A DNA stretch of 45,887 nt from a virus: the IMG/VR virus record IMGVR_UViG_3300035698_018734, positions 1 to 45,887 of that record. One strand, given 5' to 3'. The notes below the pieces were generated by a model, which worked only from the letters and a program-made list of their open reading frames with translations, was not told the origin of the DNA and searched no databases. Both the position numbers and the translations under genes were made by a program. Shown piece after piece: positions 1 through 45,887 of the stretch. Within the stretch, counting starts at the first letter, position 1, and every line of letters starts with the position of its first letter.

Positions 1-22
1 GGTTCGAATCCTTTTAGGTGCT
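1..22 (+). tRNA. 3' end of a tRNA (partial, cut by window edge)
   Basis: The first bases read as the 3' half of a T-arm (GG-TTCGAAT-CC) with the conserved TTCGAAT loop, followed by a 3' T-stem strand and a seven-base acceptor strand (TAGGTGC) plus a discriminator T. No CCA is encoded. The anticodon lies outside the window, so the amino acid is unknown. It sits about 50 bases before a gene with two in-frame TAG codons, so its anticodon matters: CUA would make it an amber suppressor. That link is inference. Confidence 0.6.
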
Positions 23-70
23 TTAAAGGATTGTTTACGACTACGACGAAGATAATAAAGGAGATTTATT

Positions 71-409
71 ATGACATTTATGTAGAACAAAAATTATATT
101 TATGTTATTACAAGGCTTGATTTATCATTTTCTCAACAAGCCGTTCAAGCTGCTCATGCTTGTATAGGCTCTTCTCAACAATTTATTCCTCCATAGATAC
201 AGCATCCTCATCTTGTATTATGTACAGTAAAAGATGAATATTTGTTATTACGTGCAGCAGAACATATTGAAAGCTGTGGAGTAAAGCTTTATGCGTGGCG
301 AGAACCTGATAAAGATAATGAATTAACAGCGATTTGTACTGAACCTGTTTTCGGAAAACAAAGAAAATTATTTAAGAATCTTAAACTTTTACAAGGAGAA
401 TCAAAATGA
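71..409 (+). CDS. Pth2-like peptidyl-tRNA hydrolase with two in-frame TAG codons
   Basis: Starting at the ATG at 71, preceded by a strong Shine-Dalgarno (AAAGGAGA, 57-64), the frame runs 112 codons to a TGA at 407-409, broken only by TAG at 83-85 (codon 5) and 194-196 (codon 42). Read through, it gives a Pth2-like pattern: YVITRLDLSFSQQAVQAAHA is the family's N-terminal strand and helix, followed by HPHLVLCTV, a helix, and a closing FKNLKLL. Pth2 enzymes release peptides from peptidyl-tRNA; phage versions are uncharacterised. There is no ATG between the two TAGs and the second lies inside the domain, so a restart cannot rescue it. Both interruptions are TAG, with no TAA, TGA or frameshift, which favours amber suppression (for example TAG = Gln) over ordinary decay. 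A pseudogene remains possible. The stop overlaps the next start (ATGA). Confidence 0.7.
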
Positions 410-840
410 GTATTCAAGCAAAAGTGGACATTAAAAATAGAATTTTCTCTACTCCATGGGGTTATTACCCCTGTAACAGAGAAAAATATAAGAAAATTAA
501 AAGATTACATTTTCTTTATTTACAAAGTCACCGGACAAAGATAAGGAGAGAAAAATATTTTGCCAAAGAACCCCAAAATAGGGTTTATCATAAGCCTATT
601 GTAAAAGATGGAACATGTATTGGTTATGAGAAACTGAAGTTAACTGAACCTCCAAAACATTGTAATTCTTTTCAAAATAGCATATATGATATTGCGGTTT
701 CTTATGAAAGGGCAAAAAGACCATCAGCTACTCCATCGCAGGTTAGATTTGTTTCATTAACGACTAAACAAATAGATGAGATGTTAAATTGGGCCGGGTA
801 TTGGTATTTTGCGGCAAAAAGTAGATTACCTAAACCTTAA
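406..840 (+). CDS. hypothetical protein, basic, 144 aa
   Basis: No family recognised. The start ATG overlaps the TGA of the Pth2-like gene (ATGA), and an AAGGAG lies about 8 bases upstream (393-398), so the two are translationally coupled. The protein is rich in Lys, Arg and Tyr, has three Cys that do not form a CxxC pair, and ends in an aromatic patch (NWAGYWYFAAKSRLPKP). There is no signal peptide or membrane segment. Its last bases overlap the convergent gene on the other strand by four bases. Confidence 0.65.
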   Translation: MSIQAKVDIKNRIFSTPWGYYPCNREKYKKIKRLHFLYLQSHRTKIRREKYFAKEPQNRVYHKPIVKDGTCIGYEKLKLTEPPKHCNSFQNSIYDIAVSYERAKRPSATPSQVRFVSLTTKQIDEMLNWAGYWYFAAKSRLPKP

Positions 841-1097
841 AACTTTTTAATAGGACATTTATAATTTTTATTTTTTAAAGCTACTGTTAAAAGTTTTTTA
901 GTTTTTTTGCAACGACTATTTGTTGTTAATAGTAATATTTTGCTAATTCTCCCATATGGTTCTTTAGTAGCATATGGACAAGCATTACATTTAAGTCTTC
1001 GCTTACGATACATATCTAAGTCGAAGGCTTTTTTATTATCTGGTTTTTTAATATTTTTGGAAGGTCTTGGTTTGGTTCTTCCGCAGCCACATCCCAT
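837..1097 (-). CDS. small Cys-rich, probably zinc-binding protein
   Basis: This 86-residue basic protein opens with MGCGCGRTKPRP and carries a CNAC knuckle at mid-length plus two further Cys near the C-terminus (CKKTKK and YKCPIKKF), a pattern that suggests metal binding. It follows the endolysin gene on the same strand with only two bases between stop and start, so it is probably co-transcribed. An overlapping plus-strand frame is judged a shadow because it lacks a ribosome site and is purely hydrophobic. The DNA encoding the CNAC knuckle resembles spacer 7 of the CRISPR array at the right end of the window (see findings). Confidence 0.6.
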   Translation of the reverse strand: MGCGCGRTKPRPSKNIKKPDNKKAFDLDMYRKRRLKCNACPYATKEPYGRISKILLLTTNSRCKKTKKLLTVALKNKNYKCPIKKF

Positions 1098-1099
1098 AA

Positions 1100-1843
1100 T
1101 TATTCCCCAATTTGAGACATACGATAAGCTAATTCTTCTGCTCTAGTCTTCCTATTATAATCATTAGGATTTTTTAATAAATTTCGTAATTGTTTAGCCC
1201 ATTTAGAATCTAACATTTCTTTAGCTGCTATTTGATAATTTGGTGGTTGTTGGGATAGGGCTTTTTTTAATTTGTGCCAATTTCCAAGAGAACCCATTTG
1301 GTATTCCATTTGTATAATAATTGATTGTGCTTCTGTATTTAATTTATCAAAATTATTAAAATCTCTTTTAGCATTACCTTTAGCTATTTCAATAAGTTTA
1401 TTGCTAATTAAATTAATATCGTCAAGGCTTAGGGTTTTACCACCAGCCCTTAGAGCTTCTACATCGTATCCAAGGTCAGAGATAATTCGAGCGATACTGG
1501 GGTCGCTCAGGTTGAATCCTACGCCTATTGTTTTTGCTTTATATCCTAATAGCGGATCATTATATACTTTTTGTTCTATACCTTCAAATTGATATATATC
1601 TTGTTGAACAGATCGATTTGTTTTTTTAGGTGACGGTATAGTCTGCATTGGTTGAAAAGAATGTAATTCTTGTTTAATTTGTTGAATATCACCTTGATTC
1701 TTTTCTACAATTTCACGAACTTGTTCTTCGGATAAGTTTAATTGAGATATTATACCTAATAAACCAGCACCAGCCAAAAGAGAGATCAAAGACCCTCTAC
1801 TAAAAGATTGCCAATTAAAATTAGCTTTTTTGTACCAATTCAT
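1100..1843 (-). CDS. GH24 (T4-lysozyme-like) endolysin with N-terminal membrane anchor
   Basis: Peptidoglycan hydrolase, expected to cut the MurNAc-GlcNAc bond at lysis. The GH24 core starts near residue 83; the triad reads as E87 (QFEGIE), D96 (YNDPLLG) and T105 (KTIGVGF), as in T4 lysozyme (E11, D20, T26) with slightly wider D-T spacing. Before it lie a basic N-terminus (MNWYKKANFNW), one hydrophobic segment at about residues 18-35 rich in Gly, Ala and Leu, and a coiled-coil-like linker at 38-62. The anchor resembles signal-anchor-release endolysins, which reach the periplasm without a holin pore; that is inference. The N-terminal MNWYK is shared with the unrelated gene at 43770. It lies divergent from the small genes that follow. 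Confidence 0.85.
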   Translation of the reverse strand: MNWYKKANFNWQSFSRGSLISLLAGAGLLGIISQLNLSEEQVREIVEKNQGDIQQIKQELHSFQPMQTIPSPKKTNRSVQQDIYQFEGIEQKVYNDPLLGYKAKTIGVGFNLSDPSIARIISDLGYDVEALRAGGKTLSLDDINLISNKLIEIAKGNAKRDFNNFDKLNTEAQSIIIQMEYQMGSLGNWHKLKKALSQQPPNYQIAAKEMLDSKWAKQLRNLLKNPNDYNRKTRAEELAYRMSQIGE

Positions 1844-1914
1844 GTGTTTAAATACTCATTAAAATGGTTATCTTCCTTTTAATGTTCATTATTATTTATG
1901 TCGATATAAAAAAT

Positions 1915-2223
1915 ATGTCAGAATTAAACAGTAATCTAAAATCCGTTGCACTTGATTGGGCTGAAAAAGCAATTCAAGAGATATATACTTCTTGCAATGA
2001 TCCTTCAAAAAAATTAACAGATGAATTACTACAGTTATATCAAGAACTAAAGGAATGGGGATGGTTTGATTTGTGTCCTATAAACACCGAAAAAGGTGAA
2101 GAAATTACAATGACAATGCTTGCTATTCGCAAATATGGCAAACTTAAATGGGAAAAAGATCATCCTCCACAAAAAAAACCATCTAAATGGGACATTGTTA
2201 CAGGTAAAGCTCCTCGAAAATAA
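1915..2223 (+). CDS. hypothetical protein, about 102 aa
   Basis: No family recognised. The frame is open from an ATG at 1864, but the first 17 codons would give a purely hydrophobic leader overlapping the divergent promoter region. The ATG at 1915 (MSELNSNLKSVALDW) gives a soluble helical protein and is preferred; the longer form would carry a signal anchor and cannot be excluded. The C-terminus is Lys/Pro rich (HPPQKKPSKWDIVTGKAPRK). The stop overlaps the next gene's ATG by one base (TAATG), indicating coupling. Confidence 0.6.
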   Translation: MSELNSNLKSVALDWAEKAIQEIYTSCNDPSKKLTDELLQLYQELKEWGWFDLCPINTEKGEEITMTMLAIRKYGKLKWEKDHPPQKKPSKWDIVTGKAPRK

Positions 2224-2558
2224 TGTTAGATAATATTTTAATGCTTTTTGTCTCAATTCTAGCTTCTTATAGTATAGCTGTAGCTTTAGTTGAAAAAAGA
2301 CGAGATTATCCTATAAAAAAAATAAACACATCTTTACGAGTTATATTACGAAAAATATTAGGTCGAAAACCAGCCAGTATACTCAAATGTACTGTTTGTA
2401 CATCATTTTGGGTAGCTTTATTTGTAGATTTCTTTTTCTTTATTAATTCGGGTTTTTCTTATTTCGCTTGGCCAATTTCTGGTTTTATGGCACTTGGTTT
2501 CACATGGACGATAATAGAATTTTTAAATGTTTTAGAATCAAAACAAAATATCATGTGA
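2223..2558 (+). CDS. small membrane protein with CxxC motif (DUF1360-like; possible lysis or holin role)
   Basis: This 111-residue protein has an N-terminal hydrophobic helix (about 3-22), a basic loop, then a CTVCTSFWVALFVDFFFF segment and a third hydrophobic helix (about 85-105), so two to three membrane spans. The C-x-x-C-x-S-F-W motif followed by a membrane helix resembles the DUF1360 group of small bacterial and phage membrane proteins, whose function is unknown. Its place between the endolysin and a lipoprotein gene fits a lysis cassette, but no holin family is recognised. The start overlaps the previous stop by one base. Confidence 0.6.
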   Translation: MLDNILMLFVSILASYSIAVALVEKRRDYPIKKINTSLRVILRKILGRKPASILKCTVCTSFWVALFVDFFFFINSGFSYFAWPISGFMALGFTWTIIEFLNVLESKQNIM

Positions 2559-2623
2559 AATTAACATAGGATTTTTTATTAGAAAACGGTAATATATCAT
2601 ATCTGTACAAGAGGATTGATATA

Positions 2624-3571
2624 ATGCCTAAATATATATTCATTTTAATTGTTTTTGTTATTCTGATATTCCCGTCATGTCAAATGCCGAGTAGACAATA
2701 TAATAAAGACAAAGTACAAGCTACTAAGCATATAGTAAAAGCTAATGATATCATTACAGGTACTCAAGTAAAAGTCGGTAATGAAACAAAAATAATAATT
2801 ACTGAAACAACCAAAATTACAGAAACTGCTGATACTGTTTCTAAAAGAGTACCAGAAGTATCTCCTGATATGGTTAGTATTAAAGATAGTGCAGAATTAA
2901 TAACTTCAAGTGCAAATCAAATTGAATCTTTAACTAATAATCTTGATACCGCCACAAAAGAATTAGATTCAGCTACTGGAAAAATATCTAATATAGAAAA
3001 AAGATTAGCATCTGAAACTTCTGCAAAAGAGAAAGCAGAAAAACAACGTGATGAAGCGATAAGAAAAGAAAAAGAAGCTACTCAACAAATGTTAAGATGG
3101 CTAATTGTAATTTGCGTATTAGGTACCGGCATAGGTATTGCATTAACTGTTTTTGGTCACTTGTTTCTGGGTGGAGGTTTGTTCATTGCTTCTGGATCAA
3201 CGTTAACAATGGCTATTATGGTAGATAAATATTTTGATTATATTGCTTATGGAGGATTAGCTATTGTAGTTATAGCTATTATTGTTTTACTTTATTGTTT
3301 ATTTATAAGAAACAAAGCTGTAGAAGAAGTTGTTCATACAACAGAATTAGCTAAACCTGGATTAGACCCAAGAGAAAGAAGAAGATTATTTGGATACAAT
3401 TCAGAGCCAGGTATTGTTTATACAGTACAGAGTCCAACAACAGAAAAACTTGTTGATAGAATTAGAAATAAAATGAAAAAAAGATGGAATCATACTCTTT
3501 CAGAAGAAAAAGAAATGGATAATTATGAAGAAGAGATATTATTAGCTAAAAGGAAATCTCTCCTGGTTTAA
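2624..3571 (+). CDS. putative lipoprotein with coiled coil and C-terminal membrane segments
   Basis: The protein starts MPKYIFILIVFVILIFPSC, a lipoprotein signal peptide with a plausible lipobox Cys at residue 19. Then come a Thr/Lys-rich stretch, a long coiled coil (about 90-155, many heptads ending in KEKEATQQ), two to three hydrophobic spans (about 157-225) with a Gly-rich hairpin, and a basic cytoplasmic-type tail. Lipid anchor plus coiled coil resembles spanin-type architecture, but the extra spans do not match any spanin I know, so function is unassigned. It has a good ribosome site (AAGAGGA). Its last 26 bases overlap the 3' end of the convergent nadE gene. Confidence 0.65.
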   Translation: MPKYIFILIVFVILIFPSCQMPSRQYNKDKVQATKHIVKANDIITGTQVKVGNETKIIITETTKITETADTVSKRVPEVSPDMVSIKDSAELITSSANQIESLTNNLDTATKELDSATGKISNIEKRLASETSAKEKAEKQRDEAIRKEKEATQQMLRWLIVICVLGTGIGIALTVFGHLFLGGGLFIASGSTLTMAIMVDKYFDYIAYGGLAIVVIAIIVLLYCLFIRNKAVEEVVHTTELAKPGLDPRERRRLFGYNSEPGIVYTVQSPTTEKLVDRIRNKMKKRWNHTLSEEKEMDNYEEEILLAKRKSLLV

Positions 3572-4316
3572 AAACAGGTGGATATGCCAACTTGTGTGCA
3601 TTCTTTTTTCTTAGAGCACGTACTTTGTTAATTATTTCTACAAAATCGTCTGGTATACGCCAGGTTCCCAGTTCAATATATTTAATAGCTTTTTCTATTT
3701 GGTCATAAGTCATACCTAAATCAGATTCATCTGTTTGCCCTTGTTCAAGTTCTGCACTTGGTTTTGCTTCAATAATACTTTTTGGAACATTAAGAATAAA
3801 CTGTGCCATAAGCTTTACAGTTGATTTGTGTATTTCGGATAATGGACGAATATCTACTAATCCATCACCACCTTTTGTAAAATAGCCAATTTCGTCTTCA
3901 TCTTTATTACCCGTGCCAACAACTATACCCTTATTAGCACTAGCAATATCATATAAAATGTTAGCTCTAATTCTAGAACATAAATTTCCTTTACGAAAAG
4001 CATTTTCTCCAACAGATACCGATGTATAAGCTTTTACAATATCATCTATAGGGACCACTTTAAATGCGGTATCTATACTACTAATTAATTCTAATGATCT
4101 AGCAAAAGATGTTCCAGGTTTTAAAATATCCTCATACATTTTACAATATGGCATCATAACACATATTGTTGGCTTAGAAGTCTGAGCACATATTTGGGCG
4201 ACGACTGCCGAGTCCAAGCCGCCAGACACTCCTACGACCAAAGAATCTATACTATAATCATTACAATAATCTTCTATCCACTTTGTAATGGAATTAACAA
4301 GTTCTTGTGTAGACAT
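3546..4316 (-). CDS. nadE: NH3-dependent NAD+ synthetase NadE
   Basis: Catalyses the last step of NAD+ synthesis, nicotinate adenine dinucleotide + ATP + NH3 to NAD+. Seen: the PP-loop VSGGLDSA at about residues 30-37, GTGNKDEDEIGYFTKGGDG near residue 140 and the KPSAELEQGQTDESDLGMTY block near 185, all hallmark NadE segments. At 256 residues it matches the short, ammonia-dependent form without a glutaminase domain. The start ATG has a GGAG upstream inside the end of pncB, and only five bases separate the genes, so the two form an operon. It stops with TAG and overlaps the convergent lipoprotein gene by 26 bases. The substrate needs nicotinate mononucleotide adenylylation; no NadD/NMNAT gene is visible in the window, so the host may supply it. 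Confidence 0.93.
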   Translation of the reverse strand: MSTQELVNSITKWIEDYCNDYSIDSLVVGVSGGLDSAVVAQICAQTSKPTICVMMPYCKMYEDILKPGTSFARSLELISSIDTAFKVVPIDDIVKAYTSVSVGENAFRKGNLCSRIRANILYDIASANKGIVVGTGNKDEDEIGYFTKGGDGLVDIRPLSEIHKSTVKLMAQFILNVPKSIIEAKPSAELEQGQTDESDLGMTYDQIEKAIKYIELGTWRIPDDFVEIINKVRALRKKNAHKLAYPPVFKPGEISF

Positions 4317-4321
4317 TTTTT

Positions 4322-5521
4322 TTACTCCGTTAAACCCAAAACTTGTTTTGCTAATAAAATTTGAGAAGCAGACCCGGTATGTTTACCTTTTACATCAGAT
4401 AGTTTAATAGCTGGTACAAAGTGATCAAAACCTTCTGGTTTGACAGAATCAAGTTTAATAACCATATTAAGAGGATCTTCACCACAATCTAAATCATTTG
4501 TAAAATTAGTTCCTATACCAAAAGATATTTTTATTTTGTTTCTAAATTGTTCATATATACTGATAGCCTTTGCTGCATTTAAACTATCACTAAAAATAAT
4601 TGTTTTAGTTGACGGGTCTATACCTAGTTTTTTATAATGTTCTATTGCTTTTTCGCCGAACTTAAAAGGATCGCCGCTATCTTGTCTGACTCCATCAAAC
4701 AATTTAGCAAATTTCATATCAAACGATCTCCAAAAATCATTAGTAGTAAAAGTATCTGTTAGGGCTATACCCAAGTTACCATTATAAACTTTAACCCAGT
4801 TATGAAGAGCCATTTGATTAGCAAGAATGAACCCGTATTTGGCAGCATGAAAACTAAACCACTCATGTGCTTGAGTTCCTTTAGCTTTAAGACCATGTTT
4901 CATTGCCATATAAACATTAGATGTTCCTACAAAACCACCATAAGCTTTATTAGCTTCTTTTAAACTAGCAACTACCCAGTCATGAACTTGAAAAGAAAAT
5001 CTTCTTCTTGTTCCAAAATCAGCATAATGAGTAGCTCTAAGAGCTTTTCCTTTTAGCATTGTTTTATCGTAGACATAATCTCTAGAAGGCATATACTTTT
5101 TAAAGTATATTTCAGATATTATTGCTAGCAATGGGACTTCCCATAATATCGTTCTATACCATGGTCCACGTATGACAATATCTAAATTATCTTTTGTTCC
5201 ATAGTTATAGGATACTTCAACTTCATCAGGATTAAATCTATAACCTGCTAAAAAATCGATATAGGTGGGATCAAGAAAATCTCCACATTGTTCAGTCAGA
5301 AACAATTTTTCTTCCATTGTTAATGACAATTCAGACATCATTTCTATTTGATCTTTTAGTTTTTGTGGAAAACTGGGATCAAATTCGGTTTTTCCTCTAT
5401 TGATAAATCTGTATGTAACTTCTGCTCGCGGGTACAGTTTAATAACCGCGTTTTGCATTGAACACTTATAAAGGTCTGTATCTAAAATTGATTGAATAAT
5501 AGGTTTCGCGGATAAATTCAT
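4322..5521 (-). CDS. pncB: nicotinate phosphoribosyltransferase PncB
   Basis: First step of the Preiss-Handler salvage pathway: nicotinate + PRPP (+ ATP) to nicotinate mononucleotide. The 399-residue length equals the bacterial PncB class. Seen: N-terminal ILDTDLYKCSMQNAVIKLYP, the conserved YADFGTRRRFSFQVHDWV block at about residues 165-182, GTQAHEWF near 215 (substrate-site His), DGVRQDSGDP near 275 and the phosphate-binding IIFSDSLN at about 305. The FGTRRR form and 400-residue length favour nicotinate over nicotinamide (NAMPT-type) substrate. A good ribosome site (AAAAGGAA) precedes the ATG. It is first in a two-gene operon with nadE and divergent from the sigma factor gene. Confidence 0.92.
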   Translation of the reverse strand: MNLSAKPIIQSILDTDLYKCSMQNAVIKLYPRAEVTYRFINRGKTEFDPSFPQKLKDQIEMMSELSLTMEEKLFLTEQCGDFLDPTYIDFLAGYRFNPDEVEVSYNYGTKDNLDIVIRGPWYRTILWEVPLLAIISEIYFKKYMPSRDYVYDKTMLKGKALRATHYADFGTRRRFSFQVHDWVVASLKEANKAYGGFVGTSNVYMAMKHGLKAKGTQAHEWFSFHAAKYGFILANQMALHNWVKVYNGNLGIALTDTFTTNDFWRSFDMKFAKLFDGVRQDSGDPFKFGEKAIEHYKKLGIDPSTKTIIFSDSLNAAKAISIYEQFRNKIKISFGIGTNFTNDLDCGEDPLNMVIKLDSVKPEGFDHFVPAIKLSDVKGKHTGSASQILLAKQVLGLTE

Positions 5522-5659
5522 GACTGCATTCCTTTTTTAAGATTAACACCAGAAATTGCAATTCCGGAGAGTATCTCAGATAAATTTGTGATTCTAGTTT
5601 AAAAATAAAGAATGTGAATAAAAATGAATTAATTTAAGAGAATAATACAACCCTAAGTA
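5522..5659. promoter_or_regulatory. divergent intergenic region between pncB and the sigma factor
   Basis: These 138 bases separate two divergently transcribed units, so they must contain promoters on both strands. The stretch is AT-rich with no open frame of note. It contains TCCGGAGAG (about 5562-5570), which shares TCCGGAGA with the palindrome before the macrodomain gene at 6487; a common operator is possible but unproven. No confident -10/-35 pair can be fixed by eye. Confidence 0.35.
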
Positions 5660-6472
5660 GTGGGAAGACTTATGAAAAAAGCAACAGCAGAAGTTTTATG
5701 GAAAAATTATCAGAAAAGCAAGAACAAAAGAACCAGAAACAAATTGATTGAATTCTATTTTTCTTTTGTGAAAAAAATTGCAAATAGGTTGGCTGAAAGA
5801 TTGTCTTGGCATGTTAGTCCTGATGATTTATTATCTTTTGGAATAGATGGATTATATAGGGCTATAGAAAATTATGATCCCCATAATGGAACAAAATTTG
5901 AATCCTATGCCAATCAAAGGGTCAAAGGATCTATGTTTGACGGTTTGAGGAAACAAGATCAAATTCCTCGTAGTGTAAGAATGTATACTGAGAGATTCAA
6001 CCGTCACAAACAAAGAATAGAAAATCAATTGGGTTATCGTGTTTCTGATATTGAATTTATTAATATTATCGGAATGGATGAAAAAAAATTCCATCAAGAA
6101 TATACGAAATATAATCCTATTACATTTGGTAGTTTAGAATTAAATAATGATGATAGTGAAAACGGAATAAAAAATGATTCAAATTATAATTTTATTGATC
6201 ACAAATCACAAGATATTAATAAATTTTTAATACGTAAAGAATTTTTTAATCGATTAATGGGATCTAATTTTAGTCATATAGAAAAAAAAATAATTTATCT
6301 TTATTATTATAAAGATATGACAATGGATCGTGTAGCTAAAAAAATTAAACTATCTGAATCCCGTATTAGCCAAATACATAAAACAATTATTAAAAGATTA
6401 AAAGATAAAATAAAACAAGATCCAGAATATTTTGATAGAGAAATACTACCTCTGGCTGGTATTAAAAAATAA
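5660..6472 (+). CDS. phage sigma-70 family factor (FliA/SigB-like)
   Basis: Redirects bacterial RNA polymerase to phage promoters. Region 2 is clear at about residues 50-108: HVSPDDLLSFGIDGLYRAIE, then NGTKFESYANQRVKGSMFDG and QDQIPRSVR, the same order as FliA, WhiG and SigB. A degenerate region 3 follows (about 115-145), and region 4 at about 205-260 has a helix-turn-helix (MTMDRVAKKIKLSESRISQIHK). Region 1.1 is absent, as in alternative sigma factors. The frame opens with GTG at 5660 and has an ATG at 5672; the ATG gives MKKATAEVLWKNY and may be the true start. It stands between the NAD operon and the macrodomain gene and is a candidate late-gene regulator for the morphogenesis cluster. Confidence 0.88.
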   Translation: MGRLMKKATAEVLWKNYQKSKNKRTRNKLIEFYFSFVKKIANRLAERLSWHVSPDDLLSFGIDGLYRAIENYDPHNGTKFESYANQRVKGSMFDGLRKQDQIPRSVRMYTERFNRHKQRIENQLGYRVSDIEFINIIGMDEKKFHQEYTKYNPITFGSLELNNDDSENGIKNDSNYNFIDHKSQDINKFLIRKEFFNRLMGSNFSHIEKKIIYLYYYKDMTMDRVAKKIKLSESRISQIHKTIIKRLKDKIKQDPEYFDREILPLAGIKK

Positions 6473-6486
6473 ATTTAGATCCTTTT

Positions 6487-6496
6487 TCTCCGGAGA
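6487..6496. promoter_or_regulatory. perfect 10-bp palindrome before the macrodomain gene
   Basis: TCTCCGGAGA is a perfect palindrome between the sigma factor stop and the macrodomain start, flanked by T-rich and A-rich runs. It could be an operator, or a weak hairpin with too short a loop to act as a terminator. The same TCCGGAGA core occurs upstream of the sigma factor gene. Confidence 0.35.
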
Positions 6497-6533
6497 TAAA
6501 AAAAACTATATAAATTTCTAAGAAAAAGGAGAT

Positions 6534-7061
6534 ATGATGATACAGATTGTTCAAAACGACATAACGACATCAGAAACAGAAGTTATTGTTAATCCAGCTA
6601 ATGGTATTGGAATTTTAGGGGGAGGAGTAGCGGGAGCTATTAGAAATGCTGGTGGTCCAGAAATAGAAGATGAAGCAAGAAAACTTTATCATGAAAGAAA
6701 AAAACCTTTTGAACCAGGTGATTGCTATATAACAGGATCAGGTTTATTAAGTGAAAAAGGAGTGAAATATATATATCATGCTGTTACTATGGTATATCCA
6801 GGAGGAATTACTAGCTATAATTTTGTAAATAAAGCAATACAGACTACAATTGATAAGGCAATTAAAAACAAAATAAAATCTATTGCAATTCCTGGATTAG
6901 GAACTGGAGTAGGTGGATTAAATAATTTTTCTGTAGCTGGTATAATATGGAAAACAATACAAAGTTACCAAAATTTAATGGATATTACAATAATTGATTT
7001 AAATGAGTCTTTTATTAAGTCTTTTGAAAAATTAGGTGTTCCTCATGACTGTTTTAAATGA
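6534..7061 (+). CDS. macrodomain (Appr-1''-p processing) protein
   Basis: Macrodomains bind ADP-ribose and many hydrolyse ADP-ribose 1''-phosphate, O-acetyl-ADP-ribose or ADP-ribosyl-protein bonds. Seen: EVIVNPANGIGILGGGVAGA at about residues 16-35 (the NxAN / GGGVxxA ligand loop), a GDCYITGSG strand, YIYHAVTM, and IAIPGLGTGVGG at about 118-129 (phosphate loop). At 175 residues it is a single-domain protein. A very strong ribosome site (AAAAAGGAG) precedes tandem ATGs at 6534 and 6537. It lies next to the phage NAD operon, suggesting a role in clearing ADP-ribose signals or reversing ADP-ribosylation by host defence; that role is inference. Confidence 0.92.
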   Translation: MMIQIVQNDITTSETEVIVNPANGIGILGGGVAGAIRNAGGPEIEDEARKLYHERKKPFEPGDCYITGSGLLSEKGVKYIYHAVTMVYPGGITSYNFVNKAIQTTIDKAIKNKIKSIAIPGLGTGVGGLNNFSVAGIIWKTIQSYQNLMDITIIDLNESFIKSFEKLGVPHDCFK

Positions 7062-7617
7062 TCCAACTTTAGTGTTAAATAAAAACTATCAGGCTATCCT
7101 TTTTGATACTGTTAGGGGAGCTATTATTAAAGTTTGTCTCGGTGTAGCAGATATTCTTGATACCGATTATACAAGATATGAATGGGAAGAATGGTTAGAA
7201 GTACCAGTAAAAGATGATGATTTGTTTATTCAAACTGTAAATTCTAAAGTTCTTCGACCTTATAATATAGTATTAAATGATTATAATAAATTACCAGTAT
7301 TTGATGTTAGACTTACAAGAAAAAATATATTTATTCGTGATAATTTTACTTGTCAATATACAGGTAGAAAATTGTCAATAAGAGAAGCTACATTAGATCA
7401 TATTATTCCAGAGTCGCGTGGTGGAAGAACATCATGGAAGAATTTAGTTACTTGCTCTAAAGACATTAATATGAAAAAAGGTAATAGAACTCTTGATGAT
7501 GTAGGATTAAAATTATTACGTGATCCTTATAAACCATCATGGAGTCCTATTTTTACAGGTCAGATACATACAATACCTGAACAATGTAAACCTTTTTTGT
7601 CGAATACAAAGGAGTAA
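7045..7617 (+). CDS. HNH endonuclease
   Basis: DNA nuclease of the HNH/McrA type. Seen: DNFTCQYTGRKL (first metal-knuckle-like turn), TLDHIIPESRGGRTSWKNLV (the H...N core, His of LDHI and Asn of KNLV) and a last CSKDINMKKGN, the order usual in HNH proteins of phages and bacteria. The frame is open from an ATG at 7036, but ATG 7045 (MTVLNDPTLVLNKNYQ) matches the usual start of this subgroup and follows an AGGTG. It overlaps the macrodomain gene by 17 bases and the next gene by one. It could be a free-standing homing enzyme or a genuine packaging/repair nuclease; position between metabolic genes does not decide. Confidence 0.88.
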   Translation: MTVLNDPTLVLNKNYQAILFDTVRGAIIKVCLGVADILDTDYTRYEWEEWLEVPVKDDDLFIQTVNSKVLRPYNIVLNDYNKLPVFDVRLTRKNIFIRDNFTCQYTGRKLSIREATLDHIIPESRGGRTSWKNLVTCSKDINMKKGNRTLDDVGLKLLRDPYKPSWSPIFTGQIHTIPEQCKPFLSNTKE

Positions 7618-8336
7618 TGCTTCGTAGAAAAAAACCTAGAACCAAAATTGGTATTAAAACATCAATTAAATGCTGGCGCAACTCTCTAGTAGATGTGCCA
7701 GCATTTATTATTGGTAATGGACCATCAATTGAAAATATTGATTTATCTGTATTAGATAAATATTTTACAATAGGTATTAATCGTGCTTTTTATAAAATTG
7801 ATCCTACAATACTTTTTTGGCAAGATGAAGAATTGTGGTATAGTCATAAAAACAAAATTAATAAATTAAAATGTATTAAATTATGTAAAGATACAGCAAA
7901 TATACATGGAAAATTTTATCATTATAAATTAACCTTTGGGCACTTCTGTCTCCCACTAAGCTCTCATATCTTACATGGTAGAGGGAATTCTGGAGCATTA
8001 GCTTTTGAATTAGCTTATATCATGGGCTGCAATCCAATTGTATTACTTGGCATGGATTGCAAATATATTAATGGCAAAACAAATTTTTATGGAGTAAACT
8101 CTTCTCATAAACCACATACTTTATCATGTTGTTTAACAGGTTTAACTTGGATAAAAAATTGCAATAGTAATAGAAAAATTATTAACTGTTCTGATAATGA
8201 TGTGTTCAAAAAAAGATTAACTTTAAAACAAGCAATAAAAGAAATAGATAATCTTAAATTATCTAATCGTGAGTCTTTTATGAAAAGAATATTTAGATAT
8301 GTTGATAAAAATATTAGCCCATCAAATTATCGTTGA
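7617..8336 (+). CDS. DUF115 / MptE-like protein
   Basis: The opening DVPAFIIGNGPSIENIDLS, with the G-N-G-P-S turn, followed by IGINRAFYKIDPTILFWQD and later GRGNSGALAFELAYIMGCNPIVLLGMD, matches the DUF115 fold that includes archaeal 6-hydroxymethylpterin diphosphokinase MptE, flagellin glycosylation Maf proteins and similar phage proteins. These are sugar-nucleotide or nucleotide-binding Rossmann-like enzymes; the substrate here is unknown. Possible jobs are modification of a virion or cell-surface glycan. The start overlaps the HNH stop by one base (TAATG). The C-terminal 40 residues are basic with no motif. Confidence 0.65.
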   Translation: MLRRKKPRTKIGIKTSIKCWRNSLVDVPAFIIGNGPSIENIDLSVLDKYFTIGINRAFYKIDPTILFWQDEELWYSHKNKINKLKCIKLCKDTANIHGKFYHYKLTFGHFCLPLSSHILHGRGNSGALAFELAYIMGCNPIVLLGMDCKYINGKTNFYGVNSSHKPHTLSCCLTGLTWIKNCNSNRKIINCSDNDVFKKRLTLKQAIKEIDNLKLSNRESFMKRIFRYVDKNISPSNYR

Positions 8337-8497
8337 CTGTAATAATTGAAAATATTTTACTACATAACATAGTGCTTAAAAGCAGGTTACAATCATTGTT
8401 CAAAATACTTAAATTTCCAGAAGGATTTAGATTACCTGGAATATATAAGCTTGTATCAACCCAAGGTATAGAGGAGCATAAAAGATATGACAAGTAG
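8333..8497 (+). CDS. possible small protein, 54 aa, TTG start (weak)
   Basis: The 150 bases between the DUF115-like gene and the reductase hold an uninterrupted frame from a TTG that overlaps the previous stop (TTGA) to a TAG just inside the reductase gene. The predicted peptide (LKFPEGFRLPGIYKLVSTQG in its second half) looks protein-like, but there is no ATG, no Shine-Dalgarno and no family match. It may equally be an untranslated leader of the reductase mRNA. Confidence 0.25.
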   Translation: MTVIIENILLHNIVLKSRLQSLFKILKFPEGFRLPGIYKLVSTQGIEEHKRYDK

Positions 8498-10982
8498 TAT
8501 TTCTGTCATTGAACAAAAAGAGAAAACAATACAATATTATGATTATGAAACAGCTTTAGAAGAAAGTACTAAATATTTTAATGGTAATAAACTTGCAGCA
8601 AAAGTTTTTTTAGATAAATATGCATTAAGAGATAATGAAAACAATTTATTGGAAGAAACACCAGATCAGATGCATTGGCGTTTAGCCAAAGAATTTGCTA
8701 GAATAGAAAAGAATAAATTTAAAAAACCATTATCTGAAGAAGAAATTTTTTCCTATCTTGATCATTTTACTAGGATTATACCTCAAGGTTCTCCTATGTA
8801 TGGGATTGGAAATGATTACCAAACAGTAAGTATTAGTAATTGTTTTACAGTTGCATCACCAGAAGACTCTTACTCCGGTATACTTCGAGCAGATGAGCAG
8901 ATAGTACAAATATGTAAAAGACGAGGTGGGGCGGGTCTAGATGTTTCTCTTTTGCGCCCAGCAGGTTCTGCTACACATAATGCTGCAAGAACAAGTACAG
9001 GTTTAATCCCCTTTGTAATCCGATATAGCAATTCTATTAGAGAAGTTGCACAGAACGGGCGACGGGGTGCTCTTATGATATCGTTAAGTGTCCATCACCC
9101 AGAAATCCTTTCTTTTGTAAATCTTAAGATGGATAAAAATAAAGTAACAGGAGCTAACCTATCTGTTCGCCTATCAGATGAATTCTTAGAAGCGGTTAAA
9201 AACGATAACCAATACGAACAGCGTTGGCCAGTAGATTCTGAAAAACCAATAATATCTAATATGGTTTCCGCTAGAGAAGTATGGATGAATATTATAAAAT
9301 GTTCTTGGTCCTCAGGAGAGCCTGGTTTACTCTTCTGGGACAAAATTATTACAGAAAGTCCGGCCGATTGTTATGCTGAAGATGGTTACAGGACTACTTC
9401 TACAAACCCATGTGCAGAACTCCCTGCTTGTCCTGGAGATTCTTGTCGCTTGGTTCTAGAAAATTTGTTTTCTTTTGTAAAAAAACCATTTACGAATAAA
9501 ACATATTTTGATTTTGATGAGTTTAATAAATGTTCTGAAATTACACAAAGGTTGGCTGATGATATCGTAGACCTTGAGGTTGAAAAGTTAGATAAAATAA
9601 TAAATAAAATTAATAATGATCCAGAACAAGAACATATAAAAAATAGAGAATTAGAATTATGGCAAGAAATTAAAAAAAAATGTGTAGATGGTAGAAGAAC
9701 TGGCGTTGGGCTAACCGCTGTCGCAGATGCTGTAGCTGCATTAAATATTCAATACGGGTCAGATGAGTGTATAGAATTTTTAAACGAAGTGTATAAACAA
9801 TTAAAACTTTCTTGTTATAAAAGCTCTGTATGGATGGCTAAAGAATTGGGTCCGTTTTCTGTATTTGACCACACAAAAGAAAAATCATGTCCATTCCTTT
9901 TAAGAATTAAAAATGAAGATAATAAATTATGGAATGATATGAAAAAATATGGTAGAAGGAATATAGCAATTTTAACATCACCACCTGCTGGTAGTACCTC
10001 TATTTTAGCTAAATTAGTAAACCATTATGGTTCATCATCTGGTATAGAATGTCAATATACATTGAAGCCATATATAAGAAGGAAAAAAGGTAATCCGGGA
10101 GATAAAAATTTCAGAACAGATTTTATTGATGACACTGGTGACCACTGGCAGGAATATGACGTATATCCTGGTGCTATACAAGATTGGATGGAAATTTCTG
10201 GCGAAAAGAATTTAGAAAAATCTCCCTGGTTTGGATCTTGCGCATATGATATAGATTGGAAACAAAGAGTTAAACTACAGTCGATTGTTGGAAAAAACAT
10301 TGATCATTCAATTAGTGTAACAATAAATTTACCAGAAAATGTTACTGTAGAAGAAGTAGCTGAGATATATGAAACGGCATGGGAAAAACAATGTAAAGGA
10401 ATTACAGTTTATAGGGAAGGTTGTAGAACAGGTGTAATGGTTGAGAAAACAGATAAAAAAGAAAACAGATTAGTTAAAAGTAACGCTCCTAAAAGGCCAG
10501 AAACACTCCCTGGTGAATTACATTTTACTAAAGTAAATGGTGAACAATATTTTGTTGTTATAGGAATTATGGATGGTGATCCATATGAAATATTTATTGG
10601 TAATAATGGATTCGTACATAAAAGAGGATTATTATCTGGTGAGATAAAAAAGGTTAAACGAGGTGTATATTGTGGTATATTTGATCAAAATATTGAAATT
10701 TTGTCTGTAGGTCAACATTGCAATGATGAAGAAGAATCATTAACAAGAATGATATCTACATCTTTAAGGCATGGTGCAGATGTATCATTTGTAGTTCACC
10801 AATTAGAAAAAACTAAAGGTGATTTACAATCATCAGCTAAAGCTTTAGCTAGAATATTAAAAAAATATATTAAAGATGGTTCTGAAATAAAAGGTGAAGA
10901 ATGTGAGAGTTGTGGTGGTAAATTAATCCGAGAAAATGGTTGTGTAATGTGTAGAGATTGTGGTTGGTCTAGATGTGCATAA
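8487..10982 (+). CDS. nrdJ: class II (adenosylcobalamin-dependent) ribonucleotide reductase
   Basis: Reduces ribonucleotides to deoxyribonucleotides using a B12-derived thiyl radical, oxygen-independently. Seen: SNCFTV near residue 117 (first redox Cys), KRRGGAGLDVSLLRPAG near 155, NPCAEL at 307-312 (radical Cys 309 with Asn 307 and Glu 311), TSPPAGSTSIL near 496 (phosphate loop), and VTINLPENVT followed by GITVYREG near 610-645, the class II signature. The C-terminus carries CESCGG, CVMCRDCGWSRC, the Cys-rich thiol-relay tail of NrdJ. No NrdB partner is needed or present. Ribosome site: GAGGAG upstream of ATG 8487. It is followed 10 bases later by dut, making a dNTP-supply pair. Confidence 0.95.
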   Translation: MTSSISVIEQKEKTIQYYDYETALEESTKYFNGNKLAAKVFLDKYALRDNENNLLEETPDQMHWRLAKEFARIEKNKFKKPLSEEEIFSYLDHFTRIIPQGSPMYGIGNDYQTVSISNCFTVASPEDSYSGILRADEQIVQICKRRGGAGLDVSLLRPAGSATHNAARTSTGLIPFVIRYSNSIREVAQNGRRGALMISLSVHHPEILSFVNLKMDKNKVTGANLSVRLSDEFLEAVKNDNQYEQRWPVDSEKPIISNMVSAREVWMNIIKCSWSSGEPGLLFWDKIITESPADCYAEDGYRTTSTNPCAELPACPGDSCRLVLENLFSFVKKPFTNKTYFDFDEFNKCSEITQRLADDIVDLEVEKLDKIINKINNDPEQEHIKNRELELWQEIKKKCVDGRRTGVGLTAVADAVAALNIQYGSDECIEFLNEVYKQLKLSCYKSSVWMAKELGPFSVFDHTKEKSCPFLLRIKNEDNKLWNDMKKYGRRNIAILTSPPAGSTSILAKLVNHYGSSSGIECQYTLKPYIRRKKGNPGDKNFRTDFIDDTGDHWQEYDVYPGAIQDWMEISGEKNLEKSPWFGSCAYDIDWKQRVKLQSIVGKNIDHSISVTINLPENVTVEEVAEIYETAWEKQCKGITVYREGCRTGVMVEKTDKKENRLVKSNAPKRPETLPGELHFTKVNGEQYFVVIGIMDGDPYEIFIGNNGFVHKRGLLSGEIKKVKRGVYCGIFDQNIEILSVGQHCNDEEESLTRMISTSLRHGADVSFVVHQLEKTKGDLQSSAKALARILKKYIKDGSEIKGEECESCGGKLIRENGCVMCRDCGWSRCA

Positions 10983-10992
10983 GGAAGAAAAA

Positions 10993-11496
10993 ATGAATGT
11001 AATACTTTGGAAAAAACTTTGTCCTGAAGCAATTATCCCAAAATATCAAAAAGAAGGTGATGCAGGCTTTGATTTTCATGCTCTTATTGATAAGAAAAAT
11101 AAATGGTATAGTAGTGGAGACAAAGATAAATATTTTGATAATGAACCTCCAGATAAACCACATTTAAGTTTTCCTCCAATGACTCAATGTCAAATTCATA
11201 CCGGGCTTTCTGTCGCTATCCCACAAGATTCTCAAATGGAAATAAGACCACGTAGTGGGTTAGCATTAAAACATTGTATAACAATTACCAATGCTCCTGG
11301 TACGTTGGATTCTGGATATAGGGGAGAAATAATAGTAATATTATTTAATTTAGGACCAAATTCATTTAAAGTTTATGAAGGAGATCGCATAGCTCAGGGA
11401 GTTATGATGTCATCGCCCAAGTTTTTAATGCAAGAAGTAAATGAGCTTCCTTCTTCAGAAAGAGGAGAAAACGGATTTGGATCTACTGGCAAATAA
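10993..11496 (+). CDS. dut: dUTPase (dUTP diphosphatase)
   Basis: Hydrolyses dUTP to dUMP and pyrophosphate, keeping uracil out of phage DNA and supplying dTMP synthesis. Trimeric dUTPase motifs in order: motif I EGDAGFDFHA (about 18-27), motif II PRSGLALK (about 88-95), motif III near GTLDSGYRGEIIVILFN (about 104-120) with the catalytic Asp/Tyr, motif IV YEGDRIAQGVM (about 129-139) and motif V RGENGFGSTGK at the very C-terminus. The frame is open from 10960, inside the reductase gene, but ATG 10993 follows an AAGGAAG and gives the normal dUTPase start. An insertion of about 20 residues before motif II (GDKDKYFDNEPPDKP) is unusual for the family. Confidence 0.93.
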   Translation: MNVILWKKLCPEAIIPKYQKEGDAGFDFHALIDKKNKWYSSGDKDKYFDNEPPDKPHLSFPPMTQCQIHTGLSVAIPQDSQMEIRPRSGLALKHCITITNAPGTLDSGYRGEIIVILFNLGPNSFKVYEGDRIAQGVMMSSPKFLMQEVNELPSSERGENGFGSTGK

Positions 11497-11529
11497 AGGT
11501 AATTAGGGCATACCGATAATATAATATAT

Positions 11530-13284
11530 ATGCCCATAGAAAAAGAAAATGTAGTTATAACCTATAGAAGTGGCGATAGTGATAGCGAAGCTTTAGCTGA
11601 TTACTATATATCTAGACACGAACTCAATTCTAGTCAAAAAATATCGCTTTCTTGTAGTAGTAATGAAATATTATCTGATGAATCTCAATTTAACAATCAG
11701 GTTCTAAACTCTCTTAAAACATCTATTGATAATTTAGAAACAGTTGGTTGGGACATACATGCTGTTGTTCTTGGTTTAAACATACCAGGAGGCTTTTATA
11801 ACGGTGATGATATTATATCATCTACATCAAGAATATCTAGAATACATCATAATTTTTCTAAAAAAACTAAAAATTATTTATTTAATAGAAAAGAATATAA
11901 AGAATATGATAATACTGATAAAAATTTTGCAATAATTTGTAGTCGTATAGATGGACCCAATCTAACCATAGCTAAATCTATTATAGATAATGCTGAGGTA
12001 TTTAGCAGACAAGATACAGCAAATGGTACTTTTTATATTGATCCTTATTCAGATATTTCAGGTAAAGCCGGATCAGAATATCAACAAGATATCTTAGATT
12101 TTAATAGACTAACATTACCTTTATTAAATTTAGATGTATTTACTACTATATTTTTAGATCCATATATAGATGTTGTAATTCCAAAAGTAGAAAATGATTC
12201 TTTTACCTGGTCATGGTTTACTGATAGATCTTCTTTAAGTTTTTTTGATAGTACAGACGCAACTAGAATATTTTTTTATAACGCTGATTACGATGGGGCA
12301 TATACAGTACGAGACACATCTGAAAGAAGATGGCCACTGTTAGCTTTACGTTCGGGGTATATATCAACAGCAGGTGCCATGTCTAATCCTACTATTGAAG
12401 GTTTTCTTCGTCCTATCCCATTTTTTGAAACACTTCTTCGTGGAGCTACATTTGGAGAGGCATATTTATTTAGTACTCCGTTTTTAGATTGGACAATGAC
12501 TTGTTTTGGAGATCCATTAATTAAAGTATCATTTCCAGCGGAAGTAGATGAAACAGAAGATATCCAAGAAGATGAAAGTTTTCGTTTGATGTCTATAGAC
12601 TTAGCAAGAGCTATAACTTATGGATATAGAAGAAATGATTATATAAATCAAATTCTTCAAACCGTTGTAGATAGTAAAGACATAGCAACAGAAGTTGATT
12701 TACTTTATAAAGCATATGCTTTAGTTAATGATAATAATGATACTAAAAGAAGAGCCCAGTTTGCACCACTTGTAGAAGAATATTATAATCATATTTTTAA
12801 ACGTAAAGAAAATACTAATAGTGATCAGTCTAGTCCAACTATTAATGAATATTTAGCTTCTGTAAATTGGGATGTCAGTAAAATAACTAAAGATAATTTT
12901 TCAGTAAGTTATAGAATATCTGATCAAAATACGCTTGATACTGGTGAATGGATGATTGAACAATATATTGTAGATGAAGCAAAAGAATTTGTATTTTATA
13001 ATTTTGAACTTGAAGTTTCTTTTCATTCTGATTTTAGTCATATTGAATTTAATATAAATAGTGAAACATCTAAATCTAATTGGTTTTATGAAAAGCATGA
13101 GAATGAATTTGTAGAATTACCATTAACTGGATGTCCATCAAATTTTGCTGGTAATAGAATTCGTTATGTCAGTAAAGAATTAGAGTATCTTTCAAGGAAA
13201 CAAAAGATATATTTAAGACTAAGACAAAAAGACGATTTTAACACATATAATTATAGAACTTTTATTGATGTGATTTGGACATGA
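11530..13284 (+). CDS. TIGR03790-like protein with extra C-terminal domain
   Basis: The first two thirds follow the pattern of the TIGR03790 family of uncharacterised bacterial proteins: an opening strand plus SEALADYYISRHEL, then VVLGLNIPGGFYNGDD, ICSRIDGPNLTIAKSIID (the LVTRLDGP-type motif), and near residue 335 GAMSNPTIEGF, LLRGATFGEAYLFSTP and TCFGDPLIKV, which match the family's GA..EP, GxTFxEA and GDPL segments in order. Some workers relate the family to the gingipain/caspase fold; I see no unambiguous catalytic His-Cys pair. The last 140 residues are beta-rich with aromatic strands, perhaps a binding domain. It lies just before the terminase; a virion or host-interaction protein is possible. 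The ribosome site is weak. It overlaps the next gene by 10 bases. Confidence 0.6.
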   Translation: MPIEKENVVITYRSGDSDSEALADYYISRHELNSSQKISLSCSSNEILSDESQFNNQVLNSLKTSIDNLETVGWDIHAVVLGLNIPGGFYNGDDIISSTSRISRIHHNFSKKTKNYLFNRKEYKEYDNTDKNFAIICSRIDGPNLTIAKSIIDNAEVFSRQDTANGTFYIDPYSDISGKAGSEYQQDILDFNRLTLPLLNLDVFTTIFLDPYIDVVIPKVENDSFTWSWFTDRSSLSFFDSTDATRIFFYNADYDGAYTVRDTSERRWPLLALRSGYISTAGAMSNPTIEGFLRPIPFFETLLRGATFGEAYLFSTPFLDWTMTCFGDPLIKVSFPAEVDETEDIQEDESFRLMSIDLARAITYGYRRNDYINQILQTVVDSKDIATEVDLLYKAYALVNDNNDTKRRAQFAPLVEEYYNHIFKRKENTNSDQSSPTINEYLASVNWDVSKITKDNFSVSYRISDQNTLDTGEWMIEQYIVDEAKEFVFYNFELEVSFHSDFSHIEFNINSETSKSNWFYEKHENEFVELPLTGCPSNFAGNRIRYVSKELEYLSRKQKIYLRLRQKDDFNTYNYRTFIDVIWT

Positions 13285-13649
13285 TTAGCCCACAAGAATA
13301 TAGCCAAATAGTAGACGATATAAATAATTCTCAACTCGAAGTATTTGATATTTTGGGTAATTTATTTAGTATGAAGAGGCACATAGAAGATAATGAAGTA
13401 ATTGATACCAATTTAGATAAAGTTGAATTAATAAATGATATTCAAAGTACATATGAATTAATTATTAGTCAAGATTTAAATCCATCTTTAATGATGATTA
13501 ATACTATTACGGCATTACAGCAACATATTAAAACTCATTATGGAGATATTAATACTTTTCTTTTAGATAATAATATAAAAGTAGGGTCTAGTTTTGCAGA
13601 ATTATCTAATGATATAGGATTTTTAATTAATTCAGAGAATATAAGATAG
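13275..13649 (+). CDS. hypothetical protein, 124 aa, upstream of terminase
   Basis: No family recognised. It is acidic and mostly helical, with no Cys, and hydrophobic heptads in the first half. Its position just before the large terminase is where a small terminase is often found; the size would fit, but no helix-turn-helix is visible. It ends in TAG at 13647-13649, and the frame continues without another stop into the terminase ATG at 13668, so amber readthrough would fuse the two proteins. It overlaps the previous gene by 10 bases. Confidence 0.6.
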   Translation: MDMISPQEYSQIVDDINNSQLEVFDILGNLFSMKRHIEDNEVIDTNLDKVELINDIQSTYELIISQDLNPSLMMINTITALQQHIKTHYGDINTFLLDNNIKVGSSFAELSNDIGFLINSENIR

Positions 13650-13667
13650 TTACATAATAGGATATAT

Positions 13668-15575
13668 ATGGCTCGTAAAAAATCTATTATAGGAGATATC
13701 ATATCAGATGTTGCTCAAAATATATCTTTGGGTGATAATAATGAAAATAAATACATACCTGATATTATAGAGTTTTGTTATAGCCCAGAATATTTAGGTC
13801 TTAAAGAAGGACTAAATCCTATAACGCTTTTTGATGTACAGAATATCATTTTAAAAGTTTTTTATAGAGGTTCTAGAGGTAATGAACATTTAAAATTAAC
13901 AGATGAAGAAATAAAAAAATGTGAAGAACTTGGCTTAACAGACAATAATCGTGGAAATGTTATTGATAAATATAATACTAATGATATCTTTAGAGAATTA
14001 GTTCTTATCTGGGGACGCCGGTCAGGAAAAGATTTTTTAATTTCTATTATTGCTGCTTATGAAGCAATGAAATTACTAGAAATACCTACTGGTGACCCAT
14101 ATGCTTATTATAAGATATCTCCAGGTGATCCAATATCTATTTTGACTGTTGCAGCATCATCTAATCAAGCTGGTATAGCTTTTAGCCATATACGAGAAAG
14201 AATATTAAGAAGTCGTTATTTTGATGACAAATACATTCCAGATGGTATTGAAGGACATAAAATACATTTGCTTACTCCTTATGATAAAGAAGAAAATAAA
14301 CGATATAAATCAAAAGGTTTACCTATTAAAAAAGGTAGTATTTTAATAGAAGTTGGACATAGTAATCCAGATACACTTGTTGGTAAACAATGTATTGTAT
14401 TAATAGCTGACGAGGTGGCATCTTATAAAGCTAATACTGGTGGACCTTCTACTGGTGATCAAATTTATCAAAAATTGTCTCCAACAGTTAATTCGTTTTT
14501 AAAAATATATCCCATATTAGACAAACAAGGTAAACCAGTACTGGATGAAGCAGGTAAACCTATTATAAATAGGATTTATGATGGAAAAATTCTAAGTATT
14601 TCTTCTCCTAGAGCTAAATCTGGTAAACTTTTTAGTTTATATGAAACTACTCCTAATGTTGAACAAAGGTTAATGAATAGACTACCAACTTGGGATGTCG
14701 CAACCATTCATACTAGAGAATCGCTTAGAAAAGCAGAACCAGATATGAGTGAACAAGAATTCAATATGGAATATGGAGCTGAATTTTCTGGTACTGGCGG
14801 CGAAGAAATGTTTTCACTAGATTTAGTTAATGCATGTTTTAAAAATAATCTTAAATTTAGAGAAATAGGACAACCAGGCAAAGTATATTTTGTTCATTTA
14901 GATCCTGCCACAAATAGTCATAATTATTCTTTAGTTGTTTTACATCGTGATATCTTTTTAGATCCAGAAAAACAGAAAGCAGATTATCGCGTTGTTGTTG
15001 ATCATATTAAGTTTTGGACACCAACTCCACATAAAGAAATTAAAATAGAAGAAGTAGATGAATATTTATTATCTCTTCGTAGAAGATTTCATATAGGTAT
15101 GGTAAGTTATGATTTATGGAACTCAAAAGCAAGTATACAAAAAATGAAGAAAAACGGGTTACCAGCTAAACAAACACATTTTAATCGTAGTTATAAAATG
15201 CAAATATATACAGAATTAGAACATTTAGTTAATGAAGGTAAAATTCATATACCATATCATCAATTACTTAAAGCAGAAATGATAAATCTACAAAGAAGAT
15301 ATGATGAACGAGGTTTTAAAATTTATCCACAAAAAGAAGGTGATGGTTGTAAAACTGATGATATAGTAGATGCTTTAGCTGGAGCTGTTTTCTTAACAGT
15401 TCAATCAAATACAAATAGTTTACCAAGAATTAGATCTATTCATACTGGAATTGTATCAGAATCTAATAATGTTGTTTGGAGATCTATGCAAGGTACACCT
15501 TATGGCGTGGGCAGCGGACAAGCTGTTGCAAAATCTCTAGAAAGAAGGAGTTCCTGGCCTTATTATAAAAGATAA
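13668..15575 (+). CDS. terL: terminase large subunit (ATPase/nuclease packaging motor)
   Basis: Pumps DNA into proheads and cuts concatemers. ATPase: Walker A WGRRSGKD at residues 115-122, an adenine-binding region upstream, Walker B with catalytic acid IVLIADEVA near 245-252, and coupling motif ISSPRAKSGKL near 310. Nuclease (RNase H fold): YFVHLDPATNSHNYSLVV near 408 with the first Asp, GMVSYDLWNS near 482, and KTDDIVDALAGAVF near 563 with the last acidic cluster. The 635-residue length is typical of large-phage TerL. No intein is present here, unlike the portal. A weak GGAT lies in front of the ATG. It heads a long plus-strand morphogenesis cluster. Confidence 0.94.
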   Translation: MARKKSIIGDIISDVAQNISLGDNNENKYIPDIIEFCYSPEYLGLKEGLNPITLFDVQNIILKVFYRGSRGNEHLKLTDEEIKKCEELGLTDNNRGNVIDKYNTNDIFRELVLIWGRRSGKDFLISIIAAYEAMKLLEIPTGDPYAYYKISPGDPISILTVAASSNQAGIAFSHIRERILRSRYFDDKYIPDGIEGHKIHLLTPYDKEENKRYKSKGLPIKKGSILIEVGHSNPDTLVGKQCIVLIADEVASYKANTGGPSTGDQIYQKLSPTVNSFLKIYPILDKQGKPVLDEAGKPIINRIYDGKILSISSPRAKSGKLFSLYETTPNVEQRLMNRLPTWDVATIHTRESLRKAEPDMSEQEFNMEYGAEFSGTGGEEMFSLDLVNACFKNNLKFREIGQPGKVYFVHLDPATNSHNYSLVVLHRDIFLDPEKQKADYRVVVDHIKFWTPTPHKEIKIEEVDEYLLSLRRRFHIGMVSYDLWNSKASIQKMKKNGLPAKQTHFNRSYKMQIYTELEHLVNEGKIHIPYHQLLKAEMINLQRRYDERGFKIYPQKEGDGCKTDDIVDALAGAVFLTVQSNTNSLPRIRSIHTGIVSESNNVVWRSMQGTPYGVGSGQAVAKSLERRSSWPYYKR

Positions 15576-15612
15576 TAAGTACGATATAGTATAAAATGGA
15601 GAATTTAGGATA

Positions 15613-16551
15613 ATGTTTAATCTCAAAAAACACGCTCAAAAACACACTAAGCCGTATGAAAAGCATCTTATAGACAACAATAGTGAACATGGACTTTCAG
15701 AAGTGGAGAATCCAGGCAATATTGATTGGTTATTACAACAGAATTCTCATAAAAATAAAGATAATTCCAAAGTTTATAATAGTCAATTGTCTGAAGCAAG
15801 AACAGGGACTAATAATGCTATCACAGAAAAAGCGTTAAATAAAAATCCTAAAGAATTGGTTGATAAAAGAAATGATAAACTTGATAATACTAAATTAAAA
15901 GCAAATGATTTAATGTCTGAAGCATATGACCAGAAAAAATTAGAGGCTTATAAAAAAGCACAAGATGCACAACCAAAAAGAAATACTGATTTTTGGGATA
16001 AATATGTTGGCGAACAACGAGTAGGTCCAGCAAAAATGATTTTAAGAAATAAAATGAATACTCAACTTCAAAATCAACCAGAAAGATTTACGGGTTTAGA
16101 CAAGACTATGCCTATTTCAGAAAGCCAATCAGAAAATGCTCTTAGAAATGAGAAAGAAGAAAAAATTCAAGATATGGTTACAGCTTCAATAAAAAATGCT
16201 GATGCTATGCTTTTCCATATTTATGCTACAGCAGCTAAAGAGAATCGAGAATTAAATGAAAAAGAAAATCAGATTATAATTGACATTAATAGTGGTAAAA
16301 TGAGAGTATTAGCACAGATTTCAGATAAATTAGAAACAGTAGATGAAGATAAAGATGAAGATGAAGATTCTAAAAATATAGTTATAGAATCATCTGTTTA
16401 TTCTGAACCAAAAAATATTGTTTTTGATGCGGTTGAATTTACTACATCTGGTAAAAAAAGACTTAATCAAGAACCTTTTATTACATCAGAAGAAGCTAGA
16501 GATTGGGTAAAAGCTAAATTCGGAGTTGAACCTGAGAATCCTGGTGAATAA
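15613..16551 (+). CDS. hypothetical virion-cluster protein, 312 aa
   Basis: No family recognised. The protein is hydrophilic, Lys/Asn/Glu rich and largely predicted helical or disordered, with an acidic patch (DEDKDEDEDSKN) near residue 248. It begins MFNLKKHAQKH, one of several N-termini in this window with a K-x-A-Q motif. The C-terminal EEARDWVKAKFGVEPENPGE looks like a small helical domain. Good ribosome site GGAG. The stop overlaps the next ATG (TAATG). Confidence 0.65.
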   Translation: MFNLKKHAQKHTKPYEKHLIDNNSEHGLSEVENPGNIDWLLQQNSHKNKDNSKVYNSQLSEARTGTNNAITEKALNKNPKELVDKRNDKLDNTKLKANDLMSEAYDQKKLEAYKKAQDAQPKRNTDFWDKYVGEQRVGPAKMILRNKMNTQLQNQPERFTGLDKTMPISESQSENALRNEKEEKIQDMVTASIKNADAMLFHIYATAAKENRELNEKENQIIIDINSGKMRVLAQISDKLETVDEDKDEDEDSKNIVIESSVYSEPKNIVFDAVEFTTSGKKRLNQEPFITSEEARDWVKAKFGVEPENPGE

Positions 16552-16769
16552 TGAAAACTATTAAAACAAAAAAATATACTCAGAGTTATAATCAAAGACG
16601 ATATTTAGGTAAAATTGAACTTAATGTCTGGATTGATAAAACACCAGATAAAGAATCTGATAGACAACTAGCACAAAAACATTTATTTGAAGCAATACAA
16701 GTTCTTGGTAAAGCTGGTTTTGAAGCAGATGCTGATGAAATAATAGAAATTGATGATAGTATATGGTAA
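16551..16769 (+). CDS. small hypothetical protein, 72 aa, MKTIKT N-terminus
   Basis: No family recognised. It begins MKTIKTKKYTQSYNQ, sharing an M-x-x-I-K-T-x-x-Y start with the proteins at 31368 and 43438. The rest is a compact alpha/beta pattern (KIELNVWID, then a helix QKHLFEAIQVLGKAGF, then an acidic end). It is coupled to the preceding gene by a one-base overlap, and nine bases precede the next. Confidence 0.6.
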   Translation: MKTIKTKKYTQSYNQRRYLGKIELNVWIDKTPDKESDRQLAQKHLFEAIQVLGKAGFEADADEIIEIDDSIW

Positions 16770-16778
16770 TTTTAAAAC

Positions 16779-17369
16779 ATGACAAAATTCAATGCTAAAG
16801 AATATGAAGAAAACACCTCATTCACATGTAAAAGATGCGGGTTTATCACATCTATAAATAGAATTAAATCTGGTTGTAAAATATGCGGTTTTCATTTATT
16901 TAAAATTGCTGATAGGTCTGGTACGCCTCGTTTTTGGGATAGAGATGATTTTGTTGATCCATATTTAAGACAAAAACAAAAAGGAATTGATTCTGGTAGT
17001 GGAAGAAGTAATAAATTAGTTAATCCTTTTGATGAAGAAATTGGTGGTGGGTTAGGAACCAGATTCCGTGGTAGAGATGCTCCAAAAAACTTTTCTGAAA
17101 CATCTGATGAATATGAAGCACAGTTAGAAAACGATATCCCAATATCTCATGATACGCTATTAGATAATCCTCCCATGAAAGAGTTTTTGAATGGTGATTT
17201 TATGGACCCACAAGACCCATTAAGTAGTGCTCAAGATATTAATAGGTCTTTTTCTGGTTCAGATGATTTAGATGCAGGAACTATAAACCAAAAATTAAGA
17301 AAAAGCTTTTTTGATGACGATAGTATATTTGCAGTTATTAGAAAAAGACAAAGGGGATATAGAATATGA
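16779..17369 (+). CDS. zinc-ribbon protein, 196 aa, virion cluster
   Basis: A zinc-ribbon is visible at about residues 13-36: FTCKRCGF, then GCKICGFHLF, two CxxC pairs 15 residues apart. The remainder is hydrophilic, Asp/Gly rich and probably disordered, ending in a basic RKRQRGYRI. Other proteins of this cluster (24972, 32185) also carry zinc ribbons, suggesting a shared assembly interface rather than enzymes. It overlaps the next gene by four bases (ATGA). Confidence 0.65.
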   Translation: MTKFNAKEYEENTSFTCKRCGFITSINRIKSGCKICGFHLFKIADRSGTPRFWDRDDFVDPYLRQKQKGIDSGSGRSNKLVNPFDEEIGGGLGTRFRGRDAPKNFSETSDEYEAQLENDIPISHDTLLDNPPMKEFLNGDFMDPQDPLSSAQDINRSFSGSDDLDAGTINQKLRKSFFDDDSIFAVIRKRQRGYRI

Positions 17370-18082
17370 TCATGAAAGTAAGTGGAATTATTGGGAATAA
17401 GGAATTAGTTCTTACGAGCATAGGGTTCCCTGTTAAAGCTGGAAATGTAATTACTATTAGTGATAAAGATATGGGTAATGCAGATATACAAATAGCTATT
17501 ACCCAGGGTATACTAGTTAAAGATGTAGAAATAAAATCAGAAAAGATAGAAGAAATTGTTGAAGTTGTTGAAGAAAAGCCGGTTAAAACAACAAAATTAA
17601 AAATAAAAGATAAAGTTAAAAAACCTGAACCAGAAGCAATTCCTGATTTTTCCCCTGAAACCAATATGCAATCATGGGATCCTCATACAAAAACCACATT
17701 ATCAAAAGAAGATAGTTACAAAAAAGTCACTGGTATTAAACCAAAAACTAAAGAAATCGTTTTTATTGATGAAGATGGGGATAGTGAAGATATAGAAAAA
17801 CCAGTTAAAAAAACTAGAAAACCACGAACTAAAGTTTCAAAGAAAAAAAAAGCTTCTTCTAAAAAAACTAAGAAGACTAAAAAAACTACCTCTCTTAAAC
17901 CTGTAGGTCGGGTAAGACCAGAAAAAACAGTTGATGATGCTAATGTGGATATGTTTGCTAATAGTCTCCCAAACGAGTCTCAAAGTGTTGATTTTGTTGA
18001 TGAAGAACAGATTCGTGAAAGAATCAACAGAAATCCACAGTTGAGAGAAAGACAAGCTAAACAAAATGAAGAAATAGAATAA
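17366..18082 (+). CDS. hypothetical protein with small N-terminal domain and Lys-rich tail
   Basis: Residues 1-55 form a compact beta pattern (GNKELVLTSIGFPVKAGNVI, then ITQGILVKDVE). A long charged low-complexity stretch follows, with a Lys-rich run near residues 152-175 (KKTRKPRTKVSKKKKASSKK) that could bind DNA, and an acidic/Arg end (EEQIRERINRNP). No family recognised. Two starts are possible (17366 and 17372). The overlap with the previous gene (ATGA) supports 17366. A DNA-binding or tape-like internal head protein is possible, but this is inference. Confidence 0.6.
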   Translation: MIMKVSGIIGNKELVLTSIGFPVKAGNVITISDKDMGNADIQIAITQGILVKDVEIKSEKIEEIVEVVEEKPVKTTKLKIKDKVKKPEPEAIPDFSPETNMQSWDPHTKTTLSKEDSYKKVTGIKPKTKEIVFIDEDGDSEDIEKPVKKTRKPRTKVSKKKKASSKKTKKTKKTTSLKPVGRVRPEKTVDDANVDMFANSLPNESQSVDFVDEEQIRERINRNPQLRERQAKQNEEIE

Positions 18083-18117
18083 AGGAAAAAAGCCCCTTTA
18101 TAGCGAAATTTTAGTTA

Positions 18118-18903
18118 ATGGGCGAAATATGGAACATATTAGAAAAGGAATTGTCTTCCTATGGTTTTAAACTATTAGGAGGAGGCAATTGTGAATTCTA
18201 TACTGCTGATGGGCAACAAGTTACATCAACTATACAAAATGCCCTTAAATCTATTAACAACGATATAACAGATAATAAAAATTTATTTTCTTCACTTTGG
18301 CAAGATGCATCTTCACTCATATCTCAAATTAATAATGAACTATCTTGTACAGATGAAAAAACTACAAAATTATTTATTAATTCATTAAAAGATATGGTAG
18401 ATCTTTTACTTTGTTTTAATGGATTAGAAGAAACAAAACTATATCAGACTTTTTATGAAGCTATACAAAAAGATATAAATGATTTTAGCAATAAACAAAT
18501 AGAACACTTACCTGATTATAAGATATCTATTGATTGGGTTCATAGATTGATAGAAAAACTACTTTATATTAGTAGATTACTTAAATGTGCGTTAATGGAT
18601 ATTAAACAAGTAGAATCATTAGGTATTAAAATTGCAAGAAATATAAGTGGTCCATGGGCTAATATGGATTTAGCCAACAGAGAACGAGTATGGGGCTGGT
18701 GGGAAGAAGACTCTAATTTCCGTGGCAGAGATAAAGATATAAGAGATCAAAGAAGATATAGGAAAGGTTTAGAAAACTATAATAATGATGGGAGAGTTGG
18801 GGAGGGACACTATTGGAGGGAAATTAGAAACGAACCTTTTAGTTGGTATAACCGCAAAGACGATGATCCTTACCCACATAGATACTTATTAACAAGGAAT
18901 TAA
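18118..18903 (+). CDS. hypothetical protein, 261 aa
   Basis: No family recognised. It has a helical N-terminal two thirds with regularly spaced Leu/Ile and a C-terminal Arg/Trp/Tyr-rich segment (ERVWGWWEEDSNFRGRDKD and later YWREIRNEPFSWYNRK). Such aromatic-basic tails are seen in structural proteins, but nothing specific can be assigned. The start ATG has no clear Shine-Dalgarno; the gap from the previous gene is 35 bases. Confidence 0.6.
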   Translation: MGEIWNILEKELSSYGFKLLGGGNCEFYTADGQQVTSTIQNALKSINNDITDNKNLFSSLWQDASSLISQINNELSCTDEKTTKLFINSLKDMVDLLLCFNGLEETKLYQTFYEAIQKDINDFSNKQIEHLPDYKISIDWVHRLIEKLLYISRLLKCALMDIKQVESLGIKIARNISGPWANMDLANRERVWGWWEEDSNFRGRDKDIRDQRRYRKGLENYNNDGRVGEGHYWREIRNEPFSWYNRKDDDPYPHRYLLTRN

Positions 18904-18967
18904 TGCTTAAAATTTAGTTTCAAATTTTTCAATATTGACGAAGGAAATTAAGACAAGGAATTAAATT

Positions 18968-19387
18968 GTGGATTTTCAACAACCTTCATTAGCAGATTAT
19001 CTTATACGAATAATGCCTGATTTGAAAATTACTCAAAAACAAGGTATTGATCCAATTGCCGCTAAAGAATTATTTTCTATGTGGAATAGTTCTAATCGTA
19101 AAAACAGTAATAAAATATACAAAAGACCCAATACTGTTTCATTATATCAATTAGAAAGAATGAAAAAATCTGGACTTATTAAATTAGTAGGAGATGATGT
19201 CGAAATTACAGATAAAGGAGCTTCTGTATTAAAAGTTATGGTTTTAGGTGATGAAAATTGTATATTTGATAGAGAAGAAGGCACGATAGATTATGAAGTT
19301 GCTTTATCAAAATCAAAAGAACCATTAAAAACAGCAAAGAGAATATCTAAAAATGCATCTAATTTGTGGTGGAACAGGTTTGAATAA
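18968..19387 (+). CDS. hypothetical protein with possible winged-helix pattern
   Basis: It starts at a GTG with an AAGGAA 7 bases upstream; there is no suitable ATG. Residues about 50-92 (PNTVSLYQLERMKKSGLIKL, then VEITDKGASVLKVMVL) follow the helix-turn-helix-wing pattern of winged-helix domains, where a recognition helix is followed by a two-strand wing. The rest is hydrophilic. It could be a structural adaptor rather than a regulator, since it lies inside the morphogenesis cluster. One-base overlap with the next start. Confidence 0.55.
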   Translation: MDFQQPSLADYLIRIMPDLKITQKQGIDPIAAKELFSMWNSSNRKNSNKIYKRPNTVSLYQLERMKKSGLIKLVGDDVEITDKGASVLKVMVLGDENCIFDREEGTIDYEVALSKSKEPLKTAKRISKNASNLWWNRFE

Positions 19388-19770
19388 TGTCTTTAATATA
19401 TGTAAAACATCCAGAAATAACAAGTAGAATAAAACAAAAAGTTGAACGTCAAATACTTTGGTATGATGTTGAAAAGAAAAAAATGCTTAAATTTTTCGGA
19501 GGCAAACTATCTTTCAAAAATAAATATGATATGTCTATTAATCCACCAAGATATAGACTATTACCATATGTAGAAGATCATGAAGAATATATACAACAAA
19601 AAATAGTAGATAAAGAAGTAATTGAAAAATGGCTCATAAATGGTTCAATTGATTTGGTTGAAATAAATAATAAAAACGATAAATCTATTACTATATTAAT
19701 TGATGATGATGATTTAGATGATGCAATAGATGAATTAGATAGATATAATCTCATATATGAGGTATTATAG
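19387..19770 (+). CDS. hypothetical protein, 127 aa, acidic C-terminus
   Basis: No family recognised. It has a basic N-terminal half (IKQKVERQILWYDVEKKKML) and a very acidic C-terminal stretch (ILIDDDDLDDAIDELDRYN). It is coupled to both neighbours: TAATG at its start and a TAG sharing its G with the GTG start of the next gene. A TAA follows two codons after its TAG stop. Confidence 0.6.
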   Translation: MSLIYVKHPEITSRIKQKVERQILWYDVEKKKMLKFFGGKLSFKNKYDMSINPPRYRLLPYVEDHEEYIQQKIVDKEVIEKWLINGSIDLVEINNKNDKSITILIDDDDLDDAIDELDRYNLIYEVL

Positions 19771-20657
19771 TGTTAACAGTAGAAATAGCAGATACACCTA
19801 CAAGTCATGCTCATGGCTTAATGTTTAGGAAATCTATACCTGAAGATAATGGTATGGCTTTTTTATTTGCTAATTCAGATAAACTTAGATTTTGGGGAGT
19901 TAATACATTTATTAATCTTGATATAGCTTTTGTTTCTAAAGATATGAAAGTAGCTGAAATTAAAACAATAAAAGCAGGATCTTCTAGTGTAGTAGTTTCT
20001 GAAAAGAAATGCAATATGGCTATAGAAGCTAATCTTGGATTTTTTGAAAAACGGAATATACATATTGGAGATATTGTTGAATTTGATAGATTAACGGATA
20101 AATCAGGATATATAAATTTTAAAAAAGAAAGCACAACAGACAAGTACAGTCAAAATACTGGTGGTTTTGAGTTATTAGACCCAAAACAAAATTTTCATGG
20201 TTTTGAACAAAATAATGAAGATAATGTAGATAATCTTCCTATCATAACACCTGATGATTTAAATAATATTTTAGAAGATTATCAAAATAAAGATCAAGAT
20301 GAAGAACAAAATCAAGATCAAGATATAGATATAGAAAGACAAATTCAAGAAATATCTCAAGAACCACGTATTGAATTACCAGAAAAAGATTATCCAGAAT
20401 TTTCTACAGCTTATGATGCTATACGCTGGGGTGAAGAAAATAATGAAGTTATACATATCTGGTATACAACTAAAAAAGGTATAGATCTAGAGAGAGATAT
20501 AGAACCACATGGACAATTTTTAGCAGAAACTACCGGAAACCAGATATTAGTAACTTTTGATCAACAATTTGGTATTAGAGCTTTTATATTAAATAATATA
20601 ATGAATTATCAATTTATAGGTGAAAAGTTTAAACCTAAATTTATTGTTAAACAATAA
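19770..20657 (+). CDS. DUF192 domain fused to a WYL-like domain
   Basis: Residues 1-110 match DUF192: a strand, then SHAHGLMFRKSIPEDNGMAF (family: GLM.R..L.....M.F), FWGVNTFINLDIAFVSKDMK (family: fwM.nt.i.LDiiFid), a GS turn and a closing FFEKRNIHIGDIVEF. DUF192 proteins are small periplasmic or secreted proteins of unknown biochemical role. After an acidic disordered linker (about 130-190), residues 205-290 resemble a WYL domain: AIRWGEENNEVIHIWYTTKK, an R-D-I-E-P-H-G strand, and IRAFILNNIMNYQFIGEKF. WYL domains bind nucleic acids or nucleotides as regulators. A GTG start is used, overlapping the previous stop. The combination is unusual. Confidence 0.7.
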   Translation: MLTVEIADTPTSHAHGLMFRKSIPEDNGMAFLFANSDKLRFWGVNTFINLDIAFVSKDMKVAEIKTIKAGSSSVVVSEKKCNMAIEANLGFFEKRNIHIGDIVEFDRLTDKSGYINFKKESTTDKYSQNTGGFELLDPKQNFHGFEQNNEDNVDNLPIITPDDLNNILEDYQNKDQDEEQNQDQDIDIERQIQEISQEPRIELPEKDYPEFSTAYDAIRWGEENNEVIHIWYTTKKGIDLERDIEPHGQFLAETTGNQILVTFDQQFGIRAFILNNIMNYQFIGEKFKPKFIVKQ

Positions 20658-20698
20658 TTTTTAAAGGATATATAAAGAGATATAAAGAAAAATTACTT

Positions 20699-22852
20699 AT
20701 GCGTAAAGTTATAGCTCAAACTGATTATAATGCGAGTCCTATACAAACTCCTTCTCCAACACCGGCAGATGTAGCTGGCTTGGTTAATCCTGAAGTGTCA
20801 AATGAAGGAGCACAAGATATGATGACTAATGTTGATATTGGTATGTCAGTAACTGATGAAGCAAGAGAACAAGCAATTATTTTTTTTGAACATTCTTTAC
20901 AAGAATTACCAGCAGCAGATAGACAACGACCTTATATCACAGATTTATTAAGTCGTTTAAATACACAAGTTCCTATTAGTGCCGCAGAAGTAGATCATAT
21001 GCAAAAGATTATAGAAGATAATTTAAATCCTACTATTAATGAATTAATGGATATGCCAACTGATAATATGGAAGACGATATTCCATCTATAGTAACAGAT
21101 AACACTATGAACTCTATTTCAGATAATAGAACAAAAAAAGGAAAATATTCGATGGTTGATATCATAGAGTCTTTAACTAATTTAGCAGATGAATTAGATA
21201 AAAATAATTTGTCTAAATTTGCAGATAAAATTGATCAAATTTCTCACAATACTTTACGAATTAAAACAGCCCAATATGTAGGGTCTCAGGGCTATTTAAT
21301 GAGGAATACTCGTTGTTGGCAAAACTGTTACCGTCAAAAAAGAACAGAAAATCCAGATAAAGCAGCACAGAATGTTTGGACTGAGTGTCACGAAGAATAT
21401 TTAGAATCAATTAATAATGATGAAAGTAATTGGAATAAATATGCTGATGGAATACCAGAGATAAAAACGGCATCTAATGAATCTAAAAAAATTCTTAAAA
21501 TAGAGAAAAAGTATTTTCATACAAATTTAGCATCTAAAATAAAAACAGGACAACCTGTTGGTCCGGCTGTTTTTGATACTATTAATGCTGCTCAGGAAAG
21601 ATATGTATCAGCTATTATAAAAAACGCTACGGAAGTAGCAGATATAGCTGAGAAATTAAAGAATTCTGGTTATAATGATTTAGCAAAACATACTTCTGTT
21701 ATAGCAGAACAAATTATCAAAGAAGCTCAATTTTTAGGAGGAATTACAAACCCAAAAGGATTAGGTGGAAGATTGAAAGAATGGTGGCAACAATCTAGTC
21801 TCCCTGGATCAGGTAATGCGTCACCAGAAATGATGCGAAACAAATTGACCAGTATGTTACAAAAAGCGTTAGCTCTTCGTACACGTTTTCCTACAGACCC
21901 GAATGTACAGATTACGGATCAAACTGTATTAAAAGCTACAACAGATACATATAAAGAGTTAATGACCACTTTACAACCAGAAATTCAAAAACTTTATAAT
22001 ATGTCATTAAATAATCCAGAATCTGGTGCATTATATCAAGCATCATTCCCAATTATACAGAATTTTGTCAATTGGACAGCAGAAGATACAAAACAATATC
22101 AGACCAATGCACTTCCATATTTAAAATCCAAAGTAGATGCTTTAGCAACAGGACTGTCTTCAGCACTTTCCGGTGTACCTATCCAGTCTCAAAATGATTC
22201 TCAAGAAGCACAAACTGAAATAAGTAATTTAGAAGATTCTGCTCGTCATAATAAAGCACTTCGGGGGGAAGAATCTGCTCAGTGGAGAGATACTTATGAA
22301 AGTTTAAATAATCCGACTAGAATATATGGAACCATACCGGAAGATGTTGAAGGTTCAGCAAAAGTATTAGGTGATTGGGCTGCTAGTAATTCCCCGGTTT
22401 TAAGAGGACCACAACGTCAGGCTTTAATTGATGTTTTACAATATTTAAAAAACCAAAATTATCAAGCTAAAAATAGAGCAGCATCAACAGGTAAAAATAA
22501 TATAATATTAAAAACAGCTCAAGAGGATGTTTTACCAAACACAGAACAAGGTGGAACTTTACAAAATATTCAAGTTAATCCTCAAACTGGTCAGCAAGGG
22601 AATATACAAAGCAATACCCCAACCATGACAAGACGAGAAGGAATGGCAATAGAAATTTTAAATACATGGTTTAATAGATTTTCAAGTAGACTCATGCCAG
22701 CCATGGGTACTATTAGATTTAATGCCTTTCAAGACGTACTTCAATGGCTGACAATGGCAGCACAAGCAACTGGTTCTCAGAATGATACAATGACAAACTT
22801 ATCATCTTATAAACCAAATAGATTAATGAGAAAAATAAAAAAGGGATTTTAA
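20699..22852 (+). CDS. large hypothetical head-cluster protein, 717 aa
   Basis: No family recognised. It is mostly helical with Gln/Asn-rich linkers. A Cys-containing patch near residues 200-235 (RNTRCWQNCYRQ and VWTECHEEYLES) may be a small metal or disulphide unit. K-x-A-Q peptides occur at the N-terminus (MRKVIAQTDY), near residue 190 (IKTAQYVG), near 343 (IKEAQFLG) and near 603 (LKTAQEDV), dividing the chain into segments. Length and location between the terminase and portal suggest an internal head or neck protein. It ends with a basic RLMRKIKKGF. A 40-base gap precedes it, with a weak ribosome site. Confidence 0.65.
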   Translation: MRKVIAQTDYNASPIQTPSPTPADVAGLVNPEVSNEGAQDMMTNVDIGMSVTDEAREQAIIFFEHSLQELPAADRQRPYITDLLSRLNTQVPISAAEVDHMQKIIEDNLNPTINELMDMPTDNMEDDIPSIVTDNTMNSISDNRTKKGKYSMVDIIESLTNLADELDKNNLSKFADKIDQISHNTLRIKTAQYVGSQGYLMRNTRCWQNCYRQKRTENPDKAAQNVWTECHEEYLESINNDESNWNKYADGIPEIKTASNESKKILKIEKKYFHTNLASKIKTGQPVGPAVFDTINAAQERYVSAIIKNATEVADIAEKLKNSGYNDLAKHTSVIAEQIIKEAQFLGGITNPKGLGGRLKEWWQQSSLPGSGNASPEMMRNKLTSMLQKALALRTRFPTDPNVQITDQTVLKATTDTYKELMTTLQPEIQKLYNMSLNNPESGALYQASFPIIQNFVNWTAEDTKQYQTNALPYLKSKVDALATGLSSALSGVPIQSQNDSQEAQTEISNLEDSARHNKALRGEESAQWRDTYESLNNPTRIYGTIPEDVEGSAKVLGDWAASNSPVLRGPQRQALIDVLQYLKNQNYQAKNRAASTGKNNIILKTAQEDVLPNTEQGGTLQNIQVNPQTGQQGNIQSNTPTMTRREGMAIEILNTWFNRFSSRLMPAMGTIRFNAFQDVLQWLTMAAQATGSQNDTMTNLSSYKPNRLMRKIKKGF

Positions 22853-22910
22853 CGTAAGTTTATTATAATATAGAATTAAGGTATCTTACCATTACAAAGG
22901 AGAAACCATA

Positions 22911-23510
22911 ATGGTGAAGTTTTATTCGAACTACATTCCGACCGGAAAGGTCAAGCCGTTTACACAGATTATCGAAGATATGCGCAAAAAGCAAGAAGTT
23001 AAGGTCGCATCTGTTGATGAAAAGATGACAAAACAAGCTGAAACTAGCAATGAAGGTTCTGAATCTAAAAAAGAACCGGATGAAGCTGAAGGCAGTGGAC
23101 AACTTGAAGTTGAACCGCTACATCAAGTAGGTGAGTCTACTCCAAGTCCTCATAAGGGAAAAGAAGAAGAAACTAAAGTCGAAACTAAAGCCGAAACTGA
23201 AGTCGAAGTTGAAATTGAAGCTGGAACTGAAGTTGAAGTTAAAGTTGCTGAAGATGTAAAAGATACAGATAATGAGAACAAAGATGAAGCTGATTCAAGT
23301 GGACAACCAGAATGGGAAGGTAAACAGGAAAATGTTAACGACCCAGAAGCAGGTAAACAGCAAGCAAAAGAAGACAATAAAGAAGCTACTAGTGAAACTA
23401 GATTTGTCAAAATCGCTAATTTAGATGAAAAAAGTAAATCATGGTTACGCCAGTATTGGAGCAACCTGTATCCAGCAGCTTATGTTGATGCGATGCTAGC
23501 CGATAAATAA
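22911..23510 (+). CDS. acidic low-complexity protein, 199 aa (scaffold-like)
   Basis: It has a short basic N-terminus (YSNYIPTGKVKPFTQIIEDM), a long Glu/Lys/Thr/Val repeat core at about residues 80-120 (units such as TKVETKAETEVEVEIEAG), and an ordered C-terminus with aromatic residues (SWLRQYWSNLYPAAYVDAML). An acidic disordered body with a folded end is typical of scaffolding or internal head proteins. It has a strong ribosome site (AAAGGAGA), and its codons are less AT-rich than its neighbours', as in the capsid and decoration genes, suggesting high expression. KVASVDEK and KIANLDEK recall the K-x-A motif seen elsewhere. Confidence 0.65.
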   Translation: MVKFYSNYIPTGKVKPFTQIIEDMRKKQEVKVASVDEKMTKQAETSNEGSESKKEPDEAEGSGQLEVEPLHQVGESTPSPHKGKEEETKVETKAETEVEVEIEAGTEVEVKVAEDVKDTDNENKDEADSSGQPEWEGKQENVNDPEAGKQQAKEDNKEATSETRFVKIANLDEKSKSWLRQYWSNLYPAAYVDAMLADK

Positions 23511-23552
23511 GGTTTTTTAGCTTGTCTTTCTTAAATTATAAGGAGCATATAT

Positions 23553-24209
23553 ATGGCCCTTGTACCTGTGGGTAAAAGGAAAATTATGGTTGCGCAGCGT
23601 TTTGATGACGCTAATGATATGTTACAGAACACTAATATTGGTGATGGTATTGATCCAAACCAAATAGATATGTTGGACCAAAACAATCAAATGTCAGAAC
23701 CAGAACCAGAACCAGAACCAGAACAAAACGATACAAACGAACCTAATTTAACACAATATATATCAGAATTCCTTGTATCTTTAGGTTATCCTCATAGACG
23801 TTTACAAGAATTTAAATCTCAATTTGTTGAAGAAACTGGTTCTGCTGGCGGTTCTAGAGAAATAACAATTACTATTCCTGATCAGGTTTATGGAAAAGAT
23901 GTTACTATACCTATGGATAAACTTAAAAGTTTGGTAAAAGGTGCAGAAGAGAAATTTTCTTTATATTTTGAAAACTATAAAAGATCAGATCAAAAAGTAA
24001 TATTAAATTTTATTTCAGCAGAACAAAAACAAAAAGCTGATGCAGAAACAAATGCACCTGGAGATATCCTTGATAAGGTTTATAGTCATCCGTCAAAAGG
24101 AAACGAACAAGGTCACCGATCCGCATCAACTATTCGCGAACTAATTAAAGAGAATAATACTAACGTAGTAGGTCGATTAATTAAATTATTGGAGAAAAAA
24201 CATGGTTGA
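23553..24209 (+). CDS. hypothetical protein, 218 aa, Glu-Pro repeat
   Basis: No family recognised. The N-terminus contains KIMVAQRFDDAND (K-x-x-A-Q type motif), followed by a tetrameric Glu-Pro repeat (EPEPEPEPEQ, near residue 50) and a folded part with a helix, a beta hairpin (REITITIPDQVYGKDVTIPM) and further helices. Strong ribosome site (AAGGAG). It overlaps the next gene by eight bases (ATGGTTGA). Confidence 0.6.
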   Translation: MALVPVGKRKIMVAQRFDDANDMLQNTNIGDGIDPNQIDMLDQNNQMSEPEPEPEPEQNDTNEPNLTQYISEFLVSLGYPHRRLQEFKSQFVEETGSAGGSREITITIPDQVYGKDVTIPMDKLKSLVKGAEEKFSLYFENYKRSDQKVILNFISAEQKQKADAETNAPGDILDKVYSHPSKGNEQGHRSASTIRELIKENNTNVVGRLIKLLEKKHG

Positions 24210-24975
24210 TAGAGTAGATAAAGAAAACGAAATAGATTTTCTCAATATTGATTATGGGAAATTAGATGCAGAAATTAATGAACTTAAAAAAGCAAGAGAG
24301 GATAAACCAATAGAGCAAATAAGATTGGCTAAACAAACTACTGGTAATATGTATTCTCATAAACTTCAAAGTCAAATACCGTTTCTGGAAAAAAATTCTG
24401 TACCAGAACCTGAAAAGAAAATAGAAAAACCAGTTGAGTTAAAATCAACAAATAAGTTAAATAATAATTTCTCAGATAATCCTCATCTTACTAGCAAAAG
24501 CGTTATGTCTGCTCGTAGTGGTACTATATCAGATATGGGTGGTCCTAATAGACATATGAAAACAGATAGTTCTAACTCAATATGGGATTCTGAAAAAATA
24601 CAACGAAATGCTATTAGTACAGGTAAAGGAATAAAGAGTGAACGAGAAATAAGAGCAGAACAAAAAAAATCTATGAGAGATGAACGTACAAACGAAATTG
24701 TTGAATCATTAAAAAATGTAGATCAAAGAAAAGATTCTATTGTTTCTCCAATGGCAGAATATCAGGGTTCACGCTATAAAACTCCACAAAATGCTTTAAG
24801 TATATTTGATACTAAAGAATTTGGTAGATTAGCAGAAAAGACACAAGGTGAACAAACTACTGAGAATAAAAAGAAATTAGCAAAAGAAAAACAACAAGAA
24901 ACACGTATTAATCACAAACAATCAACACAGAATATAACAAGTAAGCTTTTTGATAATCTCTTTGGAGTAGAATGA
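24202..24975 (+). CDS. hypothetical protein, 257 aa, hydrophilic
   Basis: No family recognised. It is a very hydrophilic Lys/Gln/Asn/Ser-rich chain, probably largely disordered, with a helical start (NIDYGKLDAEINELKKARED). No Cys, no membrane segments. Overlaps on both sides (eight bases with the preceding gene, ATGA with the next) make it part of one translational unit with the acidic and zinc-ribbon proteins around it. Confidence 0.6.
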   Translation: MVDRVDKENEIDFLNIDYGKLDAEINELKKAREDKPIEQIRLAKQTTGNMYSHKLQSQIPFLEKNSVPEPEKKIEKPVELKSTNKLNNNFSDNPHLTSKSVMSARSGTISDMGGPNRHMKTDSSNSIWDSEKIQRNAISTGKGIKSEREIRAEQKKSMRDERTNEIVESLKNVDQRKDSIVSPMAEYQGSRYKTPQNALSIFDTKEFGRLAEKTQGEQTTENKKKLAKEKQQETRINHKQSTQNITSKLFDNLFGVE

Positions 24976-26906
24976 TTAAAAAATTTAATTTAAAAAAAGC
25001 TCAGTTTGAAGCACCAGTTGTTAATCAACCTCCAGAAGGAACTCAAGGTATGCCTGATTTCTATTCTGAAAACCCATTAGCAGAACAAATGGGACAAGAA
25101 CAAGAAGAACAAGTAGGGCAAGAATTAATTAAATTTATTGATGCTGCTGAATTACATGAATTTCTTAAAAATAACGATTATACAACAGTAAGAGAGTTTT
25201 TTAGTGAAAATAATATAGGTGGTGATGAATTGTCAGATATTGATGAACCACTAAAAAGATATTATGAAAACCAAGAAGGATTAACAGAAGAACAACAATT
25301 AGAAGATTCAGTAATTATATTTAATTTACTACCTACAGAATTTAAAAAGCAAAGGGATGATGAAGATGTTGTTGTCCCTGGGAAATTCAAGGAATTTGCA
25401 AATATGAATAACGAGTATATAAAGAAAATTAACTCAGAAATTAAAAAACTTGCTGAGAAAAGTATAGCTAATAGGAAAAATAAAGTATTTAATGTAAATA
25501 AATTTGCTCAGCAAAAAACAGAAGAAAATATTATTATGTGGGGACCAGATGAAAAAAGAATTGATCCATTCTATCGCCAACCTGTTTCTGATTGGCATAT
25601 TTTAGAAAGAAACAAAGGCGTTGGTCAAGATATTGATGGTGTCTGGGATATCGATTGGGAAGCAGTTTGGCGTGGTAATATCATGGATAAATACAGCAGA
25701 CCATATCGTGATACAAAAACAGGAGAATGGATTGGCGGATATATACAAAAAAGATTTGAAGTAGATAAATGGATTCCTGAAACAAATAATTATCAATTAT
25801 TACCCGGACAAAAACGTAAACCTCGCCTTCCAGAACAAGGAGTGTTGGAAGGTCGCTTACAAGCTATGAGAGAAAAAAATGATCGAGGATACGGTCCAGA
25901 TACGAATACAAGCGAACCGTTTAATTGGAATACAGCAAAAAATAAAAAGAATATTAAAACAGCACAATTTGAAACATCCATACCTATTACTCCTGAAGTA
26001 GAACAAGGAATGCAACAAGAATATGATTTTTCTGAAAATGAAACAAAGATATCTAGATCAGCAAAAGCAACTGTAAAAACCAGATTTTTAACTATTATGG
26101 ATAATCCACAGTCTGCTAAAGAATTTAAAAGAGTCTATGATATAAGTCCAACTGTAGCTGCAATTCAAATGCTTAAATTAGATCCACAAAATGTTGAATT
26201 TTCAGATATGAAAACATATATGACACAGTTGTATAAAGATATGTTCCATGGATCTATTGAAGAACAGCAACCCGAATTGGGTGCAGTAGCTATGGTAGAA
26301 CCTATTCGTCGTTCACTTGAATACCAGGCAAAAGATAAAAAAAAAAGTAATGCCGGTATAAACGGAATTAAAGAAATAGGTAGACCTCACTCTGATCCGT
26401 TTGAAATCAAACCAATTAAAATTCACCCAGATGACAATGATAAACCAATGAGTGGTATCTATCGTTGTCCTTTTTGTGGCGCAAATATAAATCAAAACGA
26501 AACTAAATGCCATGATTGCGGTATGGATATTAATGCTGCAAATTCTTGGACAGGCGAATTCTTCCCACAACAAGCATTGCCGAAAAAAACCAAAACACCT
26601 TCTCCTAATAAAAATATCAGGTTGAATGAAAATAAAAAAGAAATAATATTTAATTCTCAGAAAAAAACTTATCAAGTTGAAGCAAATCATGATGAAGAAA
26701 ATGATATAGATGCAATAGAAAAAAGAAAAGATAAACATCCAGATTTTAAAGAATCACCACATCGAAAATTTAAATCAAAAGAATTTAAACAAATAAGACT
26801 TGTTACTCCCTCAGAACCATCTGATGAATTTGACGATAAAAGTAAAGACGCACGATGGGGAGAACAAGTTCAACAATCTTGGTCGGATCTTGCTGGCGAT
26901 GAATAG
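24972..26906 (+). CDS. zinc-ribbon head protein carrying a copy of the capsid N-arm motif
   Basis: Unknown family, 644 residues. Features in order: N-terminal FNLKKAQFEAP motif; acidic helical region; a WGPDEKR / VWDIDWEAVWRGN segment near 190-240; a second KTAQF near residue 330; helices; then near residues 440-453 the string AMVEPIRRSLEYQA, identical over 14 residues to residues 33-46 of the major capsid protein; then YRCPFCGANI and TKCHDCGMDI, a zinc ribbon near 495-520; and a charged tail. The shared segment is encoded by different synonymous codons, so the protein sequence is what is conserved. It may contact or mimic the capsid subunit during assembly. It starts with an ATGA overlap and ends in TAG. 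Confidence 0.7.
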   Translation: MIKKFNLKKAQFEAPVVNQPPEGTQGMPDFYSENPLAEQMGQEQEEQVGQELIKFIDAAELHEFLKNNDYTTVREFFSENNIGGDELSDIDEPLKRYYENQEGLTEEQQLEDSVIIFNLLPTEFKKQRDDEDVVVPGKFKEFANMNNEYIKKINSEIKKLAEKSIANRKNKVFNVNKFAQQKTEENIIMWGPDEKRIDPFYRQPVSDWHILERNKGVGQDIDGVWDIDWEAVWRGNIMDKYSRPYRDTKTGEWIGGYIQKRFEVDKWIPETNNYQLLPGQKRKPRLPEQGVLEGRLQAMREKNDRGYGPDTNTSEPFNWNTAKNKKNIKTAQFETSIPITPEVEQGMQQEYDFSENETKISRSAKATVKTRFLTIMDNPQSAKEFKRVYDISPTVAAIQMLKLDPQNVEFSDMKTYMTQLYKDMFHGSIEEQQPELGAVAMVEPIRRSLEYQAKDKKKSNAGINGIKEIGRPHSDPFEIKPIKIHPDDNDKPMSGIYRCPFCGANINQNETKCHDCGMDINAANSWTGEFFPQQALPKKTKTPSPNKNIRLNENKKEIIFNSQKKTYQVEANHDEENDIDAIEKRKDKHPDFKESPHRKFKSKEFKQIRLVTPSEPSDEFDDKSKDARWGEQVQQSWSDLAGDE

Positions 26907-26979
26907 GATTTGTAATGAATAAAACAAAAGAAATCAGATGAAAACAAAACAAATAAAGATGAGTAATTAGGAAGATTAA

Positions 26980-29900
26980 ATGGCTATATTAAAATTTAAG
27001 ACAAACAATACACCAGCAGTTAATCGTAAATTAGTAGCTTCAACTGGTGGGTATTCTGTAGGTAATGATAGTAAAAGAGCATATGGAGGAGCAGAACTAT
27101 CTTCAACTCCTATAACTAAAACAGCACAGTTCTCTGGGTCAGGCGCAAATGTTGTCTTTACACAACCTATGTTCTTTTCACCACTTCATACCCCTCAGAA
27201 CTGGCAAATTGCGAGTAAAAGACGCGAAATTTATCAGTGGGAACTACTTACTGGACAAGGACTTACGCTAAAAGACCATACGATAATACATGTAGAGGAC
27301 TTGTTATTCACATCAGATGAAGTTATCAAAGATACTGTAACTGGTGGTAATTTGTTTGAGAACATAAACTGCGAACCAGTTTTCGGTTCTAAAGGAAAAT
27401 TCACTTGTCCAACTCGTTTTTTTGAACGAGATTCAGAAAACAAAAGATGTTTTAGATTAGGTGCATATGGTTATTGGAGAGACCTGGAAATATCAGAGGA
27501 ACATCCTGTTTATGTTCTTGATGGAAAATTATATCGCCGGAAAAAGAAAGTAGAATTAGGTGCAAAATCTCGTCGTAAAAAAGGCATTAAATCTAACGGC
27601 GTCAAAAAAGTAAGTTTTCCAGATAAATTAATATCTAAAAAAGAAGCTCAAGATGTAGATGTTAAAGATTTTCTATTATATCCTGTACCAGGTGTTGGCG
27701 TAAAATCTATTAATTATGATTTAGCGTGGTCAATAGGTTTGTGCATAGCAGATGGTTGTATATCAAACAAAACTCCAGGTATGGAACATGTTTGCTTTAC
27801 TTATGATATTAAAGAAAAAGCATTATATAATGATAATATTATTCCAGTATTAGATAAAACCTCTCCAACAAGTATAATTAATAAAAAACACGGAGAAGGT
27901 AAGGGTTTTCGATCAACAATATGGGGAGAAGAATGCTGTAACTTATACAGCGAATATATCACCGGCAAAAGAACAAAGAAAAAATTTACTTCTTCTGTAT
28001 TTGATCTTGACAAAGAATCTAGATTACAAATATTGGGTGGTTATTTTGATGGTGACGGTCATTTTAATCCTGTAGAGTTAAAACTTATTGCGAATAATTA
28101 TTCTTGTGATATGGCAGATCAACTATATGCTTTATTGTTATCTGTTGGTATCAATTGTTCGTTGAAGCGTTATCCGCTTTATGGTGAGTATTTTGCAACA
28201 GATTCTGAATGGTGTTACAGAATATTTATTCCATCTTCAGAGGTATATAAGTTACGTCCATACATGCGTAGTAACAAAATACCTGATGGGATTAAGACTA
28301 AAAAAGAACGTCAACTCCGCTTTTTCTATGAAGAAGATGGAGTACAATATTTAGCTCAACCGATTGGCAAAAAAGAAGAATTCTTTTATACTGGTAAAGG
28401 ATATGATTTACAAATAGATCCTGAACGAGCATTTGTTGCATCAGGTTTTGTTATTTCTAATTGCAGATTTTATTATGAAAACGAACCAAAGGTCGCTGCT
28501 GGTGTGGATATGTATTGTTTTACGCCGGAAACTCCGGTTTTAACTTCAGATGGAACTCAAAAATCTATATCAAGTATTATTGTAGGAGACAGAGTACGTT
28601 GCCACGACGGAAGTGTTGGAATTGTAGAAAAAACCCATATACGACAAGCTAATAATGAAATAATGTTGCGTATTCGTATTTCTGGAATTAATCAAGACAC
28701 GTTAAAATGTACTGAAGGGCATGAAATATTAGTATTAAAGAAAGGTGACAAAGAACCACAATGGATTCAGTCTTCTCAAATTGAAAAAGGAGATTTTTTA
28801 GCAACTCCGTGTAATTATGAGAATCAAGTAGATAAAAAACATGATCATGATGATAAGTATATATTTCGTAAAGTTATTTATGTAAAATCGTTTAAATATA
28901 CAGGTGAGCTTTTTGATTTAACAGTAAGTGGTACTCATACCTATGTTGCTAACCGAATTGCTGTGCATAATTCGCAATTTCCGATGAATGGATTCAAATT
29001 AGAATGTAGCAATAAAAGTATACTAGAGTATTATGAAAACATATCAGAAGATTTAGATTTACCTGAATGGTTAGATTATATAAGTCACGAATATTTTATG
29101 TTAGGAGATGTTTTTCCTTTCTTAGAAATTAAATGTCCACACTGTGGTGGTTCTGGAATTGATCGTGATACGCAGGAACAATGTAATCACCCTGATGGTA
29201 GTTTTGGATCTATTCGTGTTATGAATCCGGACTATATAGAAGTTCAGGATAACATTTTAGCTGATGAATCTGTTATAGCTCTCATGCCTGATGAAGAACT
29301 TCAAATGTTAATTCAAAGGCGAGAGCCAAAACAGATATTTGATAAACTTCCAACAAACATTGTAAATCTTGTAGCTAATGGGCGTCCTATATTATTATCT
29401 AATAGATCTGTTAGTCATATTAAACATAATGCTAGTGGATATAGTACATATGGTACATCTTTATTAAGACGTTTATTTACTGTTTTAGCGTATAAAACAA
29501 AAATTATGACGGCAAACTGGATTGTTGCTGAAAGAATGATATTACCTGTTCGTGTTGTTAAGGTTGGTGATAAAGATCGTCCAGCTACTCCAGAAGATAT
29601 CCAAGACGTTGTAAATCAAATTGCTGCTGTTGTTAATGATCCTAACTTAACAATAGTTACGCATCATGCATTTGATTATGAGTATTACGGACCTACTGGA
29701 AAAATTCATAATATTGCACCAGAAATAGAACAAATAGGTAAAGAAATTCTTGATGGTTTAATGTTAAATCAAGCCATTTTAAATGGTGAGATGTCTTCGT
29801 ACAACTCGGCCGCTGTAGGTATAGAAGTTTTGATTCGTCGTATAGATAACTGGCGAAACAAACTAAAAAAATGGGTAGAAAAAAGAATCTTTTTACCTAT

Positions 29901-30924
29901 AGCTATGATGCAAGGTTTTGTTGACGAAAAGAAAACACAAAGAACAGGTAAAACACAATATTTGTATCCTAAATTAAAATGGAATGATTTAAATCTGAGA
30001 GATAATTCACAGAAAGTACAGTTGCTTATGCAAATGCATGACAAGGGTATGGTTTCAACACAAGAAATTCTTGAAGAAATGAATCTTGATTATGATGATC
30101 AAATAGAAAAAATGAGAGAAGAAACATTGTTAGCTTCTCAATCTGGACAGATTATGCCCGGTGGGGGTGCAGGTGGCGGTCCTATGGGAGCAGCAGGTAT
30201 GGGCGGAATGGGAATGGATATGGGTGGTATGGGTGGTCCTCCACCTGGTGATCCAAGTATGGGCGGTATGCCAGGAGGAGACATGGGTGGTGGTATGCCA
30301 GGCGGTGACATAGGTGGTATGCCAGGAGGATCTCCTGGCGGTATGCCTGGTGCTCCGATGGCGAGTGCTCAACCTCAAATGAAAATAACTAAACGAGGAA
30401 AAGGTTCAAAACAAGAAGATCAGCCAGTACAACCTCCAAAGCAAATTAAATTAACTACTCTTGAAGGAAAGATGTATCGTGCTCTTGAGGCTATGAATAT
30501 GCCATATGCTTTATATGGGCAATATACGGTAAGGTTACCGGGACAAAAACAACCTTTTGTTCTTGATTTTGCTTATCCTGAAATAGGTATCGGAATTGAA
30601 TCAGATGGTCAGATATGGCATGAAAGAGAGGATCTCAAACAAAGAGATCAAATGCGAGATCAAAAATTAGCTAATGTAGGTTGGCGTATTTTAAGATTTA
30701 ATGAAGATGCTATCAATCAGCATATAGATGTTATATCTGATATTGTTTATAAACATATTCAAGAAGCATCAAAGAATATGAAGAAAAAATCGAGTGATGA
30801 AGAAAATATTAAGATAGCAGCAATAAGAGAAGTGATATCTAATACTTCTTCAGGAGAGGAATTATGCTTCAATATACAGGATATGGATAATAACTTAGGT
30901 TATTGTATATCAATAGGAAAATAA
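26980..30924 (+). CDS. portal protein with two inteins and a C-terminal DUF559/Vsr-like nuclease domain
   Basis: Forms the dodecameric DNA gateway at one vertex and docks the terminase. The exteins read ...RREIYQW + CRFYYENEPKVAAGVDMY + SQFPMNGFKLEC..., then a HISHNASGYSTYGTSLLRR-like segment and RIDNWRNKLKKWVEKRIFLP, as in large-phage portals. Inteins occupy residues 88-494 and 513-664; the spliced product is about 755 residues. A small CPHCGG...CNHP site lies after the inteins. After a Gly/Met-rich linker (about 1060-1130), residues about 1160-1262 fit the DUF559/Vsr-like nuclease fold: FVLDFAYPEIGIGIESDGQI, WHEREDLKQRDQMRDQKL, GWRILRFNEDAI. KTAQF occurs at residues 47-51. RBS AGGAAG. Confidence 0.9.
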   Translation: MAILKFKTNNTPAVNRKLVASTGGYSVGNDSKRAYGGAELSSTPITKTAQFSGSGANVVFTQPMFFSPLHTPQNWQIASKRREIYQWELLTGQGLTLKDHTIIHVEDLLFTSDEVIKDTVTGGNLFENINCEPVFGSKGKFTCPTRFFERDSENKRCFRLGAYGYWRDLEISEEHPVYVLDGKLYRRKKKVELGAKSRRKKGIKSNGVKKVSFPDKLISKKEAQDVDVKDFLLYPVPGVGVKSINYDLAWSIGLCIADGCISNKTPGMEHVCFTYDIKEKALYNDNIIPVLDKTSPTSIINKKHGEGKGFRSTIWGEECCNLYSEYITGKRTKKKFTSSVFDLDKESRLQILGGYFDGDGHFNPVELKLIANNYSCDMADQLYALLLSVGINCSLKRYPLYGEYFATDSEWCYRIFIPSSEVYKLRPYMRSNKIPDGIKTKKERQLRFFYEEDGVQYLAQPIGKKEEFFYTGKGYDLQIDPERAFVASGFVISNCRFYYENEPKVAAGVDMYCFTPETPVLTSDGTQKSISSIIVGDRVRCHDGSVGIVEKTHIRQANNEIMLRIRISGINQDTLKCTEGHEILVLKKGDKEPQWIQSSQIEKGDFLATPCNYENQVDKKHDHDDKYIFRKVIYVKSFKYTGELFDLTVSGTHTYVANRIAVHNSQFPMNGFKLECSNKSILEYYENISEDLDLPEWLDYISHEYFMLGDVFPFLEIKCPHCGGSGIDRDTQEQCNHPDGSFGSIRVMNPDYIEVQDNILADESVIALMPDEELQMLIQRREPKQIFDKLPTNIVNLVANGRPILLSNRSVSHIKHNASGYSTYGTSLLRRLFTVLAYKTKIMTANWIVAERMILPVRVVKVGDKDRPATPEDIQDVVNQIAAVVNDPNLTIVTHHAFDYEYYGPTGKIHNIAPEIEQIGKEILDGLMLNQAILNGEMSSYNSAAVGIEVLIRRIDNWRNKLKKWVEKRIFLPIAMMQGFVDEKKTQRTGKTQYLYPKLKWNDLNLRDNSQKVQLLMQMHDKGMVSTQEILEEMNLDYDDQIEKMREETLLASQSGQIMPGGGAGGGPMGAAGMGGMGMDMGGMGGPPPGDPSMGGMPGGDMGGGMPGGDIGGMPGGSPGGMPGAPMASAQPQMKITKRGKGSKQEDQPVQPPKQIKLTTLEGKMYRALEAMNMPYALYGQYTVRLPGQKQPFVLDFAYPEIGIGIESDGQIWHEREDLKQRDQMRDQKLANVGWRILRFNEDAINQHIDVISDIVYKHIQEASKNMKKKSSDEENIKIAAIREVISNTSSGEELCFNIQDMDNNLGYCISIGK
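27241..28461 (+). mobile_element. intein 1 of the portal, with LAGLIDADG endonuclease, atypical N-terminus
   Basis: A 407-residue insertion between W and C of the conserved portal segment. Block B is seen as LEISEEHPVYV. The homing endonuclease has both LAGLIDADG helices (LAWSIGLCIADGC and LQILGGYFDGDGH). Blocks F and G read YDLQIDPERAFVASGFVISN, then the extein Cys. The C-terminal Asn and Cys+1 are present, but the first intein residue is Glu rather than Cys, Ser or Ala, and the penultimate His is Ser. This suggests a class 2- or class 3-like mechanism or a defective intein. Boundaries are set by extein continuity. Confidence 0.82.
28516..28971 (+). mobile_element. intein 2 of the portal, 152-aa mini-intein
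   Basis: This is a canonical class 1 intein without an endonuclease. Block A is CFTPETPVLTSDGTQKSISS with Cys1, block B TLKCTEGHEILVL with its His, block F YTGELFDLTVSGTHTYVANR, and block G RIAVHN followed by extein Ser+1. It begins just 18 extein residues after intein 1 ends. At 152 residues it is a typical Hint-only mini-intein and should be able to splice but not to home by itself. Confidence 0.92.
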
Positions 30925-31365
30925 ATGATAAAAGATAAATCTGTATATAATTTATCCAAATCTCTTTATGCTGGACAAAAGAGAATTAAAGATCGTGGTA
31001 TAAACTGGAAAGAGCATTATCACGAAAAATCTGCTGCATTAAAAAAGAAATTTGAAAAGATCATTGGTCCTCAATCGTATATGCGTTGGGAAGGTCATGA
31101 TTATACAACAGATGGTGATTATTTTATTGTTGTTGGTCCTGCTATAACAAAAGATGGACATAAAAGATTCTTTTCAGGTATTAAAAGATATCCTAAAGAT
31201 CCTAAGAAAAAACAATTTGCTCCAAGTGGAGAATACTTCCCAACAATTATTTCTGCTCTTTCTAATGCCAGACAAAAATGGGCGATTCCTTTCCCACAAA
31301 ATCAACCAAATTATGATGAAGCTATTTTGCAACCGTTGAATATACCTAGACACGTTAAGGGATAA
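30925..31365 (+). CDS. hypothetical protein, 146 aa, downstream of portal
   Basis: No family recognised. The start lies immediately after the portal TAA. It has a basic helical N-terminal half (YAGQKRIKDRGINWKEHYHE), then a beta pattern (GDYFIVVGPAITKDGHKRFF), and a Pro-rich end (PFPQNQPNYDEAILQPLNIP). It has no Cys or membrane segment. Its position suggests a small head or portal accessory protein. Confidence 0.6.
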   Translation: MIKDKSVYNLSKSLYAGQKRIKDRGINWKEHYHEKSAALKKKFEKIIGPQSYMRWEGHDYTTDGDYFIVVGPAITKDGHKRFFSGIKRYPKDPKKKQFAPSGEYFPTIISALSNARQKWAIPFPQNQPNYDEAILQPLNIPRHVKG

Positions 31366-31367
31366 AT

Positions 31368-31736
31368 ATGCAAACTATAAAAACATCAAACTATAAAAAA
31401 ATAGCAGAAATAAATCCTGAAGAAGCTGTATTTAATATTCCACCCGAATGGCTTAAACAAGTTAGGAAACAAGCATGGTCTATATCTGTCAAAAAGAATA
31501 AAAACATTTTAGAGACTGGCGGTATACCTATAAATTTAGCAGAACCTTGTGGTATAACTAAAAATGGAGTTACTATTTGTGGTCCTGTTGGAGATCCAGT
31601 ATTAGCTATTGTTACTTTAGAAAAAGAATATAAAAATCAAAATATATCTTTAGCAATAAATAAAGTTATTCAAAAAATGCAAGAAATAGGATCTTCTGAA
31701 GAATATAAAAGAATGTCACAATCTATTAATAACTAA
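31368..31736 (+). CDS. hypothetical protein, 122 aa, MQTIKT N-terminus
   Basis: No family recognised. It starts MQTIKTSNYKKIAEIN, combining both recurrent N-terminal patterns of this window (M-x-x-I-K-T-x-x-Y and K-K-I-A-E). The remainder is alpha/beta with GVTICGPVGDPVLAIVTLEK in the middle and helical end. It begins three bases after the previous stop. Confidence 0.6.
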   Translation: MQTIKTSNYKKIAEINPEEAVFNIPPEWLKQVRKQAWSISVKKNKNILETGGIPINLAEPCGITKNGVTICGPVGDPVLAIVTLEKEYKNQNISLAINKVIQKMQEIGSSEEYKRMSQSINN

Positions 31737-31767
31737 ACTAATAATTACTATACATCTGGACAATAAT

Positions 31768-32127
31768 ATGAAACTTATATCTACCAATAAATATGCTGCT
31801 GCTATTAAACAATCAATAAAAAGAAAACTACAACAACAAATATATAATATTACACAAGGATATCATGATTCTATTCCTTTACAAGACATTTTTAATGTTT
31901 TAAAACAAGAGAATATTATTCCATTACAAGAAGATGGTACTCCTTGGAGTGGCATGTTAGTTGGTGGGGCTGAATGCGGTTCTGATGAAGCATCTAGCCA
32001 AGTAGCCAATTTTGATCTTGCTATAAATCAAGCAGGTCAGCTTGTCCCTATGAACAATATGGTTTTTGTTATGAGTTGGTGTAAAATGCAATCAGGAAAA
32101 TATGAAATTACAGCATATTTATCGTAA
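31768..32127 (+). CDS. hypothetical protein, 119 aa
   Basis: No family recognised. The N-terminus is MKLISTNKYAAAIKQSIKRK (a looser form of the M-x-x-I-x-T-x-x-Y start). The middle has a Gly-rich stretch (WSGMLVGGAECGSDEASSQV) and the C-terminal half is beta-rich with MVFVMSWCKMQSGKYEITAYLS, a compact strand pair. It probably encodes a small folded accessory protein of the head cluster. The ribosome site is weak. Confidence 0.55.
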   Translation: MKLISTNKYAAAIKQSIKRKLQQQIYNITQGYHDSIPLQDIFNVLKQENIIPLQEDGTPWSGMLVGGAECGSDEASSQVANFDLAINQAGQLVPMNNMVFVMSWCKMQSGKYEITAYLS

Positions 32128-32184
32128 AAAGAGGATTTTATATAACTATATTGTAAATAAGTAATTAACTCAAGAGAATAATTT

Positions 32185-35100
32185 ATGATTATAAAAAAAA
32201 TAGCTATTAATTCCAAATTAGAAACTCTCAATAGACCTGAAGGATGGGATATATTTAAATTACCATCTCGTATGCTAAAAACAGCATCTATTGAAAAATT
32301 ACGCAATGAAGATCTAAATGATTATGACATCAAATCTGCTGTTAGTAATCATCCAGAACATTTATTTATAAAAATCTTTGCTATTCGTGAAGAAGAAGTT
32401 AACGACAATGGTGATTCTTTTCCTAAAGAAGAATTAAAAAAATCAGCAGAAACTTTTATTGGTGTACCTGTTTTTACAAATCATCAAAATGATGATATAG
32501 AGAAAGCTCGCGGTAAATGCGTACATGCTTGGTATGATGAAGATGAAGGTGGTATCTTTATTATCGCATCTGTAGATAAAGTAATGTACCCCAAATTAGC
32601 AAGAATTATAGAAGAGGGAATTGTAGAAGGCACTTCGATGGGTACGTCTGTAGACTATTCTTGTTGTTCTCTTTGCCATAATCGAGCACAAACAGCAGAT
32701 GATTATTGCGCGCATGTTAAAGAATCTAAGAGTAGAAAGAAAAGTGGTAAATACAAATGCGCATATCATGATAGTCCAGATAAGCCAGAAGATGATTGTC
32801 CAGTTTGTGGATGCAAAAAAGGTGAAACAAAACATCATGAATATAAAGATCAACAAGTTTTTGAACATAATTATGGTTTGAAATTTATAGAAAACTCATT
32901 TGTTGTTAATCCTGCTTGTCATGATTGTGGCGTTCGAGCTATATTAAACGTACCAGAAGTGACTAAAAAAATAGCTGAATTAAGATCGAATGTAGCTAGA
33001 TTAGTTAAATCTTATGAAGAAGATCCTAGCATGTTTAAGAAAGTAGCAAGCGTAAATACTAAAACTGCTGGAAAATTAGAGCTTGATATGCTACACGGGG
33101 CTATGGAAAACATAGAAAAAGTTGCAAAAAGTATGATGTCCCAAAAAGATTATGTAGATATGGAATATTTAAGCGATTTAGTCAAAGCTATGGCTGATAT
33201 TCAGGATACTATAGATGAACTAACAGATATGGGATATGAAAAATTAAACTCCCCTACTGACGTTGAATCAGCTATAATTGACGAACCAGGTAAAATAGCT
33301 GCTCCCCCAGTTGATCCACAAACTCCAATCCCACCACAAGCACAACAAGGTGCTGTGTCTACTTCTGAAAGTCCATCTGGAGTCTCAACAGAGACATTTG
33401 AAGGACTTGGATCTATAACAAAACCAAAAATTTCTTCTTCATTAACTAATAGTGGGAAGGAATTTACATCAAAATATAGCAAACTAATGGGAAGGATTTC
33501 GTCTTTATTAAAAATATCTGCGAAATTAACCAGAGAAGGTAATATGACAGACAGCTATATTGACGTTTGCAAGAACCGAGAAGACCCGGATTCTTGTCAT
33601 ATCATTATCGATGGAGACTTTGTTACAGAAGCAAAAGGGAATAAAGTCTTAAAAGTTACTCACATTTCTCAGTTTGATGAAAATATTCAGAATAGAATTG
33701 CTGAAAATCCTCAAGAAGCTGGTGAGATGTTATTAAATCAGTGGGCTGGTACCAGTATGGATACAGCCAAACAAGAAAATCTTTCTAATACAGGAACATT
33801 ATCAATGAGCGAAAAAGAAACTAAAACAGCAGAAGTTGGCACAAATCCAGCCACTAGACCTGAACAACAAGAGGTTATTACAGAGAAGCAACTTGCAAAT
33901 AACCCACCAGATATTAGCCCACGTGAAGGCAGTACATTTGATCAGATTACAGAATCTGATGCCCAAATAGGTAGATCTGATGATAAATCAAATGATACTA
34001 CTTCTGAAAGTCCACAAAAAAGATTAGGAACATATGAAACGATCACAGAAGATCAAATGAATGAGATCACTGCTGGCTATGTTGCTAGATGGAACAATGC
34101 ACCAGAAGTTATTACAGAAAAACAATGGACAGATATGAGTAGACTTGTTAGTGGTAAACTCAGTGAAGATTATACTGATGTTATTACTGAAGCCCAGATA
34201 CGCGATTTATTAGAATCTCATAAGTTTGTTGGAACATACGAAACAATTACAGAAGATCAACTTAAAAATAAAGATCTTGGTATGAAACGTTGGGCTAACA
34301 AACAATATACAAATGCCTTGATGAAAGTAGCTTCAGAAGCTGTTTCTGATGCAATTACTAATTATCATAAGACACCAGAAGAAATAGCAATTAAAGTAGC
34401 AGAAATTAATGAAAACGATAAAACTAAAACCAAAGTTGCTTACTTAACACTTATTAATTCATTACCTTTTAAAAATGATCAAAGACAAGCAATTGCAAAA
34501 AATGTATCTTATTTCCAGAAACAAGCTTCAAAAAGTATCGAAACACCTGGTATAACTGATGCGATTATATTATCAGTAGCAGAAAATGCAAAACCTGGTC
34601 TGAAAGTAGAAGATGTTTATGAGACTATTGGATATGCTCTTCGTAAGAAAGCTGCTATTGAATGTATTGATAAACTTGTAAAAACTAAGTTAGCTAATAA
34701 AGAAAAGAATGAAATTCAGAATGTTGATAAATATGCAGGATTAGATGACGCTATTGAATCACTTGAAGGTATTGAAATTAGAGCTTCACTTGAGGAAATT
34801 GGTGCCGATCCAAAGAATAAAAAAGAATTTATTCAAGCTTGTACCAAGTTTGCTAAAGAAACAATTGGTAACGATAGTGCAAGACCATACAATATTAAAG
34901 TTGCACAAACACCTTCTGTTGTTGTCATTAGATTAGATCTTACTGATCTGGTTGGCGATGATTTTAATGAAGAAACTGAACTTGAACTTGTTGATCAGTT
35001 AGATGATATTGATACTGATCCAATTGAAAATGAAATCGAAGAAACAAGTCCTGTAGAAGATATGCCTTGCCTTGATTCTGGGTCTCGTCCAGGCGCAGGC

Positions 35101-38100
35101 CGTCGGGCATTAGAAGAAAAATTAAATGAAACAGAAGAAAAAACAGAAGTTAATGCAAGTAGAAAACAAAAAAGACAAGATCTTGTTAAAGAAGCTCAGA
35201 TGATGGGCGGAGAAATGGGCGGGCAAGGCGGAGCAGGACAAGCTCCAGGCGCTGGAACGACACTTCCACAACCACCTGGTGCCGCCGGACAACCAACAGA
35301 AACATTTACAGAACCACCAGTTGATGATGCTTTCTCTATGGAAGACGAGGAAGGTGGAGATCAGTCTCCTAAACCACCTGGCACTATGTGCGTAGTATGC
35401 GGCAGTTCTGATGTAGATGTTTTCGGTGGAGATACTAAATGTAATAATTGTGGATCAGAATTCAGAGTTAAGGTAGATGTTGAAGTCACTAAATGGGCTG
35501 ATTTGTTTGGCGAAGATAAAGAAGACGGACCTGAAGAAGGTCTTGGAGAAGGAGAAGGTTTTGAACTTGGCGAAACTCAGGATAATCCAGAATTACCTGT
35601 TGCTGCTATGACAAAACTGAAACCAGGATCTTTAAATAAAATCGCAGAAACAAAAATAGAATTTGGTCGAGTTAGTCCACTTACTGGCTCTACAAATACA
35701 ATGAAAATAAGTAATGATAAGGGTGCTGAAGGAGAGTATGTTTGTCTTGATACAGGTACTAAATATTCAGTCGCATTTAAAGTACCAATTACAGGTAAAG
35801 ATATCTATGCTCAATGGGCTTGGACACCTAAAACAAATATTTGCCCAAGCTGCGAAGCTGGCAGAAAAAGATTTGTTAAGGCTCTTTCAACAGTCGGAGT
35901 AGATAAAGATCAATTCGATCTTATGAATATTCCTGATAAAATTAAAGTTATTACTAATATGAAAGAAGCAGGTGCTTTGTCAACAATTAAATTGGCAAGT
36001 AAAAACGGTTCGGTTATAAACGATTATAAGAAAGCTTTTGGAGTATATGGAGATAAATTCCCAATTGAAGCTTGTAAAGAAAAACTTGCAAGACGATATG
36101 GTGAAAACTCATTAGCTTTAAGCGGACCATGTGAAGGGAAACCTATTTACGAATGCGTATGCAACCAACTTAAGGGTGCAGGAGTATATAGCAACTCACT
36201 AGCTCTTAAAGTAGCAAATATCTGGTCCGAAAAAGATGGTACAGAAGATTGCGTTGAAGACCAAATCAGACGTGGTTTCAATATTAGAGATGCTGCTGTT
36301 GTCTGCTCTGCTCTTAAAACAGCATTAGCAGAAGATGTAGATATGCTAACAGATGAATTCGATGAGTTTAATGACGGAAATAATATAGAAGAAATAAAAG
36401 AAACAGAACCTGTTATCGATAATTTTGAAGAAGATCCGTTTGAAGAAACTGAAGATATAACTAATGGCATAGAAGATGGTATAGGAAATGGCGTAAAAGA
36501 TTTGGAAGAGTCAGGAACTATATCACTGAATGTTGATGAACTTGTACAGTCACTTACTCCAGAAGATAAAGAAAAATTAGATACCGCATTAGATCAAAAT
36601 CTTGGCGAAAATGGAGAACCTATTGAAGAAGGCATAGGAGAACCTATTGAAGAAGACATAGGAGAAGAAATTGTAGATGAGGGAATAGGTGAAAGTATTG
36701 ATGAAGAAATCGGAGAACCTGTTGTAGAAGAAGGATTTACAGAAGAAATAAACGAACCTACAAAAGAATGTGGAATGGGTGACGAAGATGATGCATATAG
36801 CGATGAGAATCCATTAAAAGATGATGGAGATCTTAAAGTTGTAGAAGTTGATATGGTCCCCAGAAAGAAAAATATGGAAATGGGTGTTATGGGGTCAACA
36901 GATTATACAGAAGAGGAAGCTTCACTTATGAAATCATCTATAGCAGGAATTGGTAAAGTAAATATGGATCTGGATTCTGTTCTTGATAAGTTGATCGAAA
37001 CCGGAGCGCTTTCAAAAGAAGCGGCGGAAAAAGTTATTAAACAAGAATTAGTTCAAGATTCTGCTGATATCGGCTCGATAAGCGAAGGTGATCCTGCTTC
37101 CGGAAATACGGTAGGAACTATTGGACATGAAAATGAAACCATTAGAGATGCTGATCATCCAAAAATTCCACGTAATCAAGCAACTATGGGTCACGAAGAT
37201 GCTGACCTGAACCCGAAAGATAAACCACTACCAGTCATTCCTTCAGATAAGGGAACTATGGGACATGAAGATGAAACCGGTTTGTCAGGCGGCGATGATA
37301 GATTCACTGGCGGCACGGGCGGCGGCGGAGCCGGATCACCTGGAGCAGGACAATCAGAAGTTGATGAAACAAAAGCAGCTAGTTCTGAAGAAAATTTACT
37401 TTATGTTGAAATGTCTGCTATGAAAGGTAATATCGGTAATGCTAAACAGAGAATCAATTCTCTTGCAGAACGTATTTTAGAAGCCGGTAAACTTGATCCT
37501 AAAAAACCTGTAGCTGATGATGAAGATATTAAACCAGTTAAAGGAGATACGAGTATTGGACATGAACCTAAATTTACTGCCGATACTCCCGAAAATACAG
37601 AAGATACAGGCGATGGAGCAATGATGGGTCATGAAAAAGAAACCCTGAAATCCGTTCCAAAATCGCCAGAAGACCATCCTGAAATCCCTGAAGATGATGC
37701 AAGGATGGGACATGAAGAATTAAAACCTGAAAAACAATTGAGAGATAAAGGCACTGTTATCGCTAGTAGCGATACGGAGTCCGAGGCCAATACAAGACAG
37801 TCAGAAGCTTTTAGAGTAGCTGGCAAAATGCTTGAAAATAATATTATCAAGACAAGCGAGTTAAAAGCAAAAGTAGATGAACTGTCTCAGTATAGGTTGG
37901 CACAAATTCTGGATTATGAAAAAGCTGTTTTCTCAGCCAGAGAAAGTGCTAAAAAAGGACTCACTACAGCGTCACAAGGGTTAGAGCGCCCCTTAGTAAT
38001 TAATGAAAATGCAAGCCATAGAAATTCTTCAGAAGATCTTACTAATAGCTTGCAACAACTGTTTACGTTAAATAAACAGAATGAAGAAGCGCACGAAAAC

Positions 38101-38139
38101 CCGAATTTTGATATTCGACAAACATTCGGAAAAAGATAA
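32185..38139 (+). CDS. prohead maturation protease fused to a giant scaffold-like region (1984 aa)
   Basis: Residues about 55-250 look like a phage capsid maturation serine protease: IFAIREEEVNDNGDSF (substrate strand), FTNHQNDDIEKARGK with candidate His100, then GIVEGTSMGTSVDYSC with candidate Ser151; the His-Ser spacing of 51 is close to that of T4 gp21. Cys pairs (CSLC, CAHV, CPVCGC, CHDC) near 160-248 suggest an inserted zinc site. The rest is acidic and segmented: six I-T-E repeats (about 563-693), a Gly/Pro region, a second zinc ribbon near 1070 (CVVCGS...CNNCGS), a Cys-rich folded part near 1290-1375, a G-E-P-I-E-E repeat (about 1475-1530), six G-H-E repeats (about 1645-1850), and a helical end. 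In most phages protease and scaffold are separate or overlapping genes; such a long single chain is unusual. Confidence 0.7.
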   Translation: MIIKKIAINSKLETLNRPEGWDIFKLPSRMLKTASIEKLRNEDLNDYDIKSAVSNHPEHLFIKIFAIREEEVNDNGDSFPKEELKKSAETFIGVPVFTNHQNDDIEKARGKCVHAWYDEDEGGIFIIASVDKVMYPKLARIIEEGIVEGTSMGTSVDYSCCSLCHNRAQTADDYCAHVKESKSRKKSGKYKCAYHDSPDKPEDDCPVCGCKKGETKHHEYKDQQVFEHNYGLKFIENSFVVNPACHDCGVRAILNVPEVTKKIAELRSNVARLVKSYEEDPSMFKKVASVNTKTAGKLELDMLHGAMENIEKVAKSMMSQKDYVDMEYLSDLVKAMADIQDTIDELTDMGYEKLNSPTDVESAIIDEPGKIAAPPVDPQTPIPPQAQQGAVSTSESPSGVSTETFEGLGSITKPKISSSLTNSGKEFTSKYSKLMGRISSLLKISAKLTREGNMTDSYIDVCKNREDPDSCHIIIDGDFVTEAKGNKVLKVTHISQFDENIQNRIAENPQEAGEMLLNQWAGTSMDTAKQENLSNTGTLSMSEKETKTAEVGTNPATRPEQQEVITEKQLANNPPDISPREGSTFDQITESDAQIGRSDDKSNDTTSESPQKRLGTYETITEDQMNEITAGYVARWNNAPEVITEKQWTDMSRLVSGKLSEDYTDVITEAQIRDLLESHKFVGTYETITEDQLKNKDLGMKRWANKQYTNALMKVASEAVSDAITNYHKTPEEIAIKVAEINENDKTKTKVAYLTLINSLPFKNDQRQAIAKNVSYFQKQASKSIETPGITDAIILSVAENAKPGLKVEDVYETIGYALRKKAAIECIDKLVKTKLANKEKNEIQNVDKYAGLDDAIESLEGIEIRASLEEIGADPKNKKEFIQACTKFAKETIGNDSARPYNIKVAQTPSVVVIRLDLTDLVGDDFNEETELELVDQLDDIDTDPIENEIEETSPVEDMPCLDSGSRPGAGRRALEEKLNETEEKTEVNASRKQKRQDLVKEAQMMGGEMGGQGGAGQAPGAGTTLPQPPGAAGQPTETFTEPPVDDAFSMEDEEGGDQSPKPPGTMCVVCGSSDVDVFGGDTKCNNCGSEFRVKVDVEVTKWADLFGEDKEDGPEEGLGEGEGFELGETQDNPELPVAAMTKLKPGSLNKIAETKIEFGRVSPLTGSTNTMKISNDKGAEGEYVCLDTGTKYSVAFKVPITGKDIYAQWAWTPKTNICPSCEAGRKRFVKALSTVGVDKDQFDLMNIPDKIKVITNMKEAGALSTIKLASKNGSVINDYKKAFGVYGDKFPIEACKEKLARRYGENSLALSGPCEGKPIYECVCNQLKGAGVYSNSLALKVANIWSEKDGTEDCVEDQIRRGFNIRDAAVVCSALKTALAEDVDMLTDEFDEFNDGNNIEEIKETEPVIDNFEEDPFEETEDITNGIEDGIGNGVKDLEESGTISLNVDELVQSLTPEDKEKLDTALDQNLGENGEPIEEGIGEPIEEDIGEEIVDEGIGESIDEEIGEPVVEEGFTEEINEPTKECGMGDEDDAYSDENPLKDDGDLKVVEVDMVPRKKNMEMGVMGSTDYTEEEASLMKSSIAGIGKVNMDLDSVLDKLIETGALSKEAAEKVIKQELVQDSADIGSISEGDPASGNTVGTIGHENETIRDADHPKIPRNQATMGHEDADLNPKDKPLPVIPSDKGTMGHEDETGLSGGDDRFTGGTGGGGAGSPGAGQSEVDETKAASSEENLLYVEMSAMKGNIGNAKQRINSLAERILEAGKLDPKKPVADDEDIKPVKGDTSIGHEPKFTADTPENTEDTGDGAMMGHEKETLKSVPKSPEDHPEIPEDDARMGHEELKPEKQLRDKGTVIASSDTESEANTRQSEAFRVAGKMLENNIIKTSELKAKVDELSQYRLAQILDYEKAVFSARESAKKGLTTASQGLERPLVINENASHRNSSEDLTNSLQQLFTLNKQNEEAHENPNFDIRQTFGKR
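33870..34262 (+). repeat. six I-T-E-x-x repeats in the protease/scaffold protein
   Basis: Six copies of an Ile-Thr-Glu core occur within about 130 residues: VITEKQL, QITESDA, TITEDQM, VITEKQW, VITEAQI, TITEDQL, two of them within GTYETITEDQ. They match the I/L-x-E form recognised by T4-type prohead proteases, so they may be self-cleavage sites; this is inference. Confidence 0.7.
36607..36770 (+). repeat. acidic G-E-P-I-E-E repeat
   Basis: Tandem imperfect units of about 8-11 residues (GEPIEEGI, GEPIEEDI, GEEIVDEGI, GESIDEEI, GEPVVEEGF) encode a strongly acidic, probably disordered stretch of the protease/scaffold protein. Copy-number variation between related phages is likely. Confidence 0.8.
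37110..37730 (+). repeat. six [MI]-G-H-E repeats
   Basis: Six copies of a Gly-His-Glu core spaced about 20-100 residues apart (TIGHENE, TMGHEDA, TMGHEDE, SIGHEPK, MMGHEKE, RMGHEEL), each preceded by a Pro/Asp/Lys linker. The His-Glu pairs could bind metal or a partner protein. They lie in the C-terminal third of the protease/scaffold protein. I know no named repeat with this sequence. Confidence 0.75.
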
Positions 38140-38158
38140 ATAAGAGGAGTAATATATA

Positions 38159-38695
38159 ATGGCTCTTATCGAAGAATATCATGTAGTTGCGGACATGTAT
38201 CCAGTTGATGAGGATACGAACCCCAACATCATTGAGGGTATGTTTATTCGCCTCAATGCTAATGGCGATGCGATCTTGGCTAATGGCGTTGCTGAGACTT
38301 TAGCAATCGGTGTTGCTGGCGACTCCAGCGAAACTAATGGCGGACACACTCCGTACCAGGCAGACCTTGTTATTAATGCTCAAGGATCTACACGTTCAAC
38401 CTCGAACCGTGTAAGCGATTTCTTTAATGAAACCTTGTCATCTAATAAAGTTACTGTCTACAACCAAGGTGGTAAGTTCTACTCTGATCAGTACGAAAGT
38501 CGTACCTATGTTCCTGGTACACAGTTGTTCTCTAGTGCTAATGCCCTCGCAACTAATGCGGCACCAGCAAACAATCAACAGGTAGCTATTTGTGTTGTTG
38601 CACCATGTGCTTACCCAAGTGGCGTTCCTGGTACCGATACTGCTGACGGGTCGATCTCGTTAGGCGATTACATTACGTTTATTTTGACGATCTAA
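38159..38695 (+). CDS. capsid decoration / head protein candidate
   Basis: A 178-residue beta-rich protein directly upstream of the major capsid gene, the usual place of a decoration (head-stabilising) protein. Seen: MALIEEYHVVADMYPVDEDT, a GMFIRLNANGDAILANGVAE strand-turn-strand typical of gpD-like or DUF2190-like beta-tulip proteins, and a C-terminal hydrophobic strand (GDYITFILTI). It has a strong ribosome site (AAGAGGAG) and GC-richer codons like the capsid gene, pointing to high expression. Identification rests on position and composition; a minor capsid or tube protein is the alternative. Confidence 0.6.
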   Translation: MALIEEYHVVADMYPVDEDTNPNIIEGMFIRLNANGDAILANGVAETLAIGVAGDSSETNGGHTPYQADLVINAQGSTRSTSNRVSDFFNETLSSNKVTVYNQGGKFYSDQYESRTYVPGTQLFSSANALATNAAPANNQQVAICVVAPCAYPSGVPGTDTADGSISLGDYITFILTI

Positions 38696-38722
38696 TATTG
38701 CTGAATATAAAATAATTAACAT

Positions 38723-38754
38723 GTCTTAGGTTTGTTGTATACGAATACTAAGAC
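38723..38754 (+). promoter_or_regulatory. hairpin in the leader of the major capsid mRNA
   Basis: GTCTTAG (38723-38729) pairs perfectly with CTAAGAC (38748-38754) across an 18-base loop, ending about 10 bases before the AGGAG ribosome site of the capsid gene. There is no T-run, so it is more likely an mRNA stabiliser, processing site or regulator than a terminator. Confidence 0.5.
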
Positions 38755-38772
38755 CCAATAGGAGAATATATA

Positions 38773-38937
38773 ATGGCTTTAGCTAAAAATGGTCTTTCTG
38801 ACCAAGATAAGCAAATGGTGATTGCCCAAGCTCTGGAAACAGAAGAAGGGCGCGTCGCTTTGGCGCAGGCGATGGTTGAGCCCATCCGTCGTTCGCTTGA
38901 ATACCAAGCGGTCGGCAGAAAATTGCTCATGGTGGAT
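38773..38937 (+). CDS. major capsid protein, exon 1 (residues 1-55)
   Basis: Encodes MALAKNGLSDQDKQMVIAQA through VGRKLLMVD, the N-arm of the major capsid protein. It has a strong AGGAGA ribosome site and GC-richer codons than most of the window. Unspliced it would stop at a TGA at 38938-38940. The last three bases, GAT, supply the U required before a group I intron, and splicing joins D55 to ELPQGALARYERD of exon 2, restoring an uninterrupted capsid sequence. Residues 33-46 (AMVEPIRRSLEYQA) recur exactly in the protein at 24972-26906. The spliced protein is 290 residues. Confidence 0.88.
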
Positions 38938-39983
38938 TGACCTAAAAAGCTTGTCCACCTAAACTCGTAAGAGTTTTAATAAAAATCAAACTCATATCGG
39001 GGAAACCTAAGTAAAAATAAGGCAATCCCGAGGGAAGTTTAAAGAATACTCCTAAAGAACTGAAATGGTTAAGAAAACAAAGATAAATTACGAAGAATTA
39101 ATAAGAAAATATGTTGATCTGAATTGGACAACATATGATCTTGCTGAACACTATCAGATTAGCCGTAAAAAGGTATCTTGTCTTCTTAAACAGAATGGCA
39201 CGACAATCAAAAGGTATAAAAGAGCATATTCATTCTTTTATGAACAGTCTTTAACTGAAATTCAAAAAGAATTGCTTTTAGGCTCACTTTTGGGAGATGG
39301 CGGAATTTATCGTCATCATAAAGGACCAAATGGTTGTAGGTTTGTTGAATGTCATGCTATTGCTCAAATTGAATACTTAAATTGGAAAAAATCTATATTG
39401 CAAAATTTTGTCTCACAAAATATCAAAATCATTGATAATACAAATAGTAAATCATATGGTGATACCCCAACATGTGTATTAACTACTGTATTACATAAAG
39501 ATTTCGAACAATTTAGACAAATGTTTTATCCAGATGATATAAAGATTATTCCAAAAAATATTAATTTGACATCTTTAGGTTTAGCAACATGGTTTTATGA
39601 TGACGGCTCTGTTTCAAAAAACGGATCAAACTCATGGTTCGCAAGTTTTCATACTGAAAACTTTGATGAAACATCCATAGAAAATGGTAGACGTATCTTA
39701 AAGAATCAATTTAATCTTGATTCGTTTGTAATTAATGTTAAAAAGAAATATCAAATTATAAGACTTAATAATAAGAATTATCAAAAATTGTTATATCTTA
39801 TAAAAGATTATTCAGTTCCATGTATGGCTTATAAAATTGCGTTTTCTGATAACCCCGTAGAGACTTGCTCTAAAAAGAGCAGAGTGCCAAATCTGAAATG
39901 TTTTGGTGCTAACACGTTTGGCTCCCTTCACCATTAAGGGATGATGGTATAGTCCGTGGCTCCCGAAAGGGATGACCAGATTG
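38938..39983 (+). ncRNA. group I intron in the major capsid gene
   Basis: A self-splicing ribozyme of 1046 bases. P1: exon GGTGGAT (38931-38937) pairs with the guide GTCCACC (38953-38959), with the required U-G wobble at the 5' splice site (U38937-G38953). P10: exon 2 GAGCTT (39984-39989) pairs with AAGCTT (38947-38952) just 5' of the guide. P2: AAACTC-GTAA-GAGTTT at 38961-38976. A core P4/P5 segment reads TCGGGGAAACCTAAG ... TAAGGCAATCCCGA (about 38997-39035). A 3' core GGTATAGTCCGTG (39946-39958) is followed by a TCCC-GAAA-GGGA hairpin (39961-39972) and terminal G39983. An endonuclease gene fills the middle. Confidence 0.92.
39065..39937 (+). CDS. intron-encoded LAGLIDADG homing endonuclease
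   Basis: Cuts intronless capsid alleles so that the intron is copied in; may also act as a maturase. Two LAGLIDADG helices are visible in the 290-residue chain: KELLLGSLLGDGGIY near residue 68-82 and LGLATWFYDDGSVSK near 176-190. An N-terminal helix-turn-helix-like segment (WTTYDLAEHYQISRKKVSCL, about 17-36) may help target binding. The gene lies wholly inside the intron; its 3' end runs close to the catalytic 3' core, and it is much more AT-rich than the capsid exons, indicating separate origin. The start ATG has no strong ribosome site. Confidence 0.88.
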   Translation: MVKKTKINYEELIRKYVDLNWTTYDLAEHYQISRKKVSCLLKQNGTTIKRYKRAYSFFYEQSLTEIQKELLLGSLLGDGGIYRHHKGPNGCRFVECHAIAQIEYLNWKKSILQNFVSQNIKIIDNTNSKSYGDTPTCVLTTVLHKDFEQFRQMFYPDDIKIIPKNINLTSLGLATWFYDDGSVSKNGSNSWFASFHTENFDETSIENGRRILKNQFNLDSFVINVKKKYQIIRLNNKNYQKLLYLIKDYSVPCMAYKIAFSDNPVETCSKKSRVPNLKCFGANTFGSLHH

Positions 39984-40691
39984 GAGCTTCCTCAAGGCGC
40001 TCTCGCTCGCTACGAGCGTGACGTGCTGGCGATTGCACACGTTGTTAGCCGTAGAGGCGCGGTTCCTGATCAAATTCAGGAAGGCGAAGAAATTCTTGTT
40101 CCTACTTTTGAAATTGCTGCGAACCCAACCGTTCGCTTGTCCGAGATTAAGGCTCGTAGATTCTACATCGTAGACCGCGCCCAAATCAAGGCTAAAGAAG
40201 CTATCCAAAAAGAAGAGGACACGAATATTTTTGGTGCTTTAACTGCTGCTGCTAATAACTTGGGTAAACAGGTTATTTTGAGCGTTGGCGCATTGACGAT
40301 TGCTGCTATTAATACCGCCTTCCGCGATATTGAACAGCATGACTTGGTTGCTGCTAAGATCGTTATGCATGCTTTCCAGTATGCTACGGTCAGAACATTC
40401 GGTAAAGATTTTTACGATGAAGCAAGTCAACGTGAAATTATCACAACTGGTCTTTATGGTCACTTGTGGACAGCCGATATCCATGTTTCTTCCAGGCAGA
40501 ACAGTGATGAAGTTCTTGTTGTTGCTTCACCTGAGAATGTGGGTGCATTCCCAATCCGCCAGGACATTACTGTCCTTCCAGCCGACGATCCTAAAAAGTT
40601 GCGCTTGGGCTGGGTGATCTACGAAGAAATTGGTATAGTAGTTGTTAATGACTATGCTATCTCCCTGATTCAGGTAACTACCGCTACCTAA
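39984..40691 (+). CDS. major capsid protein, exon 2 (residues 56-290)
   Basis: Encodes ELPQGALARYERDVLAIAHV and the rest of the HK97-fold-type capsid subunit, including GEEILVPTFEIAANPTVRLS, ARRFYIVDRAQIKAKEAIQK (E-loop/spine-helix region) and the closing GWVIYEEIGIVVVNDYAISL. A bare reading frame could start at ATG 39972 inside the intron, but that would lack the N-arm; splicing after G39983 gives the natural sequence. Codon use is GC-richer than the surroundings, typical of the most highly expressed phage gene. A strong hairpin terminator follows 48 bases after the stop. Confidence 0.88.
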   Translation, partial: ELPQGALARYERDVLAIAHVVSRRGAVPDQIQEGEEILVPTFEIAANPTVRLSEIKARRFYIVDRAQIKAKEAIQKEEDTNIFGALTAAANNLGKQVILSVGALTIAAINTAFRDIEQHDLVAAKIVMHAFQYATVRTFGKDFYDEASQREIITTGLYGHLWTADIHVSSRQNSDEVLVVASPENVGAFPIRQDITVLPADDPKKLRLGWVIYEEIGIVVVNDYAISLIQVTTAT

Positions 40692-40694
40692 GTT

Positions 40695-40721
40695 GTAACT
40701 ACTGAAAAAATAGTTAGTTAC
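40695..40721 (+). promoter_or_regulatory. hairpin just after the capsid stop
   Basis: GTAACTA (40695-40701) pairs with TAGTTAC (40715-40721) around a 13-base A-rich loop, immediately after the capsid stop codon and before the strong terminator. It may protect the mRNA end from exonucleases. Confidence 0.4.
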
Positions 40722-40738
40722 AGATGAGTTGTTTAATT

Positions 40739-40776
40739 AATATAAGAGGGCATGGGAAACCATGCCCTCTTATATT
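40739..40776 (+). terminator. strong hairpin terminator after the capsid gene
   Basis: A perfect 17-bp stem (left arm 40739-40755, right arm 40760-40776) capped by a GAAA tetraloop, with a GC-rich core AGAGGGCATGG/CCATGCCCTCT. The tail is AT-rich (AATATATATTCTATCT) rather than a clean T-run. The symmetry means it could work on both strands. It marks the end of the head transcription unit. Confidence 0.85.
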
Positions 40777-40925
40777 AATATATATTCTATCTAATACAAG
40801 AACAATTGTTTTGATAGTACAAGAAGGATTATCTATAGATGTGTGAGAATACGTGATATTATAATAAAAAAAAAGATTATAGAAATTTTAGAAATAAAAA
40901 TATTAGTTAAAAAATAAGATAATAC

Positions 40926-41606
40926 ATGAAGAAAACACGAATACCATATTTATTAAAGAAAGACCTTTTAGCTTTTAACCCGACAGAAAGAATAAATTTA
41001 GCATATCTTGTTGGAAGTTTTTTAGGAGATGGTGGTTTATATATAAGAAAAAATTGTTATCAACTATCCATAACATGTGAGGATAGAGATATATGTGAAT
41101 CTTGTCAGGATATATGCCATAAATTATTTAATGTTTGCGGATCTATCAAAAATGTAAATAAAAAAGGAGAATACTCATATTCTCAATTGGTTATATGTTC
41201 TAAACCTCTTGTTTTACTTTTTAACAAAATATCCCCAAAAAGAACTATAATTCCACCTATAATAAAAAAGAATAAAGATACAAAAAGAAATTTTTGTCAA
41301 GGTATAATGGATACTGATGGATGTATATCTAAAATTAATCCGAAGGATGGATATATTAGATTTAGAACTTCGTTCAAAAATACTTTACCATGGGTAGCTG
41401 AAATAAAAGACATAATAAATGAGCTTGGTGTAAAGACAGGTACAGTTAGATTAATAAAAACAATAACAAAAGGAAAAAGAAATAAAGATGCTTATAGTTT
41501 CTCAATCAACTCCCAAGATTACTGTAGAAATATAGGTTTTTGTTGTAAAAGAAAAAACCAACTAGCTAAAGAGTGTGTTAATTTCTATGACGCGAAAAAC
41601 ATTTAA
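40926..41606 (+). CDS. free-standing LAGLIDADG homing endonuclease
   Basis: A 226-residue protein with two LAGLIDADG helices: NLAYLVGSFLGDGGLYI at about 18-35 and CQGIMDTDGCISK at about 116-129, and a basic beta-rich DNA-binding face. Several Cys (CEDRDICESCQDICHK) near residue 60 are unusual. It is not inside a recognisable intron or intein, as it lies after the capsid terminator. It may be a relic of a second intron or a free-standing homing gene targeting the capsid region. It overlaps the next homing-type gene by 20 bases. Weak ribosome site, AT-rich. Confidence 0.85.
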   Translation: MKKTRIPYLLKKDLLAFNPTERINLAYLVGSFLGDGGLYIRKNCYQLSITCEDRDICESCQDICHKLFNVCGSIKNVNKKGEYSYSQLVICSKPLVLLFNKISPKRTIIPPIIKKNKDTKRNFCQGIMDTDGCISKINPKDGYIRFRTSFKNTLPWVAEIKDIINELGVKTGTVRLIKTITKGKRNKDAYSFSINSQDYCRNIGFCCKRKNQLAKECVNFYDAKNI

Positions 41607-42795
41607 TTTTCCTTCCTCTATTCTTAAGCAGGATACCATAGACAAATTTGGCTACGATCCATCTAATCTCGGTAAAACTTCGATTAAATTTATTGTAGCC
41701 ACCTGTCGTTATTGTGGTGAGCAGATGGATGTAAGAAAAGGTAATTTTAACAAAATAGGTTCTGCTTGCCATCTTAAATGTAAACTCGAACAACAGAAAA
41801 ATCAAATATCTCCATTTTCTGATCCTTCTATTCGCGAAAAATCTAAAAAAACTAATTTAGAAAGATATGGCTTTGAAAATGCTTCAAAGAATGCTGATAT
41901 CCGTATTAAAATGTCAAAGAAAAAAAAGAAGAACATATCAACATCTAAATTAAATAAAGAAAAAGATGAATTAATAGACTATTTCATATCAAAAGGGATA
42001 GTAGTTAAGAGAAACAAAAAGATTGGTGGTTTTTTTATTGATTACTTACCTGATAAAAAATTAGCTATTTTGTTCAACAATAGTCAAGATATATCGGAAT
42101 TTAAACTATCTCGCAAAGAAGCTGGTGGTTGGCAAAATAATAAAAGACTTGTGTGTAATAAACAAGGGATCAGGTTAATTAATATTTTTGAACATATTTG
42201 GTACAAGAGAAAAAAGCAATTTACAAGTTATTTAGATGCACTTGTTAATTTAAACCAAACAGTTATGGCTCGCAAATGTCAAATCAACAATGAAGAATGT
42301 AAAGATTTTTATAACGATAATCATATTCAAGGATATGGAATGCGAACTCTTAAATATTTCAACCTTGCTTATAATAACGAAATTGTTGCCAGTATGACAG
42401 CATCTAAACATCATCGTCAAGGGAATGAAGACTATATAGTTTTGAATAGATTAGTGTTTAAAGATGGCATAACAGTTACAGGTGGTTCTTCAAAACTACT
42501 TAAATATTTCAAGCAATGGACTAAAGATCAAGGTTACAAGAAGATTTTATCTTGGTCAGATAATTCATGGACAGACGGTAATATTTATACTATTTTAGGT
42601 TTCGAGTTAGAGAATGAATATGGACCTGATTATTTTTATTGGGATAAAGCTAATAATTGTTACAAATCCAAACAATCCCAAAAGAAATCAGCTACAGGTT
42701 GTCCGACAACTATGACAGAAAGAGAGTGGTGCCTGCAACACGGGTTATATAGAATCTGGGATTGTGGGAAAAAAAAGTGGATTTATAGGTTATAG
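41587..42795 (+). CDS. phage homing-endonuclease-like protein: zinc site, degenerate Vsr-like core, GNAT-like C-terminus
   Basis: Three parts are visible. An N-terminal CRYCG...C...C site sits near residues 45-70. A SIREKSKKTNLERYGFENAS repeat near 90-120 is typical of phage homing-enzyme linkers. Residues about 135-205 follow the EDxHD/Vsr-like nuclease pattern (FFIDYLPDKKLAILFNNS, NNKRLVCNKQGIRLINIFEH), but the usual E of I-E-F-N-G is Leu and the W-H is missing. The C-terminal 150 residues (FNLAYNNEIVASMTAS, LNRLVFKDG, KILSWSDNSWTDGNIYTILG) resemble an acetyltransferase-like domain attached to such phage enzymes. ATG 41587 is preferred over 41575 because it reduces overlap; no clear ribosome site. 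Confidence 0.7.
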   Translation: MTRKTFNFPSSILKQDTIDKFGYDPSNLGKTSIKFIVATCRYCGEQMDVRKGNFNKIGSACHLKCKLEQQKNQISPFSDPSIREKSKKTNLERYGFENASKNADIRIKMSKKKKKNISTSKLNKEKDELIDYFISKGIVVKRNKKIGGFFIDYLPDKKLAILFNNSQDISEFKLSRKEAGGWQNNKRLVCNKQGIRLINIFEHIWYKRKKQFTSYLDALVNLNQTVMARKCQINNEECKDFYNDNHIQGYGMRTLKYFNLAYNNEIVASMTASKHHRQGNEDYIVLNRLVFKDGITVTGGSSKLLKYFKQWTKDQGYKKILSWSDNSWTDGNIYTILGFELENEYGPDYFYWDKANNCYKSKQSQKKSATGCPTTMTEREWCLQHGLYRIWDCGKKKWIYRL

Positions 42796-42830
42796 AATTA
42801 AAGTGTCTAATCTGCCAATATAATCTTTGC

Positions 42831-43106
42831 ATGTCCTGTCAATTATCACTTTCGTTGAAATGTAATTTCTGTGGTAAAGAAATATTTGCTTCTAGAATTC
42901 TAATGCTTTATACTCACTCAGAAATATTCTATATTGAGAGGTTGCTTGTCAAAATGAATAAAGAACTTAAAGACGTAAAAAGTACATTATTAAGTAAATT
43001 TACAGATACAGGCTGGAGTCACCACGTTCTTGACGATGGATATGGTAATATCTACGCAAGAGATATATGTCCTCAATGTGCTAATGAAAAGGATAAAAAG
43101 GAATGA
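42831..43106 (+). CDS. small zinc-binding protein A (paralogue of the next)
   Basis: A 91-residue protein with KCNFCGKEI near the N-terminus and DICPQCANE near the C-terminus, two CxxC pairs that probably bind one zinc. Between them lie a helical segment and FTDTGWSHHVLDDGYGN. The next gene has the same plan (CNSCGKTE ... NGWYHDEDNED ... VCPECR), so the two look like tandem duplicates. Function unknown. They overlap by four bases (ATGA). Confidence 0.65.
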   Translation: MSCQLSLSLKCNFCGKEIFASRILMLYTHSEIFYIERLLVKMNKELKDVKSTLLSKFTDTGWSHHVLDDGYGNIYARDICPQCANEKDKKE

Positions 43107-43333
43107 GTGTAAAAATAAAAATGACTTTATTATGTAATTCTTGTGGTAAAACAGAAACAGAATCTGAAGATATAAATATATTTACAGAAAGTGATCATGA
43201 TATAGAAGATCCAGCTACAAAATTATTAATTAAAACACTAAAAAAATTTGATATTTTAAAAGACGATAATGGATGGTATCATGATGAGGATAATGAAGAT
43301 AACAGTGTAGATGTTTGTCCCGAATGTCGATAA
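43103..43333 (+). CDS. small zinc-binding protein B (paralogue of the previous)
   Basis: A 76-residue acidic protein, CNSCGKTETESEDINIF ... KKFDILKDDNGWYHDEDNED ... VDVCPECR, with the same two CxxC pairs and G-W-x-H element as the preceding gene but shorter. It ends just after the last Cys. A hairpin terminator follows 15 bases after the stop. Confidence 0.65.
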   Translation: MSVKIKMTLLCNSCGKTETESEDINIFTESDHDIEDPATKLLIKTLKKFDILKDDNGWYHDEDNEDNSVDVCPECR

Positions 43334-43348
43334 TTAAAAGTTTTATTT

Positions 43349-43376
43349 GTCCTGTCGGAAGGCAGGACTTTTTATT
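43349..43376 (+). terminator. rho-independent terminator after the zinc-protein pair
   Basis: An eight-base-pair stem GTCCTGTC/GGCAGGAC with one T-G wobble and a GGAA tetraloop (43357-43360), followed directly by TTTTTATT. This is a standard intrinsic terminator on the plus strand. Confidence 0.88.
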
Positions 43377-43437
43377 ATATTTGTAGAGGTTTTGCTGGTT
43401 TTTAATTGAAGAATAGATATCTAGATAAGGGTATATT

Positions 43438-43767
43438 ATGAAAAAAATTAAAACACCAGAATACGTCAAAAAAACAGGCCAGATTATTCCTGATGATGAA
43501 ATGGATTTAATGAAAAACCCAGATGGTACTTATAAAGAGATTGTTCCTAGTGAGGATACAAGATATCATGAAGCTGCTTATGAGGAGATAGGTGAAGAAA
43601 TTGAAAGAGAGATGGGTGATTTAATAAAGAAAAATAAAGGTAAAATGCCTAAACGTGACGTGGCAAGGCAAATAGTTCTCAGGCATATGCCTCTTTATAT
43701 GAAAAACGATCCAAAAATATCTGTTGATAGATTAGCCAAGATGCTCTTTATGACTTTTTACAAATAA
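43438..43767 (+). CDS. hypothetical protein, 109 aa, MKKIKT N-terminus
   Basis: No family recognised. It starts MKKIKTPEYVKKTGQ, the third protein here with the M-x-x-I-K-T-x-x-Y start. Most of the chain is acidic and helical (EAAYEEIGEEIEREMGDLIK), followed by a basic helical end (KRDVARQIVLRHMPLYMKND). Weak ribosome site. Two bases separate it from the next gene. Confidence 0.6.
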   Translation: MKKIKTPEYVKKTGQIIPDDEMDLMKNPDGTYKEIVPSEDTRYHEAAYEEIGEEIEREMGDLIKKNKGKMPKRDVARQIVLRHMPLYMKNDPKISVDRLAKMLFMTFYK

Positions 43768-43769
43768 AT

Positions 43770-44099
43770 ATGAACTGGTATAAACTATTAAAGATAGCAG
43801 ATAGAAGACAATTCTTTTTAAGTCAGCAACCGCAAGAAATGGACCCTACAAACTGGGAAAAAGCTGTTGATTGGGCACTCTCTATTAATAAAAAATATAC
43901 TAATTGGATATTAAAACTATACAAAAAAGGTACTATTAGACCTGGCGAAGATGATAACAAATTAAGAGAGACACTTGAAAAGTTTAATAAAGTAAAAAGA
44001 TTAAGAGATTTCCCTGAAAAAGATATTAACAAATTTGATACATATGGTGATTTAGTTAAAGCGATAGAACCGTTTCTAAGCCAACAGACTAAAGGATAG
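43770..44099 (+). CDS. hypothetical protein, 109 aa, MNWYK N-terminus
   Basis: No family recognised. It starts MNWYKLLKIADRRQFF, sharing MNWYK and a K-x-A element with the endolysin N-terminus although the rest is unrelated. The chain is helical and soluble (EKAVDWALSINKKYTNWILK and later KFNKVKRLRDFPEKDINKFD). It ends in TAG at 44097-44099; the frame then stays open for 23 codons to a second TAG. A structured non-coding region follows. Confidence 0.6.
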   Translation: MNWYKLLKIADRRQFFLSQQPQEMDPTNWEKAVDWALSINKKYTNWILKLYKKGTIRPGEDDNKLRETLEKFNKVKRLRDFPEKDINKFDTYGDLVKAIEPFLSQQTKG

Positions 44100-44143
44100 G
44101 AAGCAAGACCAATATATCAGAAGGAACCTCACATATCTTATCA

Positions 44144-44189
44144 CAGCCGCCTTACGATGTCTATAGATTAGACACTCCACCGGCGGCTG
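44144..44189 (+). ncRNA. nested stem-loop in non-coding region before dam
   Basis: CAGCCGCC (44144-44151) pairs fully with GGCGGCTG (44182-44189). Inside, TGTCT (44158-44162) pairs with AGACA (44170-44174) around a seven-base loop. The outer stem is GC-rich in AT-rich surroundings and lies about 45 bases after a stop codon. It has no T-run, so it is more likely a structured RNA or regulatory element than an intrinsic terminator. A tRNA was considered and rejected. Confidence 0.5.
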
Positions 44190-44302
44190 CTAAATTATGT
44201 CGTCGGACTGAATAAAAGATTATCTTGATTTGACAGGAATGCAACAATTAGAGACACAAACAAGTAGATAATTTATCTTTTTTCTCTGATTTTGTGTTGT
44301 GA

Positions 44303-44343
44303 AAAAGATTTACCATATACTAGTATCCGGGAAAAAATCTTTT
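44303..44343. promoter_or_regulatory. nested inverted repeat upstream of the adenine methylase gene
   Basis: AAAAGATTT (44303-44311) is inverted as AAATCTTTT (44335-44343), and between them is a perfect palindrome ATACTAGTAT (44317-44326). The element ends 21 bases before the methylase ATG. It could be an operator for autoregulation or a stem-loop in the leader. The rest of the 265-base gap (44100-44364) holds a weak AT-rich hairpin with a T6 run at 44266-44284 and no convincing gene. Confidence 0.45.
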
Positions 44344-44364
44344 AATTAAAATATGTGAGAAAAT

Positions 44365-45222
44365 ATGATTTTTCGTTATCCTGGTGGGAAAAGTAAAAAA
44401 TCTGTTCGAAAACAGATTATGAGTTTATTTCCAGAAAAATATTCTGAATTTAGAGATATTATGGTAGGTGGTGGTGGAATCTTTTTTGCTATTCCAGCAG
44501 AAAAAAAAAGATGGATTAACGATATTGACTGTGATCTTATTTCTGTATATAAGGCATTAAAAGATCGTCCTCAAAAATTTATTGAAGAATGTCGAGCTAT
44601 TAAGTCACAGCAAAAAGACGAACCACTAACATCTGCTCGTCCCGGAGGCAAGGCGTTATATAACGCCAGGTTAAAAGCTGAATTTGATCGTTTTGCAAAG
44701 GGCGGAGACGATATTGACCCTGCTATAAGATATTTGTTTGTAAACAGGACTGTTTGGGCTGGTAGAGTAAATTACGAGCGTAAGTCTCGCATGTATTTTT
44801 CAAATCCGGCTGGATGGAATGTTGTCTTCACAAATCGTATAGAAAATGCTGCGAAACTAATGAATAATGTAAAAGTCACATGTGGCAGTTATCAGGATTT
44901 ATTATTTACTGAAGGTAATGATGTTTTGATATATATTGATCCTCCATATTTTGTAAATACTGGATTAGATCCAAATTCCAGACTTTACAAATACAATTTT
45001 GAGAAAAAAGATCATGACGATCTGTTCTGTGCAGTTAAACAATGTAAACACAAGGTGGTAATTTCTTATGACAACAATCCATATATTAGGAGCTTATATA
45101 AAGGTGACAGGTTCAATTGTACTCCTTTAAAATGGACATATTGCGGGACATCTAGTGTTGTCTCAGACGGTCAAAGTTCTACTAAAAATGTTGGCAAAGA
45201 ATTAGTAATTACTAATTTTTGA
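44365..45222 (+). CDS. dam: DNA adenine methylase (D12 class, Dam-like)
   Basis: Transfers a methyl group from S-adenosylmethionine to adenine N6. Seen: FRYPGGKSK at residues 3-11 (AdoMet-binding motif I of the D12 class), an acidic strand RWINDIDCDLISVYKAL near 49-65, DPPY at 192-195 (catalytic motif IV), and a C-terminal KNVGKELVITNF. At 285 residues it is the usual size. Target recognition cannot be read from sequence; GATC is the commonest for the class. A phage methylase may protect DNA from host restriction or mark packaging. It is preceded by a nested inverted repeat and followed by 118 bases with no convincing gene before the CRISPR array. Confidence 0.9.
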   Translation: MIFRYPGGKSKKSVRKQIMSLFPEKYSEFRDIMVGGGGIFFAIPAEKKRWINDIDCDLISVYKALKDRPQKFIEECRAIKSQQKDEPLTSARPGGKALYNARLKAEFDRFAKGGDDIDPAIRYLFVNRTVWAGRVNYERKSRMYFSNPAGWNVVFTNRIENAAKLMNNVKVTCGSYQDLLFTEGNDVLIYIDPPYFVNTGLDPNSRLYKYNFEKKDHDDLFCAVKQCKHKVVISYDNNPYIRSLYKGDRFNCTPLKWTYCGTSSVVSDGQSSTKNVGKELVITNF

Positions 45223-45340
45223 CACAAATTAAAAGGAATCGTTAAAAATGGAAAATTCTAATATAAAGAGCATAGACATGAGGGCAAGACTTATTGACAG
45301 TATAATAGATATCTAGGTCTATATTTTCATTTTTAGGCAT

Positions 45341-45887
45341 TGTTTAGCCCCGCATTTGCAGGGAATTTACTCATTCGTTTTCACATCCGGTCCACCCCTT
45401 ATATAAGGGGAATATTGGTAGGAACAATCCGACAGTGGGCATCTGCCTGGCCCACCCCGCATTTGCAGGGAATACTCTTTAATACTGTCGGGTGCGATGG
45501 TCTACTCAGGTCCATCCCCGCACATACGGGGAATACTGCTTGTCCTTTTAATACAGGTATGCCAGACTCGGTTCACCCCCGCACATACGGGGAATACTTT
45601 AGCAACTGGATTTAGTCTTTCTATAAACTCGATCCACCCCCGCACATACGGGGAATACAAGATAAGCATTTAAAGCTGCATTTCTTTTCGGTCCACCCCC
45701 GCACATACGGGGAATACGAACAACCACTACATTTACGAGTCTTACTGAGCGGTCCACCCCCGCACATACGGGGAATACCTGAATTCCGCTTTAACCGCCT
45801 GTCAACGGCTCGGTCCACCCCCGCACATACGGGGAATACTGAGTAATCTTCTTTAGGGCGACCCGGACCTAACGGTCCACCCCCGCA
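45341..45887 (-). CRISPR. type I-E-like CRISPR array, degenerate trailer end, running off the window
   Basis: Nine repeats and part of a tenth. The 29-base unit, as written on the plus strand, starts CGGTCCACCCCCGC and ends ACATACGGGGAATAC, with the GC-rich palindrome (CCCCCG/CGGGG) of type I-E repeats. Units start at 45341, 45388, 45448, 45508, 45569, 45630, 45689, 45750, 45811 and 45873. Spacers are mostly 32 bases (one 30, one 33, the first about 20). By comparison with type I-E, crRNA is made from the minus strand, giving a 5' handle GTGGACCG, so the leader lies to the right, outside the window. The leftmost three repeats are degenerate and the next three carry one or two changes, as expected at the old end. 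No cas gene is visible in the window. Confidence 0.95.

Follow-up and report, generated by a model that had tools for sequence, protein, structure and literature searches.

The window, as the whole stretch of DNA analysed here is called, is a virus fragment of 45,887 bp, in which no tRNA genes were found. It contains genes for ribonucleotide reductase, a sigma factor, a dUTPase, a macro-domain protein, NAD synthetase and nicotinamide phosphoribosyltransferase, together with terminase, portal and major capsid protein genes, several homing endonucleases and a Dam-like methylase. A CRISPR array, composed of nine full 29-nt repeats and a tenth, partial one, is located at positions 45340-45887. The features of this end of the window are reported below, where full repeats are numbered R1 to R9 from left to right and spacer lengths are measured intervals.

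39972-40691, plus strand: main exon of the major capsid protein ORF, which anchors the cargo island (phrog_2522, E=1.7e-48; 52% identity to Bacillus phage G)
40926-44099, plus strand: island between capsid gene and methylase, with two homing-endonuclease genes and small unknown ORFs
44365-45222, plus strand: Dam-like adenine methyltransferase gene (phrog_56, E=8.8e-50; 53% identity to a gene in the relative L021)
45223-45339, no strand: AT-rich gap between methylase and array, 28% GC, phage-like, containing a 22-codon ORF
45340, 45387, 45447, 45508, 45569, 45630, 45689, 45750 and 45811, minus strand: starts of the nine full repeats
45340-45368, minus strand: R1, degenerate repeat at the leader-distal end, 11/29 mismatches, 6/6 hairpin pairs kept on this strand
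45369-45386, minus strand: short spacer, 18 nt
45387-45415, minus strand: R2, degenerate repeat with a compensatory hairpin change, G-C to T-A
45416-45446, minus strand: spacer 2, 31 nt
45447-45475, minus strand: R3, degenerate repeat with a stem-loop variant in common with R1
45476-45507, minus strand: spacer 3, 32 nt
45508-45872, minus strand: R4-R9, six near-identical repeats, with spacers of 32, 32, 30, 32, 32 and 33 nt
45873-45887, minus strand: tenth repeat, 15 nt, ended by the contig end

In the intact part of the array the period is 61 nt, and the nine intervals measure, from left to right, 18, 31, 32, 32, 32, 30, 32, 32 and 33 nt; 29-base I-E-type repeats and mostly 32-base spacers had been reported in a preliminary description of this DNA. 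The same description regarded the leftmost repeats as degenerate, which was confirmed by counting mismatches to the consensus: these affect 11, 10 and 8 of the 29 positions in R1, R2 and R3, respectively, and the last three full repeats, R7-R9, are mutually identical. When the whole window was scanned on both strands, allowing up to 12 mismatches, all matches fell within 45340-45840, far above chance, and no comparable repeat was detected in the rest of the window. The array begins 118 bp past the end of the methylase gene and abuts AT-rich phage DNA, in agreement with its previously proposed position. The 22-codon ORF located between methylase and array (45248-45316) is perhaps the remnant of a gene cut by an insertion.

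Read on the minus strand, the repeat is GTATTCCCCGTATGTGCGGGGGTGGACCG, a pattern which we take to be the type I-E repeat motif. In chromosomal I-E arrays, degenerate repeats are found at the leader-distal end. Since the I-E motif and the leftward decay of the repeats agree on direction, the minus strand is taken to be the crRNA strand, and the window holds the leader-distal end of the array. A third, weak cue is provided by the variant found in R1 and R3, which pairs at six of six stem positions as minus-strand RNA and at five of six as plus-strand RNA. Any cas genes, like the leader, would therefore lie to the right of position 45887 and, the cas side being off the contig, the absence of cas genes in the window is no evidence for a cas-less array.

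On the minus strand a Cas6e-type hairpin is present, with pairing in 42 of 42 pair cells across the seven distinct repeats; the 8 nt located 3' of the stem presumably form the crRNA handle, GUGGACCG, a position taken from general I-E biology. Hairpin keeping in R1, R2 and R3 was evaluated by an energy-based test, which gave weak results (fractions of 0.086, 0.19 and 0.073, respectively), by a pair-based test (0.016, 0.022 and 0.044) and by the same pair-based test at equal number of stem changes (0.073, 0.028 and 0.073); in all of them R1 and R3, sharing one variant, are not independent. Within the window alone, hairpin keeping is modest evidence. No Rfam family matched the array at E<=1, an Rfam match being no defining test for I-E. 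Judged by its 29-nt repeats and spacers of about 32 nt, its Cas6e-type hairpin and the similarity of its repeats to those located beside I-E cas genes in another phage record (G051, see below), the array is classified as type I-E-like.

The carrier was identified by homology and gene order. The window capsid protein, in addition to its 52% identity to the phage G protein, is 36% identical to that of a 485-kb uncultured phage, and its use as bait in viral contigs retrieved 106 relatives, 80 of which were kept, the largest contig measuring 547,943 bp; terminase and methylase, used as single-protein baits, retrieved no relatives. The window is syntenic with the relatives G006, G012 and G019. Capsid, terminase and portal homology, combined with synteny, assign the window to a phage-G-like huge phage, of which it would be a fragment. 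The order of genes leading up to the capsid gene, from portal to capsid, is common to the window and its relatives; downstream of it, a region of variable content, with homing endonucleases and changing cargo, is followed in many loci by a conserved block.

Some features of the window genes are reported here for completeness. The capsid gene seems to be split (38757-40691), as homology to relatives ends at 38937 and restarts at 39984; a LAGLIDADG gene (39065-39937) lies between the two parts in what seems an intron-like arrangement. The portal ORF (26980-30924, 1314 aa) includes intein segments (Hint, LAGLIDADG) and a C-terminal DUF559 endonuclease-like domain. On the minus strand, at 3546-5521, the NAD synthetase and nicotinamide phosphoribosyltransferase genes adjoin, with the macro-domain gene nearby, a group which we assume may serve as an NAD-rebuilding counter-defence.

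In G012 and G019, whose synteny with the window extends over the greater part of the latter, the island that follows the capsid gene contains a CRISPR-Cas locus. G012 carries an I-C-like system (L037:13561-20004 and L122:5003-6683) made up of cas5c, cas8c, an extra small cas8c-like ORF, cas7c, cas3 and a 26-repeat array, and the locus occurs twice, in L037 and in L038/G013, from another sample. HD and DEFH motifs are present in the G012 Cas3, while GSGKT was not found by pattern. In G019 (L050) a 12-repeat array, located about 0.9 kb past the capsid gene, is followed by genes coding for a 1137-aa Cas12-like protein and an 819-aa Cas3.

Two distinct arrays were found in the 10 kb that follow the capsid gene, 52 loci extending for at least 4.7 kb in this direction and 38 for at least 9.7 kb; the window array would be the third distinct case. 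With just two distinct arrays, support for the hot spot is limited to a small number of cases, and no P value is given for it, because the site came to notice through inspection of this very region. Among the records searched whole for cas families, scans of entire sequences for arrays covered G006, G012, G019 and G043, and G051 was scanned for I-E-type repeats only; no CRISPR array was seen in G006 (548 kb). In all four array-bearing records of the capsid family that were examined (G012, G019, G043 and G051), cas genes are located beside an array. Whole-record searches of the closer capsid relatives detected the I-E repeat, by pattern, in 0 of 50 records and cas7e in 0 of 50; a search for Cas1 in 50 records, one of them G051, found it in none.

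The array finder also flagged repeats in L008, L020, L030, L031, L033, L040, L071 and several whole-record pieces, which were judged to be coding or simple tandem repeats and discarded on the basis of sequence or position, L008, L020 and L071 being inspected individually. The L008 element (8041-8265) consists of hairpin repeats of about 30 nt, spaced by 60-61 nt, 5 kb downstream of the capsid gene and at the contig end; it was rejected as a CRISPR array by eye, as its intervals resemble one another.

A separate observation concerns the divergent huge phages G019 (L050:11653-18451) and G043 (L133:1414-9225, 476 kb), where a Cas12-like gene and an adjoining Cas3 gene are found beside an array. 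The Cas12-like proteins, of 1137 aa in G019 and 1119 aa in G043, have a RuvC region like that of CasJ19/Cas12X; the Cas3 proteins (819 and 820 aa) are full, with HD and helicase motifs, and are 27% identical over most of their length. To our knowledge, no system combining Cas12 and Cas3 has been described, and this pairing may be the most novel thing met in the analysis.

Searches of the viral contigs for the repeat itself gave no hits with the exact 28-mer of the window repeat and none with a loosened, window-like form, and seven stretches with a general I-E repeat form. Two of the seven belong to G051 (IMGVR_UViG_3300021978_000001, 437,490 bp), a member of the wider capsid family: its capsid protein matches phrog_2522 (E=5.3e-52) and is 36% identical to that of the window, and homologues of the window terminase, portal and ribonucleotide reductase are also present; one Pfam terminase model gave no match in this record. 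On its minus strand, at 13.1-31.2 kb (13103-31211), G051 contains an I-E operon consisting of cas3e, cas7e, cas6e, cas5e and a 725-aa ORF, whose first part matches cas8e and whose last part matches cas11e. Matches to cas5e and cas6e are above the NCBI curated cut-offs, those to cas7e, cas8e and cas11e below theirs, and the latter genes are best described as divergent members of their families. The operon lies far from the G051 capsid gene, at 13-31 kb versus 231 kb.

I-E-type repeats occur 75 times in G051, in 18 places and on one strand, as short arrays between the cas genes and scattered over the record, and differ from the window consensus by 4-11 mismatches. Their hairpin is paired in 394 of 396 cells, against a mean of 375.2 and a maximum of 381 in shuffles, a difference which is overstated, as the pattern used to collect the repeats partly presupposes the stem. 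The leader-distal repeats of several G051 arrays share a CCTTTG-like loop. Elsewhere, the phage contigs L176, L177 and L179 contain one pair each of I-E-like repeats, 61 nt apart, which are possible mini-arrays or RNA anti-CRISPRs.

The view that this is a phage-borne I-E array, put forward in the preliminary description, is supported by the phage-G-like carrier, by the CRISPR loci found past the same capsid gene in G012 and G019, and by the G051 I-E operon with its similar repeats. Whether or not it is served by cas genes of its own, and whether it guides or acts as a decoy, the array is very probably carried by the phage. Because cas genes adjoin the array in G012, G019, G043 and G051, we favour the reading in which it is the edge of a full, phage-encoded I-E system, which we consider probable. 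The window would then hold the leader-distal end of the phage's own I-E-like array, placed in a variable cargo island just past the major capsid gene. Transcription would start from a leader located past the edge of the contig and run leftward, on the minus strand. A Cas6e-type enzyme would then cleave the RNA at every hairpin, so that the crRNAs would retain the 8-nt handle GUGGACCG. An I-E Cascade would take up these crRNAs and recruit Cas3, by which matching DNA would be destroyed. The Cascade genes would most likely be the phage's own, located to the right of the window and lacking Cas1. This reading is opposed by the lack of a leader and of cas genes within the window, by the absence of I-E repeats and cas7e from the 50 closer relatives, by the small number of arrays found past the capsid gene, by the distance between operon and capsid gene in G051 and by the spacer searches, which returned no target.

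Targets would most likely be found in the DNA of rival phages, during co-infection. The proposed check of the spacers against phages and plasmids returned no target, the array giving no spacer match in this search, and the 20-nt cores of two of the nine spacers had no match in the viral contigs. Comparison of eight of the nine spacers with the 205 loci of the analysis, on both strands, similarly revealed no target: the best Hamming distances were 8-11, against 7-12 for a control of one shuffle per spacer, on one strand only, and nothing stands out, the largest gap between spacer and shuffle being that of spacer 8 (9 versus 12).

Alternatively, no cas genes may follow, and the crRNAs would be used by the Cas6e and Cascade of an I-E host in order to exclude rival phages. 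Huge-phage arrays devoid of interference genes and with host-like repeats have been published (PMC7162821), and use of host Cas has been reported for archaeal virus mini-arrays (PMC11656645). Such an array, however, usually shares the repeat of its host, and among one genome per species for 84,980 species the 21-nt core of the window repeat was found in a single stretch of two repeats, in Secundilactobacillus folii; no host carrying the window array was thus found among these genomes. Together with the cas genes found beside the array in all four examined records, this makes an array dependent on the host unlikely.

Another explanation taken into account was an assembly artefact, either a chimera or the misjoining of a host CRISPR locus to the phage contig. 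The contig ends inside a repeat, which is a usual place for assembly breaks, concatenation artefacts have been reported in IMG/VR among large phage genomes (PMC7162821), and no closer phage relative has I-E repeats. The junction itself argues against this explanation: at 45223-45340 no exact word exceeding the background of 13-20 bases, as determined from 30 random stretches, recurs in the window, and in the interval 45100-45450 the longest words that recur belong to the array repeats and to a 17-nt palindrome located where the methylase gene ends. Since the boundary is in unique sequence, a repeat-driven misjoin is unlikely there; moreover, the gap has the phage-like GC content of 28% and relatives carry CRISPR loci at the same place, so that an artefact of this kind seems quite improbable. 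Finally, the repeats could act as RNA anti-CRISPRs (Racrs), titrating host Cas6e/Cas7e instead of guiding, as solitary repeats can inhibit host Cas and I-E Racrs inhibiting an I-E system exist (PMC10651486) and the hairpin is kept in the degenerate repeats, but a Racr is a solitary repeat unit without array, whereas nine full repeats, six of them nearly perfect, and a partial tenth are present here with distinct spacers of about 32 nt, which makes a decoy very hard to credit.

A broader interpretation is offered tentatively, as a possibility. The spot downstream of the capsid gene might be an exchange site for unrelated CRISPR systems lacking Cas1 (I-C-like, Cas12-like with Cas3, and I-E), and the window might belong, with G051, to a phage-specific I-E lineage, whose repeats drift freely, yet keep the Cas6e hairpin, as no Cas1-Cas2 copies fresh repeats in. 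If this were true, relatives of phage G, a major lineage of huge phages, would plug exchangeable CRISPR weapons into a single genomic site, among them I-E, of all types the one studied best. They would also offer a testable system for RNA-guided warfare between phages, and for the upkeep of arrays without spacer-acquisition genes.

All six CRISPR types are said to occur in phages, in work by Al-Shayeb et al. which appeared in Cell in 2022; our literature search, which did not take in that work, found no paper on I-E arrays in phage-G-like phages. Huge phages are reported to carry often compact CRISPR arrays, with Cas1, Cas2 and Cas4 missing in almost all of them, and variant I-C systems have been described among these (Al-Shayeb et al. 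2020, PMC7162821). The window resembles these systems in the huge-phage carrier, the compact array and the lack of Cas1 in its relatives; it differs in that its repeats are of I-E type, adjoin the capsid gene and belong to a phage-G-like lineage, and the term 'type I-E' is absent from the main text of that paper. A landfill survey reports arrays in 454 of 106,368 viral elements, later 450, four having been dropped as false positives (PMC12607003), and no mention of I-E was found in the main texts of PMC12607003 and PMC13037316. Virus-borne mini-arrays (PMC6858448, PMC11656645), some of them able to use host Cas, are similar to the window in being viral arrays without visible cas genes, but are reported with one or two spacers, against at least nine intervals in the window array, which is ended by the contig edge. 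Chromosomal type I-E arrays have the same 29/32 geometry and hairpin, and differ from the window array, which is set in phage DNA. G051 shares with the window the capsid family, I-E-type 29-nt repeats, the 61-nt period and repeat variants preserving the hairpin, and is distinguished by its many arrays in and around the cas operon and by a GC content of 57%. The relatives are a greater surprise than the window itself, whose interest is raised by them and by the hot spot.
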